Below are positions 1-64,000 of a stretch of DNA of 64,000 nt, one piece after another. The translations under genes were made by a program, and so were the position numbers. Location of the stretch: the NCBI RefSeq assembly GCF_007994075.1, contig NZ_VIWU01000001.1, positions 8,246,001 to 8,310,000 on the forward strand. The letters run 5' to 3'. Below the pieces are notes generated by a model. It saw only the letters and a list, made by a program, of their open reading frames with translations. It did not search any database and had not been told where the DNA came from. Source of the stretch: Pseudonocardia hierapolitana (GTDB taxonomy: Bacteria; Actinomycetota; Actinomycetes; Mycobacteriales; Pseudonocardiaceae). The stretch's first letter is position 1; the number at the start of each line of letters is the position of its first letter.

Positions 1-1
1 C

Positions 2-1348
2 GCCGCGATCGGCCCCGGCCTCGCGGTCCCCGACGGCACCGTCGAGATCGACGCCACCGGCGGGATCGTCATGCCGGGCATGATCGACACGCACCGGCAC
101 ATGTGGCAGACGGCGATGCGCGGGTACGGCGCCGACTGGACGCTCACGCAGTACTTCGTCTGGAACTACCTCGAGTGGGGCAAGGTCTTCCGGCCCGAGG
201 ACGTGCACGCGGGCAACCTGCTGTCCGCGCTCGAAGCGCTCGACGCCGGCGTCACTACCACCGTCGACTGGTCGCACGGGCTGCAGAGCCCCGAGCACGC
301 CGACGCAGCCGTCGACGCCTTGGTGTCCGTGCCCGGCCGGTTCGTCCTGGCCTACGGCAACATCCAGGACGCACCCGCGAACTGGACCGCCTCACCCGGG
401 TTCCGCGACTTCGTCTCGCGCCGCTTCCCCGGCGGACGCGGCGACGAGATGCTCGGGTTCCAGCTCGCCTTCGACGTCACCGGCGACCCGGCCTTCCCCG
501 AGAAGCCGGCCTTCGAGGTGGCCCGCGAGCTGGGCGTGCCGGTCACCACGCACGCCGGCGTCTGGGGTGCCACCGGCGACGACGGCATCCGGCTCATGCA
601 CGAGCACGGGTTCATGACCCCCGAGACCGTCTACGTGCACGCCGCCTCGCTCTCGCCCGACTCCTACCACCGCATCGCCGCCACCGGCGGCTCCGTCTCG
701 GTGTCCACGGAGAGCGAGCAGAGCGCGGGTCAGGGCTATCCGCCCACCTGGGCGTTGCGCGCGTACGGCATCCCGGTGTCGCTGTCGATGGACACCTCGG
801 TGTGGTGGAGCGCCGACCTGTTCTCCGCCATGCGCGCGACGCTGGGGGCCGACCGCTCGCGTGAGCACATGGAGGCGCACGCGAAGGGCGACACCGTCAC
901 CCACTCCTCGCTGCGCGCGGCGCAGGTGGTGGAGTGGGCCACCCGCGGCGGGGCCCGCGCGCTCGGCCGCGAGGACCGGCTGGGCAGCGTCGAGGTCGGC
1001 AAGCTCGCCGACCTCGTGCTGATCAGGAACGAGCACTCGCCGGTGATGTTCCCGCTGCTGCACCCGCACGGTCACGTCGCGTTCCAGGCCCAGCGCGGGG
1101 ACGTGCACACCGTGCTGGTGAACGGCCGGATCGTGAAGACCGACCACCGGCTCGTCGGGGTCGACCTGGCGTCGGCGCGGCACGAGGTGGAGCGCACGGT
1201 CGAGTACCTGTGCGCACAGCTCGGCGAGGAGGCCTGGGAGAAGGGGATGAACCCCGACGTCCCGGAGACCAAGATCCTCGACAACCCCTACACCTACACC
1301 GACTACCGCAGCGCCAGCACGCACGAGCGCCGGCAGGAGGCCCAGTGA
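2..1348 (+). CDS. Amidohydrolase family protein (5' end outside window)
   Basis: A metal-dependent hydrolase of the ATZ/TRZ (chlorohydrolase/cytosine-deaminase-like) branch of the amidohydrolase superfamily, probably cytoplasmic, acting on an amine- or halide-substituted ring or an amide; the substrate cannot be deduced. The frame is open from base 2, so the start lies upstream; 448 residues are visible. The beta-1 metal motif DTHRH follows MPGMI at visible residues 29-33. A THAG stretch, a VHAASLS histidine and the SMDTSVWW aspartate provide the remaining metal/catalytic positions, and the C-terminal EVGKLADLVLI segment is the usual return to the small beta domain. It overlaps the MFS gene by four bases (GTGA), so the two are probably translationally coupled and the transporter may move its substrate or product. 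Confidence 0.85.
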   Translation, partial: AAIGPGLAVPDGTVEIDATGGIVMPGMIDTHRHMWQTAMRGYGADWTLTQYFVWNYLEWGKVFRPEDVHAGNLLSALEALDAGVTTTVDWSHGLQSPEHADAAVDALVSVPGRFVLAYGNIQDAPANWTASPGFRDFVSRRFPGGRGDEMLGFQLAFDVTGDPAFPEKPAFEVARELGVPVTTHAGVWGATGDDGIRLMHEHGFMTPETVYVHAASLSPDSYHRIAATGGSVSVSTESEQSAGQGYPPTWALRAYGIPVSLSMDTSVWWSADLFSAMRATLGADRSREHMEAHAKGDTVTHSSLRAAQVVEWATRGGARALGREDRLGSVEVGKLADLVLIRNEHSPVMFPLLHPHGHVAFQAQRGDVHTVLVNGRIVKTDHRLVGVDLASARHEVERTVEYLCAQLGEEAWEKGMNPDVPETKILDNPYTYTDYRSASTHERRQEAQ

Positions 1349-2631
1349 CCCAGAATCCGATGGCCCAGGGTCCGATTGCCCAGGGTCCGATGACACAGGG
1401 GACCGCACCGGCGCGGGCGGGCACGGTGGCGATCACGCTCGGCTTCGCCGTCCTGTGCCTGTCGTACATGCTCAACGCGATGGACCGGCAGGTGTTCTAC
1501 CCGCTGGTCCCGGAGATCCGCGAGGAGTTCGGCTTCTCGCTCGACCAGGCGGGCCTGCTCGCCACCGGTTTCACGCTCGGCCTCGCGCTCACCGGGGTGC
1601 CGGCCGGCTACCTGCTCGACCGGATGTCCCGCAAGACGATCGTCGTCGTGAGCGTCGTCGTGTACTCGGCCGGCACGCTCGCCATCCCGCTCGCCGCGGG
1701 CTTCCTGGACATGGCCGTCTACCGGCTGGTCTCCGGCGTGGGCGAGGGCGTGCAGGCCACCGCCATCTACGCGATCATCGGTGCCTACTACTTCCACCGC
1801 AGGGCCTTCGCAGCCGGGTTCATCGGGGTCGCGTTCGGCCTGGGCGTGTTCCTCGGGCCGGTGATCGGGCAGGGCATGGCCGCCGCATCGGACACGTGGC
1901 GCACCCCGTTCTACGTCTTCGGCGCCGCCGGGATGGTCGTGGCGCTGATCCTGCTCGTCACCGTGCCGCGGGCGATGAGCGAGGCCGTGGCGGGCCGCAG
2001 CGCCGCAGCCGATGCGGCCGACTACGACCACGTTCCGGCCAGCCCGTACAACCGCAACTCGCTCGCCTTCGCGATCACCTCGGCGGTGTCCGGCCTGGTC
2101 TTCTACGGCTTCCTCGGCCTCTACCCGACGTTCCTGCGCGAGGAGCTCGCGTTCGCCCCCGGCGAGGCGGCACTGGCGGCGTCGCTCGTCGGGTTCGGGG
2201 CGATGATGGCGCTCCCGGTGGGCTGGCTCGCCGACCGCGTCGACCAGCGGCTGCTCCTCGCGGTCGGCTTCGTGGGCACCGCGGCGTCCGCGCTGCTGGC
2301 CTACACCGTGGCCACGGGCGCCGCCGCGCAGTACGTGCTCGCGTTCCTGATCGGGACGTTCGCCAGCGGGGTGCTGTTCACCAACTGCACGACCGTGCTG
2401 CAGCGCTCGGTGCGGCCCGAGCACGTCGGGCGCGGGGCGGGGCTGTTCATCCTCACCTACTACGTGGCCGCGGCGGTGTCCGGGCTGATCTTCGCCCGCC
2501 TGGTGGCCGGAATCGGCTGGCAGGGCGCCGGCCTGGTGCAGCTCACACTGCTGCCGCTGCTGGGGCTCGCCGCGCTCGTGCTCGTCGACCCGCGGCGGAT
2601 GCTCCTGCCACCCGCCCTGCGAAAGGCGTGA
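1345..2631 (+). CDS. MFS transporter
   Basis: A 428-residue major facilitator superfamily permease in the cytoplasmic membrane, with about 12 hydrophobic segments. The segment MDRQVFYPLVPEIREEFG after the first helix and the loop GYLLDRMSRKTIV (the G-X-L-x-D-R-x-G/S-R-R/K MFS signature) place it in the family of organic-anion/aromatic-acid symporters. The start is the GTG at 1345, overlapping the preceding stop and sitting five bases after a clean AGGAGG at 1335-1340. The polar N-terminus is unusual: a three-fold PMAQG/PIAQG/PMTQG repeat encoded by a 15-bp tandem repeat. The substrate is unknown; the coupling to the amidohydrolase suggests uptake of that enzyme's substrate. Confidence 0.85.
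   Translation: MTQNPMAQGPIAQGPMTQGTAPARAGTVAITLGFAVLCLSYMLNAMDRQVFYPLVPEIREEFGFSLDQAGLLATGFTLGLALTGVPAGYLLDRMSRKTIVVVSVVVYSAGTLAIPLAAGFLDMAVYRLVSGVGEGVQATAIYAIIGAYYFHRRAFAAGFIGVAFGLGVFLGPVIGQGMAAASDTWRTPFYVFGAAGMVVALILLVTVPRAMSEAVAGRSAAADAADYDHVPASPYNRNSLAFAITSAVSGLVFYGFLGLYPTFLREELAFAPGEAALAASLVGFGAMMALPVGWLADRVDQRLLLAVGFVGTAASALLAYTVATGAAAQYVLAFLIGTFASGVLFTNCTTVLQRSVRPEHVGRGAGLFILTYYVAAAVSGLIFARLVAGIGWQGAGLVQLTLLPLLGLAALVLVDPRRMLLPPALRKA
1360..1404 (+). repeat. 15-bp tandem repeat, 3 imperfect copies
   Basis: Three consecutive 15-bp units (consensus ATGGCCCAGGGTCCG) at 1360, 1375 and 1390; the third is diverged. They encode the repeated MAQGP-type pentapeptide at the cytoplasmic N-terminus of the MFS permease, so copy-number change would keep the frame. 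Confidence 0.8.
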
Positions 2632-2650
2632 GCCGCGTTCGTCATGGACG

Positions 2651-3538
2651 TCAGCCCTGGAGGCCGAGGACGGACACGCACCACCCGTCGGGCTCCTGCT
2701 TCATGAACCCGGGCGCCCTGCGCTCCTGCCCGCCGGCGGTGTGCCAGATCTGGAGCGAGCCGTCCCCGTCGCCGAACGTCGTGACCGGGGCGTTGAGCCG
2801 CAGCTGCGCACCGTCGGCGATCGTCTGCTCCACGAAGTCGTCCACCTCGTCGGCGGTGGAGCACATGTAGATCCGCGCCTCGGCCTGGTCGCCCGCGTTG
2901 ACGGCCGCGATGAACGCCTGCGCGCGCCCGGTGGGGCTCGCCGGGTCGGGATCCGGCGGCACCTCGCCTGCCAGCTCGCCGACCGGCGCGAAGCCCATCA
3001 CGCACACCACCCACGCGCCGTCCTCGTCGACCATCGTCAGCGCGCCCTTGCGGTCCGGCAGCCGCTCGCGCAGCTCGGGCGGCGCCGACGCGAAGGAGAT
3101 GCTGACGATCGCGACCTGGGCGCCTTCCAGCCCCTCGTCGTAACCGGGGTCGCTGGGCCGCAGCGCCCGCACCTCCTCGAGCGCGAACACCGGGTCCACC
3201 GCCGCGACGGCAGCCTCGCTCCTCGGGTCGAAGGGCTCGACGTCGCGGTAGAGGGTCTCCTCCGCGAGCGTCATGTCGCCGTCGTCGGTGGGAGTGCGCC
3301 CGTCCCGGCACACGAGCTCGTCCACGAACCGCTGCACGTCGCGCCGGTTGAACGCCGCGACGACGCCGCGCGCGGTGCCGTCGGGTGTGGAGCGGTCGAC
3401 GGCGGCCGACGGGATGCCCGCGATCTCCTGCCGCATCCATCCCGGCCACGCGAGACCGGTGGCGAGTGCCGCCGCGACCAGCACGATCACCCCGACCAGC
3501 AGCAGCACCGGCACTCGACGACCCGATCCCCCGCTCAC
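2651..3538 (-). CDS. Membrane-anchored protein with two NTF2/lumazine-like repeats, unknown function
   Basis: A 295-residue protein. After a short basic N-terminus (SGGSGRRV) comes one hydrophobic helix (about residues 8-28), then an extracytoplasmic region ending PGWMRQE. The remainder looks like two copies of one fold: each begins with a helix of the type ARGVVAAFNRRDVQRFVDELVCRDG or AQAFIAAVNAGDQAEARIYMCS, which resembles the lumazine-binding/DUF4878 style domains of actinobacterial membrane proteins. The GTG at 3538 is chosen because it directly precedes the charged residues and helix; the frame stays open far upstream but without coding character. It is divergent from the reductase at 3618. 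No enzyme motif is visible. Confidence 0.7.
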   Translation of the reverse strand: MSGGSGRRVPVLLLVGVIVLVAAALATGLAWPGWMRQEIAGIPSAAVDRSTPDGTARGVVAAFNRRDVQRFVDELVCRDGRTPTDDGDMTLAEETLYRDVEPFDPRSEAAVAAVDPVFALEEVRALRPSDPGYDEGLEGAQVAIVSISFASAPPELRERLPDRKGALTMVDEDGAWVVCVMGFAPVGELAGEVPPDPDPASPTGRAQAFIAAVNAGDQAEARIYMCSTADEVDDFVEQTIADGAQLRLNAPVTTFGDGDGSLQIWHTAGGQERRAPGFMKQEPDGWCVSVLGLQG

Positions 3539-3617
3539 GGGAGCAGTCTGGCGGGTGCGCCCGGGCCGGACATGGCCGGGCTGACACGATGAGCGGGAAC
3601 CGGTGGAAGGAGCACAC

Positions 3618-4508
3618 GTGGCGGGGCAGGTCGGGGCGCGGGTCGGGATCCTCGGTGCGGGAGCGGTCGGCGGGATGCTCGCGGTCCTGCTCGCCGAGGC
3701 GGGGCACGAGGTCACCGTGCTGGCCTCGGAGCGCACCAGCACGGCGATCAACGTCGGCGGCATCGCGCTGCGCAGCCAGAAGTTCGGCGACCGGCGGGCC
3801 CACGTACCCGCGCGCCCGTACCTCACGGCACCGGTCGACGTCCTGTTCGTCGCGGTCAAGGCGCCGGACCTGCTCGCGGCGCTGGGTCGGGTGCCGGCCG
3901 CGCTGCTGAGCGACACCGCCGTGGCCCCGCTGCTCAACGGCACCGACCACGTCGCGCTGCTGCGGGCCGCCCTGCCACGGACCGCGGTCGTGCCGATGAC
4001 GGTGTCGGTGGAGGCCACCCGCACCGCACCCGGCGATATCGAGCACCTCTCGCCGTTCCTCGAGTACGCCCTCGCCGAGGAGCGCGAGCGGGCCCGCGTC
4101 GACCCGGAGGACCTGCTGCGCACCACGGGCCTCGACGTCGACGCCTCCGCCCCCGACGAGGCCACGCTGCTGTGGCGCAAGCTCTCCTTCCTCGCACCCC
4201 TCGCGTTGCTCACCACCCACGCGCGGCAGCCGGTCGGCCCGGCCCGCGACGCCCACCCCGACCTCCTCGACGGGCTCGTCACCGAGACCGCCGCGGCGGC
4301 CGCCACGGCCGGCGCCGAGATCGACCCGGCGGCCGTCGCGAAGCGGATCGCCGGCCTGCCCGCCGGGATGCGCTCGTCGATGCTCAAGGACGCGATCGCA
4401 GGCGCCACCCTGGAGCTCGACGCCATCGCCGGGCCGATCCTGCGGGCGCTGCCCGACGGCGCCCCGGTCACGCGCGCGGTCGTCGCGGAGATCGCCGAGG
4501 CCCGCTGA
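3618..4508 (+). CDS. Ketopantoate reductase family protein (PanE/ApbA-like)
   Basis: A 296-residue NADPH-dependent 2-hydroxyacid dehydrogenase of the 2-dehydropantoate 2-reductase fold, cytoplasmic. The Rossmann motif GILGAGAVGGMLA lies at the N-terminus. VAVKAPDL and LLNGTDH supply the family's conserved lysine-region and Asn; WRKLSFLAPL and SSMLKDAIAGATLELDAI supply the C-terminal Lys, Ser, Asp and Glu positions. The GTG at 3618 is five bases after AAGGAG (3607-3612) and is preferred to the in-frame GTG at 3603, which precedes that site. Many paralogues of this family are not pantothenate enzymes and no pantothenate gene is nearby, so no symbol is given. Confidence 0.8.
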   Translation: MAGQVGARVGILGAGAVGGMLAVLLAEAGHEVTVLASERTSTAINVGGIALRSQKFGDRRAHVPARPYLTAPVDVLFVAVKAPDLLAALGRVPAALLSDTAVAPLLNGTDHVALLRAALPRTAVVPMTVSVEATRTAPGDIEHLSPFLEYALAEERERARVDPEDLLRTTGLDVDASAPDEATLLWRKLSFLAPLALLTTHARQPVGPARDAHPDLLDGLVTETAAAAATAGAEIDPAAVAKRIAGLPAGMRSSMLKDAIAGATLELDAIAGPILRALPDGAPVTRAVVAEIAEAR

Positions 4509-4579
4509 CCTGGAGCGCCCTGACGAGCTCTGACCTACTGCGCGGCGTCGAGGCCGAACCCGGTCGGTCCCTGGAGGCC

Positions 4580-4890
4580 TCAGCGACGCAGGGCGGTCTC
4601 CCGCTCCAGCTGTGACAATTTCTCGGGATTGCGCACGGCGTAGAGGCCGGTGATGAGGCCATGGTCGATGCGCACCGCCATTAGGGTGTCGATCTTGCCG
4701 TCGAGGCGGAGGATCAGTGCCGGGTAGCCGTTGACCTGTGCCGGCTGCAGCGGCGCCACGGCGGCGACCCCGGCAAGCCGGCTCGCGGCCAGCACGCGAG
4801 CCACCTCGTCGGCCCCGACCACCGGCGACAGCGCGGCCTGCGCCACCCCGCCGCCGTCGCCCAGGAAGACGACATCCGGCGCCGCGATCA
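4580..4890 (-). pseudogene. C-terminal remnant of an ECF41-type (SigJ-like) sigma factor
   Basis: Only about the last 104 residues survive. They read as the SnoaL-like C-terminal extension of ECF41 sigma factors: DVVFLGDGGG, VNGYPALILRLDG and MAVRIDHGLITGLYAVRNPEKLS, the last being close to the ECF41 NPDKL motif that tunes sigma activity. The sigma-2 and sigma-4 DNA-binding regions are missing: upstream, the reading frame runs straight into the antisense of the oxidoreductase remnant near 4890. There is no plausible start or promoter, so this is a non-functional fragment left by a deletion or rearrangement. The stop is at 4580-4582. Confidence 0.75.
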
Positions 4891-5738
4891 ACGGACTGGC
4901 GGCGAAGGCCCGTGGGGCGGGCGTCGAGATCCGCACCGGGGTGCGGGTGACCGGCCTCGACCTCGACCACGGCGCCGTCACGGCCGTGCACACCGACCAC
5001 GGCACCATCGGGTGCGAGCAGCTCGTCGTCGCCGCCGGACCATGGGTGCGCGACCTGTGGGCGATGCTCGACCTGCCGGAGCGGATCGACGTCACCGGCC
5101 GGGACGGCGTCGTGCACCGCGACCGTCCGATGTGGACCTACCTTCCGCTGCAGGAGGGCACCCTCGGGTTCGACCCGCACACGTTCCGCACGACCGACGG
5201 GGCGATGCCACCCGTGGTGCACGTCGACTCCGACCAGCCCCTGCACGACGAGGACGGCCGGCTCGTCACCGACGCGATGTGGGGCGTCTACTACAAGCCG
5301 GACTTCGCCTTCGGCGGCGTACAGGGCGGGGCCGCGCCGCTCCCGGTGCCCCGCCCGGTCGCGGACGTCGCGATCGACCCGTACGGTCCGGCCAGCCCCG
5401 AGTTCACCGTCGGTGCCGACTTCGTGCGCATGTGGACCGCGGCGCTGGCGCACTGCCACGAACGCTTCGTCGGAGCCGCCCGCCACTACCGCGACGTGCC
5501 CTCCGGTGGGATCGGAGCGTTCACCCCGGACAGCTTCCCGGTGTTCGACACCTTCCACGGCGGCAGCGCCTACGTGATCGCCGACTCGAACCACGGCTTC
5601 AAGATGCTCGGCGTGGGCGAGTTGGTGGCCGGCGAGCTGCTCGGCGAGCGCAGCGCGCAGCTGGAGCCGTTCCGATTCGCGCGCTGCCACACCGGCGAGC
5701 TGCACCCCGTGAGCAACTCACCGTTCCCCTGGAGCTAG
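4891..5738 (+). pseudogene. 3' remnant of an FAD-dependent (DAO-fold) oxidoreductase
   Basis: About 280 residues of a D-amino-acid/sarcosine-oxidase-like flavoenzyme. It begins inside the FAD-binding domain (LAAKARGAGVEIRTGVRVTGLD, the segment after the missing GxGxxG finger) and ends with the C-terminal FAD motif GIGAFTPDSFPVFDTF...YVIADSNHGFKMLG. The N-terminal dinucleotide fold and any start are gone; upstream of about 4890 the DNA is the antisense of the sigma-factor tail. The residual reading frame is intact to its stop at 5736-5738, which suggests a recent loss. Its 3' end overlaps the convergent oxidoreductase gene by 21 bp. Confidence 0.75.
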
Positions 5739-6791
5739 GGGCCCGCGAGGTCCCTGCCCGCCACCGCGAAGTCCGTCACGGCAGCTCGGCGGGCCCCCTT
5801 CGACCACCCGGACACCGAGCTGGCCGGCGATCTCGGCCAGCACGTCCTGCACGGCCACCGTGTCGGCCAGCGGCATGATCTCGCTCTCGGTGTGCCCGCC
5901 GGCCACGCGCTCGTTGACCTCGGCCAGCTCGTGGGTGTAGCCCGCGCCGGTGAGCGGGGCGTCGATCGTCTCCGGGTCGTGCCCCGTGCGGTGCAGGACG
6001 ATCCGGCTGGGGTAGTGGAACCGTGGCGGGACCTGGATCCAGCCGGTCGTGCCCAGCACCCGGGCCTCCCCCGGGGCGGGGCTGCGCAGCGAGGCGAACA
6101 GCTGCGCCGAGCGGCCGCCCGGGTAGCGCAGCAGCACCGACTCCTCCACGTCGACCCCGGACTCGTGCAGCACGCCGTGCGCGACCACCGCCTCCGGAGC
6201 GCCCAGCAGCATCTGGGCGAACGAGACCGGGTAGACGCCCAGGTGGAACAGCAGGCCGTCACCCTGCTCCGGTCGGAAGGACCGGGTCGCCGGGTCGACG
6301 GGGTTGCGCACCCCGAGATCCGCGGTCACCGTGCACACCTCGCCGATCGCCCCGTCGGCCACCAGCTCGCGCAGCCGGACCACGGCCGGGCAGAACCGGG
6401 TCCACATCGCCTCCATGGCGAAGCGGCCGGCCGCGCCAGCAGCCGCGACGACCTCCCGGGTCGCCGCGGGGGTGACGGTGAACGACTTCTCCACGAGCAC
6501 CGCCTTGCCGGCGGCGAGCGCGGCCAGCGCCAACGCGCGGTGGGTGGGATGCGGGGTGGCCACGTAGACCACGTCCACGTCCGGGTCGTCGAGCAGCGCC
6601 CGATAGGAGCCGTGCGCCGTCGGGAGCGTCCCGCGGCCGGCCGACGCGGCGTGCCCGGCGGCGAATGCCTCCGCCCGCTCGGCCGAGCGCGAGCCGACGG
6701 CGGTGAGAACCGCATCCGGCACGTGAACCAGATCCCGCAGCACCTTGTCGGCGACCGGGCCCGGCCCGGCCACCCCCCACCGCACGGTCAC
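5718..6791 (-). CDS. Gfo/Idh/MocA family oxidoreductase (distal)
   Basis: A 357-residue NAD(P)-dependent sugar/inositol dehydrogenase, cytoplasmic. The N-terminal Rossmann start is RWGVAGPGPVADKV and the family motif is VLVEKSFTVTP (the E-K-P motif with Ser in place of Pro). The C-terminal substrate domain contains GDGLLFHLGVYPVS, where the DxGxY/H motif reads HLGVY, as in trans-dihydrodiol/xylose dehydrogenase relatives. The GTG at 6791 overlaps the preceding stop (GTGA). The last 25 or so residues (from EGGPPSCRDG) are Gly/Pro/Arg-rich and unlike the family, suggesting that the original stop was lost and translation now runs into the neighbouring scar. It is the last gene of the sugar operon that starts at 11704. 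Confidence 0.85.
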   Translation of the reverse strand: MTVRWGVAGPGPVADKVLRDLVHVPDAVLTAVGSRSAERAEAFAAGHAASAGRGTLPTAHGSYRALLDDPDVDVVYVATPHPTHRALALAALAAGKAVLVEKSFTVTPAATREVVAAAGAAGRFAMEAMWTRFCPAVVRLRELVADGAIGEVCTVTADLGVRNPVDPATRSFRPEQGDGLLFHLGVYPVSFAQMLLGAPEAVVAHGVLHESGVDVEESVLLRYPGGRSAQLFASLRSPAPGEARVLGTTGWIQVPPRFHYPSRIVLHRTGHDPETIDAPLTGAGYTHELAEVNERVAGGHTESEIMPLADTVAVQDVLAEIAGQLGVRVVEGGPPSCRDGLRGGGQGPRGPLAPGER

Positions 6792-7894
6792 CCGTGGGTG
6801 AGGTCCACCGGCCCGGGCACTGCGGCCGGGCGTTCGCAGGTGGTGGTGAGCTCCACCGACGCGTGCGTGTCGGCGGCCTGCTGCACGGACTCCATGATGT
6901 CCAGGACGTGCAGGCCCAGCTCGTCGCCCGCCCGGTGCGGGCGGCCCTCGGCGATCGCGAGTGCCATGTCCGCCAGCCCGTAGCCGCGGCCCGAGTCGAC
7001 GTAGCCGGCCGTGGCCCCGATGTCCACCCAGCCGTCGTCGACCGCCGAGGCGGAGTACAGCTCGACGGGGCCTGCGAAGTGGTTCGGGTCGGGCACCGAC
7101 AGCGAGCCCCCGGTGCCGTGCACCTCGATGCGGGGCAGGCGGGCGGCCCAGATGTCGAAGCTCATGATCAGCGTCGACACCGCGCCGGAGGCGTGCTCGA
7201 GGATCCCGGTGATCGTGGAGTCGACGGTCACGTCGAAGGACGTGCCCGCCTTCGGCCCCGAGCCGATGGTGCGGGTGGCGGACGGGCGGGTCGACGCGCC
7301 GACCACCCGCACGACCGGGCCCAGGAGGTGCACCAGCGACGTCAGGTAGTACGGCCCCATGTCCAGCAGCGGCCCGCCGCCCGGCTGGTAGTAGAACTCC
7401 GGGTCGGGGTGCCAGCGCTCGTGCCCCGGGGTGGTCATGAACGCCGTGGCCGAGTGCGGGGTGCCGATCCGGCCCGCGTCCACCGCGGCGCGGGCGGTCT
7501 GCACGCCCGTGCCGAGCACCGTGTCCGGCGCGCAGCCCACGCGCAGGCCTGCGCCCGCCGCCGCCTTGACGACCTCGCGGCCCTCCGCCACCGAAGTGGC
7601 CAGCGGCTTCTCGACGTACACGTGCTTGCCCGCGGCGAGCGCGGACAGCGCGACGTCGGCGTGCGTGGCCGGCAGCGTGAGGACGAGCACGGCGTCGACG
7701 TCGTCGGCCGCCAGCAGACCGGGGAAGTCGACCACCCGGGCACCGTCGTGCTGCGCGGCGAGCGCCTCGGCCCGCTCGTGCTGCAGGTCGCACACGGCGG
7801 TGACCTGCAGCTGCGGCAGCCGACCGAGGCTCGCCGAGTACTGCCCGGAGATGTTGCCGGCGCCGACGATCCCGATCCTCAACGCGCCGCCCAC
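6788..7894 (-). CDS. Gfo/Idh/MocA family oxidoreductase (proximal)
   Basis: About 368 residues. GIVGAGNISGQYS is the nucleotide-binding start, VYVEKPLATS is the canonical EKP motif, and GGPLLDMGPYYLTSL carries the DxGxYY motif. WHPDPEFYYQPGGGP before it is typical of 3-keto-sugar/ThuB-like dehydrogenases. Two starts are possible: GTG at 7894, with GGGGGA five bases upstream, or TTG at 7882, overlapping the ThuA stop; I use the former. Together with the ThuA-like gene immediately upstream it forms the pair seen in disaccharide-oxidation (thuAB-type) pathways, so oxidation of an imported sugar at C3 is a reasonable inference, not shown directly. Confidence 0.85.
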   Translation of the reverse strand: MGGALRIGIVGAGNISGQYSASLGRLPQLQVTAVCDLQHERAEALAAQHDGARVVDFPGLLAADDVDAVLVLTLPATHADVALSALAAGKHVYVEKPLATSVAEGREVVKAAAGAGLRVGCAPDTVLGTGVQTARAAVDAGRIGTPHSATAFMTTPGHERWHPDPEFYYQPGGGPLLDMGPYYLTSLVHLLGPVVRVVGASTRPSATRTIGSGPKAGTSFDVTVDSTITGILEHASGAVSTLIMSFDIWAARLPRIEVHGTGGSLSVPDPNHFAGPVELYSASAVDDGWVDIGATAGYVDSGRGYGLADMALAIAEGRPHRAGDELGLHVLDIMESVQQAADTHASVELTTTCERPAAVPGPVDLTHG

Positions 7895-8568
7895 AGCATC
7901 CCCCGCTGGATGATCGTGGTGACGTCCTCGTTCCGGATCACGTCCATGTCGTGCCCGGGCGTGCAGACGAACACCCGGCCCTTCCCCCAGTCCCGGGTCC
8001 AGATCGCCGGCGAGGTGACCGGCCGGTGCCACGGCTCCCACTCGTTCTTGGCCAGGGTGGTGGTGGCGAGGACGGTGTTGTACTCGTCGGAGAGCACCCA
8101 GTACTGCTCGGTGACGAGGTCGAAGTCCGCGATCCCCTCCATGACCGGGTGGTCGGGGGCGGTGATCTCGACCCGGTACGGGATGAAGTAGTCCGACTGC
8201 TCGCCCGTGCGTTCCTCGGGCGCCTTCGGCGGGTGGCAGGCGAACTGCCCGCCGACCAGCTGCAGGTAGTCGCTGGAGTTGCGGTAGGAGTCGGCGATCC
8301 CGCCGTGCCACCCGGCGAGCCCCGTGCCGTTCTCGACGGCGCGCGTCAGCCCGGCGAGCTCGTCCTTCTCGATGGTGCTCATCGTCATGCACTGGACGAT
8401 CAGGTCGACGCCCGCCATGTAGTCGGCGTCGGCGTACACCTTCGGCGAGTTCTCCACCCGGACCGCGAAACCGTTGGCCTGCAGGTGCGGGAGGAAGTAG
8501 TCGGTGGCCTCGACGGGATGGTGTCCTTCCCAGCCGCCGCGCACCACCAGTGCCTGCCGTTCGGTCAC
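7879..8568 (-). CDS. ThuA-like domain protein
   Basis: A 229-residue ThuA (trehalose-utilisation) family protein with a glutamine-amidotransferase-like fold, cytoplasmic. Recognisable segments are ALVVRGGWEGHHP at the N-terminus, GTGLAGWHGGIADSY in the middle and PDHPVMEGIADFDLVTEQYWVL towards the C-terminus, followed by GHDMDVIRNEDVTTII. Start GTG 8568 is preceded by AAAGGA at a five-base spacing. It lies between the ABC permease (10-bp gap) and the Gfo/Idh/MocA gene (overlap). In characterised relatives the protein acts with a Gfo/Idh/MocA dehydrogenase on keto-sugars; that role is inferred here from position. Confidence 0.85.
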   Translation of the reverse strand: MTERQALVVRGGWEGHHPVEATDYFLPHLQANGFAVRVENSPKVYADADYMAGVDLIVQCMTMSTIEKDELAGLTRAVENGTGLAGWHGGIADSYRNSSDYLQLVGGQFACHPPKAPEERTGEQSDYFIPYRVEITAPDHPVMEGIADFDLVTEQYWVLSDEYNTVLATTTLAKNEWEPWHRPVTSPAIWTRDWGKGRVFVCTPGHDMDVIRNEDVTTIIQRGMLWAAR

Positions 8569-8578
8569 GGTTGTCCTT

Positions 8579-9490
8579 TCACTTCGAGAAGCCGGCGGTC
8601 ATGCCGGCCAACAGGTGCCGCCGCCCGATCACGTACAGCGCGAGGATCGGCAGCGTCGCGAGCACCACGGACGCGAGCACGGCGGGCACGTTGATCCCGT
8701 ACTCGCCCTGGAAGGCCCACAGCGCGAGCGGGAGCACCCGCAGCTCCGGGCTCTGGGTGAGCACCAGCGGCAGCAGGAACGCGTTCCACACCTGCAGGCC
8801 CTGGTAGATCGCCACCGTGATGAGCGCAGGCTGCGTCAGCGGGAACGCCAGCCGCCACATGGTGCCCCACTCGGTCGCCCCGTCCATCCGCATCGACTCG
8901 AACAGCTCGTTCGGCACGTCGCGGATGAAGTTGGCCAGGATCAGCACCGACAGCGGGATGGCGAACGCGATCGAGGGCAGGATCAGCGCGAGGTGGCTGT
9001 CGTAGAGGCTCAGCCGGATGATGATCAGGTAGACCGGGATGATCACGGCCTGCAGCGGGCAGGCCAGCCCCATCAGGAAGACGGTGTTGCTGAACCGCAG
9101 GAACCGGCCGCGCCCGCCGCGGACGATCGCGAACGCCGCCATGAACGACACCAGCACCGCGGGCACCGTCGCGCCGAGGGTCACGATCACCGAGTTCAGG
9201 AAGTACGTCAGGAAGTCGGCCTCGATCACCGCCTGGTAGTTCTCCAGGGTCGGCTCGGCGGGCAGCATGGGGTTGCTCGTGTAGTAGGCCGACTGCGGCT
9301 TGAAGCTGGTGATGACCACCCAGTAGACCGGGATGATGATGATCCCGAGCCACAGGAAGCTCGCGAAGCTCCCGAGGTAGTTGGGCCGCTCCGCGGACAC
9401 CGGGCGCCGTCGCGGTGGCCGCGCCTTCCCCGGAACCGGGACGGAGACCGCCGATGGTGCGCCGGCGGCGGCGCTGGTGGGTGCGGCCAC
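8579..9490 (-). CDS. Carbohydrate ABC transporter permease (MalG-type)
   Basis: A 303-residue inner-membrane permease with six predicted helices. The EAA loop, which docks the ATPase, reads ELFESMRMDGATEWGTMWRLAFPL (split across its conserved E-A-A-x-x-D-G core), and the typical C-terminus RRHLLAGMTAGFSK identifies the MalG half. Start GTG 9490 is six bases after AAGGAG and one base from the upstream stop. The proline/alanine-rich N-terminus of about 35 residues is long. No ATPase gene is present in this operon; actinomycete sugar importers commonly share an MsiK-type ATPase encoded elsewhere. Confidence 0.92.
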   Translation of the reverse strand: MAAPTSAAAGAPSAVSVPVPGKARPPRRRPVSAERPNYLGSFASFLWLGIIIIPVYWVVITSFKPQSAYYTSNPMLPAEPTLENYQAVIEADFLTYFLNSVIVTLGATVPAVLVSFMAAFAIVRGGRGRFLRFSNTVFLMGLACPLQAVIIPVYLIIIRLSLYDSHLALILPSIAFAIPLSVLILANFIRDVPNELFESMRMDGATEWGTMWRLAFPLTQPALITVAIYQGLQVWNAFLLPLVLTQSPELRVLPLALWAFQGEYGINVPAVLASVVLATLPILALYVIGRRHLLAGMTAGFSK

Positions 9491-9491
9491 G

Positions 9492-10385
9492 TCAGGCTCC
9501 TTCCAGCCGGCTCTCGTTGGCGTCCTTGCCGCCCATGCGTTGGACGCCCATCGCGAGCAGCACCGCGACCACGACGATGATCAGCGCGATCACGCTCGCG
9601 GGTCCCATCATGTTGCCCCGGAACCCCCGCAGGTACATGTCGAGCGCCAGCACCCGGGTGGCGTCGCTCGGGCCGCCCATGGTGAGCACGAAGATCAGGT
9701 CGAACAGCGTCATCGACCCGGCCACGATCATCGTGGACGACGTGATGAGCGTGTACTTCAGCTGCGGCAGCGTGATCGAGAAGAACTGGCGCACCCGCCC
9801 GGCACCGTCGATCCGGGCCGCCTCGTACAGCGACGCCGGGATCTGGCGCACCGCGCCCTGGTAGATCAGGGAGTGGAAGGGGATGAACTGCCAGGACACC
9901 ACGAAGACCACCGTGGCGATCGCGAGCACGGGGTCGCCCAGCCAGTTCTGCACCAGCAGCGGGATCCCCAGCGAGGCACCGAGGCCGAAGTTCGGGTCCA
10001 GCAGCGCCTTGTAGGTGATCGCGATCGCCGCCGAGCTCAACAGCAGCGGGGTGAAGTACAGCACCGCGAGCACCGTGCGGTAGCGCTGCTGGCCCGCGAT
10101 GAACACCCCGACGAGGATGCTCATCGGGGTCTGCACCAGCCAGGACAGCGCCATGATCAGGAACGTGACGCCGAGCGAGTGCACCAGGCCCGGATCGGTG
10201 AGCACCGACACCCAGTTCTCGAACCCGATCGGCGTGATCTCGCCGATCCCGTTCCAGCTGGTGAAGCTCAGCAGGAGCACGCCGATCAGCGGGATGACCC
10301 CGAACGCCGTGAAGATCACCAACGCCGGCAGCACCAGCCACGCGAGCGACCCGTGCTGCCGAGCGCTGACCGAACCGCTGGTCAC
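9492..10385 (-). CDS. Carbohydrate ABC transporter permease (MalF-type)
   Basis: A 297-residue permease with six helices, partner of the MalG-type protein. The EAA loop reads ASLYEAARIDGAGRVRQFF, and the segment LTMGGPSDATRVLALDMYLRGF is the usual MalF-family C-terminal signature. The GTG at 10385 overlaps the binding-protein stop (GTGA), indicating translational coupling. It imports the same sugar as the binding protein upstream. Confidence 0.92.
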   Translation of the reverse strand: MTSGSVSARQHGSLAWLVLPALVIFTAFGVIPLIGVLLLSFTSWNGIGEITPIGFENWVSVLTDPGLVHSLGVTFLIMALSWLVQTPMSILVGVFIAGQQRYRTVLAVLYFTPLLLSSAAIAITYKALLDPNFGLGASLGIPLLVQNWLGDPVLAIATVVFVVSWQFIPFHSLIYQGAVRQIPASLYEAARIDGAGRVRQFFSITLPQLKYTLITSSTMIVAGSMTLFDLIFVLTMGGPSDATRVLALDMYLRGFRGNMMGPASVIALIIVVVAVLLAMGVQRMGGKDANESRLEGA

Positions 10386-11704
10386 GACGAGGGGACCGCG
10401 TTCATGTTGGTCGCGAACTGCTCCGGGCTGATCGACAGCGAGAACAGCTGCTCGATGTTGTTGAGCATCTCGTCCGCGGGACCGGGCAGCAGCGCCTGGT
10501 CCCAGGAGTGCACCCACGACCGCGCCTGCGTGGCCGTGTCGTAGACGAACTGCTGGAACGGAGCGTCGGGACCGGAGAACTTGCTGTCGACGCCGTTGAC
10601 GATCGGTACGGCGCCGCTGGCGACCCACCCGTCGACGTCCGCGTCGGTCAGCAGACCGCTCTTGAAGTACTCCCGCGCGATGGTCTTCTGCTCCTCCGAC
10701 GCCTGGGAGGACAACGCCAGGAACGACGCGGGGTTGCCGACGCCGGTGCTCGGGTCGCCCGCTCCGCCCTCGATGGCCGGGAACGGGACCCAGCCGAGCT
10801 TGCCGCTCGGGACGAAGTCGCCGCCCTCCTCCTTCATCGAGCCGTAGGTCCACGCGCCGTGCAGCATCATCGCGGCGCGACCCTGGTGCAGCAGCGCCTG
10901 GTCGGCGTTGGCGTCGGCGGCGATCGACTGGAAGCCGTTGACGAACCCGTTCGCCCGGACGAGGTCCTGCACCTTCGTCAGCCCGGCGATCGCGGCCGGG
11001 TGCGACCAGGCGTTCGGCTCGCCGGCGGCGATGGCGTCGAAGACCTCGGGGCCGCCCTGGCGGTCGAACAGGAACTCCAGCCACATCATGTTGGTCCAGC
11101 GCGACTGCCCGGCGAGCGAGAACGGCGCGATCCCCGCGTTGTTGAACACCGGAACGAGCGCCATCAGCTCGTCCCACGTGGTCGGCGGTTGGGCGCCCAC
11201 CTGCTCGAACAGCTGCTTGTTGTAGAACATGACGATCGGCGACACCTGCTCGCACGGCACCGCGTAGATCTTCCCGTCGATGGTGGCCGCGCCGAAGGAC
11301 GTCTCGAAGCGCTTCGACTTGACGTCGGGGTTCTGGGCGAACCATTCGGTGAGGTCGTCCACCTGGCCGTTGCGCACGTAATCGCGCAGGCCGCCGCCGC
11401 CCCACGTCCAGATGATCGTGGGCGCCTGGTTCGCGCCGACCGCCGTGCGGATCCGGGTCTTGTACGCGTCGTTCTCGAAGAACGTCGCCGCGAGCTGCCC
11501 GTCGGGGTGCGCGGCGTTGAACGCGTCGACCGACGCCTTGCGAAGGCCTTCCTGCGGCTGGCCGGTGAGGTACCAGACGCTGGCCTCGCCGCTACGAGCC
11601 TGGCCGGGGCCGCTGGTGCCGCACGAGGCCAGCGCACTCATACCGAGCGGTGCGGCCATCGCCATTGCGAGGAACGACCGTCGGGAGAACCCGTTCTGAT
11701 CCAC
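10382..11704 (-). CDS. Sugar ABC transporter substrate-binding lipoprotein (Tat-type)
   Basis: A 440-residue extracellular solute-binding protein (family 1, MalE/UgpB-like). The signal carries a twin-arginine motif (FSRRSFLAMA) and a lipobox ALASC, so it is probably exported folded through Tat and then lipidated. Mature hallmarks are DAFNAAHPD, PTIIWTWGGGGLRDYV, YAVPCEQVSPIVMFYNK and RAAMMLHGAW. The GTG at 11704 is preferred because it places the RR motif at residue 7-8 and is preceded by GGAG at about 6 bases; longer in-frame starts would bury the signal. It is the first gene of the operon 11704 to 5718 and is driven from the promoter at 11811-11840. Confidence 0.9.
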   Translation of the reverse strand: MDQNGFSRRSFLAMAMAAPLGMSALASCGTSGPGQARSGEASVWYLTGQPQEGLRKASVDAFNAAHPDGQLAATFFENDAYKTRIRTAVGANQAPTIIWTWGGGGLRDYVRNGQVDDLTEWFAQNPDVKSKRFETSFGAATIDGKIYAVPCEQVSPIVMFYNKQLFEQVGAQPPTTWDELMALVPVFNNAGIAPFSLAGQSRWTNMMWLEFLFDRQGGPEVFDAIAAGEPNAWSHPAAIAGLTKVQDLVRANGFVNGFQSIAADANADQALLHQGRAAMMLHGAWTYGSMKEEGGDFVPSGKLGWVPFPAIEGGAGDPSTGVGNPASFLALSSQASEEQKTIAREYFKSGLLTDADVDGWVASGAVPIVNGVDSKFSGPDAPFQQFVYDTATQARSWVHSWDQALLPGPADEMLNNIEQLFSLSISPEQFATNMNAVPSS

Positions 11705-11778
11705 GTCGATCTCCGTTGCGCCGGGCCGCATCGGTGCGGCCAGTAGAACCGGACGGCGGAGCTGCCGGTCGACAGCTC

Positions 11779-11790
11779 CGAAATCTTTCG
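11779..11790. promoter_or_regulatory. Putative LacI-type operator O1
   Basis: A perfect inverted repeat CGAAA-TC-TTTCG. It lies just downstream of the predicted transcription start of the binding-protein operon, the position expected for a repressor roadblock. An identical half-site pair recurs 87 bp away (O2), with the LacI-family gene next to it. Confidence 0.6.
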
Positions 11791-11810
11791 AAACAACAAC
11801 GTGCCCACGC

Positions 11811-11840
11811 ACCATAGTGAGGGCGCGTTCCGGGCGTCAA
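11811..11840 (-). promoter_or_regulatory. Predicted sigma-70-type promoter of the sugar operon
   Basis: On the minus strand, TTGACG (11840-11835) is followed by an 18-base spacer and TATGGT (11816-11811). The -35 matches five of six consensus bases and the -10 four of six. The implied transcript starts near 11804 and has a leader of about 100 bases before the GTG at 11704. Confidence 0.45.
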
Positions 11841-11865
11841 GCGCCGTTATCTGGGTGATAGAACC

Positions 11866-11877
11866 CGAAAAGTTTCG
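11866..11877. promoter_or_regulatory. Putative LacI-type operator O2
   Basis: A second perfect inverted repeat CGAAA-AG-TTTCG. It sits about 26 bp upstream of the -35 of the sugar operon and about 70 bp upstream of the LacI-type start codon, so it could serve autoregulation and, with O1, DNA looping. Confidence 0.6.
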
Positions 11878-11947
11878 ATACAACCTTCCCCAAAGTGCTC
11901 TCTCGGGATAACGTGCGCGTGTCCACGACAGGCCGAAGGAGGCCCTC

Positions 11948-13030
11948 CTGACCGCATCGCAGCGGTCTGCCGGTGGCCGGCGGGCCGGACGCACCACGCT
12001 CGCGACGATCGCCGCGTCGGCGGGCGTCTCGGTCGCCACCGTCTCCAAGGTCCTGAACGGCCGGGAGGACGTCGCACCCGACACCCGCGCTCTGATCGAG
12101 GAGCTGCTACGCCGGCACGCCTACGTGTCGCCCACCGCGCGCCGCTCGGCCGGCGCGGTCCTGACCGTCGAGCTGATCGTCCACGGCGCGTTCGGCGCCT
12201 ACTCGACAGAGGTGATCGAGGGGGTGGTGCACGCGGGCGAGGAGGCGGGCGCCTCGATCGTGATCGGCCAGCTCGGCGACGACCGCCTGCCCGTTGGCTC
12301 GGCCCACGACTGGGCACGCCGCCTCGCGAGCAGCGGGCGCGCCGGCGTCATCGTCGTGACCGGCGCGCTCACCAGCGCCCACATCGACGCCCTCGCGCTC
12401 ACCGGCATTCCCCTCGTCGTCCTCGACCCCATGAGCCTCCCCCGGGTCGAGGTCACCAGCGTCGGGTCCACGAACTTCGCGGGCGGGCTGTCCGCCACCC
12501 AGCACCTGCTCGCGCTCGGGCACCGGCGCATCGGCTACGTCGGCGGGCCTGCGGGCTCGGGCTGCAACCAGGCCCGCCTGCACGGATACCGCGCCGCGCT
12601 CGAGAACGCCGGGATCACCGCCGATCCCGCGCTCGTGCACAACGAGCACTTCACCTACGACGTCGGGCTGCGCGCCGGCGCCCGGCTGCTGGACCTGCCG
12701 GACCGGCCCACCGCCGTCGTCGGCGGGAGCGACACGATCGCCATGGGCATCATCGAGGCCGCCCGCGTGCGCGGCCTGCGGGTCCCCGAGGACCTCTCCG
12801 TCACAGGCTTCGACGACACCGAGCTCGCCCGCATGGCTTCTCCCCCGCTCACGGTCATCCGCCAGCCGCTGCGGGAGATGGGCCGCGTCGCGGTCAAGAC
12901 CGTGCTGCAGATGGCGGCCGGGGCGGCGCTCGACTCCCACCACGTCGAGCTCGCCACGGAGCTGGTCGTCCGCAGCACGACGGCTCCGCTGGAAGGCGCC
13001 CCGCCGAGGGCGGCCCGGCCGGCGGGCTGA
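11948..13030 (+). CDS. LacI family transcriptional regulator (apparent CTG start)
   Basis: A 360-residue repressor. The N-terminal helix-turn-helix reads TLATIAASAGVSVATVSKVLNG, followed by REDVAPDTRALIEELL, and the periplasmic-binding-protein-like effector domain ends with LSVTGFDDTELARMASPPLTVIRQP, all canonical. The frame upstream is closed by a TAA at 11909-11911, and no ATG, GTG or TTG occurs in frame before the helix-turn-helix. The only well-placed initiator is CTG at 11948, five bases after a perfect AAGGAGG (11936-11942). It is divergent from the ABC/ThuA operon and very likely represses it through the two CGAAA-N2-TTTCG sites; the inducer is unknown. Confidence 0.88.
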   Translation: MTASQRSAGGRRAGRTTLATIAASAGVSVATVSKVLNGREDVAPDTRALIEELLRRHAYVSPTARRSAGAVLTVELIVHGAFGAYSTEVIEGVVHAGEEAGASIVIGQLGDDRLPVGSAHDWARRLASSGRAGVIVVTGALTSAHIDALALTGIPLVVLDPMSLPRVEVTSVGSTNFAGGLSATQHLLALGHRRIGYVGGPAGSGCNQARLHGYRAALENAGITADPALVHNEHFTYDVGLRAGARLLDLPDRPTAVVGGSDTIAMGIIEAARVRGLRVPEDLSVTGFDDTELARMASPPLTVIRQPLREMGRVAVKTVLQMAAGAALDSHHVELATELVVRSTTAPLEGAPPRAARPAG

Positions 13031-13096
13031 ACCCGGCGCCGCCTCCCGCCGTGTGTCTACCCGGGGTCATATCCCGCAGACGCAAGGAGGCCCGGG

Positions 13097-14755
13097 TTGT
13101 CGTTCGTCACCGGTACACCGGCGCACCACCCCGTGGCCGGCCGGGTGCTCACCGCGCTCGCCGCCACGATCGTGTTCGGGGCGCTGCTCCTGCCGAACGA
13201 CATCGACATGATCACGCCCGCCGCGTTCCTCCGCGTCCCCGCCGAGGCGATACTCGCCGCCACCCTCGTGCTCGCCGTCCCCACGCGGATCCGGCCGGTC
13301 CTGACGGCGCTGATCGGGGCGGGCCTCGGCGCGGTGACCATCCTCAAGGTCCTCGACATGGGCTTCTTCGCCACGCTGAACCGCCCGTTCGACCTGCTGT
13401 CGGACTGGCAGAACCTCGCCAATGCCGCGATCTTCGTGAAGCAGGCCGCCGGCGAGGGCGGAGCGATGGCGGCGGGCGTGGCGGCCGCGATGCTCGCCGT
13501 CGCCGTCGTCGCCCTCACGACGTGGGCGGTCGGGCGACTCGCCCGGCACGTCGTGGTGCCGCACCGGCAGGCGGCGATCGCCACCATCGCGGTGGCCACG
13601 GCCGTGTGGACCGCGTGTCTCACGACCGGCACGAGGTTGGTGCCCGACGTCGATCTCGCCTCCGACAGCACCGCCACGCTCGCCCTGTACCGGGCGCTGG
13701 AGGTCCGCAGCGACGTGCTGGACCTGGAGCGGTTCGAGACGGAGGTCCCGGTCGACCCGTTCCGGACCACCCCCGACGACCGGCTGCTCGCCGGCCTGCA
13801 GGGCAAGGACGTCGTGTTCGCGTTCGTCGAGAGCTACGGGCGTGTCGCGCTCGAGGACCCCCGGCTCGGCCCGCCGATCCACTCCCTGCTCGACGAGGGG
13901 ACCAAGCAGCTGGAGGACGCCGGGTTCGGGGCGCGCAGCGCGTACCTCACCTCGCCGACCACCGGGGCGGGCAGCTGGCTCGCCCACGCCACCTTCCTGT
14001 CCGGCCTGTGGGTCGACAGCCAGCACCGCCACGACGCCCTCGAACACACCGACCGGCAGACGCTCATCACCGACTTCGGCCGCGCGGGCTGGCGCACCGT
14101 CGGCGTGATGCCCGGGGTGTTCCTCGACTGGCCGGAGGGAGCCTGGTACCGCTACGACCAGATCTACGACTTCTCCCAGCTCGGCTACCAGGGCCCGCGG
14201 ATGAGCTTCGCGACCATGCCCGACCAGTACACCCTCAAGGCCTTCGAGGAGCTCGAACGCTCACGGGCCGACCGCGGCCCGGTGATGGCCGAGATCCCGC
14301 TCGTCACCAGCCACGCCCCGTGGACCCCGCTCCCGCCGTTCCTGGACTGGGACAAGGTCGGCGACGGCTCGGTCTACGACTACCTCGACGGGCAGACCGA
14401 ACAGCCCGAGGCCATCCTGACCCGCGACCCGGCCACCGTGCGCGAGGACTACCGCCGCAGCATCGAGTACTCGCTCACGAGCCTGATCTCCTACGTGCAG
14501 ACCTACGGCGACGACGACCTCGTGGTCGTGCTGCTGGGTGATCACCAGCCCTCCCCGATCGTCACCGGCCCCACCGAGAACCGCGACGTCCCGATCACGA
14601 TCGTCGCCAAGGACCCCGCGGTGCTGGACCAGGTCTCCGACTGGCACTGGCAGGACGGGCTGCGGCCCGGCCCGCACGCCCCGGTGTGGCGGATGGACGC
14701 CTTCCGCCACGAGCTCCTGACCGCGTTCGGCGACAACGCGACTCACCGCCGCTAG
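13097..14755 (+). CDS. Membrane-anchored sulfatase/LtaS-like alkaline-phosphatase-fold protein
   Basis: A 552-residue membrane protein. Several hydrophobic segments occupy about the first 190 residues, followed by an extracytoplasmic catalytic domain. VVFAFVESYGR (first metal ligand region), SPTTGAGSWLAHATFLSG (nucleophile region), PLVTSHAPWTP and VVLLGDHQPSP (Asp-His metal pair) follow the order seen in lipoteichoic-acid-synthase and phosphoglycerol-transferase sulfatases. Start TTG 13097 has AAGGAGG about seven bases upstream. It stands alone after the LacI gene. A role in transferring or removing a phospho-substituent on an envelope polymer is the family inference; the substrate is not evident. 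Confidence 0.75.
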   Translation: MSFVTGTPAHHPVAGRVLTALAATIVFGALLLPNDIDMITPAAFLRVPAEAILAATLVLAVPTRIRPVLTALIGAGLGAVTILKVLDMGFFATLNRPFDLLSDWQNLANAAIFVKQAAGEGGAMAAGVAAAMLAVAVVALTTWAVGRLARHVVVPHRQAAIATIAVATAVWTACLTTGTRLVPDVDLASDSTATLALYRALEVRSDVLDLERFETEVPVDPFRTTPDDRLLAGLQGKDVVFAFVESYGRVALEDPRLGPPIHSLLDEGTKQLEDAGFGARSAYLTSPTTGAGSWLAHATFLSGLWVDSQHRHDALEHTDRQTLITDFGRAGWRTVGVMPGVFLDWPEGAWYRYDQIYDFSQLGYQGPRMSFATMPDQYTLKAFEELERSRADRGPVMAEIPLVTSHAPWTPLPPFLDWDKVGDGSVYDYLDGQTEQPEAILTRDPATVREDYRRSIEYSLTSLISYVQTYGDDDLVVVLLGDHQPSPIVTGPTENRDVPITIVAKDPAVLDQVSDWHWQDGLRPGPHAPVWRMDAFRHELLTAFGDNATHRR

Positions 14756-14856
14756 CCCGGCCGCCGTGATCAGCGCTGTTCCGGCGGGCCGCCGCGCTGA
14801 ACGCGATCGACTCCATCGGTAGCGCGGTAGCTCTGCTGATCTTCGGGAGGTGCACC

Positions 14857-15087
14857 GTGGCGCATTTCCGCGTTCACACCGAGACCGGCGCCCGCCTGTC
14901 CCTCCTCGTCCTCGCCGTCGCAACGGCCGCGATCGCGCCGGCGGAATTCCTGCTCGACCTCGTCGTCAACGCTCCGGTGTCGGTGCTCGCAACGCTGGTG
15001 ATCGTCGTTCTCGCCTTTGTCATGGATCTGAGCTGGAACAGGCACGCGCACGCCGAACCCACGAGAGCGGCGGGCCGGCACCGTTGA
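14857..15087 (+). CDS. Small membrane protein
   Basis: A 76-residue protein of unknown function. GTG 14857 follows GGGAGG at six bases. It has two hydrophobic stretches (LSLLVLAVATAAIAPAEFLLDL and SVLATLVIVVLAFVMDL) and a charged, histidine-containing tail (WNRHAHAEP), so a two-helix membrane hairpin is likely. No family recognised; the ribosome-binding site and the helix pattern argue that it is a real gene. Confidence 0.5.
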   Translation: MAHFRVHTETGARLSLLVLAVATAAIAPAEFLLDLVVNAPVSVLATLVIVVLAFVMDLSWNRHAHAEPTRAAGRHR

Positions 15088-15171
15088 CACCTCGATCGCG
15101 CACGATTGCCGGATCCGATTCACCCGGTTCGGGCGACGCCCGTAATCGGGCGGATGAGGACGATCCGCTGA

Positions 15172-16053
15172 GTGACCATTGTGCGCGGACCACTCGGCAG
15201 GCCTCGGGTCGTTCTTCTCGCGGGTGTTCTCGGGCTGGCAGTCTCCGCCTGTGGCGGCGGTGGGCCTCCCGCCTCGACCGCGCAGGCCACCGATGAGCTG
15301 CCCGCACCATCGCTCACCGCCCGGCCCACGGTCGAGCTCCCCGAGCTCTCGTTCACCCCGCCGGTGCGGGCGACCACGCCCGAGGAGTCCCCGGATCAAC
15401 CGCCGCGGACCGCGGTCGCGCTACCGACGCGTTCCGAGGCGTTGCTCCCCACACAGGACCCGTCACCGGCCCCGACCCCCGCGCAGGCGGAGACGACCGG
15501 ATCGGCGCCGGCCACGACCGCCGCTCCGGCAGAGCCGACCCCGGCGCCCGCCGCGGCGGCTCCAGCCGAACCGTCGTCCACCTCCACCCCGAGCTGGCTC
15601 TGGTGGCTGCTCGGCCTGCTGGTCGTCGCCGCCGTGGTGATCATCGTTGCGTCGGCCCGCGCCCGGCGGGCGAAGGCCTGGGCCGCTCGGCTCGACGCCG
15701 TGGTGGCGGAGACGACGTGGCTGGCCCACGAGCTGCTCCCGAACACGCTCAGCAGTCAGGACGCCGCTGCGCGTCTCGCCACCTGGACCGCCTACCGACC
15801 CCGGGTGGAGACGCTCACGACCAACCTGAACGAGGTTGCGGCGTCGGCTCCGGAAGACCGGCGGGCCGGCGTCGACCAGCTGCGGGCCGCGGTCTTCGAG
15901 CTGCGCTCCGCGACCGACGCCTACACGGGGGCCCGTCCCCCTGCCGACGCCGAGAGCCTCGGCGCCGTGCGAGGGGCCCAGCGCTGGACCGAGGAGGCCC
16001 TTCGCACGATCGGACGGGCGCCGGACAGCCGGCCGGACCAGCCCGTGGGCTAG
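15172..16053 (+). CDS. Putative lipoprotein with a second membrane helix, unknown function
   Basis: A 293-residue protein with an unusual layout. It has a lipoprotein signal ending LAVSAC (Cys27), a Pro/Ala/Thr-rich low-complexity stretch of over 100 residues, then a strong transmembrane helix (about 141-163, WLWWLLGLLVVAAVVIIVASA split by the Trp run) and a basic stop-transfer segment. A helical domain (WAARLDAVVAETTWLAHELLP onwards) would be cytoplasmic. The C-terminal part resembles actinobacterial proteins of unknown function with a helical bundle. If both signals are used, the protein spans the membrane with an acylated N-terminus outside. The start is uncertain: GTG 15172 or GTG 15181. 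Confidence 0.6.
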   Translation: MTIVRGPLGRPRVVLLAGVLGLAVSACGGGGPPASTAQATDELPAPSLTARPTVELPELSFTPPVRATTPEESPDQPPRTAVALPTRSEALLPTQDPSPAPTPAQAETTGSAPATTAAPAEPTPAPAAAAPAEPSSTSTPSWLWWLLGLLVVAAVVIIVASARARRAKAWAARLDAVVAETTWLAHELLPNTLSSQDAAARLATWTAYRPRVETLTTNLNEVAASAPEDRRAGVDQLRAAVFELRSATDAYTGARPPADAESLGAVRGAQRWTEEALRTIGRAPDSRPDQPVG

Positions 16054-16062
16054 CTCGGACTC

Positions 16063-16731
16063 TCACCGCTTCGGCCGTGGAGCACACTCGACGAGGAGCA
16101 TCTGGTCCCCGCCCCGCTGGAACCGGTAGGGCACATCCCGGAGGTGTGACCGGCAGCCGACATCGTCCAGCTCGGCCCGCAGGCGGTCGAGGAACGCCAC
16201 CGGATCCCCGGTGCCCTGGACGACGACCGGGAAGATCCGGACCTCGCGGCGGGCCACGCGGACGAGCTCGGCCAGCGCACGCCGGTGCCAGTCCTCGCCC
16301 AGCTGATCGGCCCAGGTGAACAGCAGGTGGGAGCACAGCACGAGGTCGACGGCGCCGGAGGCCAGCGGCAGGTCGGGCAGCGCACCGGCGACGTACCGCT
16401 CGGGGCGCCCTTCCAGGTCGGCGAGGAAGAGCTCGGCCGCCTCCCTCCGCATCTCCGCGCGTCGGGCGGGGCTGCCGTACCAGCCCCATTCGAACCGGTC
16501 CGCGTTCCGCTCGATCATCCGATCGCCCTCGTCGAGCCCCGTGCGCACCCGCACCGCCAACTCACCGGGGCCCAGCGCGTAGGCGGGGTCGACGGCGACG
16601 ACCCGGCCGCCGGTCTCGGCGGCGAAGCTGGCTCCTCCCGCGCAGCAGTCGAGGATCGGCCCCGCCAGGTCGTCGGGGGTGAGGTCGAACATCGCGTGGT
16701 ACTCCGCGGCCGACCGGGAGGTGACGAGCAC
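16063..16731 (-). CDS. Class I SAM-dependent methyltransferase
   Basis: A 222-residue cytoplasmic enzyme. Motif I is ILDCCAGGASFAAE, with an unusual CCAGG in place of the glycine-rich VGCGxG, followed by the acidic GRVVAVDPAY. Motif IV is the LPLASGAVDLVLCSHLLF segment and post-motif residues include ELVRVARREVRIFPVV. The substrate is unknown. GTG 16731 starts just after the hairpin that closes the tct operon, so it is probably transcribed separately. It converges on the lipoprotein gene with a 9-bp gap. Confidence 0.75.
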   Translation of the reverse strand: MLVTSRSAAEYHAMFDLTPDDLAGPILDCCAGGASFAAETGGRVVAVDPAYALGPGELAVRVRTGLDEGDRMIERNADRFEWGWYGSPARRAEMRREAAELFLADLEGRPERYVAGALPDLPLASGAVDLVLCSHLLFTWADQLGEDWHRRALAELVRVARREVRIFPVVVQGTGDPVAFLDRLRAELDDVGCRSHLRDVPYRFQRGGDQMLLVECAPRPKR

Positions 16732-16758
16732 GGGTCCGTCCTACCGGCCACGCCGGAC

Positions 16759-16811
16759 GTCAGCAAAGCCACTTTCACGACGTCTCGCGCCATCAAAGTG
16801 GCTTTGCTGAC
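16759..16811. terminator. Long perfect hairpin behind tctA; member of a palindromic element family
   Basis: Arms of 17 bases at 16759-16775 and 16795-16811 are perfectly complementary (the left arm contains GCAAAGCCACTTT) with a 19-base loop. It starts six bases after the tctA stop, reading leftwards, so it can act as a transcription terminator, though no T-run follows. A related palindrome with the core AAAGCCAC...GTGGCTTT lies inside the gene at 54413, suggesting a dispersed element rather than an ordinary terminator. Confidence 0.65.
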
Positions 16812-16816
16812 ACGCC

Positions 16817-18343
16817 TCAGACGCCCACGCGCTCCCGCGGCGGTGGAGGCGGCACGTCCGCATCACGCCTCCTCAGTTTCCCGACCAGCGGGAACAGCAG
16901 CAGGGCCGCGATCACCAGGTACACCACCACCGACAGGGGCGTGGAGACCAGCGTGGTGACGTCGCCGTCCGCGAGCTGCAGGGCGCGGCGCAGCTGCAGC
17001 TCGGCGTCGGGCCCGAGGATCACGCCGATGATCGCCGGGAGCACCGGGAGCCCGTAGCGGCGCATGAGGAACCCGACCGCACCGATCGCGAGCAGCACCA
17101 GCAGGTCGACGGGCTGACCGCTCACCGCGTAGGCGCCGACGCAGGCGAAGAACAGGATGCCCGCGTAGAGGTACGGCCGCGGGATGCGCAGCAGCTTCGC
17201 CCACACCGGCGCGAGCGGCAGGTTCAGCACCAGCAGCAGCACGAGCCCGATGAAGAGGCTCGCGATGAGCGTCCACACCAGGTCCGGCTCGTTCTCGAAC
17301 AGCAGCGGGCCGGGCTGGATGCCGAACTGCTGGAACGCCGCGAGCATGACGGCGGCGATCGCCGTGGTCGGCAGGCCGAGCGTGAGCATCGTGGCGAGCG
17401 TGCCCGCCGACGACGCGCTGGCCGCCGCCTCCGGTCCGGCGACGCCCTCGATCGCGCCCTTCCCGAACTCGTCCCGACGCCGGGAGAGCCGGCGCTCGGC
17501 CACGTACGACATGAACGTCGACATCTCCGCGCCACCGGCGGGGATCGATCCGAACGTGAACCCGATGAAGGGCCCACGCAGCCACGGCCTCCAGGTGCGG
17601 CGCAGGTCGTCGCGCGACAGCCACGGCCGCCCCACCGGGATCGGCCGGTCGACGGTGCGTCGCAGGTGCGCGGCCACCCACAGCGCCTCGCCCACCGCGA
17701 ACAGCCCCACCGCGACGATCACGACGTCGATGCCGTCGGCGAGCTGCGGGATGCCGAACGTCAGGCGCGGCTGGCCGGAGAGGGGGTCGAGCCCGACCAG
17801 GCCGATCGTCAGGCCGATCGCGAGCGCCGCGAAGCCGCGCACCCGGGAGCTGCCGAGCACCGAGGTGACGGCGACGAACGCCAGCACCATGATCGCGAAG
17901 AAATCGGGGGCGCCGATGTCGACCGCGACCGAGGCCACCAGCGGCGCGAGCAGCACCAGCCCGAGTGCACCTGCGATGCCGCCGATGAAGTGCCCGATCG
18001 CGGCGGCGGCGAGCGCCTGCGCGCCGCGGCCGGACCGCGCCATCGGGTTGCCCTCGATCGCCGCCATGACCGACGCGCTCTCGCCGGGGGTGTTGAGCAG
18101 GATCGATGTGGTCGACCCGCCGAACATGGCCCCGAAGTAGATGCCGGCGAACAGGATGAACGCGCCGGTCGGGTCGAACGCGTACGTGACGGGCAGCAGG
18201 AGCGCCACCGCCATCGCCGGGCCGATGCCGGGCAGCACGCCGATCGCGGTGCCCAGCAGCACGCCGATCGCCGAGAACAGCAGGTTGGCCGGCGTCAGCG
18301 CCTGGCCGAAGCCCTCGAAGAGGAGGGTGAGGTTCTCCATCAC
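16817..18343 (-). CDS. tctA: Tripartite tricarboxylate transporter, large permease TctA
   Basis: A 508-residue, roughly 12-helix membrane subunit of a TTT-family importer for citrate-like or other carboxylates. Family signatures include [46 protein letters not shown], the repeat-2 segment [14 protein letters not shown] and the paired loop [22 protein letters not shown] 18343 or ATG 18340 lies one base after the tctB stop. It acts with TctB and the TctC receptor encoded upstream; uptake is driven by an ion gradient in the family. Confidence 0.95.
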
Positions 18344-18344
18344 G

Positions 18345-18944
18345 TCAGATCAGCCCCATGAGCGGTCCGCCGGGCAGGTCCACGCCGAGCAGCGCGTCGA
18401 ACACGAGCCACGTCGCCAGCGAGACGCCCGCGGCGATCAGCAGGTCGCGCGGGAAGGCGCGCGAGCCGAGGGCGTAGGTCGCGCCCCAGAACAGCACGGT
18501 GCCGGCGATCGGCCAGCCGAGCAGCGGGATGAGCGCCGCGGTCGCGACGATCACGCCGGCGAGGATCAGCACGGTGCGCTTGTCGGCGGGCACGGCCAGG
18601 TCGATGTCCTCCCCCGCCTCGGCCTCGCCGTGGCCACCCCGGAGCACGTCGAGCGTGAGCAGCACGGCGAGCAGCAGGAGCAGGCCGCCCAGCAGGAACG
18701 GCACGGCGTTCGGGCCGAGCGGGTCGGAGGCGTTGCCGGAACGGGGTGCGGTGAGGACGTCGGCGAGCACGAGGACGCCGGTCGCGAGCAGCAGGGCCGA
18801 CACGCCCAGCTCGGAGTGCTCGCGCAGCCACGGAACGAACGCGCGCCGTGCCGTTGATTCGCCCGTTGATTCGCCCGTTGATTCGCCCGTTGATTCGCCC
18901 GTTGATTCGCGCTGTGCCGTTGATTCGCTCGCGAGCTCGCTCAT
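18345..18944 (-). CDS. tctB: Tripartite tricarboxylate transporter, small permease TctB
   Basis: A 199-residue protein with four hydrophobic segments, starting at SELGVSALLLATGVLVLADVL and ending in the family-typical LVFDALLGVDLPGG. The ATG at 18944 overlaps the tctC stop (ATGA). The N-terminus is odd: residues 12-31 are repeats of Gly-Glu-Ser-Thr, encoded by a perfect 12-bp tandem repeat, adding a hydrophilic cytoplasmic tail that other TctB proteins lack. It pairs with TctA. Confidence 0.9.
   Translation of the reverse strand: MSELASESTAQRESTGESTGESTGESTGESTARRAFVPWLREHSELGVSALLLATGVLVLADVLTAPRSGNASDPLGPNAVPFLLGGLLLLLAVLLTLDVLRGGHGEAEAGEDIDLAVPADKRTVLILAGVIVATAALIPLLGWPIAGTVLFWGATYALGSRAFPRDLLIAAGVSLATWLVFDALLGVDLPGGPLMGLI
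18853..18910. repeat. 12-bp tandem repeat in the tctB 5' end
   Basis: Four identical, contiguous units of GTTGATTCGCCC (plus strand) at 18853, 18865, 18877 and 18889, then a 10-bp partial unit to 18910 and a further related unit at 18919. On the coding strand they encode (GEST)n. The units are multiples of three, so slippage changes the length of TctB's N-terminus without a frameshift. Confidence 0.9.
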
Positions 18945-19930
18945 GCCACCAACCCCAGGTTCCGCAGGACACCGGCGACGCGGTCGTTCTCGGACCGCAG
19001 GAACGCCGCGAAGTCGTCACCGGGCAGGAACGCGTCCTGCCAGCCGTTGCGCTCGAGGGCTTCCTTCCACTCCCGCGACTCCCGCAGCGTCGTGAACGCC
19101 GCCACCAGCTCGGCGCGACCTTCGTCGCTGAGCCCCGGCGGCGCCACGATGCCGCGCCAGTTGGCGAACTCGACGTTCACGCCCGCCTCCTTCAAGGTGG
19201 GCGCGTCGACGCCGGGTACGCGCTGCGCCGCGGTGACCGCCAGCACGCGCAGCTCGCCCGCCTCGATCTGGTCGGCGTACTCCGACAGCCCGGAGACGCC
19301 GAACGCGACCTTGCCGCCGAGCACCGCGGCGAGCAGCTCACCGCCGCCGTCGTAGGAGACGTAGTTGACGGTGCGCGGGTCGATCCCCATGCCTTCGGCC
19401 ATGAGCATCGGCGCGAGGTGGTCCGGCCCGCCCGGGCTGGACCCGCCACCGACGGGCACCGCGCCCGGGTCGGCCCGCCAGGCCGCCGCGAGGTCGTCGA
19501 AGGTGCGCAGCGGCGAGTCCTTGCCGACGACGACGATCTCGGTCTCCTGCGTGAGCCGCGCGATCGGCGTGGTGTCGGTGAGCGTCGCGGGCGAGTCGTT
19601 GGTGTACACCGAGCCGACGACGCCAAGGCCCATCGACATGACGAGCCGGTCGTTGCCGCTCTCGTTGACCGTGCGGCCGAGCCCGACCGTGCCGCCCGCG
19701 CCCGGGAGGTTGAAGACCTCCACGGCGCCGGTGACCCCGGCGTCCTCCATCGCCTTGGCCGCCGTGCGCGCCGTGATGTCGTAGCCACCGCCGGGCGCGT
19801 TGGGCACCAGGAACCGCAGGCCACGCAGCTGCGTGCCGTCGCCGCCGCCGGTGAGCCCGCCGACCGCCGGCGGCACCAGCAGCACCGCGGCCAGCGCCGC
19901 GAGCACCGCGACCACACTCCGGGTCCGCAT
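18941..19930 (-). CDS. tctC: Tripartite tricarboxylate transporter receptor TctC (Bug family)
   Basis: A 329-residue extracytoplasmic binding protein with a Sec signal (RTRSVVAVLAALAAVLLV, no clear lipobox). Bug-fold markers are LRFLVPNAPGGGYDITAR, NLPGAGGTVGL, VGGGSSPGGPDHLAP and KVAFGVSGLSEYADQIEAGELR. ATG 19930 is preceded by GAGGGAG. It is first in the tctCBA order (ATGA overlap with tctB) and lies divergent from the two-component genes at 20327, which probably control it. The ligand is a carboxylate; the exact one cannot be read from sequence. Confidence 0.93.
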   Translation of the reverse strand: MRTRSVVAVLAALAAVLLVPPAVGGLTGGGDGTQLRGLRFLVPNAPGGGYDITARTAAKAMEDAGVTGAVEVFNLPGAGGTVGLGRTVNESGNDRLVMSMGLGVVGSVYTNDSPATLTDTTPIARLTQETEIVVVGKDSPLRTFDDLAAAWRADPGAVPVGGGSSPGGPDHLAPMLMAEGMGIDPRTVNYVSYDGGGELLAAVLGGKVAFGVSGLSEYADQIEAGELRVLAVTAAQRVPGVDAPTLKEAGVNVEFANWRGIVAPPGLSDEGRAELVAAFTTLRESREWKEALERNGWQDAFLPGDDFAAFLRSENDRVAGVLRNLGLVA

Positions 19931-20010
19931 GTGTCTCCCTCTCCGTCGAGGTATGTCGTGGCGCACATCGTGAGCTGCGACGACGCTCCTGTCTGCCTTG
20001 CTCGCACATC

Positions 20011-20033
20011 GGTCGTTGTGGTCGTTATGGTCA
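20011..20033 (+). promoter_or_regulatory. 9-bp direct repeat between tctC and the sensor kinase gene
   Basis: GGTCGTTGT, GGTCGTTAT and a partial GGTCA follow head to tail, about 80 bp upstream of tctC. Direct repeats near one helical turn are common response-regulator sites, so this is a candidate binding site for the adjacent regulator. The rest of 19931-20167 shows no gene. Confidence 0.3.
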
Positions 20034-20167
20034 CGGCTCGACGCCCCGATCGAGGTCGACCGCGCCGACCGCTCGCGGGCCGGCGCCGTCCTGCGGGGAG
20101 GCGCGCAGGGATCGAGGCGCGAGCAGGCCGACGCGGTCCCGCGGGGGAGGCGCGCAGGGAGCGAGGA

Positions 20168-20335
20168 ACGAGCGACCGAGCACCGGAGGAGCGGGACCGC
20201 GTCTCGAGGGCCTGCGAGCCGCCGGAGCGAAGCGGAGGCAATCAAATCAACACGAGCGACCGAGCACCGGAGGAGCAGGGCGGCGCCTCAAAGGCCCGCG
20301 AGCCCGCCGAAGCGGAGCGGAGGCAGTTGAGCACA
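20168..20335 (+). repeat. 84-bp imperfect tandem duplication before the sensor kinase
   Basis: The unit beginning ACGAGCGACCGAGCACCGG at 20168 recurs at 20252 (offset 84 bp, 28 codons) with diverging 3' halves. Both end in a GGAGGCA-like motif; in the second copy this motif becomes the ribosome-binding site and TTG start of the kinase gene. A shorter repeat (GGGGAGGCGCGCAGGGA) occurs twice just upstream, near 20095 and 20145. Confidence 0.6.
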
Positions 20336-21919
20336 GGACGGACGCTCGCACGGCAGTTCCTGGGCTGGCAGCTCGGGATCGTGGGGCTGCTGCTCGCCGC
20401 CGTCACCGCGCTCGCGGTGGTGCAGTCGGATGCGGCGTTCCGGGAGACGCAGGGGCGGCGGATGCTGTCGGTGGCCGAGGACGTGGCGGCCACCGCGGGC
20501 GTGCGGGAGAGCCTCGCTGCCCGCAGCTTCGGCCCCCTGCCCGCACTCGGGACGAGCGCGCGCAACCTGTCCGGCGCCGACGAGATCGTGATCGTCGACG
20601 CCGACCTCGTGGTGCGCAGCGCCGCCGACCCGGCGCAGGTGGGCGAGCCGTTCCCGGTCGGGGAGAGCACCGCGCCTGCCGGGCGGGCGTGGGTCGGCAA
20701 CCCGGACGGGCGGACGGTCGTGGCGCAGGTACCCGTGCTCGCCGACGACGGGCGCGTCGTCGGGCTCGTGGCCGCCCGGGTCGAGGCGCCGCCGCTGCTG
20801 ACCGGGCTCGTGGCGGCGCCCGGACCGGCCGCGGCGCTGGTGGGGGTCGCGGTCGTGCTCGGGGTGGCCGGCTCACTGCTGCTCGCCCGGCGCGTGCGCC
20901 GGCAGACCCTCGGCCTCGAACCGGCCGAGATCGTGGAGCTGGTACAGCGGCGCGAGGCGATGCTGCTCGGGGTGAAGGAGGGTGTGCTCGGGCTCGACCG
21001 CGCCCACCGGATCACCCTGCTCAACGCCGCGGCGGAGGAGCTGCTCGGGATCGACGCCGTCGGCACCCGGGTCGATCACCTCGGCCTGGACGACCGGTTG
21101 CGCGACGTCCTCACCGGCACCGCGGTCGGCGCCGACCAGGTGGTGCTGCACGACACGCGCGTGCTGGTGCTCAACCGGATGCCGGTGGTGGTGGACGGCG
21201 CCACCGTCGGTGCCGTCGTCACGCTCAGGGACCGCACGGAGCTGGCCGCCCTCGAGGACCGGCTCGACGCGTCCCGCCACGTCACCGACACGCTGCGGGC
21301 GCAGGCGCACGAGTTCACCAACCGCCTGCATACGATCGCCGGGCTCACCGAGCTCGGCGAGCACGAGGAGGTGCGGCGGTTCGTGGCGGGGATCGTGGCC
21401 GGGTCGGACCAGTGGCGCCGCGAGGTCACCGCGAGCGTCGGGGACGCCGCCGTGGCCGCGCTGCTGGTGGCCAAGGCGAGCCTCGCCACCGAGCGCGGCG
21501 CCGAGCTGCGGCTCGCGCCCGGCAGCCGGCTCGACGCGGTCGACCCCGCGCGGGATCCCGCCCTGTCGGCCGACCTGGTGACGGTGCTGGGCAACCTCGT
21601 CGACAACGCGCTCGACGCCGCCGGCCCCGGATGGGTGGAGATCGCGTTCGCGACGGAGCCCGACGCCGTGCGCGTGACCGTCCGCGACTCCGGCCCCGGC
21701 GTGGCGTCCGAGCTGGTCGAGGAGGTGTTCCGGCACGGCTTCAGCACCAAGGCAGCCGAGCACGACACCGGCGGGCGTGGACTCGGGCTCGCGCTGGCCC
21801 GCCAGGTGTGCCTGCGCCGCGGGGGGACGATCACCCTGCACAACGACGGCGGCCCGGGCCTCGCCGGCGCCGTGTTCACCGCCTGCCTGCCGCTCGCCCC
21901 CGCCCAGGTGCCCGCCTGA
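20327..21919 (+). CDS. Sensor histidine kinase, CitA/DcuS type
   Basis: A 530-residue membrane sensor. Helix 1 (FLGWQLGIVGLLLAAVTALAVV), an extracytoplasmic PASC-like sensor to about residue 160 (DEIVIVDADLVVRSAADP, VVAQVPVLADDGRVVGLVAA), helix 2, a cytoplasmic PAS (KEGVLGLDRAHRITLLNAAAEELLG), then the kinase. The phosphoacceptor region AHEFTNRLHTIAGL is the DcuS/CitA H-box. The N-box is NLVDNALDAA and the G-box GGRGLGLALAR. TTG 20327 sits four bases after GGAGG. The frame is open upstream, so a longer start within the duplication is possible. It probably senses a di- or tricarboxylate and signals to the regulator overlapping its stop. Confidence 0.9.
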   Translation: MSTGRTLARQFLGWQLGIVGLLLAAVTALAVVQSDAAFRETQGRRMLSVAEDVAATAGVRESLAARSFGPLPALGTSARNLSGADEIVIVDADLVVRSAADPAQVGEPFPVGESTAPAGRAWVGNPDGRTVVAQVPVLADDGRVVGLVAARVEAPPLLTGLVAAPGPAAALVGVAVVLGVAGSLLLARRVRRQTLGLEPAEIVELVQRREAMLLGVKEGVLGLDRAHRITLLNAAAEELLGIDAVGTRVDHLGLDDRLRDVLTGTAVGADQVVLHDTRVLVLNRMPVVVDGATVGAVVTLRDRTELAALEDRLDASRHVTDTLRAQAHEFTNRLHTIAGLTELGEHEEVRRFVAGIVAGSDQWRREVTASVGDAAVAALLVAKASLATERGAELRLAPGSRLDAVDPARDPALSADLVTVLGNLVDNALDAAGPGWVEIAFATEPDAVRVTVRDSGPGVASELVEEVFRHGFSTKAAEHDTGGRGLGLALARQVCLRRGGTITLHNDGGPGLAGAVFTACLPLAPAQVPA

Positions 21920-22593
21920 TGGACATGCGGGTGCTCGTCGTCGACGACGACTTCATGGTCGCCCGCGTGCACAGCGGGTACGTCGCGCGGATCCCCGGCT
22001 GCGAGGTGGTCGGGGTCGCCCACACGGGCGCCGACGCCGTCCGGCTGGCCGGCGAGCTGCGGCCCGACCTCGTGCTGCTGGACGTCTACCTGCCCGACCG
22101 GTCCGGGATCGAGGTGCTGCGCGAGCTGCGCACCGGCTCCCCGGACGACCCGTTCGTGCTCGTGATCACCGCGGCCGACGACCCGGGCACCGTGACCGCC
22201 GCGCTGCACGGCGGCGCCACGCACTACCTCGTGAAGCCGTTCGACGCGGCCGTCCTGCGCGAGCACGTGGAGCGGGTGGCGCGGGTGCGCGGGCGGCTCG
22301 CCGGGCTGGAGCGTGCCGCGCAGGACGACATCGACAGCCTGTTCGGCGGTCGCCACGGCGGCACGACGCGGCTGCCCAAGGGCCTCACCGCACCGACGGC
22401 CCGGCTGGTGGAGCAGGTTCTGCGCGGGCACGACGGCGACCTGTCCGCGGCCGAGTGCGCCGAGCTCACGGAGCTGTCGCGGGTGAGCGCGCGCCGCTAC
22501 CTGGAGCACTTCGTCGCCACCGGCGCGGCCACCGTCAGGCTGCGGTACGGCGGCACGGGGCGGCCCGAGCGCCGGTATCGCTGGAGCGGCTGA
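21919..22593 (+). CDS. Response regulator, CitB/DcuR type
   Basis: A 224-residue regulator. Its receiver domain contains DDD (residues 9-11), phospho-acceptor Asp55 in LVLLDVYLP, the Thr of VITAADD and Lys106 in LVKPF. The C-terminal DNA-binding part (LSAAECAELTELSRVSARRYLEHFV) has the CitB-family helix-turn-helix. The ATG at 21919 shares one base with the kinase stop (TGATG), so the pair is co-translated. The likely target is the divergent tctCBA promoter. Confidence 0.92.
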   Translation: MDMRVLVVDDDFMVARVHSGYVARIPGCEVVGVAHTGADAVRLAGELRPDLVLLDVYLPDRSGIEVLRELRTGSPDDPFVLVITAADDPGTVTAALHGGATHYLVKPFDAAVLREHVERVARVRGRLAGLERAAQDDIDSLFGGRHGGTTRLPKGLTAPTARLVEQVLRGHDGDLSAAECAELTELSRVSARRYLEHFVATGAATVRLRYGGTGRPERRYRWSG

Positions 22594-22649
22594 TCGAGAT
22601 CTGTCGTAGGGTCCGAAGAGGACATCAGACAAGTCCGCGAGGGGGCGGC

Positions 22650-23215
22650 GTGCTACGACGACGGGACGTCCTGCGGGCCGCTGGTGTCGGTGCGCTCGCC
22701 GGGCTCGCAGGCTGTGCCCGCTCCGGCGACGGGCCGGACGGCGATCTGCGGCTGTTGCTGAACAACCACGTGTGGAACGCGGCGATCAGGGAGCGGATCG
22801 GCGAGTTCGAGGATCTCGCCACCGGCGGGTGGTCGTCTCCACGATGACGGCCGACCAGCTCTCGTCCACCTACAACGTCAAGCTCAACGCGAGCGCGCCG
22901 GACATCGACGTGATGATGTACCGGCCCCTGCAGGAGCAGCTGCTCTTCGCCCGCAACGGCTGGCTCGCCGATCTCACCGACCTCGTCAGCGGCGACGCCG
23001 AGTACGACTGGGCGGACGTGCAGGAGGGCGCACGGGAGCGGGTCACCACCGAGGGCCGCGTGTTCGGCGTACCGATCATCACCGAGCGGCCCACGCCGAC
23101 TGGGGCGGGCTGATGGCCGCCTCCACGCTGATGAGCGTCCCCGTCGTGCTCGCCGCCGTCTTCGGGCAGCGCTACCTCATCGCCGGGGCTCACCGCCGGC
23201 GCCACCAAGGGATAA
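22650..23215 (+). pseudogene. Decayed ABC importer: binding-protein 5' part fused to a permease 3' end
   Basis: GTG 22650 (after GGGGGCGGC) opens a lipoprotein signal (RRRDVLRAAG, lipobox LAGC) and the start of a sugar-type solute-binding protein (LLLNNHVWNAAIRERIGEFED). Near 22830 the frame slips, and the protein continues one frame over as VVVSTMTADQLSSTYNVKLN, DVMMYRPLQEQLLFARNGWLADL and GVPIITER. At about 23095 it jumps to the C-terminus of a MalG-type permease (DWGGLMAASTLMSVPVV, QRYLIAG). A one-base insertion separates this from the family ending LTAGATKG and its stop at 23213. So a deletion removed most of the operon and two small indels followed. Confidence 0.8.
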
Positions 23216-23230
23216 CGAGAAAGGATCTCC

Positions 23231-24424
23231 ATGCGGATCGCAGGCGCCGACGTCATCGTCACCTGCCCGGGACGCAACTTCGTCACCCTCGAGATCACCA
23301 CCGACGACGGCCTCGTCGGCTACGGCGACGCCACCCTGAACGGCCGCGAGCTGTCCGTGGCCAGCTACCTGCGCGACCACGTCGTCCCCCTGCTGATCGA
23401 CCGCGACGCCCACCGGATCGAGGACACCTGGCAGTACCTCTACCGCGGCGCCTACTGGCGGCGCGGGCCGGTGACCATGGCGGCCATCGCCGCCGTCGAC
23501 GTGGCGCTGTGGGACATCAAGGCCAAGGCCGCCGGCATGCCGCTCTACCAGCTGCTCGGTGGGGCCAGCCGCACCGGGATCATGGCCTACGGGCACGCGA
23601 GCGGCCGCGACCTGCCGGAGGTGCTGGACTCGATCCGGGCGCGCCGGGAGGAAGGCTTCCGGTCGATCCGCGTGCAGTCCGGCGTGCCCGGCCTGGACAC
23701 GATCTACGGCATCGGGAACCCCCTCGACCGCACCGGCCTGCCCAACGAGGAGGTCTGGGACACCCCCGCGTACCTGCGCCACCTGCCGACGGTGTTCGAG
23801 GCGGTCCGGGGCGAGTTCGGCCCCGAACTGCCGCTGCTGCACGACGTGCACCACCGGCTCACCCCGATCCAGGCGGCGAAGCTCGGCAAGGCCCTCGAGC
23901 CGTACGACCTGTTCTGGCTGGAGGACTGCACGCCCGCCGAGAACCAGGAGGGCCTGCGGCTGGTCCGCCAGCACACGACCACCCCGCTGGCGATCGGCGA
24001 GGTCTTCAACACGGTCTTCGACTACCAGACCCTGATCCGCGAGCAGCTGATCGACTACGTCCGCTCCGCCGTGACCCACACCGGTGGGATCACCGCCATG
24101 CGCAAGCTCTTCGACTACGCCGCGCTGCACCAGGTGAAGTCCGGCATCCACGGCCCCACCGACATCTCCCCCGTCGGCATGGCCGCCGGCCTGCACCTGG
24201 ACCTCGCGATCCACAACTTCGGCATCCAGGAGTTCGCGCCGCACACCGCCGAGACCTACGAGGTGTTCCGCCGCTCCTACACCTTCGACGACGGCTACCT
24301 GCACCCCGGCGAGACCCCCGGCATCGGCGTCACGGTCGACAAGGAGGCCGCGGCGAAGTTCAAGTACTCGCCGTCCTACCTCCCGGTGAACCGCCTCCAG
24401 GACGGCACCGTCCACGACTGGTGA
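23231..24424 (+). CDS. manD: ManD-type mannonate dehydratase (enolase superfamily)
   Basis: A 397-residue cytoplasmic dehydratase of the ManD/RspA subgroup; characterised members dehydrate D-mannonate (or D-gluconate) to 2-keto-3-deoxygluconate. It opens with [21 protein letters not shown]. Mg2+ ligands lie in [11 protein letters not shown] (the Asp, with the acid/base His two residues on), [10 protein letters not shown] and AIGEVFNT; the catalytic [16 protein letters not shown] and YGHASGRD loops are intact. Full length. ATG 23231 has AAAGGA upstream. It lies directly behind the wrecked ABC importer, which may have supplied its sugar acid. Low-activity and inactive members of this subgroup are known, so catalytic strength is uncertain. 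Confidence 0.88.
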
Positions 24425-24436
24425 CGTTCGGGGCCG

Positions 24437-25402
24437 CTACAGCGCGAGCACCGTCTTCAGGCGGCCCGCCGTCGGGGTGCAGGCCGCCGTGTAGGCGGCC
24501 GCGGCATCCGTCGCGGGACGCACGTCGGTGACCAGCTCCTCGGCCACCTGCGGGAACTCGTGCAGGTGCGCCAGCGCCCGGCCCAGCACCGCGCGCCGGT
24601 CGTGGGTGAGGCCACCGATGACCCGCAGGTTCCGCCGAACGACGTCGTAGACGTCGATCGGGTACGCGTCCCGCACCGGGATGCCGAAGCAGTAGACGGT
24701 GCCGTGGTCGGCGACCCCGCGCACGGCATGGGTGACGGTGGCGGTCTGGTGGCCCACGGCCTCGACGACCACGTCGGGCCGGTCGGTCCCACCGAGCGAC
24801 TCCGACCACCGCAGGCTGTCGGTCACCAGCACCTCGTCGAGGCCGAACGCGGCGGCGTGGGCGGTGCGGTCGACCGGGTCGACACCGACCACCGTTGCCG
24901 CGCCCCGCTGCCGCAGCGCCCACGCGAACAGCATGCCGATGGAGCCGAGCCCGAGCACAGCGGCCCGCTTGCCCCGCAGGTCGCCCAGCTGGTCGACCGC
25001 GTAGAGGACGCAGGCCAGCGGCTGCGCCACGATCGCCTGCGCGCGGTGGCCGTCGCCGTCGACGGGGTGCAGTCCGGAACCGGCGGTGACCACGAGCTCG
25101 GCCAGCGCGTCCGCCGCCGACGCCCAACCGACCACCCGCTCCCCGACCGCCACGGCGGAGTCGCGGGAGGCGTGCACGCGCCCGACGATCTCGTGCAGCG
25201 GGAAGCCCGGTGGCGCGCCCGCAGGCCGTCCCCGCTCCACCACCGGCCGCCCGCCCGCCCGGAAGTAGGGCAGGTCGCTGCCGCAGATGCCGCCGTGCTC
25301 CAGCGCCACGAGCACCTCCCCCGGGCGCAGGTCGCCCGCGGCCGGGGCGGGCACCTCCACCGGTTGGAACATCGACGGACCGGTCAGCTGCTGCGCCCAC
25401 AC
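24437..25402 (-). CDS. Medium-chain (zinc) alcohol/polyol dehydrogenase
   Basis: A 321-residue MDR-family dehydrogenase. GGICGSDLPYF carries the catalytic zinc Cys, FPLHEIVGRV the His-Glu pair, and AAVLGLGSIGMLFAWALRQRG the NAD(P) Rossmann motif; DVVVEAVGH follows. The four-cysteine structural zinc loop of L-idonate/threonine dehydrogenases is missing, and the protein is about 20-30 residues shorter than those. Convergent with manD (12-bp gap). Its neighbours suggest oxidation of a sugar acid or polyol. Divergent from the amidohydrolase across a region holding a 12-bp palindrome. Confidence 0.85.
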   Translation of the reverse strand: MWAQQLTGPSMFQPVEVPAPAAGDLRPGEVLVALEHGGICGSDLPYFRAGGRPVVERGRPAGAPPGFPLHEIVGRVHASRDSAVAVGERVVGWASAADALAELVVTAGSGLHPVDGDGHRAQAIVAQPLACVLYAVDQLGDLRGKRAAVLGLGSIGMLFAWALRQRGAATVVGVDPVDRTAHAAAFGLDEVLVTDSLRWSESLGGTDRPDVVVEAVGHQTATVTHAVRGVADHGTVYCFGIPVRDAYPIDVYDVVRRNLRVIGGLTHDRRAVLGRALAHLHEFPQVAEELVTDVRPATDAAAAYTAACTPTAGRLKTVLAL

Positions 25403-25469
25403 ATGATCTGCCTACCGCGCCACCGGACGGCTGCCAAGCCCGGCGCCCTCGCGGCGACGGCACGACGGC

Positions 25470-25481
25470 GCAACGCGTTGC
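25470..25481. promoter_or_regulatory. Perfect 12-bp palindrome, candidate operator
   Basis: GCAACGCGTTGC lies between the divergent dehydrogenase (start 25402) and amidohydrolase (start 25581). Its centre-symmetric CG with GCAA/TTGC arms resembles LacI-family operators. No LacI gene is adjacent, so the regulator would be encoded elsewhere. Confidence 0.4.
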
Positions 25482-25580
25482 CGAGATCGAGAAGCGGACC
25501 ATACGCTGCCGCGGTGCCCCTGCCGGCCCGACCGGACCGCCTCCCGCAGAGCCGTCCCCGAGAACGCGTGGAGGTGTGAC

Positions 25581-26803
25581 GTGACCGCGGGCTCGCTGCT
25601 GCTCCGCAACGCCCTGCTGCTCGACCCCGCCGAGGGCAGCTACGTCGAGGGCGACCTCCGCTGCGCCGACGGCCGGATCGTCGAGATCGGCACCGGCCTC
25701 AGGGCACCGGACGCGCGCGTCGAGGACGTCGGAGGCGCGGTGGTGATCCCGGGCCTGATCGACGCGCACGTGCACGTCACCGCGCTGACCGCGGACCTCG
25801 GCTCGCGCTGTCGCCGTCGTACGTCGCCGCCCACAGCACGCGGATCATGGGGCAGATGCTCGACCGCGGGTTCACCACGGTCCGCGACGCCTCCGGCGCC
25901 GACTACGGGCTCGCCGACGCGCAGGCCGAAGGCCTGATCCGCGGGCCGCGCCTGCTGTTCTGCGGGCGCGCCCTCAGCCAGACCGGCGGGCACGGGGACG
26001 GCCGCGCCCGCGGCACCCACCGCCACGACGACCACCCGTGCTGCGCGGGCCTGGGCCGGATCGCCGACGGCGTCGACGCCGTGCGCGCCGCGGCCCGCGA
26101 CGAGCTGCGCAAGGGCGCCCACCACATCAAGGTGATGGCCTCCGGCGGCGTCGCCTCGCCCACCGACCGCATCGACTCCACCCAGTACTCGCTCGAGGAG
26201 CTGCGGGCCATCGCCGAGGAGGCCGAGGCGGCCAACCGGTACGTGGCCGCCCACGCCTACACCGCGCGCGCCGTGAACCGCGCCCTCGAGGTGGGGATCC
26301 GGTCGATCGAGCACGGCAACCTCCTCGACCACCGCAGCGTCGAGCTGTTCCGCGAGCGCGACGCCTTCCTCGTCCCGACGCTGGTGACCTACTGGGCCCT
26401 GGAGCAGGAGGGCCGCGAGTTCGGGCTCCCCGAGTCGAGCTGGCGCAAGGTCGACGAGGTGCTCGGCGCCGGCCTCGAGGCCCTCGACCGCGCCGCGCGC
26501 GGCGGCGTCAAGCTCGCCTACGGCACCGACCTCCTCGGCGGTATGCACCGCCACCAGAAGCACGAGTTCCGCCTGCGCGCCGAGGTGCAGCAGCCGCTCG
26601 AGATCCTCCGCTCGGCCACCTCGGTGGCGGCCGACCTCGTGAACATGGCCGGTGAGATCGGCATGCTGCGGCCCGGCGCGCACGCCGACCTCCTCGTGCT
26701 CGACGGCGATCCGCTCGCCGACATCGGCGTGCTGGTGGATCCCGAGCACCTCCGGCACGTCGTGCAGGGGGGCGAGATCGTCAGCCGGTCCCGTCCGTGC
26801 TGA
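25581..26803 (+). pseudogene. Amidohydrolase (Xaa-Pro dipeptidase/imidazolonepropionase-like) with a -1 frameshift
   Basis: Two adjoining frames give one about 407-residue amidohydrolase. The first starts at GTG 25581 (GGAGG upstream) and carries the beta-1 metal motif PGLIDAHVHVTALTADLG. Coding sense then continues in another frame as SPSYVAAHSTRIMGQMLDRGFTTVRDASG. One base appears to be missing around 25800-25815. Downstream everything is intact: KVMASGGVASP, AHAYTARAVNRALEVG, SIEHGNLLD, YGTDLLGG and GADLLVLDGDPL-type ends, so the metal site would be complete if the frame were restored. Either a recent mutation, a sequencing error or a recoding site. Its stop overlaps the convergent PLP enzyme by 23 bp. 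Confidence 0.75.
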
Positions 26804-27854
26804 GCACCGCGATGCACGAGTCCTCGTCGACCCCGAGCGCCTCCCGGGCGCCGGGCTCGGCCATGGCCCGCTCCAGCCCGGCGAGCGCCGCGCCACCGCA
26901 GGCCCCCGCCGCGACGCCCGCGGCGTGCAGCTCGCCGGCCGCGGTGAGTGCCGCCTCGTCGGCGACGGCGGTCGCGGCCGCCACCCGCGCGCTCAGCACC
27001 GGCCACGCCGCAGCGGAGACGGTGCCTGCGTTGAGCCCGGCCATGACGGTCCGGCCGGTGCGGACGGTGTGTGGCTCGCCGTGGGTGAGGCTCGTGAGCA
27101 GGCACGCCGCCTGCGCCGGCTCGACGGTCAGCAGCCGCGCGGCGCCATACGTCGCGGTCGCGAGGGCCAGCGAGCCGACGCCCACCGGCACGACCAGGAC
27201 GTCGGGTTCACGCCCGAGCTGGGTGCGGACCTCGTGCAACAGGGTCGCGTAGCCCTCCACCACCCACCCGGGGACCTCACCGTCGTCCGTGCCGTTCGCG
27301 GTGTCCTGCACCAGCACCGCGTCGCGCTCCGCCGCCGCGGCGGAGCGCGCCTCCCGCACCGCGTCGTCGTAGTCGCCGTCGACGCCGACCACGTCGGCGC
27401 CCTCCCCCTCGATCGCCGCGCGCAGGAGTGTGGGCGTCGCCGCGGGCACCCAGATCCGGGCGGGCACACCGAGCAGGCGGGCGGTGCGCGCGACGGCGCG
27501 GCCGTGGTTGCCCGCGGTGGCCGTGCAGAGCAGGACCCGGGCGGCCGACTCCGCGACGCGGCGGCGGATCGCGTCGGGGTCGAGCGAGTCCGCGCCGACC
27601 CGTTCCCGGACCGCCCGCGCCGCCGCCCAGGACGCCCCGAGCATCTTGAACGCCGGCAGCCCGAAGCGGTCCGACTCGTCCTTCACCAGCACGCGCCCGA
27701 CCCGCAGCCGCGCCGCGACCTCCGGCAGCTCCACGAGCGGGGTGGGCGCGTAACCGGGCAGCAGGCGGTGGAACGGGAGCAGCCCGTCCGGCAGCGGGCG
27801 CGGATGGGACCCGGCCTGCGGGTCGGGCCGCCACCAGAGGGCGGGCGTCGTCAC
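26781..27854 (-). CDS. PLP-dependent fold-II enzyme, diaminopropionate ammonia-lyase-like
   Basis: A 357-residue tryptophan-synthase-beta-fold enzyme. YAPTPLVELPEVA, then VLVKDESDRFGLPAFKMLGASWA holds the Schiff-base lysine in the FK-x-LG setting typical of DpaL-like ammonia-lyases. TATAGNHGRAVARTARLLG is the phosphate-side loop (TxGNHG), VVPVGVGSLALATATY the glycine-rich loop, and CGGAALAGLERAM the C-terminal part. The likely reaction is alpha,beta-elimination of a 2,3-diamino or 3-hydroxy amino acid, but threonine/serine dehydratase-like roles are possible. GTG 27854 has only a weak ribosome-binding site; a longer GTG start about 33 bases upstream is possible. Confidence 0.75.
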   Translation of the reverse strand: MTTPALWWRPDPQAGSHPRPLPDGLLPFHRLLPGYAPTPLVELPEVAARLRVGRVLVKDESDRFGLPAFKMLGASWAAARAVRERVGADSLDPDAIRRRVAESAARVLLCTATAGNHGRAVARTARLLGVPARIWVPAATPTLLRAAIEGEGADVVGVDGDYDDAVREARSAAAAERDAVLVQDTANGTDDGEVPGWVVEGYATLLHEVRTQLGREPDVLVVPVGVGSLALATATYGAARLLTVEPAQAACLLTSLTHGEPHTVRTGRTVMAGLNAGTVSAAAWPVLSARVAAATAVADEAALTAAGELHAAGVAAGACGGAALAGLERAMAEPGAREALGVDEDSCIAVLSTDGTG

Positions 27855-27934
27855 GCAGCGAACGATCTCATGCTGGACAGGGCCCACGATCCGCCGGAAG
27901 ATCGCGAGTACTCCCCGACGAGGTGGATCCGGAA

Positions 27935-29296
27935 TCAGGCCGAGAGCTCGGGCGGCAGGTACGCCTTGTGCGCCAGGAACAGCTCGTCGACCATCGCCGT
28001 GATCTGGTCGAGGGTGAGCAGCGCGCTGGTGAGCGGGTCGGCCATGACGGCGTGGTAGACGTGCTCCCGGCGGCCGGTGAGCGCGGCCGTCACCGCGAGC
28101 TCCTGCACGTTGATCCCGGTGCGGTTGACCGCGGCGCACTGCGGCGGCAGCGCACCGAACACCGCGGGCTGCACGCCGTTGCCGTCCACGAGGCAGGCCA
28201 CCTCCACGCAGCAGCCGTCGGGCAGGTTGGTGACGAGCCCGGTGTTGGGCACGTTGCCGTAGATCACGCTCTGCTGTCCGGTCTCGATGCTGTGCACGAT
28301 CGCCGCGCCGTACTCGACCGACGGGGCCAGCTCGCGCTTCAGGTCGTCGAGGAGCTTCGCGGTCTGCCCGTCCTCGTCGTGGTTCTGGCAGATCTCGTAG
28401 TAGTCCCAGCGCTCCGGGATGAACTCGCGCACGAGCTCGGGCGACTTGCGGAAGTACGGCAGGTACTCCGACGCGTGGTGGCTCGACTCGGTGTGGAAGT
28501 AGCCGAAGGCGTCCATGATCGCGGTGCGGACCCGCTCGTTGCCGCCCTCGTACACCGACTCCCCGCGGTCGGCGCCGCTGTGGTCGCCGTGGTCCGAGGC
28601 GAACCCGCGCCCGGCAGGCCCGTGCAGGTGCCGCTCCCCCATGACCTGGCGCAGGCGCGGGTACAGGTCCTCATCGCCCCGACGGAACTCGGTGAACCAC
28701 GACTGGTGGTTGATCCCCCCGGCCCGGAAGCGCACCTCCTCGTACGGGACGTCCAGCGCGCGGGCGAGCATCCGGGAGGTGCCCTGCACGCTGTGGCACA
28801 GGCCCACGGTGCGGGCGCCCAGCGCGTTCAGGTACCAGGTGGCCATCGCCATCGGGTTGGCGTAGTTGATCACCTGGGCACGCGGCGCGAGCTCGGCGAG
28901 GTCGGCGGCGATCTCGCGGTAGGCCACCACGGACCGCAGGAACCGGAACACCCCACCGGGGCCGAGCGTGTCGCCGACGGTCTGGTCCACGCCGTACCGG
29001 CGCGGGATCTCCACGTCGTCGCGGAAGGCGTCCACGCCGCCCACCTGGAACGTGATGATCACGTGGTCGGCGCCGTCGAGGGCCGCCCGCCGGTCGGTGG
29101 TGCTCTGCACCGTGGTCGGGAAGCCGTGGTGCGCGACGAGCGCGCGGGCAGCGCTCGCGGTGCGCTCCAGGCGGCCGGCGTCGATGTCCATCAGCGTGAG
29201 CGTGCTGTCGCGCAGCGCGGGATAGCTGAGCAGGTCACCGATCAGCCGGAACGGGAAGACGTATCCGCCGGCGCCGACGATAGTGATCTTGGCCAT
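27935..29296 (-). CDS. Glycoside hydrolase family 4 (alpha-galactosidase/alpha-galacturonidase type)
   Basis: A 453-residue GH4 enzyme, a family that cleaves by NAD+- and Mn2+-dependent oxidation-elimination. The N-terminal NAD motif is ITIVGAGGYVFPFRLIGDLL. VGDTLGPGGVFRFLRSV, VINYANPMAMATW, TVGLCHSVQGTSRML and AGGINHQSWFTEF carry the metal Cys/His and catalytic residues in the MelA/LplD branch. With a ManD-type dehydratase and a polyol dehydrogenase nearby, an alpha-galacturonidase or alpha-glucuronidase role is plausible but MelA-like galactosidase cannot be excluded. Divergent from the AraC regulator at 29367. Confidence 0.88.
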   Translation of the reverse strand: MAKITIVGAGGYVFPFRLIGDLLSYPALRDSTLTLMDIDAGRLERTASAARALVAHHGFPTTVQSTTDRRAALDGADHVIITFQVGGVDAFRDDVEIPRRYGVDQTVGDTLGPGGVFRFLRSVVAYREIAADLAELAPRAQVINYANPMAMATWYLNALGARTVGLCHSVQGTSRMLARALDVPYEEVRFRAGGINHQSWFTEFRRGDEDLYPRLRQVMGERHLHGPAGRGFASDHGDHSGADRGESVYEGGNERVRTAIMDAFGYFHTESSHHASEYLPYFRKSPELVREFIPERWDYYEICQNHDEDGQTAKLLDDLKRELAPSVEYGAAIVHSIETGQQSVIYGNVPNTGLVTNLPDGCCVEVACLVDGNGVQPAVFGALPPQCAAVNRTGINVQELAVTAALTGRREHVYHAVMADPLTSALLTLDQITAMVDELFLAHKAYLPPELSA

Positions 29297-29366
29297 GCCC
29301 CCACGCTAGGAGCTGAGCCCCCTAGAATCGGTCCGCGAACCTCCGGCGGAATTCCAGGATCCTCAG

Positions 29367-30191
29367 GTGTCCAACGTTCTCGAGCACCCGTCCCGGCTGG
29401 CCTGCTGGCAGGGCCGGGGCCACGCCATGGCGAGCGCCCACCGCCACGACGACCTCGAGGTCAACATCGTCGAGGACCAGCCGCTCACCTACCTCTTCGG
29501 CGGCACCCTGGTGACGATCCAGCCCGGCACCGCCGCCCTCTTCTGGGCGGCGGTGCCGCACCGGTTGATCGACACCCCGCACAACTGGAACGCGAGCGTC
29601 CGCTGGCTGCACGTCCCGCTGGGACAGGTCCTCGCCTGGAGCCTGCCCGGCCCGGCGATCGCCGAGCTGCTGCGCGGCACGCCCCTCGTCACCGCTCGAC
29701 CCGGCCACCCGGGCCGCGACGCGTTCAGCCGCTGGTCGGACGACCTCGCCAGCGCCGCGTCCGACCTGCACGCGATCGCCCTGCTGGAGATCCAGGCCGG
29801 CATCCGCCGGTTGCTGCGCACCGCGCTGCCGGCCGATGCCGGCGCCCGCGCCGACCTGCCCGACGCCGTCCGGCACGTCGTTCACATGGCCCGGTTCATC
29901 ACCGAGAACTTCCGCGACCCGATCCGGACGGCCGACGTGGCGGCCGCCGTGCACCTCAACCCCAACTACGCGATGACCCTGTTCCGCGAGGTCCTGGGCA
30001 CGACCATCCACACCTACCTCACCGACCGCCGCATCGCCGAGGCCCAGCGGCAGCTGCTCACGAGCACGGCCACCACGCGGCGGATCGCCGAGGACACCGG
30101 CTTCGGCTCGCACAGCGGCTTCCACGCCGCGTTCACGCAGGCCTGCGGCGTGCCGCCGGGTCGATACCGGCGCCTGCACCGGGGGAGCTGA
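29367..30191 (+). CDS. AraC family regulator (MelR-like)
   Basis: A 274-residue activator. An N-terminal cupin-like sensor (HRHDDLEVNIVEDQPLTYLFGG, TVQPGTAALFWAAVPH-type segment) precedes a C-terminal AraC domain with two helix-turn-helix motifs (IRTADVAAAVHLNPNYAMTLFREVLG and TTRRIAEDTGFGSHSGFHAAFTQACGVPPGRYR). GTG 29367 has AGGA about 8 bases upstream. It is divergent from the GH4 gene by 70 bp and most likely activates it in response to the released sugar. Confidence 0.88.
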   Translation: MSNVLEHPSRLACWQGRGHAMASAHRHDDLEVNIVEDQPLTYLFGGTLVTIQPGTAALFWAAVPHRLIDTPHNWNASVRWLHVPLGQVLAWSLPGPAIAELLRGTPLVTARPGHPGRDAFSRWSDDLASAASDLHAIALLEIQAGIRRLLRTALPADAGARADLPDAVRHVVHMARFITENFRDPIRTADVAAAVHLNPNYAMTLFREVLGTTIHTYLTDRRIAEAQRQLLTSTATTRRIAEDTGFGSHSGFHAAFTQACGVPPGRYRRLHRGS

Positions 30192-30194
30192 CGC

Positions 30195-31046
30195 TCAGCG
30201 CGCGGCCACCTCGGGCGTCCTCACGTCCTCCCGCGCCGGACGCGTGCGGCCCGCGCCGGGGCGCGCGTGGGTGGCGTACAGCGTGAGCCCGACGAAGGTG
30301 AGGCCGCCGACGAGGTTGCCGACCACGGTGGGGAACTCGTTCCACACCAGGTAGTCCACGATCGAGAAGTCGCCGCCGAGCATGATCCCGGACGGGAACA
30401 GGAACATGTTGACGACCGAGTGCTCGAAGCCCATGTAGAAGAACACCAGGATGGGCATCCACATCCCGATCACCTTCCCCGACACGGACGTCGAGATCAT
30501 CGCGGCGACGACGCCGGTGGAGACCATCCAGTTGCACAGGACGCCGCGCAGGAACAGGGTCAGCATCCCGGCAGCACCGTGGTCGGCGTAGCCGACGGTC
30601 CTCGACGTGCCGATCTCGCCGAGCCGCTGCGCGACCTCGTTCGGGGCCACGGTGAAGGCGAACGTGAGGATCACGGCCATCATGAGCGCGACCGTGAGGG
30701 CGCCCGCGAAGTTGCCTGCGAACACCAGCGCCCAGTTGCGCAGGACCCCCTTGACCGTGACGCCCGGTCGCCTGTCGATCCAGGCCAGCGGCACCAGCGT
30801 GAAGACACCGGTCAGGAGGTCGAAGCCCAGCAGGTACAGCAGGCAGAACCCCACCGGGAACAGCAGCGCCCCGACGAGGGCCGACCCCGTCTGCACGGTG
30901 ACCGTGACGGCGAACGCCGCGGCGAGGGCGAGGATGGCGCCTGCCATGTAGGCCCGGATCACGGTGTCACGGGTGGACATGAAGACCTTCGCCTCGCCCG
31001 CGTCGATCATCTTTCCGACGAACTCCGACGGGTTCAGGTAGGACAT
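30195..31046 (-). CDS. Formate/nitrite transporter (FNT) family channel
   Basis: A 283-residue, six-helix pentameric channel of the FocA/NirC/HSC family for small monovalent anions. It opens with YLNPSEFVGKMIDAGEAK. FNT signatures are ALLFPVGFCLLYLLGFDLLTG, VFAGNFAGALTVALMMAV, RGVLCNWMVSTGVVAAM and MGFEHSVVNMFLFPSG (the central His loop). It is divergent from cynS 205 bp away, so the likely cargo is cyanate, or the bicarbonate, formate or nitrite linked to it; this is inference from context. Confidence 0.92.
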   Translation of the reverse strand: MSYLNPSEFVGKMIDAGEAKVFMSTRDTVIRAYMAGAILALAAAFAVTVTVQTGSALVGALLFPVGFCLLYLLGFDLLTGVFTLVPLAWIDRRPGVTVKGVLRNWALVFAGNFAGALTVALMMAVILTFAFTVAPNEVAQRLGEIGTSRTVGYADHGAAGMLTLFLRGVLCNWMVSTGVVAAMISTSVSGKVIGMWMPILVFFYMGFEHSVVNMFLFPSGIMLGGDFSIVDYLVWNEFPTVVGNLVGGLTFVGLTLYATHARPGAGRTRPAREDVRTPEVAAR

Positions 31047-31099
31047 ACGGGCACTCCTCAGGTCACTCCCGGCAGACCCGTCGAGTGTTGAAACCCCGT

Positions 31100-31115
31100 G
31101 TTGCCGTTCCGTTAC
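31100..31115 (-). promoter_or_regulatory. Possible GlnR-type box between the FNT channel and cynS
   Basis: On the minus strand GTAAC-N6-GCAAC matches the actinobacterial GlnR half-site arrangement (GTnAC-N6-GaAAC) at nine of ten defined positions or nearly so. Nitrogen control would suit cyanate use as an ammonia source. Short degenerate motif, so low confidence. A direct repeat GCGTCACGC occurs twice just downstream, near 31130 and 31148. Confidence 0.25.
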
Positions 31116-31251
31116 GGTCCGACGATCATCGCGTCACGCCCCGCTCACAGCGTCACGCTCCTCCGGTCAGGCGCACGTATCCCGGACGTAACACGAGCGC
31201 AAAGAGCGCCCGCGAGCCTGAGGCCCCATCGATCTGGAGAAGGAGCCGACG

Positions 31252-31701
31252 ATCAACCCGATCACGAGCAAGTCCGACGCCGCCGACCTCGTCGTCGCCG
31301 CCCGGAAGCGGCGCGGCCTCACGTGGGCCGGGATCGCCGAGGCGCTGGGCACCCCGCTGGTGTGGACGACCGCGGCGCTGCTCGGCCAGCACCCGATGAC
31401 ACCCGAGCAGGCCGAGAAGGCGTGCGAGGTCCTCGGGCTGGACGAGACCGTGGCCGAGAGCCTCCAGCTCCAGCCCTCCCGGGGCACCGACCCGGCCCTC
31501 ATGGCCGACCCCACGATCTACCGCTTCACCGAGGCCCTCTCGGTCTACGGCCCAGCGCTCAAGGAGCTCATCCACGAGGAGTTCGGCGACGGGATCATGA
31601 GCGCCATCAACTTCCGCGTCGACATCTCCCGCCGGCCGGACCCCGACGGCGACCGCGTCGTCGTCACCCTCGACGGGAAGTTCCTCGACTACCGCTGGTG
31701 A
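31252..31701 (+). CDS. cynS: Cyanate hydratase (cyanase), non-canonical start
   Basis: Cyanase converts cyanate and bicarbonate to ammonia and CO2 as a cytoplasmic decamer. The N-terminal helical domain (DLVVAARKRRGLTWAGIAEALG, TTAALLGQHPM) and the catalytic C-terminal domain (DPTIYRFTEALSVYGPALKELIHEEFGDGIMSAINF, with the conserved Arg, Glu and Ser) are complete, about 149 residues versus 156 in E. coli. The upstream in-frame stop is at 31219, and no ATG, GTG or TTG occurs before the conserved N-terminus. The best starts are ATC 31252 (six bases after AAGGAG at 31240-31245) or ACG 31249 (three bases). The first canonical start, GTG 31360, would delete the helical domain. Confidence 0.9.
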   Translation: MNPITSKSDAADLVVAARKRRGLTWAGIAEALGTPLVWTTAALLGQHPMTPEQAEKACEVLGLDETVAESLQLQPSRGTDPALMADPTIYRFTEALSVYGPALKELIHEEFGDGIMSAINFRVDISRRPDPDGDRVVVTLDGKFLDYRW

Positions 31702-31746
31702 CGCGCGGGGCCTGACCTCGACATACGGCTCGGATTGAGTAGCGAG

Positions 31747-31983
31747 GTGCAGTTCACCGCCCTGGCGGAACAGTACGACCGCTTCATGGGGCGCTACACG
31801 CCGACGTTGGCCGTCGCGCTGGCCGACGCGAGCCCTTCACCTACCGGGTCGGGCCCGCCGGGCAGCACCTCGCGTCGCTGACGGTCGAGCGGCGGGCGCG
31901 CGTGCGCGATGGGTGCCGGGAAATGCTGCCCGCTCGACGCGAGGGCCTGGTTCGCGTCCGGCACGGTCCCGGCCGCGCACTGA
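31747..31983 (+). pseudogene. Internally deleted SAM-methyltransferase gene
   Basis: GTG 31747 opens the conserved N-terminus of a UbiE-like methyltransferase (FTALAEQYDRFMGRYTPTLAVALADA). At about 31830 the middle of the enzyme, including the whole SAM site, is missing, and in another frame the C-terminus resumes: PFTYRVGPAGQHLASL, then ERRARVRDGCREML. A further slip leads to the family ending DARAWFASGTVPAAH and a stop at 31981. Two frame changes plus a large deletion make this a dead remnant. The following 286 bases to 32269 contain no gene I can support. Confidence 0.7.
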
Positions 31984-32269
31984 ACCGAGCCTCTGCCGAC
32001 TTGACGGACGGGCTGGCGCTCCCAGCGTGACCCGGAACCGTCCGGCGCGTTCCGGAGCGCGGCACGCGCGCCCCGGTCGGTCTCGTCACCAGCCCTGACA
32101 GTTGCTCGGGCGCGCCGAACGTCCGCCACTCCGCCGAGGCGCCCACCAGTCGGCGGAAGCCGGCGGCCTCGCGCGTGGGTAAACCGACCGTTCATGAGAG
32201 CGGTGATCGCCCGGTACCGACCCCGGCAACTCGATCGATCGCTCTGGCCATCGGCGCTACGGTGCCCCC

Positions 32270-33121
32270 ATGTGCCGCGACCAGCTCGGTCGGCGAGCAG
32301 CCGATCCGTTGGCCGGACCCGTGGTCGAGCCGGAGATTCCCCTCGAGGGCGGCTCGCATTCAGGGGCCGTTCGAGTGGGTCGGACGGTTCGGCGCGTGGG
32401 TCGCCCGTGGTCTCCGGCCGTGCTCGATCTGCTGCGGCATCTCGAGCGTGAAGGCTTTGGTGGCGCGCCACGTGCACTGGGCTTCGACGACCGGGGGCGC
32501 GAGGTTCTCACCTTCGTCGACGGCCGGTCCGGTGCACGTCCAGCGGAAACGGACGTCGGGCCCGTACGGGAGGGTCACCGGGTCTGGCGGGACGACGTGC
32601 TCGTGCACCTCGGCGGCCTCCTGCGTGCGTATCACGATGCCGCGGCGACGTTTCCGTGGACCGGCCGGGAGTGGCAGTTGGAGGTTCGGCGACCGGTCGA
32701 GACGATCTGCCATAACGATCTGTCGCCGGGGAACGTCGTCTTCCGGGCGGGCGTGCCGGTGGCGTTGATCGACTGGGAGTCGGCGGCGCCGGGGCCTCGC
32801 GCGTGGGACCTCGGGTATGCCGCCTGGAATTGGGTGCCGTTCTCGTCCGAGGAGAGGTGTCGAGCGGCGGGACTGCCGACGAGCATCGCGGAGAAGGCGC
32901 GCCGGTTCCGCTTGCTGGTCGACGCGTACGGCGTCGAGGCCGACGTGGGCATCCTGCGGACGGGGATCGAGCGGATGCGGCAGTACCTGGACCACTTGTG
33001 GACGCTCGTCGCCGAGGGTTCCGAGTGGGAGGTGAGGTTGGCTCGCCGCGGCGTGCTCGACGAACTGGCACATGAGATCGCGTGGGTGGAGGATCACGCC
33101 GTTGCGCTCGTGGAGTCGTGA
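32270..33121 (+). CDS. Phosphotransferase (APH/choline-kinase-like fold)
   Basis: A 283-residue kinase-like protein. The catalytic loop is ICHNDLSPGNVVF (Brenner motif HxDxxxxN) and the Mg2+ motif is ALIDWESAAPGPRAWDLGYAAW (the DFG-equivalent Asp). The N-lobe is short but begins with the common actinobacterial VRVGRTVRRVGRPWSPAVLDLL. The family includes aminoglycoside and macrolide phosphotransferases and many small-molecule kinases; this subgroup is usually not a proven resistance determinant. It stands alone between a decayed gene and a convergent operon. Confidence 0.8.
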   Translation: MCRDQLGRRAADPLAGPVVEPEIPLEGGSHSGAVRVGRTVRRVGRPWSPAVLDLLRHLEREGFGGAPRALGFDDRGREVLTFVDGRSGARPAETDVGPVREGHRVWRDDVLVHLGGLLRAYHDAAATFPWTGREWQLEVRRPVETICHNDLSPGNVVFRAGVPVALIDWESAAPGPRAWDLGYAAWNWVPFSSEERCRAAGLPTSIAEKARRFRLLVDAYGVEADVGILRTGIERMRQYLDHLWTLVAEGSEWEVRLARRGVLDELAHEIAWVEDHAVALVES

Positions 33122-33181
33122 CGCGGCGTGCGACCTCCACCGGAGCGGCAGCCGGTCGACCACAGCGCCCTTCCTGGGAGC

Positions 33182-33958
33182 TCAGGACCCCGGCGACGGG
33201 CCGTGGCTCCCGGCCGTGGCCGCGTCGAACGCCCGGATCGCGCCCGCCAGTGCCTCGGCGCGCGCGGCGAGGAGGCCCCGGCCGGTATCGGCCTCCGCAT
33301 CGGTGGCGTCGTCGGTGGCGCCGCCCACCCGCTCCCACTCACCGTGCCGGGCCACCACCAGTCCCGGCGCCGGTGACCGGTGGAACAGCGGCGGCGGATC
33401 CGGTTCCCGCCACCGGACCGCGGGGCGGACCAGGTCCGGGTGGACGGCGAGGAGCAGCGAAGTCTCGAACCAGCCGGCGTGTCCCGGGGACTGCGGTGGC
33501 TCTTCGGGACCTGCGAGGGCCCAGTAGGAGCAGGCGCCCAGCGCGACGTCCGACCGCAGCGCGCAGCGCTTCACGGCGAGCCGCACGACCTCGTCGTTGC
33601 CGGCGTGCCCGTTCACGAGCAGGACGCGGCGGAACCCGCTGCGCACCAGCGAGTCGAGCGCGTCGTCGAGCACGGCGAGCAGCGTCGTGGCCGACAGCGA
33701 CACCGCCGCCGCGAAGAGGTGGTGCGGGCTGTGTCCGAACGGCAGCGCGGGCAGCCGGACCAGCTCCGGGCCGCCGTCGCCGCCGTCCCCGATCAGGCCG
33801 GCGGCCGCGTCGACGACGGCCTCGGCGAGCAGCGTGTCCGTGCCCATGGGCAGGTGCTCGGAGTGCTGCTCCTGCGAGCCGACGGGGAGCACGGCGATCG
33901 CCCCGCGCTCCCCCGCGGCCCGCACCTCCCGCCACGGCTGCCGGTCGAGTCGGATCAC
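33182..33958 (-). CDS. Creatininase family amidohydrolase
   Basis: A 258-residue protein of the creatininase/MftE fold. VLPVGSQEQHSEHLPMGTDT has the metal-binding E-x-H-x-x-H-L-P-x-x-T/D-x pattern, and FRRVLLVNGHAGNDE carries the conserved NGH/GN(N) metal loop. DADTGRGLLAARAEAL near the C-terminus replaces the usual A-x-x-G-x-x-G. Such enzymes hydrolyse cyclic or linear amides, or peptide bonds in mycofactocin maturation. Third gene of the operon 37267 to 33182, 4 bp after the CocE-type hydrolase. No mycofactocin genes are in view, so its role is tied here to the ATP-grasp and hydrolase partners. Confidence 0.85.
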   Translation of the reverse strand: MIRLDRQPWREVRAAGERGAIAVLPVGSQEQHSEHLPMGTDTLLAEAVVDAAAGLIGDGGDGGPELVRLPALPFGHSPHHLFAAAVSLSATTLLAVLDDALDSLVRSGFRRVLLVNGHAGNDEVVRLAVKRCALRSDVALGACSYWALAGPEEPPQSPGHAGWFETSLLLAVHPDLVRPAVRWREPDPPPLFHRSPAPGLVVARHGEWERVGGATDDATDAEADTGRGLLAARAEALAGAIRAFDAATAGSHGPSPGS

Positions 33959-33962
33959 GCCC

Positions 33963-35987
33963 TCACAGTAGATCGCGCGGGATGCTGCGCGCCCAGTCCT
34001 TCGAGAACGTGCGGTGCTCGCCCTCGTACGCGTCGAGGTGGCCGTGCACCTCGAACGTCTCCGGCGTGCAGGTCAGCACGGTGCGGGTGACGGTCCGCGT
34101 GCTCCACCCGTCACGGGCGAACGTCATCGACCACTCCACGTCTCCGCGCGGTGAGGCGAAGTCGTCGGCCACGCTGCTGTAGCGCTCCACCACGCGCCGA
34201 CCGGTCGTCATGCCGGTGTCGTCGTGGCGCAGCACGCCGCCGTCCTTGACGATCTCCAGCACCGAGCGGTAGTCGATCAGGTCCCGCGACACCGTCCAGC
34301 TGTTCTCCCCCGGCTCGAGCTGCGTGGCCGGCGCGGGTGGTGCTCCCTCGGGTTCGTCGAAGGGGCGCAGCGGCACCTCGTCGTCCTCGGCCGTGGGCCG
34401 GACGGGCAGCACCAGGCAGCTGGTCCCGGTGCGGACGGTGAGCTCGGCCGGTTCCGGGGGCGGCCACGCGAGCGGCCAGTACGACGAGGAGAGCGACAGC
34501 CGGATCCGGTGTCCCGGCGGGAACGCCTGCGCCGCGCCGTTGAGCTGCACGCGGACCCGCTGGAACGCGCCCGGCTCGACCGGCTCCGGGTCGTCGTCGC
34601 GATCGCGGTGGGTGAGGTTGAGCAGCCCGTAGGTCACGCGGGTGGCGCGCCCGTCGGGGGCGACGTCGGACAGGCGGGCCGCGATCGTCGCGACCGGCCG
34701 GCTCGCTGCGACGTCCAGCTCCACCGCGGTGGCGCCGAGGATCTCGCAGCGCTCGGCGAGGGGCTCGGTCTCGAACACCAGCGAGCCGCCGTCCTCTTCG
34801 CGCTGGTCGTAGGGCAGATCCGGGGGTGCGTTGTACGAGGCCCACTTGCCGGCGAACTGACCCACCGACAGCGGCGACTGCACGCTCACCTCGCAGGGCT
34901 CGATCCGGGCGCCCACGGGCGCGATCCGGTAGCGGGCGAGGGCGTGCTCGGCCGGCCGGACGTGCGGGGAGGGCCAGCTCGGCTCGCCGACCCACCGGCC
35001 CGGCCGCTCCTCGTACGCGGTGGACGGCGGCACGCTCTCCTGCATCCACGTACGCAGCATCGGACCGTCCTCGGCGCCGTTCTCGCGGTCCTTCAGCCAC
35101 CGGTCGAACCAGCGCACGACCTCCTGCAGGTAGCCGATCGCGGGGCCGGGCACGCCGAGGTGCGGGTACTTGTGCGACCACGGCCCGATCAGGCCCTTGC
35201 GGGGCACGTCGAGGTGCTCGAGCACCCGGAAGACCGCGTTCGAGTAGCCGTCGGCCCATCCGCTGGAGGCGAACACCGGCACCTGAACGGCCGAGTAGTC
35301 CTCGCACACCGACGCCCGGCGCCAGTAGTCGTCGCGGCGCTGGTGTGCGAGCCACTTCAGGATCCAGGGCTCGGCGTGCTCGAGTCGCTCACGCCACATC
35401 TCCCGCCAGCGCTCCCCGACCACGGTCGGATCGGGTGGCAGGGTCGAGTAGGCGAACATCGTGCCGGCCTCGGCCAGGTTGTCCGAGAGCAGACAGCCGC
35501 CCATGTAGTGCATGTCGTCGGCGTAGCGGTCATCGGTGAAGGACGCGATGACGATCGCGCCGAGGCTCGGCGGGCGACGCGCGGCCACCTGCAGCCCGGC
35601 GAACCCGCCCCACGAGATGCCCATGAGCCCGGTACGCCCCGTGCACCACGGCTGGTCGGCCAGCCACGCCAGCGCCGTCTCGATGTCGCGGTGCTCCTGC
35701 TCGGTGTACTCGTCGCAGAGCACGCCGTCGGAGTCACCGCTGCCGCGGAGGTCGAGGCGCAGGCAGGCGTACCCGTGTCCGGCGAGGTAGGGGTGGTGGA
35801 TCGAGTCGCGCACGGAGGTGAGGTCGCGCTGGCGGTACGGGATCGCCTCGCAGACGGCCGGCACGGGCTCGCCGTTGGACGAGACCGGCCGCCACAGCCG
35901 GGCGGCGAGCTCGGCGCCGTCGGGCATCGGGATGCGGACGGTCTCGGCTGGGCGGACCTCGTGCGGGAGAGCGGAAACGGTGCGCAT
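33963..35987 (-). CDS. CocE/NonD family hydrolase
   Basis: A 674-residue alpha/beta-hydrolase of the X-Pro dipeptidyl-peptidase S15/cocaine esterase type, probably cytoplasmic (no signal). The oxyanion segment is RGSGDSDGV, the nucleophile lies in GISWGGFAGLQVA (Ser of GxSxGG), PVFASSGWADGYSN gives the acid Asp and IGPWSHKYPH the His. The C-terminal jelly-roll domain (GHRIRLSLSSSYWPLAWPPPEP) is present, so it is full length. These enzymes cleave alpha-amino-acid esters or amides and acyl esters. ATG 35987 shares a base with the ATP-grasp stop, so the two are coupled. Confidence 0.9.
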   Translation of the reverse strand: MRTVSALPHEVRPAETVRIPMPDGAELAARLWRPVSSNGEPVPAVCEAIPYRQRDLTSVRDSIHHPYLAGHGYACLRLDLRGSGDSDGVLCDEYTEQEHRDIETALAWLADQPWCTGRTGLMGISWGGFAGLQVAARRPPSLGAIVIASFTDDRYADDMHYMGGCLLSDNLAEAGTMFAYSTLPPDPTVVGERWREMWRERLEHAEPWILKWLAHQRRDDYWRRASVCEDYSAVQVPVFASSGWADGYSNAVFRVLEHLDVPRKGLIGPWSHKYPHLGVPGPAIGYLQEVVRWFDRWLKDRENGAEDGPMLRTWMQESVPPSTAYEERPGRWVGEPSWPSPHVRPAEHALARYRIAPVGARIEPCEVSVQSPLSVGQFAGKWASYNAPPDLPYDQREEDGGSLVFETEPLAERCEILGATAVELDVAASRPVATIAARLSDVAPDGRATRVTYGLLNLTHRDRDDDPEPVEPGAFQRVRVQLNGAAQAFPPGHRIRLSLSSSYWPLAWPPPEPAELTVRTGTSCLVLPVRPTAEDDEVPLRPFDEPEGAPPAPATQLEPGENSWTVSRDLIDYRSVLEIVKDGGVLRHDDTGMTTGRRVVERYSSVADDFASPRGDVEWSMTFARDGWSTRTVTRTVLTCTPETFEVHGHLDAYEGEHRTFSKDWARSIPRDLL

Positions 35988-37267
35988 CAGTCGAATTCGT
36001 AGGTCAGGGCGCCGACGGCGCGCTCGTACTTGGCCACCAGCTCGGCCTCGTCCCGGGCGCCGACGATCACGTCGGTGAGCTCGAAGCTGTAGCTGTCCTG
36101 CCCGAGCAGCTCGGAAAGCCGCTGCCCCTCGCGCGGCACCGGGGTCACCCGCACGCCGGGGATCTCGCGCTCGATCCGTGCGACCTCCTCGGGGCTCGGG
36201 CCGCGCCGCAGCACACCGTCGGAGAAGCGGCGGTGGTACCACTTCGCCGAGATCCCGTACGGGCCCTTGTCGCGGGGCAGCTCGGGATCGCGGCCGAGCG
36301 CGAGCTGGACCATGGCGTGGTGGTTGGCGATCCCGTCGACGTCGGCGAAGAGCTGGGCGTGCGACTGGGAGTGCCGCGGGTTGATCTCCAGCAGGCACAC
36401 GTCGCCCGACTCCGGGTCGCAGAAGAACTCGACGCTGAAGGTCGTCCAGTCCAGGCCGACACCCGCGATCACGCGCTCGGACACCTCCACCAGCCGTTTC
36501 TGCACGGGCTCGGGCAGCTGGGACGGGTACTGGTGGCGCAGGAAGCTCGACCGCTCCGGGTAGGTGATCGAGTCGAGCACCCCGTAGACGACGACCTCCC
36601 CGTCGTGCACGTACCCCTCCGTGGCGGCGCGCGCCCCGGTCATCGCCTCCTCGGCCAGGCACGCCTGCCCGCCGACCTCGGCGATCGCCTGCGGCAGGTC
36701 GAGCTGGTCGAGCACCCACTCGAACGGCCTGCCGAGCCGCCCGATGCCCTCGCGGATCTCCGCGACGGCATCGGCGAACTGCCGGTCATCGGCGACGTGG
36801 AACGCGAGCTCCGAGGAGTACGACTTCACCGGCTTGAGCCACACCGGGTAGCGCAGGCCGTCGGGCAACCGCGGGTCGTCGAGGTCGACGAGCCCGAAGC
36901 GGGGGTACTCCTCGATCACCTGCTGCTGCTCCAGACGGCTCCAGTACTTGTGCTCGCACTTCACGACCGCCTCGAGCGACGCGCCGTGCAGGCCGTAGCG
37001 GGCGGCGAGCAGCGGGACCAGCGTGCTGATCGGGAAGTCCCAGAACCCGATGACGGCGTCCACCGGCTCGTCCCGCCCGTCCAGTGTGCGGACGGCGCGG
37101 TCGAGAAGGTCCGGGATGCTGACCTCCCCCTCCTGCATCTCGGAGTCGGTGAGCACCGGCACGAACGTCTGCCGCTCGTGACCGGGCATGCGGCGCAGGA
37201 GCTCGAAGTTGGCCTCGTCGGCGCCGAGCACCGCTATCGTCGCTTCGTCGGATCGCTGGTCGTTCAC
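35987..37267 (-). CDS. ATP-grasp domain ligase
   Basis: A 426-residue ATP-grasp protein, first gene of the operon. The order is an N-terminal pre-ATP-grasp fold (ATIAVLGADEANFELLRRM, DAVIGFWDFPISTLVPLLAARYGL), ATP-binding lysines (VKCEHKYWSR and YPVWLKPVKSYSSELAF), then CLAEEAMTGARAATEGYVHDGEVVVYGVLD and the Mg2+ site TFSVEFFCDPESGDVCLLEINPRHSQSH (E...N-x-R). This signature belongs to carboxylate-amine ligases forming an acyl-phosphate then an amide. The substrates are unknown. Its coupling to two amide/ester hydrolases suggests synthesis and cleavage of one amide-linked metabolite or dipeptide-like compound. Confidence 0.85.
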   Translation of the reverse strand: MNDQRSDEATIAVLGADEANFELLRRMPGHERQTFVPVLTDSEMQEGEVSIPDLLDRAVRTLDGRDEPVDAVIGFWDFPISTLVPLLAARYGLHGASLEAVVKCEHKYWSRLEQQQVIEEYPRFGLVDLDDPRLPDGLRYPVWLKPVKSYSSELAFHVADDRQFADAVAEIREGIGRLGRPFEWVLDQLDLPQAIAEVGGQACLAEEAMTGARAATEGYVHDGEVVVYGVLDSITYPERSSFLRHQYPSQLPEPVQKRLVEVSERVIAGVGLDWTTFSVEFFCDPESGDVCLLEINPRHSQSHAQLFADVDGIANHHAMVQLALGRDPELPRDKGPYGISAKWYHRRFSDGVLRRGPSPEEVARIEREIPGVRVTPVPREGQRLSELLGQDSYSFELTDVIVGARDEAELVAKYERAVGALTYEFD

Positions 37268-37322
37268 ACGTGATCCGTAACCGCGGTGCCCGGTCCGAAA
37301 ACGTCAGGCCCAAACGTGAGGC

Positions 37323-38405
37323 TCAGTAGCGGACGGAGCTCTGCAGGAGCGGCGGGTACACGGTGGAGACCTCGCCGTCGACGGTGGTCCCCGCGAACTG
37401 CAGCATCGCCCGCTGCGCGCCGTGCATCGGTGCCGGGTAGTCCAGGGTCGGCGCCGAGATCTCGTCGAGCACGCCGAGCTGCTCCGGCGTGAGGGTCACC
37501 TCGAGCGCGGCGAGGTTGTCCTCGAGGTGCTGCACCCGCCGGGCGCCGACGATCGGCACGACGGTGCCGCGCCGGGCCCGCAGCCAGGCCAGCGACACCG
37601 CGGCCGGGCTGGTGCCGAGCTCGTCGGCGATCGTGGCGACGGCCTCGATGACGGCGAACTCGTCGTCGGTGGGCCCGCCGACGAAGGCGGCGCGGGCGGA
37701 GTCGGCGACCTGCGTGCCGCGGCGGTACTTGCCGGACAGGAAGCCGTTCCTCAGCGGGCTCCACGGCACGAGCGCCATGCCCTGGTCATGTGCGAGCGGG
37801 GCGAGCTCGCCCTCGACGGTGCGGGCCAGCAGCGAGTACTCGACCTGCAGCGCGATCAGCGGGGTCCAGCCCTTCAGCAGCGCCGTGGTCTGGGCCTGGG
37901 CGGTGACCCATGCAGGCGTGTTGGAGAAGCCGACGTAGCGGATCTTCCCCGCTCGGACCAGGTCGTCGAGGGCGCGCATCGTCTCCTCGATCGGCGTGTG
38001 GCGGTCCCAGTTGTGCAGCCAGTAGAGATCGAGGTAGTCGGTCTGCAGGCGGCGCAGGGTCTCGTGCAGCTGCGCGATGATCGACCCCCGGCCGGCACCG
38101 CCGCCGTTGGGGTCGCCGGGGAACATGTTGCCGAAGAACTTCGACGCCAGCACCACGTGCTCGCGCCGACCGGGGCGGGCCGCGAAGAAGTCGCCGAGGA
38201 TCTTCTCCGAGTGGCCGTTCGTGTAGAAGTTCGCGGTGTCGACGAAGTTCCCGCCGCGGTCCAGGTAGGTCGAGAGGATCTTCTCCGACTCCTCGACGCT
38301 GCAGCCGGCGCCGCCGCGATCGTCTCCGAATGTCATGGCGCCGAGGGCGAACGGGCTGACGCGCAGGCCGGACCGGCCGAGGGTGACGTAGTGGTCGAGA
38401 GGCAT
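37323..38405 (-). CDS. Aldo/keto reductase
   Basis: A 360-residue NADPH-dependent (beta/alpha)8 reductase. GRSGLRVSPFALGAMTFGDD is the opening signature. Tetrad residues lie in GGNFVDTANFYTNGHSEK (Asp, Tyr), VVLASKFFGNMF (Lys) and YLDLYWLHNWDRHTP (His). GFSNTPAWVTAQAQ and the C-terminal coenzyme segment VPIVGARRVQHLEDNLAAL complete it. ATG 38405 is chosen at the family-typical MPLDHYVTLGRSG. Divergent from an AraC regulator by 89 bp; such pairs usually respond to reactive carbonyls or xenobiotics. Confidence 0.92.
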   Translation of the reverse strand: MPLDHYVTLGRSGLRVSPFALGAMTFGDDRGGAGCSVEESEKILSTYLDRGGNFVDTANFYTNGHSEKILGDFFAARPGRREHVVLASKFFGNMFPGDPNGGGAGRGSIIAQLHETLRRLQTDYLDLYWLHNWDRHTPIEETMRALDDLVRAGKIRYVGFSNTPAWVTAQAQTTALLKGWTPLIALQVEYSLLARTVEGELAPLAHDQGMALVPWSPLRNGFLSGKYRRGTQVADSARAAFVGGPTDDEFAVIEAVATIADELGTSPAAVSLAWLRARRGTVVPIVGARRVQHLEDNLAALEVTLTPEQLGVLDEISAPTLDYPAPMHGAQRAMLQFAGTTVDGEVSTVYPPLLQSSVRY

Positions 38406-38494
38406 GAACCCATGCAACCGCCAGGCCCGCCGCCGAGGTAGATCGATCCGCGCCCGCTCTTGCACGATCCTCGCAACTTCGATCGGATCGGTGA

Positions 38495-39397
38495 GTGCAC
38501 CCGCTCGCCGAGATCCGCCGCTCGATCGTGACGCACGCCCGGCCGGACATGAAGACGCCCATTCCCGGGCTGCTGCTGTCCCGGGTGGCGACTCAGGAGC
38601 CGGACTACTCGCTGACCGACCCGCTGCTGGTCGTCATGGCGCAAGGGGGCAAGCGCCTCCTGCTCGGCGACGAGGTGTTCGAGTACCGGGCGGGACAGCT
38701 CCTCGTGGTCACGACCGGCCTGCCCGTCACCGGCCACTTCCTCGACGCCACCCCGCAGACCCCTGCGCTCGGCATGGGTCTGGTGCTGCGCCCGGCCACG
38801 ATCGCCCAGCTGCTGCTGGACGCTCCGGCCGCGCCGTCGCCGCGAGCCTCGACCGAACCGGCGATCGCGACCGGGGACGCCGGCCCCGACCTGCTCGACG
38901 CCGCGGCCCGATTGCTGCGGCTGCTCGACCACCCGGCCGACGCCCGCGTGCTCGCCCCTCTCGTCGAGAAGGAGATCCTCTGGCGGCTGCTCACCGGCCC
39001 GCACGGCGCGATCGTCCGCCAGATCGGCCTCGCCGACAGCAGCCTGTCCCAGGTGAGCCGGGCGATCCGGTGGATCCGCGACAACTACGCCGAACCGATG
39101 CGGATCGAGGACCTCGCGCGGACCGCCGGGATGAGCGCCGCCGCGTTCCACCGGCACTTCCGCGCCGTCACGACCATGAGCCCCCTGCAGTTCCAGAAGC
39201 GCATCCGCCTGCAGGAGGCGCGGTCGCTCCTGCTGGCGCGGCCCGACGACGTCGCGGGCGTGGGCCACCTCGTCGGCTACGACAGCCCGTCGCAGTTCAG
39301 CCGCGAGTACCGCCGGCTCTTCGGTGCACCGCCCGGGCAGGACGCGACGCGGCTGCGCGCGGCGGCCGCTGTGGGGCCCGTCCCGCACCTCCCCTGA
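38495..39397 (+). CDS. AraC family regulator (cupin-6 type)
   Basis: A 300-residue regulator. The N-terminal AraC-type arabinose-binding-like/cupin-6 domain (PIPGLLLSRVATQEPDYSLTDPLLVVMAQGGKRLLLGD, broken here by its YRAGQLLVVTTGLPVTG strand) is followed by two helix-turn-helices (MRIEDLARTAGMSAAAFHRHFRAVTTMSPLQFQKRIRLQEAR and VGYDSPSQFSREYRRLFG, quoted in parts). GTG 38495. It probably activates the divergent aldo/keto reductase. Confidence 0.9.
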   Translation: MHPLAEIRRSIVTHARPDMKTPIPGLLLSRVATQEPDYSLTDPLLVVMAQGGKRLLLGDEVFEYRAGQLLVVTTGLPVTGHFLDATPQTPALGMGLVLRPATIAQLLLDAPAAPSPRASTEPAIATGDAGPDLLDAAARLLRLLDHPADARVLAPLVEKEILWRLLTGPHGAIVRQIGLADSSLSQVSRAIRWIRDNYAEPMRIEDLARTAGMSAAAFHRHFRAVTTMSPLQFQKRIRLQEARSLLLARPDDVAGVGHLVGYDSPSQFSREYRRLFGAPPGQDATRLRAAAAVGPVPHLP

Positions 39398-39760
39398 CCG
39401 GACGAGGTCGGTCGCCCGGGCCAGGCCGGCGGCCCCGGTCGTCGTGGGTCGGCCCCCGCCACCACCAGCGCGTGACACCTTCGGGCGTGCGGACGAGTGG
39501 TGTCCGTGCGGGGGCCTAGCGGTGCGCCGTCGGTAGGCGTAGTTTGCCGGCCTCCGTCAGAGCGGGACTCCGATGAGGACCACGGGCAGGCGCGGACACG
39601 GCGTCGAACTCGATCACCGCGCTGACCGACGGCCGGCGCCGCTCCACGACGTCCCGGCAGCGCCTTCATGCGTGATCCAGGGCACCGGTGCCGCCGGATC
39701 GCCCACACGGCCGGTCACCTCGATCGGGACGACGACCCCCAGAACGGAGGGAAGATCATC
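39398..39760. other. 363-bp intergenic stretch, no gene recognised
   Basis: Lies between the AraC regulator and the lipoprotein gene. I see no open frame with coding character, RNA gene or convincing operator. It contains the ribosome-binding site and probably the promoter of the lipoprotein gene at its right end. Confidence 0.5.
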
Positions 39761-40588
39761 ATGCGTTGTCAGCGACTTCTCCGCGGCCTCGGATTGGTCT
39801 GTGCCGCCAGCACGGCCCTGGCCCTTCTCCCGGGCTGCAGCAGTGCTGGGAGCGCGCCTCCCAGCAACAGCGGCACCTTCTTCGGCCCGTCCCAACCTCT
39901 CGGGAACGGCACCGTCAAGACCTACGCCGCGCTCGACGAAGGCGGCCGCCCGACCGAGGTCGGCGTGCGACTGACGGCCACCGCCCTGGACGGGCTGCCC
40001 GAAACCAGCACCGGTCTCCCACCGACGTTGATGCTCGACTTCCCCGACCAGGCGTCGGCGACCGCGTTCGATCACGTCATGCTCAACTGGAACCCGCAGG
40101 GGCACGAGCCACCCGAGCTGTTCGGCGAACCGCACTTCGACTTCCACTTCGACATGGTCGACATGGCGACGATCCACGGCATCATCGCGTCCGATCCGGA
40201 CTACACGGCCAAGGCCGAACGCGCACCCGAGGCGAAGTACGTGCCACAGGACTACGTCGTCCCGCCCGGCGCGCCCGCCGCTGCTCAGGCGGTGCCCGGC
40301 ATGGGTGTGCACTTGATCGACTTCAGTGATCCCGCTCTCGTCCCCGGCTCCTACGACTTCGAGCAGATCATCATCAACGGCACCTGGGACGGCCGCTACA
40401 CGTTCGTCGAGCCGATGATCACGCGCGAATGGCTGCTGACCGACCCGGCGTTCCAGCAGCCCCTCAAACTGCCCCAGGCGTACCACAAGTCCGCCTACTA
40501 CCCGACCACGTACGGCGTCCACGTCGACGAGCAGTCGAAGGACTACGTCATCTCGCTCTCCGGGATGACGATGCGTGAAGCGTCGTAG
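39761..40588 (+). CDS. Secreted lipoprotein, DUF5602/TTHB210-like
   Basis: A 275-residue lipoprotein of unknown function. Signal peptide with lipobox LLPGC, then a domain with a histidine-rich segment (EPHFDFHFDMVDMATIHGI) that could bind a metal, and YDFEQIIINGTWDGRYTFVEPMIT. ATG 39761 follows GGAGGG at a suitable distance. The HFDFHF pattern matches the DUF5602 family as I remember it. The gene stands alone and its 3' end overlaps the convergent LLM oxidoreductase by 41 bp. Confidence 0.75.
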   Translation: MRCQRLLRGLGLVCAASTALALLPGCSSAGSAPPSNSGTFFGPSQPLGNGTVKTYAALDEGGRPTEVGVRLTATALDGLPETSTGLPPTLMLDFPDQASATAFDHVMLNWNPQGHEPPELFGEPHFDFHFDMVDMATIHGIIASDPDYTAKAERAPEAKYVPQDYVVPPGAPAAAQAVPGMGVHLIDFSDPALVPGSYDFEQIIINGTWDGRYTFVEPMITREWLLTDPAFQQPLKLPQAYHKSAYYPTTYGVHVDEQSKDYVISLSGMTMREAS

Positions 40589-41636
40589 GGCCGGAAGAGT
40601 GGGAAGTCGTCGCCCGGACGAGGTCGATCCCGCGGGCCAGCGTGGTGAGCCGGTCGTCGAGCGTGTCGCCGGCCGGGTAGAGCCGCACGGTGTCGACGCC
40701 GGCGTCGCGCCAGACCCGTAGCCGTGCCCGCACCATCTCCTCGGTGCCGATCAGCGTGGTGGCCAGCACCATCTCGTCGGTGACGAGCGCGGTGGCCCCG
40801 TCGCGGTCGCCGGCCAGCCAGCGCTCCCGCACGGCCGCGGCGACCTCGGCCCATCCCTGGCGGCTGTAGGCGTCGTTGTAGAAGTTCGTGCTCGCCGAGC
40901 CCATCCCGCCGAGGCTGAAGGCGAGCCCCTTCCGCCGGTCGGCGGTCATGCGCCGCAGCTCGTCCTCGTCGGCGGCGAAAGCGACCTCGGCACCCTGGCA
41001 GACGTCCAGGTCGCGCCGGCGCCGCCCGGAACGTGCCAGCCCGGCGTCGAGGTGGGCGAAGTAGGCGGCCGCGCCCTCGGGGACGAAGCTCGTGCCCAGC
41101 CAGCCGTCGGCGATCTCACCGGCCAGCTCCAGCAGCTTCGGTGACAGCGCGGCGAGGTACAGCGGGATGTCCGGGTTCGGGGCCGTCGACAGCCGCATCG
41201 GGCGGCCGTCGCCGCCGGGCAACGGGATCCGCACCGTCTCCCCGTCGTAGGCGACCTTCTCGCCTGCGAGGACCCGGCGCACGACGTCCACGGTCTCGCG
41301 CATCCGGGTGAGCGGCCGGGCGAACGGCACCCCGTGCAGCCCCTCGATCACCTGCGGACCGGACGCGCCGAGGCCGAGCAGGAACCGCCCACCGGACAGG
41401 TCGGCGAGCGTGAGCGCCGCCTGCGCGATCGCCACCGGCGTGCGCGTGCCGAGCTGGAGCACCCCGGACCCGAGCAGCAGCCGGTCGGTGCGGGCGGCGA
41501 GGTGGCCCAGCACCGACACCGCGTCAGCGCCCCACGCCTCGGCCACCCAGCAGATGTCGAGCCCGAGGTTCTCGGCCTCGCACACGAACTCCACCGTCTC
41601 CCGGCCGGCTCCCTCGACGGTGGTGGCGGTGCGCAT
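40548..41636 (-). CDS. LLM-class F420-dependent oxidoreductase
   Basis: A 362-residue luciferase-like TIM-barrel flavin/F420 enzyme. ETVEFVCEAENLGLDICWVAEAWGADAVSVLGHLAARTDRLLLGSGVLQLGTRTP covers the conserved first strands (cited in part), LADLSGGRFLLGLGASGPQVIEGLHG is the F420 phosphate-binding signature, and VRLYPAGD closes the barrel. The C-terminal tail (HSSGPTTLHASSSRRAR) is atypical and overlaps the lipoprotein gene. ATG 41636 shares a base with the SRPBCC stop, so the pair is co-translated. The substrate is unknown. Confidence 0.88.
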   Translation of the reverse strand: MRTATTVEGAGRETVEFVCEAENLGLDICWVAEAWGADAVSVLGHLAARTDRLLLGSGVLQLGTRTPVAIAQAALTLADLSGGRFLLGLGASGPQVIEGLHGVPFARPLTRMRETVDVVRRVLAGEKVAYDGETVRIPLPGGDGRPMRLSTAPNPDIPLYLAALSPKLLELAGEIADGWLGTSFVPEGAAAYFAHLDAGLARSGRRRRDLDVCQGAEVAFAADEDELRRMTADRRKGLAFSLGGMGSASTNFYNDAYSRQGWAEVAAAVRERWLAGDRDGATALVTDEMVLATTLIGTEEMVRARLRVWRDAGVDTVRLYPAGDTLDDRLTTLARGIDLVRATTSHSSGPTTLHASSSRRAR

Positions 41637-42145
41637 CAGGATCCCGCCTCGACCCGCTCCTTGAGCGCCGCGAGGGTGGCGGTCATGTTCCGCTCGAACT
41701 CCCGCAGCCGCACGAAGACGATCTTCTGCTCCTTGTCGGGCATCCGCTCGATGGCGTGGCTCAACCCGGACCGGCCGGGCCCGAGCCGGACCCACTCGGT
41801 GAGCCGCGTGCCGCCGTCGGCGGGTTCCAGGGTGAACCGCCAGGTCGCCGCCGGGTGCTGCGGGTCGTGCACGGCCCAGGCGAACTCCCGCGGCCGCTCG
41901 CAGGTCACGACGTGCGAGATGACCGACCACTCCCCCAAGGCGTCGTGCCGGCTGTGCCCGACGAACCGGGATCCGACGGCCGGGCCGCACGCGTCGAGCC
42001 ACTCGACGGACTGCAGCTCGGGGCTCGACGCCGCCATGCCGGGCAGGTCGACCACCGCGGTCCAGACCTCGTCCGGCGGGGCGGCGATCCACGTCGTCAC
42101 CTCGGCGGTCGGGCAGTCGGCATAGCGGGCACCGGTCCATTCCAC
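41636..42145 (-). CDS. SRPBCC (START-like) family protein
   Basis: A 169-residue helix-grip protein of the polyketide-cyclase/Bet v 1 superfamily, which bind hydrophobic ligands or act as cyclases. VTTWIAAPPDEVWTAVVDLPGMAASSPELQSVEWLD is the typical first half (in part) and GTRLTEWVRLGPGRSGLSHAIERMPDKE the cavity-lining strands and long helix. Coupled to the F420 enzyme, so it may bind the same hydrophobic compound. Confidence 0.85.
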   Translation of the reverse strand: MEWTGARYADCPTAEVTTWIAAPPDEVWTAVVDLPGMAASSPELQSVEWLDACGPAVGSRFVGHSRHDALGEWSVISHVVTCERPREFAWAVHDPQHPAATWRFTLEPADGGTRLTEWVRLGPGRSGLSHAIERMPDKEQKIVFVRLREFERNMTATLAALKERVEAGS

Positions 42146-42160
42146 GGGGTCAGGGTGGCA

Positions 42161-42970
42161 TCAACCGCCGCTGATCCGCACCACCGCGTCGACGACGGCA
42201 GGCCCGCTGTTGAGCTCCTCGTCGTTGTGCCGCACCCCCGGCAGCTCGACGTAGGACGCGCCCGCGACCTCGGCGACCGCCCGGCTCTGCTCGACCGGCA
42301 CGATCTCGTCGGCCGCGCCCGCCACCACCGCGACCGGCGCCCGCACCGACCGCACGTGCTCCAGCAGCGGGAACCGATCCCGCAGCAACGCCCGGACCGG
42401 CAGGAACGGGTAGGCGCGCGCGCCGACGTCGGCGAGCGAGGTGAACGGGCTGCGCAGCACCAGCGCGCCGACCGGTCGCTCGGTGGCCAGCCGGGTCAGC
42501 GGCGCGCCGCCGAGGCTCTCCCCGAACAGCACCAGCCGGTCGGGCGCCACACCGCGTTCCTCGACCAGGTACCGGTACGCCGCGTCGACGTCCGCGGCGA
42601 GGCCCTCCTCGGTGGGCGAGCCGGGGTTGCCGCCGTAGCCGCGGTACTCCACGAGCAGGACGTCGAACCCCTCCGCCGCGAGGGCGCGCGCGAGCGGCGC
42701 CCGCAGCACCCGCGAGCCGCCGTTGCCGGGCGCCACCAGCACCGTCCGGTCCTCGGCCGGCCCGGTGGCGGGCGCCCACCACGCGGCCAGGTCGAGCCCG
42801 TCCCCGGTGTGCAGCACGACGTCGCGGCCGCCGTTCAGGTAAGCCGCCGCGGGTCCGTCCGGCCCGCCGAACGGCAGGTAGACCAGCCGCCGCTGGAAGA
42901 CCCACGCCAGCGCGACGACCACGACCGCCAGCACGACGACGGCGACGCCCACCCGCAACGCGGTACCCAT
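42161..42970 (-). CDS. Membrane-anchored alpha/beta hydrolase (ABHD13/BEM46-like)
   Basis: A 269-residue serine hydrolase with an N-terminal membrane helix (VGVAVVVLAVVVVALAWVF), then RRLVYLPFGGP. The triad is Ser in LFGESLGGAPL, Asp in VAGAADEIVPVEQS and His in VRHNDEE. EYRGYGGNPGSPTEEGL is the BEM46 signature. The orientation of the catalytic domain (probably outside) and the substrate are unknown. Divergent from the APC permease across a small inverted repeat. Confidence 0.88.
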   Translation of the reverse strand: MGTALRVGVAVVVLAVVVVALAWVFQRRLVYLPFGGPDGPAAAYLNGGRDVVLHTGDGLDLAAWWAPATGPAEDRTVLVAPGNGGSRVLRAPLARALAAEGFDVLLVEYRGYGGNPGSPTEEGLAADVDAAYRYLVEERGVAPDRLVLFGESLGGAPLTRLATERPVGALVLRSPFTSLADVGARAYPFLPVRALLRDRFPLLEHVRSVRAPVAVVAGAADEIVPVEQSRAVAEVAGASYVELPGVRHNDEELNSGPAVVDAVVRISGG

Positions 42971-42999
42971 GCTCCGCCCGATGACCCGAGGATTCGGCC

Positions 43000-43027
43000 G
43001 CTGATGGTAGTCGGGAGACCCATCAGC
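43000..43027. promoter_or_regulatory. 8-bp inverted repeat upstream of the APC permease
   Basis: GCTGATGG (43000-43007) and CCATCAGC (43020-43027) are perfectly complementary with a 12-base loop, ending 18 bp before the permease ATG. Could be an operator or a stem-loop near the transcript 5' end. Confidence 0.35.
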
Positions 43028-43044
43028 ACCCGATACTCGCGATC

Positions 43045-44385
43045 ATGGCCGAGAACACGCACCTCGACCGGGTGCTGGGAATGCCGTCGATCGTGCTCTT
43101 CGGGCTCGCCTACCTGGTGCCGCTCACGGTGTTCACCACCTACGGCGTGGTCACCGAGCTCACCTCGGGGCACCTGCCGGCGGCGTACGTCGTCACGCTC
43201 ACGGCGATGCTCTTCACCGCCTACAGCTACGGGCTGATGGTGCGCGCGCACCCGTTCGCCGGCTCGGCCTACACCTACACGCAGCGGTCGTTCGGCCCCC
43301 ACCTCGGATTCATGACCGGGTGGGCGCTGCTGCTCGACTACCTGTTCCTGCCGATGATCAACTACCTGGTGATGGGCATCTACCTGGAGGCCGCGTTCCC
43401 CGGCGTCCCGGTCGCGGTCTGGATCATCGGCGCGATCCTGCTGGTGACCGGCCTGAACGTCCTGGGCATCCGGCTCGTGGCGCGGATGAACTTCGTGCTC
43501 GTCGCGATCCAGGTCGTGTTCATCGTGGTCTTCCTGGTCGCCGTCGCGCGCACGACCGCAGGCACCGGCATGCCGTCGCTCGCCGAGCCGTTCCTGCCGG
43601 ACGGCGGCGAGGCGTCGGCCGTCCTCGGCGGGGCCGCGATCCTCTGCCTGTCCTTCCTCGGGTTCGACGCCGTGTCCACGCTCTCGGAGGAGACCCGCGA
43701 TCCGCGCAGGCGCATCCCTCGCGCGATCATGCTGGTGACCCTGATCGGCGGCGCGCTGTTCATCGTCGTCTCCTACGCCGGGCACCTCGTCTTCCCGCGG
43801 TACTCGGAGTTCACCGACGTCGACTCGGCCGCTCTGGACGTCGTGGGGGCGGCGGGAGGCGCCGCCCTGACGGCGTTCTTCACCGCCGCCTACATCGCGG
43901 GCTGCTTCGGCTCCGCGATGGCGTCGCAGGCGAGCGTCTCGCGCATCCTCTACGCGATGGGCCGCGACGGCGCGCTGCCCGCGGCGGTCTTCGGCCGGCT
44001 GCACCGACGCTTCCACACCCCAGCACTCGCCACGGCGGTGGTCGGCGTGCTGTCCCTGATCGCGCTGGTCATCAGCCTCGAGCTGGCCTCCTCGATGATC
44101 AGCTTCGGCGCCCTGGTCGCGTTCTCGCTCGTCAACCTGTCGGTCGTCAAGCACTACGTCATCGACGAGGGGCGGCGCACACCGGCGAACCTGATCGCCT
44201 ATGCCGTGGTGCCGGGGATCGGCGTGCTGCTCACGCTGTGGCTGTGGACGAGCCTGTCGGGCACCACGTTCGTCGTCGGGCTCGCCTGGATCGCCGCCGG
44301 GCTCGTCTACCTGGCCGGGCTCACCCGGATGTTCACACGGCGGCCGCCGGAGCTGCGCCTGAGCGAGGCCGAGCTCGCCGCGTGA
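43045..44385 (+). CDS. APC family amino acid/amine permease
   Basis: A 446-residue, about 12-helix membrane permease. FGLAYLVPLTVFTTYGVV and AHPFAGSAYTYTQRSFGPHLGFMTGWALLLDY (in part) carry the APC signature of helices 1 and 3; FDAVSTLSEETRDPRRRIPRAIML is the classic helix-6/loop motif. The best guess is uptake of an amino acid or polyamine. ATG 43045. The last codons and stop are duplicated in a 14-bp direct repeat. Confidence 0.9.
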   Translation: MAENTHLDRVLGMPSIVLFGLAYLVPLTVFTTYGVVTELTSGHLPAAYVVTLTAMLFTAYSYGLMVRAHPFAGSAYTYTQRSFGPHLGFMTGWALLLDYLFLPMINYLVMGIYLEAAFPGVPVAVWIIGAILLVTGLNVLGIRLVARMNFVLVAIQVVFIVVFLVAVARTTAGTGMPSLAEPFLPDGGEASAVLGGAAILCLSFLGFDAVSTLSEETRDPRRRIPRAIMLVTLIGGALFIVVSYAGHLVFPRYSEFTDVDSAALDVVGAAGGAALTAFFTAAYIAGCFGSAMASQASVSRILYAMGRDGALPAAVFGRLHRRFHTPALATAVVGVLSLIALVISLELASSMISFGALVAFSLVNLSVVKHYVIDEGRRTPANLIAYAVVPGIGVLLTLWLWTSLSGTTFVVGLAWIAAGLVYLAGLTRMFTRRPPELRLSEAELAA

Positions 44386-44400
44386 TGCTCGCCGCGTGAT
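44373..44400 (+). repeat. 14-bp direct repeat spanning the permease stop codon
   Basis: GCTCGCCGCGTGAT occurs twice back to back (44373-44386 and 44387-44400), the first copy containing the permease TGA. The second copy provides a GTGATG that opens a 50-codon frame to 44548, which I do not recognise. Confidence 0.7.
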
Positions 44401-44550
44401 GCTCGAGGTCGACCAGACGGACGCAGGCGGCGCCCCGTCGGCCGGCGTTCATCCGCACGCCACCGCGGTGTGCTTCCCTTCCGCCGTGAACGTGTCGAAG
44501 CAGGCCCTCCGCGGCGCCGGCCTGGCGGCGGTCGCACCCGGCCGCTGAGC

Positions 44551-45492
44551 TCAGGCCACCGGGACCGCCAGCCCCTGGGCTCCCAGCTCAGACGTCACGA
44601 GGTCGGGCGCGGCCCGGTGCAGGTGGGCCAGCCCGATCTCGGCGCGACGCACGCGCTCGCGAGACAGCTGGACGTTCAGCGCCTCGTGCTGCCCACCGCT
44701 GGGGTAGACGTCGGGGTGGTTGCGCAGCCCGAACTTGACGTAGATCGGCGCCAGCACCCGCACCAACTCGGCGATCTCGTGGTGGCGGACGAACCCGCCG
44801 AGGGTGTCGGGCGACTCGACGTACATGTCGATCGGGATCTGCGAGGCTGCGCGGATCGAGGCCAGCCGGGGCAGCGTGAGGCCGGGCGGCACGTTGTAGG
44901 TGTCGGCGCCCAGGTCCTGCATGAGCCGCACGCTCACCGGGTTGGACGCCATCATCTGCACCGACACCTTCACCACGAAGTCGGGGGCGATCAGGCCCGC
45001 TTCCTTCATGTGCTTGGTCATCAGGAGCAGGCCCTCGTCGGCGACCAGCGCGCCGCGCACGCCGAGCTCGTTGGCGCGCACGAGGTCCTCCATCGCGTAC
45101 GCCAGCTGGTCGGCGCCCTCGTGGCGGCAGCCGACGGCGCCGCCGGCAGGCGTGCGCGCCTGGGCGCCGATGTCCCACGGCGCCCGCGGGCCGACGAAGA
45201 GGGACAGCTCCACGCGCCGGGCCGCGCAGGCCTGCACCATGTCGGTGATCTCGGCGTCGGTGGCCAGCATGATCCCGCTGCCGGAGGAGACGCGGTGCAC
45301 CCGCACGCCCCGCTTGTCCGCCTCGTCGAACACGGCCTCGAGGGCGGCCGGGCCCTCGACGCTGGGGATCTCGGTGCGGTACTGCGCCCCGTCCGGGAAC
45401 CGCAAGGGCGAGTCGGGCAGGTCGTTGGCCTCCCGGGCGGGGTAGCCCAGGCGCGTCAAGAGATCGGCGACGGCAGCTTTCGTCTCAGTCAT
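44551..45492 (-). CDS. TIM-barrel protein resembling the U32 peptidase family
   Basis: A 313-residue cytoplasmic protein. Repeated strand-helix units such as VRVHRVSSGSGIMLATDAEI, ELSLFVGPRAPWDIG, LGVRGALVADEGLLLMT, VVKVSVQMMASNPVSVRLMQDLGADTYNVPP and PIDMYVESPDTLGGFVRHHEI (quoted in parts) indicate a TIM barrel, and the overall plan resembles U32-type proteins. The canonical U32 cysteine signature is not seen, so the catalytic role is open. ATG 45492 is used; a TTG at 45519 in frame is the alternative and would overlap the palindrome. Divergent from an SDR gene. Confidence 0.6.
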   Translation of the reverse strand: MTETKAAVADLLTRLGYPAREANDLPDSPLRFPDGAQYRTEIPSVEGPAALEAVFDEADKRGVRVHRVSSGSGIMLATDAEITDMVQACAARRVELSLFVGPRAPWDIGAQARTPAGGAVGCRHEGADQLAYAMEDLVRANELGVRGALVADEGLLLMTKHMKEAGLIAPDFVVKVSVQMMASNPVSVRLMQDLGADTYNVPPGLTLPRLASIRAASQIPIDMYVESPDTLGGFVRHHEIAELVRVLAPIYVKFGLRNHPDVYPSGGQHEALNVQLSRERVRRAEIGLAHLHRAAPDLVTSELGAQGLAVPVA

Positions 45493-45508
45493 CGCGCCAG
45501 ATCTTGCG

Positions 45509-45519
45509 TTGTCAGACAA
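45509..45519. promoter_or_regulatory. GntR/FadR-type palindrome TTGTC-A-GACAA
   Basis: The core TGTC-A-GACA fits the FadR-subfamily GntR consensus (yGTM-N-KACr). It sits in the short gap between two divergent genes and could regulate both. No GntR gene is in the window. Confidence 0.4.
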
Positions 45520-45539
45520 GCTCGGCGCAACGTGTGCTC

Positions 45540-46352
45540 ATGAACAACATGTCGGAGTTCGCGGAGCGGACCGCCGTGGTCACGGGCGCGGCGAAGGGCA
45601 TCGGCGCCGCCGTCGCCGCGCGCCTGGCCACCGCGGGCGCCGCCGTCGTCGCCTGCGACGTGGACGGCGACGCGCTGCACGAGCACGCCGGGCGGCTGCG
45701 GGCGGGCGGCGCCCGGGTGGCCGAGGTGGTGGGCGACGTGAGCAGCGCCGCCACCGCCGAGCGGGCGGCGCAGGTCGCCCGCGAGGAGTTCGGCGGCGCC
45801 CAGATCCTGGTCAACGCCGCCGGCATCCAGCGCTACGGTACGGTGGAGACCACCGACGAGGGCGTGTGGAACGAGGTCCTCGCCGTCAACGTCACGAGCA
45901 TCTTCCTCTTCGCGAAGCACCTCGTCCCGCTGATGCGCGCCGCGGGCGGCGGCTCGATCGTCAACGTCTCGTCGGTGCAGGCGTTCGTGACGCAGACCGA
46001 CGTGGTGGCCTACGCCGCGAGCAAGGGCGCGATCAACGCCCTGACCCGCGCGATCGCCGTCGACCACGCCCACGAGCAGATCCGGTGCAACACGGTGTGC
46101 CCCGGCTCCGTGGACACACCGATGCTGCGCGCCACGGCCGAGCGCTTCGCAGGCGACCGCGATCCGGCCGACCTGCTCGCCGACTGGGGCCGCGCCCACC
46201 CCCTGGGCCGCACGGCCCGCCCCGAGGAGGTGGCCGAGGCGTGCGTGTTCCTCGCCGGCCCGCGCTCGTCGTTCGTCACGGGCAGCGAGATGCGCGTGGA
46301 CGGCGGGCTCACCGCCACTGCCGGTGTCGTCCTCCCCGAGGAGGGGCGCTGA
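45540..46352 (+). CDS. SDR family oxidoreductase
   Basis: A 270-residue classical short-chain dehydrogenase. TGAAKGIGAAVA is the TGxxxGIG cofactor motif, ILVNAAGIQ the NAG motif, with catalytic Ser in NVSSVQAF and Tyr-Lys in YAASKGA; CPGSVDTPML and GSEMRVDGGL complete it. Start ATG 45540 (or ATG 45549) has no clear ribosome-binding site. Probably NAD-dependent oxidation of a sugar or hydroxy-acid; it shares a control region with the U32-like gene. Confidence 0.9.
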   Translation: MNNMSEFAERTAVVTGAAKGIGAAVAARLATAGAAVVACDVDGDALHEHAGRLRAGGARVAEVVGDVSSAATAERAAQVAREEFGGAQILVNAAGIQRYGTVETTDEGVWNEVLAVNVTSIFLFAKHLVPLMRAAGGGSIVNVSSVQAFVTQTDVVAYAASKGAINALTRAIAVDHAHEQIRCNTVCPGSVDTPMLRATAERFAGDRDPADLLADWGRAHPLGRTARPEEVAEACVFLAGPRSSFVTGSEMRVDGGLTATAGVVLPEEGR

Positions 46353-46392
46353 CGGAGTTCTCGTGCACTGCGCCGACGCACGCCGAGTGGTG

Positions 46393-46788
46393 CTACGCGA
46401 CGGCGGTGGCCTCCAGCTCCACCATCAGCTCGGGGATGGCGAGGCGGGTCACCCCCAGCAGCGTGCTCGCCGGCCGCACCCCGGCCGCACCGAACCGCTG
46501 AGCGATGACGTCGAAGCAACCGAGGACCGCGTCGACGTCGGTGGTGTAGACGTTGAGCCGCACCACGTCGCCGAGCGTCATGTCCGCACCGGCGAGCACG
46601 GCCTCGACGTTGTCCATCGCCAGGCCGACCTGCACGCGCATGTCCCCGGGGTGCTGCGGGCGCCCGTCGGCGTCCACGGACGTCTGCCCCGAGCAGATGA
46701 GCTGCCTGCGCCCGCCCTCGATGAGCTCGGCCTGGTCGAAGCCGATGCCCAGCGACCAGTTCCACGGGTTGACGGCGGTCCGTTGCAT
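46393..46788 (-). CDS. RidA family protein
   Basis: A 131-residue YjgF/YER057c/UK114 fold protein; family members hydrolyse reactive enamine/imine intermediates released by PLP enzymes. LICSGQTSVDADGRPQHPGDM, NVEAVLAGADMTLGDVVRLNVYTTDVD and PASTLLGVTRLAIPELMVELEA follow the family pattern (in parts). The usual catalytic Arg near the C-terminus (R-x-x-V) is not in its common context: VTRLAIPELMVE. ATG 46788 follows GGAGGG at a good spacing. Confidence 0.85.
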   Translation of the reverse strand: MQRTAVNPWNWSLGIGFDQAELIEGGRRQLICSGQTSVDADGRPQHPGDMRVQVGLAMDNVEAVLAGADMTLGDVVRLNVYTTDVDAVLGCFDVIAQRFGAAGVRPASTLLGVTRLAIPELMVELEATAVA

Positions 46789-46870
46789 GCTGCCCTCCTG
46801 AAGCCGGGAAGCCACCGGCGTCATCGCCGGTGCCGCCGTCGATGGTCGCGCACGATGCGGCCGGGCGCCG

Positions 46871-47140
46871 TCAGTGGTGCTCGGCCCGCTCCACGGTCAC
46901 CTGCAGCGCCGCCAGCAGCGCGCGGGCGGAGTCGAGGGAGAGCTCCACCGCCACGCGCGCGCCCGGGCCCTGATCCGGGTTCAGGAAGTCGATGTTGACC
47001 GTGTGGTCCTCCGGCGCGTGGACGGGGTGGTCGTAGTAGACCGTGGCCGTCCGCAGGGGGAACCAGCCCTGCGCCCCCTTGCCGCTGCTCGCCGTGACGT
47101 CGAACTTCTCGGTGCTGTAGGTGCACACGGTGCGGATCAC
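46871..47140 (-). CDS. Small conserved protein (DUF6295-like)
   Basis: An 89-residue soluble protein. VCTYSTEKFDVTASSGKGAQGWFPL, TVYYDHPVHAPEDHTVNIDFLNP and RVAVELSLDSARALLAAL (in parts) match, from memory, a short actinobacterial family of unknown function. GTG 47140 overlaps the hydrolase stop (GTGA), so it is co-translated with the dienelactone-hydrolase-type enzyme. Confidence 0.7.
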   Translation of the reverse strand: MIRTVCTYSTEKFDVTASSGKGAQGWFPLRTATVYYDHPVHAPEDHTVNIDFLNPDQGPGARVAVELSLDSARALLAALQVTVERAEHH

Positions 47141-47889
47141 GCCTCTCCGTCGAGGTGCTTCGCGAAGAACGCCTGGACGCGCTGCCACCCGTCCATCGCT
47201 GCCGCCACCCGGTAGGCGGGGCGGTCGACGGAGAAGAAGGCGTGGCCCGCGTCGTCGTAGCGGTGGAACTCGTACTCCTTGCCGTGGGTCTCCAGCAGTT
47301 TCTCCAGCTCGTCGACCTGGTCGGGCGAGGGGTAGGAGTCCTCGTTGCCGAACAGGCCCAGCAGCGGGGCGCGCAGCTCGGCGGTGCGGTCGGCGAGCGG
47401 CTGCACCTGCAGCGGGAAACCCTCCGGCGGGGTGCCGACGACGAACGCGCCGTAGCAGTCCACGGCGGCCTGGATGTCGAGCTCCAGCGCGGACAGGAAG
47501 GCCTGCCGCCCGCCGGAGCAGAAGCCGATCGTGCCGACCTTCCCGTTCGAGGTGGGCAGCGACCGAAGCCAGCGCGCCGCGCCCGCGGCGTCGCCGACGA
47601 ACCGCGCGTCGGGCACCCCGCCCTGCGCCCTCGCGGTGGCGGCGGCGTCGTCGGGCTCCGCGCCGGGCGCCTCCCGGCTGTAGAGGTTCGTGCAGATCGC
47701 GTTGTAGCCCCAGGCGGCGAACCGGCGGACGATCTCCTTGGTGCCCCAGTCGAACCCGGGCATGTGGTGGATCACCACCACCCCGCCGCGGCTGCCCCCG
47801 TCCAGCGGGCGCGCGGTGTAGGCCTCGATCTCGTCGTCGTCCGCTCCTCGGATGCCGATGGTCTCGGCGAGCACGGCGTCGTGGCGCAT
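47137..47889 (-). CDS. Dienelactone hydrolase family protein
   Basis: A 250-residue alpha/beta hydrolase. The nucleophile is Cys in TIGFCSGGRQAF, the acid Asp/Glu region is LFGNEDSYPSPDQVDEL and the His lies in DDAGHAFFS. VVIHHMPGFDWGTKEIVRRFAAWGY (in part) provides the glutamate-bearing N-terminal region. ATG 47889 follows GAGGGA. It cleaves lactones or enol-esters in the family; the substrate here is unknown. Operon with the small DUF gene. Confidence 0.85.
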   Translation of the reverse strand: MRHDAVLAETIGIRGADDDEIEAYTARPLDGGSRGGVVVIHHMPGFDWGTKEIVRRFAAWGYNAICTNLYSREAPGAEPDDAAATARAQGGVPDARFVGDAAGAARWLRSLPTSNGKVGTIGFCSGGRQAFLSALELDIQAAVDCYGAFVVGTPPEGFPLQVQPLADRTAELRAPLLGLFGNEDSYPSPDQVDELEKLLETHGKEYEFHRYDDAGHAFFSVDRPAYRVAAAMDGWQRVQAFFAKHLDGEA

Positions 47890-47926
47890 GCGGATCCCTC
47901 CGGTCTCTCGATCGACGCCCCCAGGT

Positions 47927-48709
47927 CTACACCCCTGCACGCAGCCCCAACGCCCGGGACGCCTCCGCCGCCGCGGTGCGCAGCAGCCCCAGCTGGTGCT
48001 CCTGCTCGGAGTCGGGCAGGTGCGCGGTCAGCCCGCTCACGCTCAGGGCCGCGACGGTGGCGCCCGTGTGATCCCGCACCGGGACGCTCAGCGCCTTGAC
48101 GCCCAGCTCGACGTCGTCGCGGCTGACCGCGAACCCGTCCTCGCGGATCCGCCGCACGTCCTCGCGCAACTGGTCGGCCGTGGCCTGGGTCGGCGAGGTC
48201 CGCCGCTGCAACGGACCCGCCAGGTAGCTCTCCACCTGCTCGTCGGGCAGGGTCGACAGCAGCAGCCGCGGGCCTGCGCCCAGGTGCAGCGGCAGCGCAC
48301 CGCCGACGCCGAGGGTGTGGGTGGAGGCGTACCGGCCGTCGAGCCGCTCCACGCAGACCGCCTCGTCGCCGCGCAGCACCAGCAGGAACACCGTCTCGCC
48401 GGTGCGCCGGTAGAGCTCCTGCATGGCCGGCAGCGCCCGCTCGCGAACGGACAGCCGCCGCGCCATCGCACTGCCGACCCGGAACGCCCCGATGCCGAGG
48501 CGGTACGTGCCCGGCGAGGGCCGTTCCACGAAGTCCCCGGCGGCGAGCGTGGTGAGGATCCGGTGGCAGGTGCTCTTGTTCAGCTCCAGCCGGGCGGCGA
48601 TGTCACCGAGGGAGAGCTCGTCGGTGGCCTCGGCGAGCAGCTCCAGCACCGCCATCGCCTTGACCAGCACCCGGACGGGCTCACCCGCACCGGCGGCCCT
48701 TTCGGCCAT
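47927..48709 (-). CDS. IclR family transcriptional regulator
   Basis: A 260-residue regulator. Winged helix-turn-helix (ELSLGDIAARLELNKSTCHRILTTL) then the GAF-like effector domain (RTGETVFLLVLRGDEAVCVERLDG, GVGGALPLHLGAGPRLLLS, RDHTGATVAALSVSGLTAHLP). Last gene of the minus-strand arm of the 13-gene locus, 27 bp from the kinase gene, so it is the probable pathway-specific regulator acting on the divergent region 53121-53369. Confidence 0.9.
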   Translation of the reverse strand: MAERAAGAGEPVRVLVKAMAVLELLAEATDELSLGDIAARLELNKSTCHRILTTLAAGDFVERPSPGTYRLGIGAFRVGSAMARRLSVRERALPAMQELYRRTGETVFLLVLRGDEAVCVERLDGRYASTHTLGVGGALPLHLGAGPRLLLSTLPDEQVESYLAGPLQRRTSPTQATADQLREDVRRIREDGFAVSRDDVELGVKALSVPVRDHTGATVAALSVSGLTAHLPDSEQEHQLGLLRTAAAEASRALGLRAGV

Positions 48710-48736
48710 CAGCGGCTCCTCCGATCGTCCACTCGA

Positions 48737-49663
48737 TCACGCTACGGCGCCGAACGCGAGCGTCGACGGGAGGTCGACGATGCCGGCGTCGGAGCCCAGC
48801 CCCTGCGCCACGAGGGCGGCGGCCGCCGTGCCCAGCCGCGCCGCGTCGGCCAGCGCACGGCCGGAACCGAGGCCCACCAGCAACCCGGCCGTGAAGGCGT
48901 CCCCGCAGCCCGTGGTGTCCACGACCGGAACCTCGAACGCCGGGATCCGCACGACGCCGCCGTCGTCCACGACCACGCAGCCCTCCGCTCCGGTCGTGAC
49001 GATCACGGTGCCGACCCCGGCCGCCCGGGCCACCCCCGCGGCCTCGACCAGGTCGTCGCGACCCGTCACGCCGCGGATCTGGTCGTCGTTGGGGAGCAGG
49101 TACCCGGTGTGCTGCCACGCGGGCCGCAGCACGTCCACCAGCTCCGGCCGGCCGACGCTGAGCAGGTCCATGCTCACGACCGTGCCGTGCGAAGCGGCGA
49201 AGCGGAGCAGGTCCGGGAGGGCGTCGCGGGTGAAGTCCCCCAGGACGTCCGGCCCGCCGACGTGCAGCACGTCGGCCTCCGCCACGAGGTCCAGGGGAAC
49301 ATCGGCCGCGGTGAGCGTCGCCATCGCGCCGGGGGCGTGCAGGGCGGGTCGCTCGCCGTTGGGCCGGATCGGCAGCATGGTCGCGGGCGTCGCGAGGCCC
49401 GGCCGGCGGGCCATGTGCCGCACGTCGACGCCGTGCCCGGCGAGCAGGTCGAGCAGCAGCCTGCCGGTGACGTCGTCGCCGACCGGGCCGATGCTCACCA
49501 CGTCGGCGCCGAGCTTGGCGAGGTCGACGGCGGTGCCGCCCGCCGTGCCGGCGGCCGTGATCCGGATCTCGTCGAGCACGCGGCGGCCCTGGCCGGGCGG
49601 GATGTCGGGGACCGGGCGGCCGAGGATGTCCAGGATGTGCGCGCCGAGGCAGATCACCTTCAT
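48737..49663 (-). CDS. PfkB family carbohydrate kinase
   Basis: A 308-residue ribokinase-fold sugar kinase. The N-terminal GTAGGTAVDLAKLGADVVSIGPVGDD (signature 1, in part) and C-terminal VDTTGCGDAFTAGLLVGL (signature 2, with catalytic Asp and anion-hole GCGD) are intact. It overlaps the aldolase gene by four bases. A kinase followed by a class II aldolase is the usual arrangement for ketose or ketonate breakdown, so it most likely phosphorylates the aldolase's substrate. Confidence 0.9.
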   Translation of the reverse strand: MKVICLGAHILDILGRPVPDIPPGQGRRVLDEIRITAAGTAGGTAVDLAKLGADVVSIGPVGDDVTGRLLLDLLAGHGVDVRHMARRPGLATPATMLPIRPNGERPALHAPGAMATLTAADVPLDLVAEADVLHVGGPDVLGDFTRDALPDLLRFAASHGTVVSMDLLSVGRPELVDVLRPAWQHTGYLLPNDDQIRGVTGRDDLVEAAGVARAAGVGTVIVTTGAEGCVVVDDGGVVRIPAFEVPVVDTTGCGDAFTAGLLVGLGSGRALADAARLGTAAAALVAQGLGSDAGIVDLPSTLAFGAVA

Positions 49664-50304
49664 GCCGGGACCTCCGTGCGGCGGCGCGCGACCGCGGCCA
49701 GCTCGTCACCGGTGAGCACCCGGGGTGTGCCCATGCCCGTCGCGGTGACGTGCAGCGCGCACAGCCACTCCAGCAGCCGGGCCCGGTCGTATGCCTGATC
49801 GAGCGTGTCGCCGTGGGCGACGGCGCCGTGGTTCTGCATGAGCGCAGCCGTGCGGCCCTGCAACGCCGCGTGCACCGAGCGGGCCAGCTCCGGGGTGCCG
49901 TAGGTCGCATAGCGCGCGACCCGGACCGGCCCGCCCAGCTGCAGCACGTAGTAGTGCAGGGCCGGGAGCTCGTCGAGCACGGTGGACACCGCCGCGCTGT
50001 GCAGCCCGTGGTGGTGCACCACGGCGGTGGCCCCGGTCGTGGCGTAGACGCCGAGGTGCATGGGCGTCTCGGAGGACGGGGGGTGCGGGCCGTCCACCCG
50101 GTTCCCGGCGAGGTCGACCACGGCGACGTCCGCGGGTTCGATCCGGTCGTACGCCATGCCCGACGGGGAGACCGCCACCAGCTCACCGACGCGGACGCTC
50201 ACGTTGCCCGCGGTGCCCAGCACCAGCCCGTCGTCGAGCATCCGGCGGCCGCACGCCGCGACCTCCCGGCGGGCGGCGGCGAGCGCGTCCGTTCCCCGGC
50301 TCAT
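49660..50304 (-). CDS. Class II aldolase/adducin (fuculose-phosphate aldolase-like)
   Basis: A 214-residue Zn2+-dependent aldolase. GTAGNVSVRVGELVAVSPSGMAYDRI carries the phosphate-binding loop (in part), SSETPMHLGVY the catalytic Glu and first His, VVHHHGLHSAAVS the HxH zinc ligands and ALMQNHGAVAHGDTLDQAY the third zinc His. Typical products are DHAP or a hydroxy-ketone plus an aldehyde. Four-base overlaps with both neighbours (kinase and ABC ATPase). Confidence 0.9.
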   Translation of the reverse strand: MSRGTDALAAARREVAACGRRMLDDGLVLGTAGNVSVRVGELVAVSPSGMAYDRIEPADVAVVDLAGNRVDGPHPPSSETPMHLGVYATTGATAVVHHHGLHSAAVSTVLDELPALHYYVLQLGGPVRVARYATYGTPELARSVHAALQGRTAALMQNHGAVAHGDTLDQAYDRARLLEWLCALHVTATGMGTPRVLTGDELAAVARRRTEVPA

Positions 50305-51434
50305 CGCGCACCAGCCGCGACCGGGGTGGCCTGCGCGTCGACGGTGGGCTCCGGCTCGTCGTCCGGGACGAGCACGCCTGCGCCGTCGTCCCAGGAGACC
50401 TCGACCCGCTGGTCCACCGCGAGCGAGCCACCGGCGCCCGCGGTGTCACGCACCTGTCCGGTGCCCCCGCCGTCGAACCGGACCAGCACCCGCCGGAACG
50501 CGCCGTGGTAGACGACGTCGGTGATGGTGGCCGACAGGACGTTCCCACCGGTGGCCGCCCCACCGGCCGGGGCGATCCGCAGCCGCTCAGGGCGCACCAC
50601 CAGTGCCACCGGGCCGTCGGAGGCCGATGCCTCCGGCACCCGGAGGCTGCACCAGCCGGTGTCGAGCCGGCCGTCGCGGACCCGGCCGGCGAACACGTTG
50701 GAATCGCCGAGGAACGTGGCGACGAACCGCGAGGCCGGCGTCTCGTACAGCTCGGCGGGCGTGCCCGCCTGCTCGATGCGGCCGTCGCGGAACACCGCGA
50801 TCCGGTCGGACAGCGCGAGCGCCTCGTCCTGGTCGTGGGTGACGAACACGAACGTGATGCCCAGCTCCCGGTGCAGCCGGGCGATCTCCAGCTGCAGCGA
50901 CTCGCGCAGCTTCTTGTCCAGCGCCCCGAGCGGCTCGTCGAGCAGCAGCGCGCGCGGCTCGAACACGACCGCCCTGGCCAGCGCGACGCGCTGCTGCTGC
51001 CCGCCGGACAGCTGGGACGGCAGCCGCTCGCCGTGCCCGTCCAGGTGCACCAGGTCGAGGGCCTCCGCCACCCGCCGGGCGATCTCGCCCTTGGCGACCT
51101 TGCGCTGCTTGAGCGGGAACGCGATGTTCTCGGCCGCGGTCATGTGCGGGAACAGCGCGTAGTTCTGGAAGACCATCCCCAGGTTGCGCCGGTACGCCGG
51201 GAGCTGCGCGATGTCGTTGCCGTCCAGGGCGATCCGGCCGGAGGTGATCGCCTCGAACCCGGCGATCATGTTCAGGGTCGTGGTCTTGCCCGAACCGCTG
51301 GGGCCGAGCAGGGTCATGAACTCCCCGGCCCGGATCTCCAGGTCGATGCCGTCGACGGCGGGGGCGGCCGCGCCGGGGAAGCGCTTGGTGAGGCCCTCGA
51401 CCTCGATGCGGGCTCCGGACGGGGCGTCAGGCAC
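50301..51434 (-). CDS. ABC transporter ATP-binding protein (PotA-like)
   Basis: A 377-residue ATPase. Walker A GPSGSGKTTTLNM, Q-loop MVFQNYALFPHM, signature LSGGQQQRVALARA, Walker B ALLLDEPLGALD and H-loop FVTHDQDEALALSD are all intact. A C-terminal TOBE domain (DGPVALVVRPERLRIAP) marks the CUT1/polyamine/iron-type class. It overlaps the permease gene by eight bases and powers the PotB/PotC-like permeases. Confidence 0.93.
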   Translation of the reverse strand: MPDAPSGARIEVEGLTKRFPGAAAPAVDGIDLEIRAGEFMTLLGPSGSGKTTTLNMIAGFEAITSGRIALDGNDIAQLPAYRRNLGMVFQNYALFPHMTAAENIAFPLKQRKVAKGEIARRVAEALDLVHLDGHGERLPSQLSGGQQQRVALARAVVFEPRALLLDEPLGALDKKLRESLQLEIARLHRELGITFVFVTHDQDEALALSDRIAVFRDGRIEQAGTPAELYETPASRFVATFLGDSNVFAGRVRDGRLDTGWCSLRVPEASASDGPVALVVRPERLRIAPAGGAATGGNVLSATITDVVYHGAFRRVLVRFDGGGTGQVRDTAGAGGSLAVDQRVEVSWDDGAGVLVPDDEPEPTVDAQATPVAAGAR

Positions 51435-52209
51435 GGGTCCTCCTGAGGGTGGCGGCCAGGGTCAGCAGGGCGGTGGTGAGCGTGACGACCACGGTGGCGG
51501 CCGCCGCGATCGTCGGGTCCACCTCGTTGGTCACGGACGTGAACATCCGCACCGGCAGCGTCTGCAGCTGCGGTGACTGGACGAATATCGACACCACGAC
51601 CTCGTCGAAGGAGGTGACGAACGCGAACACCGCACCCGACAGCACCCCGGGCATGATCAGCGGCAGGGTGACGGCGCGGAACGTGGCGGGCGCGGAGGCG
51701 CCGAGGCTGGCCGCGGCCCGTTCCAGGGTGCGGTCGAACCCACCCAGGGCCGACCCCACGTTCACGGTGACGAACGGGATCGCGAGCACCGTGTGCGCGA
51801 TGATGAAGCCGACCGGCGTGCCGATCAGGCCCCACTGCAGGAACGCGGCGTAGACGGCGACCGCGACCACGATGCCGGGCACGATGAGCGGCGCGAGGAA
51901 CAGCCCGTTCAGCACCCCGCGGCCCCGGAACGCCGTGCGGGAGAGGGCGAATGCGGCCGCGGTGCCGAGCAGGGTCGCGACCACCGTGACGATCACGGCG
52001 AGCTGGATCGACACCAGCAGCGCGTTGAGCCAGCTCGGCTCGGTGAAGAAGGTCTCGTAGTGCCGCAGGCTCCACGAGCTCGGCGGGAACGCGAAGCTGT
52101 CCTCACCGGAGAAGCTGATCGGGATGACGATCAGCGTGGGTACGAGCAACCAGGCGCCGATCAGGATGCCGAGCGCGACGAGCGCGCGGCGCAGGCCGAC
52201 GGACCTCAT
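51427..52209 (-). CDS. ABC transporter permease (PotC-like)
   Basis: A 260-residue, six-helix permease. The EAA loop reads RTLERAAASLGASAPATFRAVTLPLIMPG (in part), and the segment TSFDEVVVSIFVQSP is typical of PotC/PhnV-type permeases for polyamine-like or aminophosphonate-like compounds. ATG 52209 overlaps the preceding gene by four bases. Partner of the PotB-like permease. Confidence 0.9.
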   Translation of the reverse strand: MRSVGLRRALVALGILIGAWLLVPTLIVIPISFSGEDSFAFPPSSWSLRHYETFFTEPSWLNALLVSIQLAVIVTVVATLLGTAAAFALSRTAFRGRGVLNGLFLAPLIVPGIVVAVAVYAAFLQWGLIGTPVGFIIAHTVLAIPFVTVNVGSALGGFDRTLERAAASLGASAPATFRAVTLPLIMPGVLSGAVFAFVTSFDEVVVSIFVQSPQLQTLPVRMFTSVTNEVDPTIAAAATVVVTLTTALLTLAATLRRTRA

Positions 52210-53120
52210 GAGGCAGTACCTCCGACCAGGGCCGCGGGGGCGCCGCCGGTGCGGGTGAGCCGCTGCACGCCGGCCACGAGCACGAGGGTGACGACCAGCA
52301 GCGTCACCGCGAGCGCGCCGGCCGCGCCGAAGTTCAGCAGTTGGTTGACCTGGACCGAGATGAGCTGCGCCAGCATCGACTGCTGCGGCGACCCGACGAG
52401 CGACGGCGTCACGTAGAAGCCGAGCGAGAGCACCATCACCAACGTCGCGCCCGCGGCCACGCCGCGCAGCGACAACGGCAGGTACACGCGCAGGAACGCG
52501 TTGATCGGCCGGGCGCCGAGGCCCATCGCCGCATCGACGAGCCGCCGGTCGATGCCGCGCATGGCCGCGTACACCGGCAGCACCATGAACGGCAGCATCA
52601 CCTGGGCCATCGCGATGCTGACGCCCGCGGTCGTGCCCAGCAGGCGGGTCGGGCCGAGCCCGACCGCCGCGAGCAGCGCGTTGACGACGCCGGTGTCCTG
52701 CAGCAGCACGACCCACGCGAAGGTCCGTGCCATCAGCGACGTCCAGAACGGGAGCAGCACGAGTGCGGTGAGCACCGCCCGCCACCGGGGACCGACGATG
52801 GTCATCAGGTACGCGTACGGGTACGCGCAGAGCACGCACAGCACCGTGACGACCGCGGCCATTCCGAGCGTGCGCAGCACCACCGTGACGACGACCCCGT
52901 CGGTGGCGAGGCCGGTGTAGTTGCCGATGCCGAGCTCGGGCGTGCTCACCGAGAGCCAGGCCAGCCGGATCGCCGGGACCACGAAGAACACGCCGAGCAC
53001 GATGACGGCGGGAAGCGCGAGCAGCAGCAGCGCGCGGCCCGCGCGCCGCGTGCGGGACACCGCCGGTGGCGCGGGCGCCACGGCCGCTGTCCCCGCCGAG
53101 CTGACCGACACCATGGACAC
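52206..53120 (-). CDS. ABC transporter permease (PotB-like)
   Basis: A 304-residue, six-helix permease, first gene of the minus-strand arm. LLPFWTSLMARTFAWVVLLQ and the EAA loop RRLVDAAMGLGARPINAFLRVYLPLSL (in part) are PotB-class; SLGFYVTPSLVGSPQQSMLAQLI is the characteristic late loop. The start is GTG 53120 or ATG 53114. Divergent from its binding protein at 53370. Confidence 0.9.
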   Translation of the reverse strand: MSMVSVSSAGTAAVAPAPPAVSRTRRAGRALLLLALPAVIVLGVFFVVPAIRLAWLSVSTPELGIGNYTGLATDGVVVTVVLRTLGMAAVVTVLCVLCAYPYAYLMTIVGPRWRAVLTALVLLPFWTSLMARTFAWVVLLQDTGVVNALLAAVGLGPTRLLGTTAGVSIAMAQVMLPFMVLPVYAAMRGIDRRLVDAAMGLGARPINAFLRVYLPLSLRGVAAGATLVMVLSLGFYVTPSLVGSPQQSMLAQLISVQVNQLLNFGAAGALAVTLLVVTLVLVAGVQRLTRTGGAPAALVGGTAS

Positions 53121-53369
53121 ACCCCACTTCGGTCGCTATGTGGCACGGGTTTCACCATTCGAAATGGCAGCGTCGCGGCCGAGCGGCGTGTTGTCAACCC
53201 GTCGAGGAGGCCGGTTACGTGGATGAAATCGGATCGATCAGGCGGTTCACGCGCGAGGCCTTGACGCCCCCGTCCTGTGCCAGCCATTCTCCTGGTGCCA
53301 CATCCTGAATCGCGTTCTGGATTGTGAAACGCAAAGGTGCGTGGCACCCCGTCGATCGAAGGTGGTCCC
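53121..53369. promoter_or_regulatory. Divergent control region of the 13-gene locus
   Basis: 249 bp between the two arms. It contains an inverted repeat CCATT-CGA-AATGG (53155-53167), a TTGACA hexamer on the minus strand (53197-53192) overlapping TTGTCA on the plus strand (53191-53196), and a GCGTT...AAACGC dyad near 53311-53331. These are candidate sites for the IclR regulator and the two promoters; no -10 element is convincing. Confidence 0.45.
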
Positions 53370-54416
53370 GTGCGCAACCGCAGGCTCGTCACCGCGCTGG
53401 CCCTCACCGCTGCCGTCAGCTTCAGCGCCACCGGCTGCTTCGCCACCGTCGGCGGGGACCCGGCCGCCGGCGGCACCGTCGTGTTCAGCAACACCGGCGG
53501 AGCGCTCGCCGCGATCTTCGCCGAGACCGCCTACAAGGAGCTCTCCGGGCAGGGCATCCAGGTGGCCGAGGAGTCCCCGAACAACGAGGCCAAGCTCACC
53601 GCGATGGTCGAGTCCGGCTCCCCCACCTGGGACGTCTTCTACTCCTCGCCCTACCGCACCGTGGCCAAGTGCGACGTGCTGTTCGAGAAGCTGGACAAGT
53701 CCAGGATCAACACCGCCGGGCTCGACCCCGCGCAGGTCACCGACTGCGGGGTGCCGGTGCTGAAGTCCGCCTTCCTGCTGGTCTACAACGCCGACAAGTA
53801 CGGCGACCGGCCACCGCACAGCTGGGCCGACTTCTACGACACCACCAACTTCCCCGGCACCCGCGGGATCATGAACTACGCCAAGGACGCCGGCATGGAG
53901 ACGGCACTGCTCGCCGCGGGCGTGCCCGGCGACCAGCTCTACCCCCTCGATTACGAGCGCGCGTTCGCCACGCTCGACAAGATCCGGCCCTCGGTGCGGT
54001 TCTACGACACCGGTGCGCAGCAGACCCAGGCTCTCGAGTCCGGTGAGGTCGACATGATGCTGGCCTGGCCGGGGCGCGCCTACGAGGCGGCGAAGAACGG
54101 CGCCAACCTGAAGGTCGTCTGGAACCAGCCCCTCTACTACGAGGACTCGCTCGGCATCGTGAAGGGCGCCAAGAACCTCGACGCGGCGTACGCGCTGATC
54201 AACGCACTGGTCGACGTCCCGACCCAGGAGCTCATCATGCAGCGCCAGCCCTACGGCTCGCCCAACGCCAACGCGAAGCCGTCCGACGACCCGCTGATCA
54301 ACTCCTTCATCGCCACCAGCAACGTCACCGGCACGGAGGTGCAGCGCGACAACGAGTGGTGGGCGGCGAACCTCGACGAGGCCACCCGGCAGTGGACGGA
54401 GTGGGTGAACAGGTGA
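53370..54416 (+). CDS. ABC transporter substrate-binding lipoprotein (PotD-like)
   Basis: A 348-residue extracytoplasmic solute-binding protein (family 1, PotD/ferric-type cluster). Sec lipoprotein signal with lipobox SATGC. Mature features: TVVFSNTGGALAAIFAETAY, LTAMVESGSPTWDVFYSSPY, PVLKSAFLLVYNADKYGDRPPHSWADFYD (in part), FPGTRGIMNYAKDAGMETALLAAG and GEVDMMLAWPGRAYEAAKNGA. GTG 53370 has AAGGTGG upstream. It heads the plus-strand arm and overlaps the first amidase gene by four bases, so ligand capture and amide cleavage are translationally linked. The ligand is not obvious. Confidence 0.9.
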   Translation: MRNRRLVTALALTAAVSFSATGCFATVGGDPAAGGTVVFSNTGGALAAIFAETAYKELSGQGIQVAEESPNNEAKLTAMVESGSPTWDVFYSSPYRTVAKCDVLFEKLDKSRINTAGLDPAQVTDCGVPVLKSAFLLVYNADKYGDRPPHSWADFYDTTNFPGTRGIMNYAKDAGMETALLAAGVPGDQLYPLDYERAFATLDKIRPSVRFYDTGAQQTQALESGEVDMMLAWPGRAYEAAKNGANLKVVWNQPLYYEDSLGIVKGAKNLDAAYALINALVDVPTQELIMQRQPYGSPNANAKPSDDPLINSFIATSNVTGTEVQRDNEWWAANLDEATRQWTEWVNR

Positions 54417-56641
54417 GGTTGCTCGGCTACGGCGACCGGCTCTCCGTCCCCGCGGGCGGGCGCGTCGAGTTCAAGGTCAGCAGCGAGCTCCCGGAGTTCA
54501 CGCCCTCCCTGGTGCGGCTGCGCCGCGGCGGCTCCCCGGTGCACGAGTCCGACCTGCTGGAGGAGGAGGTCGAAGCGTCGCTCCCGGCGACGGTGCCCGG
54601 GCGCGTCCAGGTGGCCCGCGCCGGCTCCTACGTCGAGGCGCCACTGCGTCCGGGCGCCGAGGTGTCCGGCGCCGGGCTCGCGGTCTGGCTGCTCCCCACC
54701 CGGCTGGACCGCGACCGCGAGCAGACCGTGCTCGCGCTGATCGCCCCCGACGGAGCCACCGGCTACCTGCTGTCCGTCTCGGCGCGCGGCTGCACGCTCC
54801 GCGACGCGGGCGGGACCGAACTGGCCCGCCTCGACGTGGCACCGGTCGAGCGCCAGTGGTCGTTCCTCGCGGCGACGGTCTCCCTCGCAGGCGAGGTCCA
54901 GCTCGCCTTGCACAGGCCGGGAGGTGCCGACTCCCGGGTTCAGGAAAGCCACATTCAGGGCCGTCAAGGCCAGGAAAGTGGCTTTCCTGAACCTCGGGGA
55001 ACGGGCACGTGGCTGCTCCGGGTCGGCGCCGGCCCGCGCGGGGGCTTCTTCAACGGCCGGGTGGCTCGGCCGGTCGTGTCTGCCACGAGCTGGACCGCCG
55101 ACGCGACCGAGCGGCTCGCCGCGGGCGAGGACGCGGTCGCGCTCCTGGGCACCGACGGCGTCAGCGCCCTTGCGCTCGGCCGGGACCCCGCGGCCACCGC
55201 GGTGGCCGACGACGGGTCGCTCACCGCGGGCGGCGTCGCCGTCAACCGGCCGGCGAGCGCCGTGCCCGGGCCGTTCTGGCGCTGCCGCGAGACCGACTTC
55301 CGGCGCGTGCCGGACGAGTACGACGCCCTGCACCTGCACGAGGACGACCTCGACGACGCCGGATGGGAGACCGATGTGGTCCTCACCGTCCCCGCCGGGG
55401 CGGCGAGCGGCGCCTACGCCCTGAAGATCCGCGCGGGCGACCACGTCGACCGCATCCCGTTCGTCGTCACCGCGCCCGACGGCACTCCCCCGGCCCCGGT
55501 CCTCGTGGTGCTGCCGACCTGGACCTACCTCGCCTACGCGAACTGGCGCACCTACGCCGAGTTCGAGGAGGAGCGGGTCGCGCTCTACGGGGAGCGCCGC
55601 GGCGTGGACCCCCGGGACCGCTGGCTGGCCCGCCACCCGGAGCTCGGCAAGTCGCTCTACGACGTGCACACCGACGGCAGCGGCGTCATGTACTCCTCCC
55701 GGGCGCGGCCGATCGTCAACATCCGCCCGGACTACTACACGCCCACCACCCGCGGGCTGCGCCACTTCGCGCAGGACCTGTCGCTGCTGGACTGGCTCGA
55801 CCGCCGCGGCGAGGACTACGCCGTGATCACCGACGACGAGCTGGAGGACCACGGCGCGGACGCCCTCGCCGGGCACCGCGTCGTGATCACCGGCAGCCAC
55901 CCCGAGTACTCGTCGGCGCGGATGCTCGATGCCTACCAGGCCCACGCCGACTCCGGCGGCCGGCTGATGTACCTGGGCGGCAACGGCTTCTACCACGTCA
56001 CCGCCCGCCACGAGGGGCCGTCCGGGGCGATCGAGATCCGCCGCGCCCGGGGCAGCCGGACGGCGTGGGCCAGCGGCGCGGGCGAGGAACACCTGTCCGG
56101 GACCGGCGAGCCCGGCGGGCTGTGGCGGTGGCGCGGCCGGGCGCCGCAGCGCCAGTTCGGCGTCGGCATGACCGCACAGGGCTTCGACAAGGCGAGCGGC
56201 TACCGCAGGACCCCGCAGAGCCGCGACGATGCGGTCGCCTGGGTCTTCGACGGCGTGGACGTGGGCGTCGGCGAGATCTTCGGCGACCACGGCCCCGGCC
56301 TCGGCGGGGCGGCGGGCGACGAGATCGACCGCGCCGACGTCGCGCTGGGCACCCCGGCCGACGCCGTGGTGCTGGCGAGCTCCGTGGGGCACTCCGCGAG
56401 CATCGTCCTGGTCCCGGACGATCAGACGATCTCCTACGCGGTACCCACCGCACCCGACCCACGGGTCCGCTCCGACATCGTGATCTTCGGCAGGCCCGGC
56501 GGCGGCGCCGTCTTCGCGGTCGGCTCCATCGCCTGGTCCACCGGGATGACGCACAAGGGCGGCGACAACGACGTCTCCCGGATCACCGCCAACGTCCTGG
56601 ACCGCTTCCGCGACCACGCCGACCCGGTGGCCCGCGCATGA
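54413..56641 (+). CDS. N,N-dimethylformamidase large-subunit-like protein, copy 1
   Basis: A 742-residue protein resembling DmfA2, the large subunit of the iron-dependent N,N-dimethylformamidase. The N-terminal half has a concanavalin/LamG-like fold (EFKVSSELPEFTPSLVRLRRG, FFNGRVARPVVSATSW); the C-terminal half is the amidohydrolase-like core (VLVVLPTWTYLAYANWRTYAE, IVNIRPDYYTPTTRGLRHFAQDL, YAVITDDEL, VITGSHPEYSS, MYLGGNGFYHV). In DmfA2 the mononuclear iron is held by Tyr and Glu residues in this half; I cannot assign them exactly. No small-subunit (DmfA1) gene is present. A palindromic element is inserted in frame in the LamG-like part. GTG 54413 overlaps the binding-protein stop. Confidence 0.85.
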   Translation: MRLLGYGDRLSVPAGGRVEFKVSSELPEFTPSLVRLRRGGSPVHESDLLEEEVEASLPATVPGRVQVARAGSYVEAPLRPGAEVSGAGLAVWLLPTRLDRDREQTVLALIAPDGATGYLLSVSARGCTLRDAGGTELARLDVAPVERQWSFLAATVSLAGEVQLALHRPGGADSRVQESHIQGRQGQESGFPEPRGTGTWLLRVGAGPRGGFFNGRVARPVVSATSWTADATERLAAGEDAVALLGTDGVSALALGRDPAATAVADDGSLTAGGVAVNRPASAVPGPFWRCRETDFRRVPDEYDALHLHEDDLDDAGWETDVVLTVPAGAASGAYALKIRAGDHVDRIPFVVTAPDGTPPAPVLVVLPTWTYLAYANWRTYAEFEEERVALYGERRGVDPRDRWLARHPELGKSLYDVHTDGSGVMYSSRARPIVNIRPDYYTPTTRGLRHFAQDLSLLDWLDRRGEDYAVITDDELEDHGADALAGHRVVITGSHPEYSSARMLDAYQAHADSGGRLMYLGGNGFYHVTARHEGPSGAIEIRRARGSRTAWASGAGEEHLSGTGEPGGLWRWRGRAPQRQFGVGMTAQGFDKASGYRRTPQSRDDAVAWVFDGVDVGVGEIFGDHGPGLGGAAGDEIDRADVALGTPADAVVLASSVGHSASIVLVPDDQTISYAVPTAPDPRVRSDIVIFGRPGGGAVFAVGSIAWSTGMTHKGGDNDVSRITANVLDRFRDHADPVARA
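54937..54993. repeat. Palindromic element inserted in frame in the first amidase gene
   Basis: Arms of 16 bases at 54937-54952 and 54978-54993 are perfectly complementary (left arm GGTTCAGGAAAGCCAC), separated by 25 bases. The core matches the hairpin at 16759-16811. It encodes about 19 residues (VQESHIQGRQGQESGF region) absent at the same place in the tandem paralogue, where a different loop is found. Confidence 0.8.
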
Positions 56642-58824
56642 GGCTCGTCGGTTACGCCGACCGGCTCTCCGTGCGCGCCGGGGACCCGATCGCGTTCCAC
56701 GTCAGTTGCGCGCACGCGGACTATCGGCCGGAGGTCGTCCGGCTGCGGCGCGGCGGCTCGCCCCGCCACGGGCTCGCGCTCGTCGAGGAGACCGTCGCGA
56801 GCGGGCTGCCGGCTCGGCTGCCGGGCCGCGTGCAGACCACCACCTCCGGCTCGTTCGTCGAGGCGGGCCCGGTCGGTCCGATGGACGCGGTCGGGCTCGC
56901 GGTGTGGTTCCTCCCGACCCTCCCCGGCACCAGCCCTCGGCCGCTGCTGGCGGTCGGCGACCTGGTCCTCGACGTCTCGGCCGCCGGGTTGGCCCTGCGC
57001 CGCGGCGCGACCACGCTGGCCACCCTCGACGCGGCGCCCGTCGAGCGACGCTGGTCGTTCGCCGCCGCGACCGTGGACGCCACCGGCGAGGTGCGGCTCT
57101 CGCTGCACCGGCCGGGCCTCGACGCGGCAACCACGGCCGCGCAGGCGCGACCGTCCGCGACCAGCGGGGTGCTGCGGATCGGCGCTGATGCAGGTCCGGG
57201 CGGCACGCCGACCGGCGGGCTCGGCACGACGTTCAACGGGAAGGTCGCCCGGCCGGTCGTCGCCGCGACCGCCTGGCCCGCGACGACGACGGCGGCGGTG
57301 GCGGCCGGCGCCGACCCGCTCACCCTGCTCGACCCGGCCACGACCAGCGCGCTCGACCTCGCCGCCGACCCCGGCGGCACCCGCGTGCACGACCGCGGCG
57401 GGCTCACCGGCGGCGCGCTGATCAGGCACCTCCCCACCCGCGGCGTGCCCGGGCCGTTCTGGACCGGCGCGGAGGCCGACTTCCGCCGCGCCTCGGAGGA
57501 GTTCGACGCGTTGCACCTGCACGACGACGACCTCGCCGACGCAGGCTGGGAACCGGATCTCACCTGGGACGTCCCCACCGACCTGCCCAGCGGCGTCTAC
57601 GCCCTGAAGACGACCGCGGAGGGGGACGTCGACCGGATCCCGTTCGTCGTCACCCCGGCCCGGCACGAGGCGCCGGTGCTCGTGGTGCTGCCCACGTGGA
57701 CCTACCTCGCCTACGCGAACTGGCGCACCTACGCCGAGTACGAGGCCGAGCGGCTGGTGATCTACGGGGAGGCGCGCGGGATCGACGAGCGGGACCGCTG
57801 GCTGGTTGCGCACCCCGAGTTCGGTCGCTCGCTCTACGACGTGCACACCGACGGCAGCGGGGTCTGCCACTCCAGCAGGCTGCGCCCGATCGTCAACATC
57901 CGGCCCGACTACTACACCCCCACCACCCGCGGGTTCCGCCACTACGCGCAGGACCTGCTGCTGCTCGACTGGCTCGACCGGCGCGGCGAGCACTACGCCG
58001 TCGTCACCGACGACGAGGTCGAGCGCGAGGGCGCGGACCTGCTCTCCCGCTACGACGTGGTGCTCACCGGCAGCCACCCCGAGTACTGCTCGGCGGGCAT
58101 GCTCGACGCCTACCTCGGCTACACGCGCGCCGGTGGGCGGCTGATGTACCTGGGCGGCAACGGCTTCTACCAGGTCACCGCCCGGCACCCGGGCCACCCG
58201 GACTCGGTGGAGATCCGCCGCGGCCACGCGGGCGTGGCCACCTGGGTGTCCGACCCCGGCGAGGAGCACCTCGCGGCGACCGGCGAGCGGGGCGGGCTGT
58301 GGCGGATGCGCGGGCGCGCGCCGAACCTGCTGGCCGGCGTCGGGTTCACCGCGCAGGGCTTCGACTCCGGGTACGGCTACGCCCGCACCGAGGCGAGCGC
58401 GGACCCGTCGGTCTCGTGGGTGTTCGAGGGTGTGCCCGCCGGGGTCGGTGACGTCTTCGGCGTCGAGGGGCCCGGTCTGGGCGGCGCCGCCGGTGACGAG
58501 CTGGACCGCGCCGACGTCACGCTCGGGACACCGGCCGACGCCGTCGTGCTGGCCTCGTCCGTCGGGCACTCGGACAAGATCGCGCTGGTGCCCGAGGAGG
58601 CCGACCACGGCTACGCCGCGCCCCCACCCGGCATCCACCCCAAGGTCCGCGCCGACGTCGTCCTCTTCGCGCGGCCCGGCGGCGGGGCCGTGTTCTCCGT
58701 CGGCTCGATCGCCTGGTCGACCGCGATCACGCACAAGGGCGGCGACAACGACGTCTCCCGGATCACCGCCAACGTCCTCGACCGGTTCCGGGACGAGCCC
58801 GGCCCGGTGGTCGGCGAGCAGTAA
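56638..58824 (+). CDS. N,N-dimethylformamidase large-subunit-like protein, copy 2
   Basis: A 728-residue tandem paralogue of the upstream gene, collinear throughout: RLVGYADRLSVRAGDPIAFHVS, TFNGKVARPVVAATAW, VLVVLPTWTYLAYANWRTYAEYE, IVNIRPDYYTPTTRGFRHYAQDL, VLTGSHPEYCSAGMLDAYL and the shared C-terminus AWSTAITHKGGDNDVSRITANVLDRFRDE (in parts). The iron-site region is conserved in both, so both may be active, perhaps as a hetero-oligomer or with different specificity. ATG 56638 overlaps the first copy by four bases. It lacks the palindromic insert. Confidence 0.85.
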   Translation: MRLVGYADRLSVRAGDPIAFHVSCAHADYRPEVVRLRRGGSPRHGLALVEETVASGLPARLPGRVQTTTSGSFVEAGPVGPMDAVGLAVWFLPTLPGTSPRPLLAVGDLVLDVSAAGLALRRGATTLATLDAAPVERRWSFAAATVDATGEVRLSLHRPGLDAATTAAQARPSATSGVLRIGADAGPGGTPTGGLGTTFNGKVARPVVAATAWPATTTAAVAAGADPLTLLDPATTSALDLAADPGGTRVHDRGGLTGGALIRHLPTRGVPGPFWTGAEADFRRASEEFDALHLHDDDLADAGWEPDLTWDVPTDLPSGVYALKTTAEGDVDRIPFVVTPARHEAPVLVVLPTWTYLAYANWRTYAEYEAERLVIYGEARGIDERDRWLVAHPEFGRSLYDVHTDGSGVCHSSRLRPIVNIRPDYYTPTTRGFRHYAQDLLLLDWLDRRGEHYAVVTDDEVEREGADLLSRYDVVLTGSHPEYCSAGMLDAYLGYTRAGGRLMYLGGNGFYQVTARHPGHPDSVEIRRGHAGVATWVSDPGEEHLAATGERGGLWRMRGRAPNLLAGVGFTAQGFDSGYGYARTEASADPSVSWVFEGVPAGVGDVFGVEGPGLGGAAGDELDRADVTLGTPADAVVLASSVGHSDKIALVPEEADHGYAAPPPGIHPKVRADVVLFARPGGGAVFSVGSIAWSTAITHKGGDNDVSRITANVLDRFRDEPGPVVGEQ

Positions 58825-58833
58825 GGAGCAGCA

Positions 58834-59673
58834 GTGCCCGTCACCAGTACCGACCAGGTGGCGCACCTCGCCGACCGGGCGAGGTTCGTGCGCACCGAGA
58901 CCGTCCGGCTCACCCGGATCGCGGGAGCAGGCCACTACAGCGCCGTGTTCTCCTGCGCGGAACTCTTCGCTGTTCTCTACTACGCACAGCTGCGCCTCGA
59001 CCCGTCGCGCCCGGACTGGCCGGACCGCGACCGGTTCGTGCTCAGCAAGGGGCACGCGGCCATCGGCCTGTACCCGGTGCTCGCCGACCTCGGCTTCTTC
59101 GACCCGTCCGAACTGGACACCTACACGCGGCTGGGCAGCCCGTTCGGCGACCACCCGGACATGCGCCGCATCCCCGGCGTCGACTTCTCCTCCGGCTCGC
59201 TGGGGCACGGGCTGTCGATCGCCGCGGGCATGGCCCTCGCCGGACGGATGTCCGGCTCGGACCACCGCACCTACTGCATGCTCGGCGACGGCGAGCTGGC
59301 CGAGGGTCAGATCTGGGAGGCCGCCATGTCGGCCGGGCACTTCCGGCTCGGCAACCTCGTCGCGATCGTCGACGCCAACCAGCTCGGCATCGACGGCTTC
59401 GTCCGCGACGTCATGGCCGCCGAGCCGATCGACCGGCGCTTCGCCGCGTTCGGCTGGCAGACCCACCGCGTCGACGGCCACGACATCCCCGCCCTGCTCG
59501 AGCTGTTCGCCGGGCTGCCGGCGGCCGCGGACGGCCCGCCGCAGCTCGTCGTCGCCGACACCGTGAAGGGCAAGGGGGTGGCCCGGATGGAGCTCTCCCC
59601 CGACTGGCACGTCGGCAACCTCGTCGGCGCCGACTACGACGACGTGCTGGCCGAGCTGGAGGGACGGGCATGA
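58834..59673 (+). CDS. Transketolase, N-terminal (TPP-binding) subunit
   Basis: A 279-residue split transketolase subunit. SKGHAAIGLYPVLADLGFF, GSLGHGLSIAAGMALAGRM and the TPP/Mg2+ motif GDGELAEGQIWEAAMSAGHFRLGNLVAIVDANQLGIDG (in parts) are intact; KGKGVARME closes the domain. GTG 58834 has GGAG upstream. Needs the C-terminal subunit encoded next (four-base overlap). Split transketolases occur in specialised sugar catabolism (for example apulose phosphate cleavage), so it is likely to serve the pathway here rather than central metabolism. Confidence 0.93.
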   Translation: MPVTSTDQVAHLADRARFVRTETVRLTRIAGAGHYSAVFSCAELFAVLYYAQLRLDPSRPDWPDRDRFVLSKGHAAIGLYPVLADLGFFDPSELDTYTRLGSPFGDHPDMRRIPGVDFSSGSLGHGLSIAAGMALAGRMSGSDHRTYCMLGDGELAEGQIWEAAMSAGHFRLGNLVAIVDANQLGIDGFVRDVMAAEPIDRRFAAFGWQTHRVDGHDIPALLELFAGLPAAADGPPQLVVADTVKGKGVARMELSPDWHVGNLVGADYDDVLAELEGRA

Positions 59674-60701
59674 GCACCCAGGACCAGTCCGAGCTGTTCA
59701 ACGGCACGGCGAACGTCGGCCTCAAGGACACCCGCTCCGTCGACGGCACCGACACCCGGGCGATCCCCGCGTTCGTCTTCGGCGAGGAGCTCGCCCGCCT
59801 CGCCGACCACGACCCCCGCATCGTCGTGCTCACCGCCGACCTCGCCCGGTCCAACCGGGCGACCGACTTCGCGAACCGGCACCCCGAGCGCTTCGTCAAC
59901 GTCGGCATCGCCGAGAAGAACATGATCACGATGGCGGCCGGGATGGCCGCGTCCGGCTACATCCCGTTCGCGGCCACGTTCGGCGCGTTCGCCGCGCTGC
60001 TGGGGGCCGAGCAGATCCGCACCGACTGCGCCTATCCCGGCATGCCGGTCCGGGTCGTCGGCCACCACTCCGGCATGTCCATGGGCTTCTACGGCACCAG
60101 CCACCACAGCCTGGAAGACCTCGGGATGATGCGCTGCATCGCCGACCTCACCGTCGTCTGCGCCACCGACGCCAACCACCTGCGCGCGCTGCTGCGCCTG
60201 TCGCTCGACCACCCGGGCGCGATGTACATCCGGCTCGGCCGCGGACGGGATCCGCAGGTCTACCCCGAGGTGCCGGATCTCGCGATCGGCCGCGCCGAGA
60301 CCGTCCGCGACGGCACCGACCTGACGATCATCGCCACCGGATCCGAGGTGCACCCCGCGCTGCAGGCCGCCGACGAGCTGGCCGGCGCGGGCATCTCCAC
60401 CCGGGTCATCGACATGTTCACGATCGCCCCACTGGACCGCGACGCCGTGCTCGACGCCGCGCGCTCCACCGGTGCCGTCCTCACCGTCGAGGAGGGCAAC
60501 GTCACCGGCGGGCTGGGCAGTGCGGTCGCCGAGTGCCTGTTCGAGGCGGGCGCCCACGTCCCGTTCCGCCGCCACGGCGTGCCCGACGAGCACGTGCCCG
60601 TCGGACCGCCCGCCGCGCTCTACGCCCACTACCGCCTCGACGGGCCCGGCATCGCGTGTGTCGCCCGTGAGCTGCTCGACTCCAGCAAGGGAACCTCATG
60701 A
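59670..60701 (+). CDS. Transketolase, C-terminal (pyrimidine-binding) subunit
   Basis: A 343-residue partner subunit. RFVNVGIAEKNMITMAAGMAASG bears the catalytic Glu that activates TPP, YPGMPVRVVGHHSGMSMGFYGTSHHSLEDLGMMRCI (in part) the substrate loop, and ATGSEVHPALQAADELAGAGISTRVIDMFT with VLTVEEGNVTGGLGSAV the C-terminal domain. The N-terminus is longer than usual by about 20 residues. Four-base overlaps at both ends. Confidence 0.93.
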   Translation: MSTQDQSELFNGTANVGLKDTRSVDGTDTRAIPAFVFGEELARLADHDPRIVVLTADLARSNRATDFANRHPERFVNVGIAEKNMITMAAGMAASGYIPFAATFGAFAALLGAEQIRTDCAYPGMPVRVVGHHSGMSMGFYGTSHHSLEDLGMMRCIADLTVVCATDANHLRALLRLSLDHPGAMYIRLGRGRDPQVYPEVPDLAIGRAETVRDGTDLTIIATGSEVHPALQAADELAGAGISTRVIDMFTIAPLDRDAVLDAARSTGAVLTVEEGNVTGGLGSAVAECLFEAGAHVPFRRHGVPDEHVPVGPPAALYAHYRLDGPGIACVARELLDSSKGTS

Positions 60702-61933
60702 CGATCGCACCCGCCTCCGTCCTCGGCGAGCACGAGCTCGCGCTGCGCGAGCGGGCCCGCCAGGTGATCCCCGGCGGGATGTACGGCCACATGTCCGTGC
60801 AGGCGTTCAGCTCCGCACACCCCCAGTTCATGGCCTCCGGCGACGGCTGCCGGGTCACCGACACCGACGGGCGGACCTACCTCGACCTGATGTGCGGCTG
60901 GGGCCCGGTCGTGCTGGGGCACCGCCACCCGGGTGTCACCGCGGCGATACTCGACCAGCTCGAACGCGGCGACTGCCTCGACGGCACCAGCCCCGTCGCG
61001 GTCGAGTTCGCCGAGCTGCTGGTGGACACGATCCCGTCCGCGGACTGGGCGATGTTCTGCAAGAACGGCTCCGACGCCACCACCACCTGCGTGACGATCG
61101 CCCGCGCCGCCACCGGGAAGCGGAAGCTGCTGGTCGCCCACGGCGCCTACCACGGCGCGGTCCCGTGGTGCTCGCTGCGCGGCTCGGGCGTGACCGCCGA
61201 GGACCAGGCGCACCTGGTGCGCTACGAGTACAACGACCTGGCCTCCGCCGAGGCCGCCGCGGCCGAGGCGGGCGACGACCTCGCCGCGATCGTCGTCTGC
61301 CCGATGCGCCACGACATCAAGCGCGACCAGGAGCTCGTCGACCCCGCCTTCGCGCGCGGCCTGCGCGCACTCGCCGACCGCACCGGCGCCGTCCTGGTCC
61401 TCGACGACGTCCGCTGCGGGTTCCGGCTCGACCTCGGCGGCAGCTGGGAGCCGCTCGGCGTCCGGCCGGACCTGTCGGCCTGGTCGAAGGCGATCGCCAA
61501 CGGGCAGGCGCTGGGTGCCGTCACCGGGATCGAGGCACTGCGCGACGCGGTCCGGTCGGTCTACGTCACCGGGTCGTTCTGGACCGCGGCGGTGCCGCTC
61601 GCCGCCGGGCTGGCGACCCTGACGGAGCTGCGCAAGGGCGTGGCGCTGCCGGACATGGCCCGCACCGGGGCCCGGCTCCGGGAAGGGCTGGCCGCGCAGG
61701 CCGCCGCGCACGGGTTCGAGATCCGCCAGACCGGACCGGTGCAGATGCCGATGCTCTCCTTCGCGGGCGACGAGGACTTCCGGCTGGTCACCGCGTGGGC
61801 CGAGGCCGCGGTCGAGCGCGGTGTGTACCTGCACCCCTGGCACAACTGGTTCCTGTCCGCCGCCCACACGGACGCGGACATCGACGCGATCCTCGCGCGC
61901 ACGGACGAGGCGTTCGCGGCCGTGCAGGGATGA
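60698..61933 (+). CDS. Class III aminotransferase (GSAM-like)
   Basis: A 411-residue PLP fold-I enzyme close to glutamate-1-semialdehyde aminomutase-like transaminases. YLDLMCGWGPVVLGHRHPGV, FCKNGSDATTTCVTIARAATG, AYHGAVPWCS, VLDDVRCGFRL (PLP Asp) and the Schiff-base Lys in LSAWSKAIANGQALGAVTG are all present. No heme genes surround it, so it probably transaminates an amino- or keto-sugar intermediate from the amidase step. ATG 60698 overlaps the transketolase gene. Confidence 0.9.
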   Translation: MTIAPASVLGEHELALRERARQVIPGGMYGHMSVQAFSSAHPQFMASGDGCRVTDTDGRTYLDLMCGWGPVVLGHRHPGVTAAILDQLERGDCLDGTSPVAVEFAELLVDTIPSADWAMFCKNGSDATTTCVTIARAATGKRKLLVAHGAYHGAVPWCSLRGSGVTAEDQAHLVRYEYNDLASAEAAAAEAGDDLAAIVVCPMRHDIKRDQELVDPAFARGLRALADRTGAVLVLDDVRCGFRLDLGGSWEPLGVRPDLSAWSKAIANGQALGAVTGIEALRDAVRSVYVTGSFWTAAVPLAAGLATLTELRKGVALPDMARTGARLREGLAAQAAAHGFEIRQTGPVQMPMLSFAGDEDFRLVTAWAEAAVERGVYLHPWHNWFLSAAHTDADIDAILARTDEAFAAVQG

Positions 61934-61958
61934 GGGGACGCCCGGCCATACTCGGTGC

Positions 61959-62732
61959 GTGCCTGAAGATCGGGAAAGCCGGCCCCGCCCGTTCGACCTG
62001 ACCGGGAGGACGGCGGTCGTCACCGGCGGCGCCCGCGGTCTCGGCCGGGGCATCACGCTCGCGCTGCTCGCCGCGGGCGCCGACGTCGTCTCGCTGGGCC
62101 GCTCGCCGCTGCCCGCCGAGCTCACCGACACCGCCTCCGCGCTGGGCAGGCGGCTCACCGCCCGCACCCTCGACCTCGCCGACACCGCCGCGATCACGGC
62201 GACCGCGCGGGACGTGCTCGCCGAGCACCGGATCGACATCCTGGTCAACAACGCGGGTGTCCAGGACCGGCACCCGGCCGTCGAGTTCCCGCTCGAGGCG
62301 TGGGACCACGTCATCGACGTCAACCTGCGGGCGGTCTTCCAGCTCTGCCAGCTCTTCGGCGGTCCCATGCTCGACCGCGGCGGCGCCATCGTGAACGTGG
62401 CGTCGCTGCTGTCGTTCCAGGGCGGCATCACGGTGCCGGCCTACGCCGCCAGCAAGGGCGGGGTCGCCCAGCTCACGAAGGCGCTCTGCAACGAGTGGGC
62501 CGGCCGGGGCGTCAACGTCAACGCCGTCGCCCCCGGCTACATGGACACCGAGCTGAACACCGCGCTCCTCGCCGACCCGGTCCGGCGCGAGCAGATCTCC
62601 GCTCGTATCCCCGCCGGGCGCTGGGGCCGGCCGGAGGATGTCGGGAACGTGGTGGTGTTCCTCGCCTCCCCCGCCGCCGCGTACGTGCACGGGCAGGTGC
62701 TCGCGGTCGACGGCGGGTGGCTCGCGCGGTAG
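61959..62732 (+). CDS. SDR family oxidoreductase (KduD-like)
   Basis: A 257-residue short-chain dehydrogenase resembling 2-deoxy-D-gluconate/gluconate dehydrogenases. TGGARGLGRGITLALL is the cofactor motif, LVNNAGVQDRHP the NNAG motif, then Ser in NVASLLSF and Tyr-Lys in YAASKGG; APGYMDTELNTAL and GQVLAVDGGW follow. GTG 61959 lies 25 bp after the aminotransferase. Last gene of the arm; likely oxidises or reduces a hydroxyl/keto group of the pathway intermediate. Confidence 0.9.
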   Translation: MPEDRESRPRPFDLTGRTAVVTGGARGLGRGITLALLAAGADVVSLGRSPLPAELTDTASALGRRLTARTLDLADTAAITATARDVLAEHRIDILVNNAGVQDRHPAVEFPLEAWDHVIDVNLRAVFQLCQLFGGPMLDRGGAIVNVASLLSFQGGITVPAYAASKGGVAQLTKALCNEWAGRGVNVNAVAPGYMDTELNTALLADPVRREQISARIPAGRWGRPEDVGNVVVFLASPAAAYVHGQVLAVDGGWLAR

Positions 62733-62747
62733 TCGCGTTCGTTCCCG

Positions 62748-63155
62748 CTACGCGCGCGACCTGCGCCGCACCCGGCTGCGCACCGCGTCGATCACCGACG
62801 GCCCGCCCATGAAGGCCCACACCGCGATCACCGGGTCGCAGATGGCGCAGCCGAGCGAGGAGTGCTCGGCGAACGGGACGATCGGTTCCCCGCGCAGGTG
62901 GTGCACGACGTCCCAGGCCGTGTGCAGCAGCCAGCCGATGCCGATGAACGTCCACGACTCCAGGCCGCGGAACGCCACCCAGGTCAGCAGCGCGGTGAAG
63001 GCGAACTCGGCGATCCCGAGCCCGCCGCCGCTGAGGTAGGCCGCGCCGGCACCGGCGACCATGATCGCGTTGAAACGGCGGCGGTGCGGCTCCGGCAGCA
63101 GGGACGAGAGGACGACGTAGAGGAGGCCGATGGCGATCGGGGCGATCACGGTCAC
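62748..63155 (-). CDS. DUF6010-like membrane protein
   Basis: A 135-residue protein with about four hydrophobic segments. PHRRRFNAIMVAGAGAAYLSGGGLG, YRFIG-like FIGIGWLLHTAWDVVHHLRGEPI and SSLGCAICDPVIAVWAFMGGPS (in parts) match, from memory, DUF6010. The His-His pair and the two Cys could bind a ligand or metal, but no function is known. GTG 63155 matches the family N-terminus (VIAPIAIGLLYVVLSSL). Convergent with the SDR gene, divergent from the regulator at 63237. Confidence 0.75.
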   Translation of the reverse strand: MTVIAPIAIGLLYVVLSSLLPEPHRRRFNAIMVAGAGAAYLSGGGLGIAEFAFTALLTWVAFRGLESWTFIGIGWLLHTAWDVVHHLRGEPIVPFAEHSSLGCAICDPVIAVWAFMGGPSVIDAVRSRVRRRSRA

Positions 63156-63236
63156 GAGCGGACCGTACGGAGCCGTCGTGGGCGCGAGCAGTGGCGAGAG
63201 CGCCGGTCTTCGACGGATTTCCGCCACACTCGTGAG

Positions 63237-64000
63237 GTGCACCGGGTCGTTGTCCTCGCCGTGGACGGGGTCGTCCCGTTCGACCTGTCGGTACCGATCG
63301 AGGTCTTCGGCCGGGCTCGGCTCGCCGACGGCGGCCCGGCCTACGAGGTGCGCGTCTGCGGTCCGTCGCCGGAGGTCGACGCGGGTCCGTTCGGGCTGCG
63401 CGTGCCGCACGGGCTGGACGAACTCGCGAGGGCCGACACCGTCGTCGTCCCTGGGGTCGCCGACATCGCCGCTCCGGTCCGACCAGCGGTTCTGGACGCC
63501 CTGCGCGTCGCGCCCGGCCGGCTGGTGTCGGTTTGCGTGGGGGCGTTCACGCTGGCCGCGGCCGGGCTCCTCGACGGGCGGCGCGCCACGACGCACTGGG
63601 CCGCCGCCGCGGAGCTGGCCCGCAGGTATCCGGAGGTCACCGTCGACCCGGGCGTGCTCTACGTGGACGACGGCGACGTGCTGACCTCGGCCGGCGCCGC
63701 GGCCGGGCTCGACCTGTGCCTGCACCTCGTCCGGCGCGACCACGGCGCAGCGGTGGCCCGCGGGACGGCTCGACTGTCGGTCGCTCCGCTGGAGCGGGCC
63801 GGCGGACAGGCGCAGTTCGTCGCGCACGAACCCCCGCCACCGGAGGGCAGCTCGCTCGAACCGCTCCTGACCTGGCTCGCCGAGAACCTCCACCGCCCGC
63901 TGACCCTCGCCGACATCGCCGCCCGCGCCTCGATGAGCGACCGCTCGCTCTCCCGCCACTTCCGGCGCCAGACCGGCACCACCCCACTGCGCTGGGTGAA
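63237..64000 (+). CDS. GlxA/FtrA-type AraC regulator with DJ-1/PfpI domain (3' end outside window)
   Basis: The frame opens at GTG 63237 and is open to the right edge. An N-terminal class-I glutamine-amidotransferase-like (DJ-1/PfpI) domain (VVLAVDGVVPFDLSVPIEVF, VVVPGVADI, SVCVGAFTLAAAGLLDGRRATTHW) is followed by the start of an AraC helix-turn-helix domain (LHRPLTLADIAARASMSDRSLSRHFRRQTGTTPLRWV, in part). These are transcription factors, not proteases. It may regulate the divergent membrane gene or something beyond the window. Confidence 0.88.
   Translation, partial: MHRVVVLAVDGVVPFDLSVPIEVFGRARLADGGPAYEVRVCGPSPEVDAGPFGLRVPHGLDELARADTVVVPGVADIAAPVRPAVLDALRVAPGRLVSVCVGAFTLAAAGLLDGRRATTHWAAAAELARRYPEVTVDPGVLYVDDGDVLTSAGAAAGLDLCLHLVRRDHGAAVARGTARLSVAPLERAGGQAQFVAHEPPPPEGSSLEPLLTWLAENLHRPLTLADIAARASMSDRSLSRHFRRQTGTTPLRWV

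What the first reader, a model, noticed from the sequence alone, without database searches (positions are those of the whole stretch)
47927..62732. Undescribed 13-gene catabolic locus built around two tandem DMFase-like amidases
Seen: two divergent arms with 4- to 8-base overlaps. They carry an IclR regulator, PfkB kinase, class II aldolase, complete PotABC-type importer with its binding protein, two paralogous DmfA2-like proteins, a split transketolase, a class III aminotransferase and an SDR. Family knowledge: DmfA2-like enzymes hydrolyse amides; kinase plus aldolase and split transketolases break phosphorylated sugars. Inference: the locus imports an N-acyl or N-alkyl-amide sugar/polyol (or aminocyclitol-like) compound, cleaves the amide, transaminates and oxidises it, phosphorylates the product and splits it into central intermediates. 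I know no described pathway with this set.
Basis: partly seen in the sequence, partly recalled or inferred. Interest (0 to 1): 0.82.

Follow-up and report, generated by a model that had tools for sequence, protein, structure and literature searches.

The report
Operon for breaking down amino-alcohol amides
A soil actinobacterium carries a self-contained, separately regulated set of about twelve genes that most likely imports an amide of a small amino-alcohol, removes the amine and splits the remaining carbon chain; the exact food compound is not known.

Summary
In detail: 13 open genes lie at 47927-62732 in two divergent arms with 4- and 8-base overlaps, families as named. Twelve form the real unit (IclR to aminotransferase, 47927-61933). 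In 10 of 10 related loci nine recur: IclR, three importer genes, binding protein, dmf2, both transketolase halves, aminotransferase. Kinase plus aldolase recur in 9, dmf1 in 5, the SDR in 0. A palindrome between the arms recurs in 11 of 11; in two related genomes, at up to one mismatch, it occurs nowhere else, which suggests a dedicated regulator. The aminotransferase lies in a clade containing FumI (48% identical), which deaminates the 2-amino-3-hydroxy end of hydrolysed fumonisin B1. Elsewhere this clade sits beside sugar kinases, class II aldolases, split transketolases and three unrelated amide hydrolases. Best reading: amide import, iron-amidase cleavage, transamination to a hydroxy-ketone, then C-C cleavage by a transketolase with an unusual acceptor site and/or by kinase plus DHAP aldolase. 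Binding protein and dmf1 seem to travel together. Substrate unknown; why both cleavage systems are kept is unexplained. New variant of a known kind.

The parts
47927..48709 (-). IclR-family regulator, presumed owner of the divergent operator
   Evidence: Pfam IclR_C, HTH_IclR; in 10 of 10 related loci
48737..49663 (-). PfkB-family kinase; nearest solved relatives YdjH and sulfofructose kinase
   Evidence: in 9 of 10 related loci; a PfkB near the same aminotransferase clade in 32 of 48 loci
49660..50304 (-). class II (fuculose-1-phosphate type) aldolase
   Evidence: 9 of 10 related loci
50301..51434 (-). PotA-like ABC ATPase
   Evidence: ABC_tran + TOBE_2; 10 of 10
51427..52209 (-). ABC permease (perm2)
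   Evidence: BPD_transp_1; 10 of 10
52206..53114 (-). ABC permease (perm1)
   Evidence: BPD_transp_1; 10 of 10
53149..53165 (.). operator-like palindrome, 2 mismatches from RTTTCAYNNNRTGAAAY
   Evidence: only match with up to 2 mismatches in the 64 kb window; a match in 11 of 11 intergenic regions; at up to 1 mismatch the only two sites in each of G259 and G188 lie in this region, while the own genome's one such site is elsewhere
53370..54416 (+). solute-binding lipoprotein, PotD/GABA/mannopine-binding type
   Evidence: SBP_bac_8; nearest solved 4eq7, also 4i1d, MotA; 10 of 10; its type tracks dmf1
54413..56641 (+). dmf1, DmfA2-like amidohydrolase (742 aa)
   Evidence: DMFA2_C; best solved 8huy N-acetyl-(R)-beta-phenylalanine acylase; Y375, Y416, E498 match DMFase Y399, Y440, E521; 5 of 10 related loci
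56638..58824 (+). dmf2, DmfA2-like amidohydrolase (728 aa), the constant one
   Evidence: DMFA2_C; 6lvb/8huy; Y359, Y400, E482; 10 of 10
58834..59673 (+). split transketolase, ThDP subunit
   Evidence: Transketolase_N; GHYS, SKGH, GDHPD, GDGE, WHVG stretches; 10 of 10
59670..60701 (+). split transketolase, pyrimidine/C-terminal subunit with GFYG in place of GEDG
   Evidence: 10 of 10
60698..61933 (+). class III aminotransferase of the FumI clade
   Evidence: best solved relative FumI 6hbs, 410 bits against 175 for the next; 48% identical over 399 columns; FumI nested in the clade; 10 of 10
61959..62732 (+). KduD-like SDR, adjacent but probably not part of the unit
   Evidence: 0 of 10 related loci

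Best explanation
The twelve genes at 47927-61933 are one regulon for growth on an N-acylated amino-alcohol of the form HOCH2-CH(NH-CO-R1)-CH(OH)-R2. Shown by sequence: conserved gene set, shared operator-like site, families, catalytic residues. Inferred, step by step: the lipoprotein and Pot-type importer take up the amide; Dmf1 and Dmf2, mononuclear-iron amidohydrolases, remove acyl group(s); the FumI-clade aminotransferase passes the amine to pyruvate or a similar acceptor and leaves HOCH2-CO-CH(OH)-R2; this ketol is cut by the split transketolase (C2 unit to an acceptor, R2-CHO released) and/or phosphorylated at C1 by PfkB and cut by the FucA-type aldolase to DHAP and an aldehyde. IclR switches both arms from the intergenic palindrome. 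The binding protein and Dmf1 act as a swap-in cassette that admits a substrate needing an extra hydrolysis before Dmf2.
For: Nine genes recur in 10 of 10 related loci, and 69 other DMFA2 loci lack the partners at the thresholds used. The palindrome is in 11 of 11 intergenic regions and, at up to 1 mismatch, nowhere else in two related genomes. The aminotransferase falls in a 51-row clade (100/100) that holds FumI; FumI moves the C2 amine of hydrolysed fumonisin B1, beside a 3-hydroxyl, to pyruvate (PMC2933618, abstract and passages). Of 48 loci with this aminotransferase, 37 have a sugar kinase (32 PfkB, 5 OtnK), 25 a class II aldolase, 15 a split transketolase and 16 an N-acyl hydrolase of three unrelated families. 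The transketolase keeps its ThDP and histidine motifs but has Phe-Tyr for Glu-Asp in the acceptor site. PfkB is nearest to YdjH and sulfofructose kinase, the aldolase to FucA. The SBP tree splits exactly by presence of dmf1, also in L009, whose AT, dmf2 and tkC group with a dmf1-less locus.
Against: No ligand, product or expression data. Transketolase and kinase/aldolase on one ketol look redundant; a ketol without a 4-hydroxyl could not be cut by the aldolase. The transketolase keeps three of the phosphate-site residues (S345, H416, R474), and the fourth, R318, is undecided: a gap in the alignment, but most orthologues have an Arg a few residues upstream, so an unphosphorylated donor is weakly supported. 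The engineered TktA R358I/H461S/R520Q that gains activity on 5-keto-gluconate (PMC12016104, passages) is thus only a loose parallel. The GFYG type also occurs beside sugar-acid genes without this aminotransferase. 14 loci of one family have aminotransferase + PfkB with no labelled amidase, 12 of them no aldolase in range. 7 of 48 loci have neither kinase nor transketolase (L111 and L155 lie near contig ends). The 48 are not independent: 10 are orthologues of this unit, 14 come from one family. The GSAM substrate Arg could not be judged. In the own genome the operator copy has 2 mismatches and a better match lies elsewhere. Only 45 of 78 DMFA2 loci match all three of my iron-site patterns.
Confidence: 0.5

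Rival explanations
1. The substrate is an arylserinol or sphingoid-like amide (chloramphenicol or ceramide kind). Dmf cleaves the amide, AT makes the 1,3-dihydroxy-2-ketone, and the transketolase alone cuts it to an aldehyde; kinase and aldolase recycle the C2 carrier ketose.
For: FumI acts on a sphingoid analogue; Phe-Tyr in the transketolase acceptor site; L006 and L105 have transketolase + AT without kinase/aldolase.
Against: A binding protein nearest to GABA/polyamine and opine binders suggests a small polar ligand; kinase/aldolase kept in 9 of 10 relatives. Passages of two papers on bacterial chloramphenicol breakdown name other enzymes (PMC11446756, PMC9590159).
Confidence: 0.15
2. The substrate is an N-acyl beta-amino acid; AT is a beta-transaminase and the class II aldolase homologue acts as a decarboxylase on a phosphorylated 3-keto acid, as described for OtnK/OtnC (recalled).
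For: dmf1 and dmf2 match N-acetyl-(R)-beta-phenylalanine acylase over nearly their full length; five relatives of the AT sit with OtnK and a class II aldolase; beta-transaminases are within the wider fold family.
Against: FumI outscores the best beta-transaminase 410 to 121 bits; the 3-oxo-tetronate-phosphate decarboxylase model is seventh for the aldolase, behind ribulose-1-phosphate and fuculose-phosphate aldolase models, all below cut-off.
Confidence: 0.13
3. Two pathways share one importer and regulator: a ketose route (kinase + aldolase) on one arm and an amide-amine-transketolase route on the other, for different substrates.
For: The two halves lie on different arms; L006 has lost kinase + aldolase only.
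Against: In other genomes kinase and aldolase sit near the same AT clade with no labelled amidase or transketolase (L099, L102, L108, L145, L150), so AT and kinase/aldolase look like one route.
Confidence: 0.12
4. A biosynthetic unit that builds an amino-ketose, like the aminoshikimate genes.
For: Split transketolase plus aminotransferase also occur in antibiotic clusters (recalled).
Against: Importer, binding protein, hydrolases and IclR point to uptake and breakdown.
Confidence: 0.04

Closest known systems
FumI, aminopentol aminotransferase of Sphingopyxis fumonisin breakdown (6hbs)
   Same: Same clade, shares the stretches PGGMYGH, TGSFW and HPxHN with the window protein; chemistry: 2-amino-3-hydroxy to 2-keto-3-hydroxy.
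   Different: 48% identical over 399 columns; the window substrate is unknown and the genes around FumI were not compared.
N,N-dimethylformamidase DmfA1A2 (6lvb) and N-acetyl-(R)-beta-phenylalanine acylase (8huy)
   Same: DMFA2_C domain, near full-length match to 8huy, recalled iron-ligand residues conserved.
   Different: No small-subunit-like gene found in the window or the 10 relatives (with one such gene as query); natural substrate different or unknown.
Split transketolase of Carboxydothermus (6yaj/6yak); catabolic split transketolases AptAB and SqwGH (recalled)
   Same: Same two-chain architecture.
   Different: GFYG for GEDG; linked to an aminotransferase and amidase.
Sulfofructose- and IolC-type kinase plus DHAP aldolase routes (recalled)
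   Same: PfkB kinase and DHAP-type aldolase.
   Different: The ketose would come from transamination of an amine.
Rhizobial tkN-tkC-AT-Pot importer loci (L120, L121)
   Same: Split GFYG transketolase, a class III aminotransferase and a Pot-type importer in one row.
   Different: Aminotransferase of another clade (about 30%), no labelled amidase, kinase or aldolase.

Membership tests
DMFase (DmfA1A2) | DMFA2_C large chain | tested here: met
DMFase (DmfA1A2) | 2-Tyr-1-carboxylate iron site (ligands recalled) | tested here: met
   Y399/Y440/E521 equivalents present in both proteins
DMFase (DmfA1A2) | adjacent small subunit | tested here: not met
   SBP, dmf1 and dmf2 overlap, leaving no room; a 121-aa gene found before other DMFA2 genes gives no significant hit in the window or 10 relatives, but that gene itself has no PDB match
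DMFase (DmfA1A2) | hydrolysis of dimethylformamide | not testable with these tools
   -
FumI-type aminotransferase | falls in the FumI clade, apart from GSAM | tested here: met
   51-row clade 100/100 with FumI inside
FumI-type aminotransferase | deaminates a 2-amino-3-hydroxy substrate | not testable with these tools
   -
Transketolase | ThDP motif and the four histidine stretches | tested here: met
   window row
Transketolase | sugar-phosphate and acceptor site (R318, S345, H416, D424, R474; human numbering, roles recalled) | tested here: inconclusive
   D424 replaced by Tyr; S345, H416, R474 kept; R318 undecided
FucA-type DHAP aldolase | full-length kinship with solved FucA, with SSE, HxH and NHG stretches (roles recalled) | tested here: met
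   alignment
Fumonisin (fum) pathway | fum-type carboxylesterase and other fum genes beside the aminotransferase | not tested
   the fum cluster was not fetched or compared

The most novel reading that the evidence does not exclude
There is a widespread, undescribed bacterial route for (N-acyl) 2-amino-1,3-diols or aminopolyols, built on a FumI-clade aminotransferase that turns the amine into a ketol, followed by interchangeable cleavage modules (GFYG split transketolase; a second split ThDP lineage; acetoin-dehydrogenase-like complex; PfkB or OtnK plus class II aldolase) and interchangeable acyl hydrolases. FumI would be a specialised offshoot. In the Pseudonocardia version the binding protein and first amidase are inherited as one specificity cassette.
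Probability: 0.38. Interest if true: 0.75.

Novelty: new variant of a known kind. Interest (0 to 1): 0.55.

Why it matters
The operator and the two binding-protein types make the substrate question directly testable: find their ligands and the pathway can be followed enzyme by enzyme.

Tried and rejected
Aminotransferase as ordinary GSAM or omega-amine transaminase: rejected by score and tree. Loss of the GSAM substrate Arg as evidence: the column shifts between aligners and some relatives show Arg there, so undecided. Loss of the transketolase phosphate-site Arg: first taken as shown, then withdrawn on re-reading (gap; Arg nearby in most orthologues; L094 and L118 not covered by the aligned stretch, L100 has an Arg one place off); confidence lowered from 0.55 to 0.50 and the novel case from 0.40 to 0.38 for this. 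The Asp-to-Tyr change as proof of an aldehyde without 2-hydroxyl: withdrawn, because the same change occurs beside sugar-acid genes (L119). Chloramphenicol as the substrate: my recollection of a transketolase route was not borne out. The dienelactone-hydrolase gene overlapping iclR: a counterpart was found in 1 of 10 relatives (L011, at the locus edge), so left out. Structure prediction was not used, since the enzymes and the binding protein have solved relatives.

The palindrome was picked by eye from the same intergenic sequences before the shuffle test, so that test is biased; the whole-genome count is cleaner but covers three genomes. Label proteins partly come from the loci counted (L095, L097, L098, L100, L102), whose genes are annotated in their records. 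Absence of amidases or other partners means no hit to those labels only.
Full report
WHAT IS THERE. The window is C1:8246001-8310000 of an 8.86 Mb one-contig genome. At 47927-62732 lie 13 open genes: IclR, PfkB, class II aldolase, PotA, two permeases on the minus strand; binding lipoprotein, two DmfA2-like proteins, two transketolase halves, class III aminotransferase, SDR on the plus strand. Families.

WHAT BELONGS TOGETHER. IclR, PotA, both permeases, binding protein, dmf2, tkN, tkC and AT are in 10 of 10; PfkB and aldolase in 9 (not P. acaciae L006); dmf1 in 5; the SDR in 0. The other 69 DMFA2 loci (best segment 45% or less) show no PfkB, split transketolase or aminotransferase at the thresholds and one aldolase; below those thresholds one search shows weak aminotransferase hits of 25-29% in four. 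Nine of the 69 are shorter than 10 kb. So the DmfA2 fold is common and the partnership is not; a few plasmid and genome loci outside this set do pair a DMFA2 gene with the same aminotransferase clade (L094, L097, L098, L107).

ITS OWN SWITCH. The region between the arms carries RTTTCAYNNNRTGAAAY in 11 of 11 loci at up to 2 mismatches (18 sites; 200 Markov shuffles gave 0.065 on average, at most 1), in 8 of 11 at up to 1. The motif was chosen from these sequences, so I then searched three genomes: at up to 1 mismatch G259 (7.3 Mb) and G188 (6.1 Mb) have two sites each, all four in this region; the window's own genome has a 2-mismatch copy here (53149-53165, the only such match in 64 kb) and one 1-mismatch site elsewhere. 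This is what a dedicated IclR operator looks like; binding is not shown.

THE AMINOTRANSFERASE IS THE KEY. Its best solved relative is FumI at 410 bits, the next (GSAM) 175; identity to FumI is 192 of 399 columns. In a tree of 54 rows, 51 form a clade (100/100) that excludes GSAM and the rhizobial aminotransferases and holds FumI next to Variovorax, Pseudosulfitobacter and Novosphingobium genes (several long branches). Within the 51 rows PGGMYGH is in 38, TGSFW in 46, HPxHN in 47. FumI moves the 2-amino group of hydrolysed fumonisin B1 to pyruvate, leaving a 3-hydroxy-2-ketone (PMC2933618, abstract and passages). At E of 1e-90 or better, own genome included, it is in 12 of 298 genomes of the order and 20 of 394 of the class (three genomes with a match in both).

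ITS COMPANY ELSEWHERE. I mapped 48 loci with this aminotransferase: the 10 above, 9 more, 12 plasmid records (12 of the 40 rows listed, two rows above 49% identity not fetched) and 17. Of 48: PfkB 32, OtnK 5, class II aldolase 25, split transketolase 15, an N-acyl hydrolase 16 (DMFA2, amidase-signature or penicillin acylase), Dpp importer genes 20, Pot importer genes 13; 41 have a kinase or a transketolase; 7 have neither. Three rhizobial loci add an acetoin-dehydrogenase-like complex. Fourteen loci of one family, and Nonomuraea L099, have AT next to PfkB, with the aldolase in 3 of these 15. The recurring logic is amine to ketone, then C-C cleavage, with an acyl hydrolase where the substrate would be an amide. 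Counts are inflated by relatedness.

TRANSKETOLASE. The N half keeps GHYS, SKGH, GDHPD, GDGE, WHVG. In the C half the human E423-D424 are Phe-Tyr in 19 of 21 rows (L104 a duplicate; six further duplicate loci dropped), while S345, H416 and R474 remain in the window. R318 falls in a gap, but most orthologues have an Arg a few residues upstream, so its loss is undecided. The two other rows (L094, L100; Rhizobium, Variovorax; 36-43% identical) are a second lineage with hydrophobic residues there; their N halves lack the first and third histidine stretches, keep a STAH stretch, and the last stretch is outside the aligned part. An engineered E. coli TktA (R358I/H461S/R520Q) is better on unphosphorylated 5-keto-gluconate (PMC12016104, passages); the window protein keeps the equivalents of two of those three, so this is a loose parallel. 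An unphosphorylated ketol donor is inferred mainly from the aminotransferase upstream. The same GFYG type sits beside sugar-acid genes in Rhodococcus L119.

AMIDASES AND BINDING PROTEIN. Both DmfA2-like proteins match DMFase and, over nearly their full length, N-acetyl-(R)-beta-phenylalanine acylase, and keep the residues recalled as iron ligands (in the 78 loci as a whole, 45 match all three of my patterns). A small gene in the DmfA1 position is found in 18 of 117 loci searched, but not in the window or its 10 relatives, and has no PDB match. Binding proteins fall in two types, split with support 1.000: with dmf1 (window, L004, L005, L006, L009, L011) and without (L007, L008, L010, L012, L103). 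L009 has its SBP-dmf1 pair behind AT; its AT, dmf2 and tkC group with dmf1-less L008, but its binding protein groups with the dmf1 type (by identity its perm2 is nearest L011, so the importer signal is mixed). That is 6 of 6 against 0 of 5, from only two independent lineages. I read SBP-dmf1 as a cassette that feeds a second kind of amide into the common dmf2-AT-TK core.

KINASE AND ALDOLASE. PfkB is closest to YdjH and sulfofructose kinase and to the IolC model (below cut-off); the aldolase to FucA. Together they suit a ketol phosphorylated at C1 and cut to DHAP. Why both this and a transketolase are kept is the main gap. Options: both cut the same ketol under different conditions, or kinase/aldolase recycle the ketose formed on the transketolase's acceptor.

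VERDICT. No description of the set appeared in the listings, limited to open-licence PubMed Central. Substrate class N-acyl amino-alcohol: about 0.5, lowered from 0.55 on re-checking the transketolase. The exact compound is unknown.

Noticed in passing
47137-47940: Dienelactone-hydrolase-family gene whose start overlaps the end of iclR by 14 bases; a counterpart in 1 of 10 relatives (L011, at the locus edge).
   Followed up: yes
G000 C1:911670-912962 (L002, L114): Third DMFA2 gene of the genome, with a LamG-like domain, flanked by Rbs-type sugar ABC transporter genes.
   Followed up: partly
L094 9165-10957 and L100 12073-14003: A second split ThDP enzyme lineage beside the same aminotransferase clade that lacks the first and third usual transketolase histidine stretches.
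   Followed up: partly
L119 7085-13804 (Rhodococcus plasmid): IclR, split GFYG transketolase, mandelate-racemase-family protein, succinate-semialdehyde-type dehydrogenase and L-idonate 5-dehydrogenase in a row: possible 5-keto-gluconate to tartrate route.
   Followed up: no
L120 7977-16089 and L121 (Agrobacterium, Pararhizobium plasmids): Split transketolase, another class III aminotransferase, two binding proteins, permeases and an SDR: an amidase-free analogue of the window unit.
   Followed up: partly
L098 6194-6559, L094 4713-5063: A gene of 116-121 aa directly before some DMFA2 genes (18 of 117 loci), in the DmfA1 position but without Pfam or NCBIfam match (both) or PDB match (L098 copy).
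   Followed up: partly
L094 5053-9052: An independent tandem pair of DMFA2 proteins (748 and 568 aa frames) before the second-lineage transketolase.
   Followed up: no
62748-63959: 403-aa frame with a C-terminal DUF6010 domain right of the SDR.
   Followed up: no
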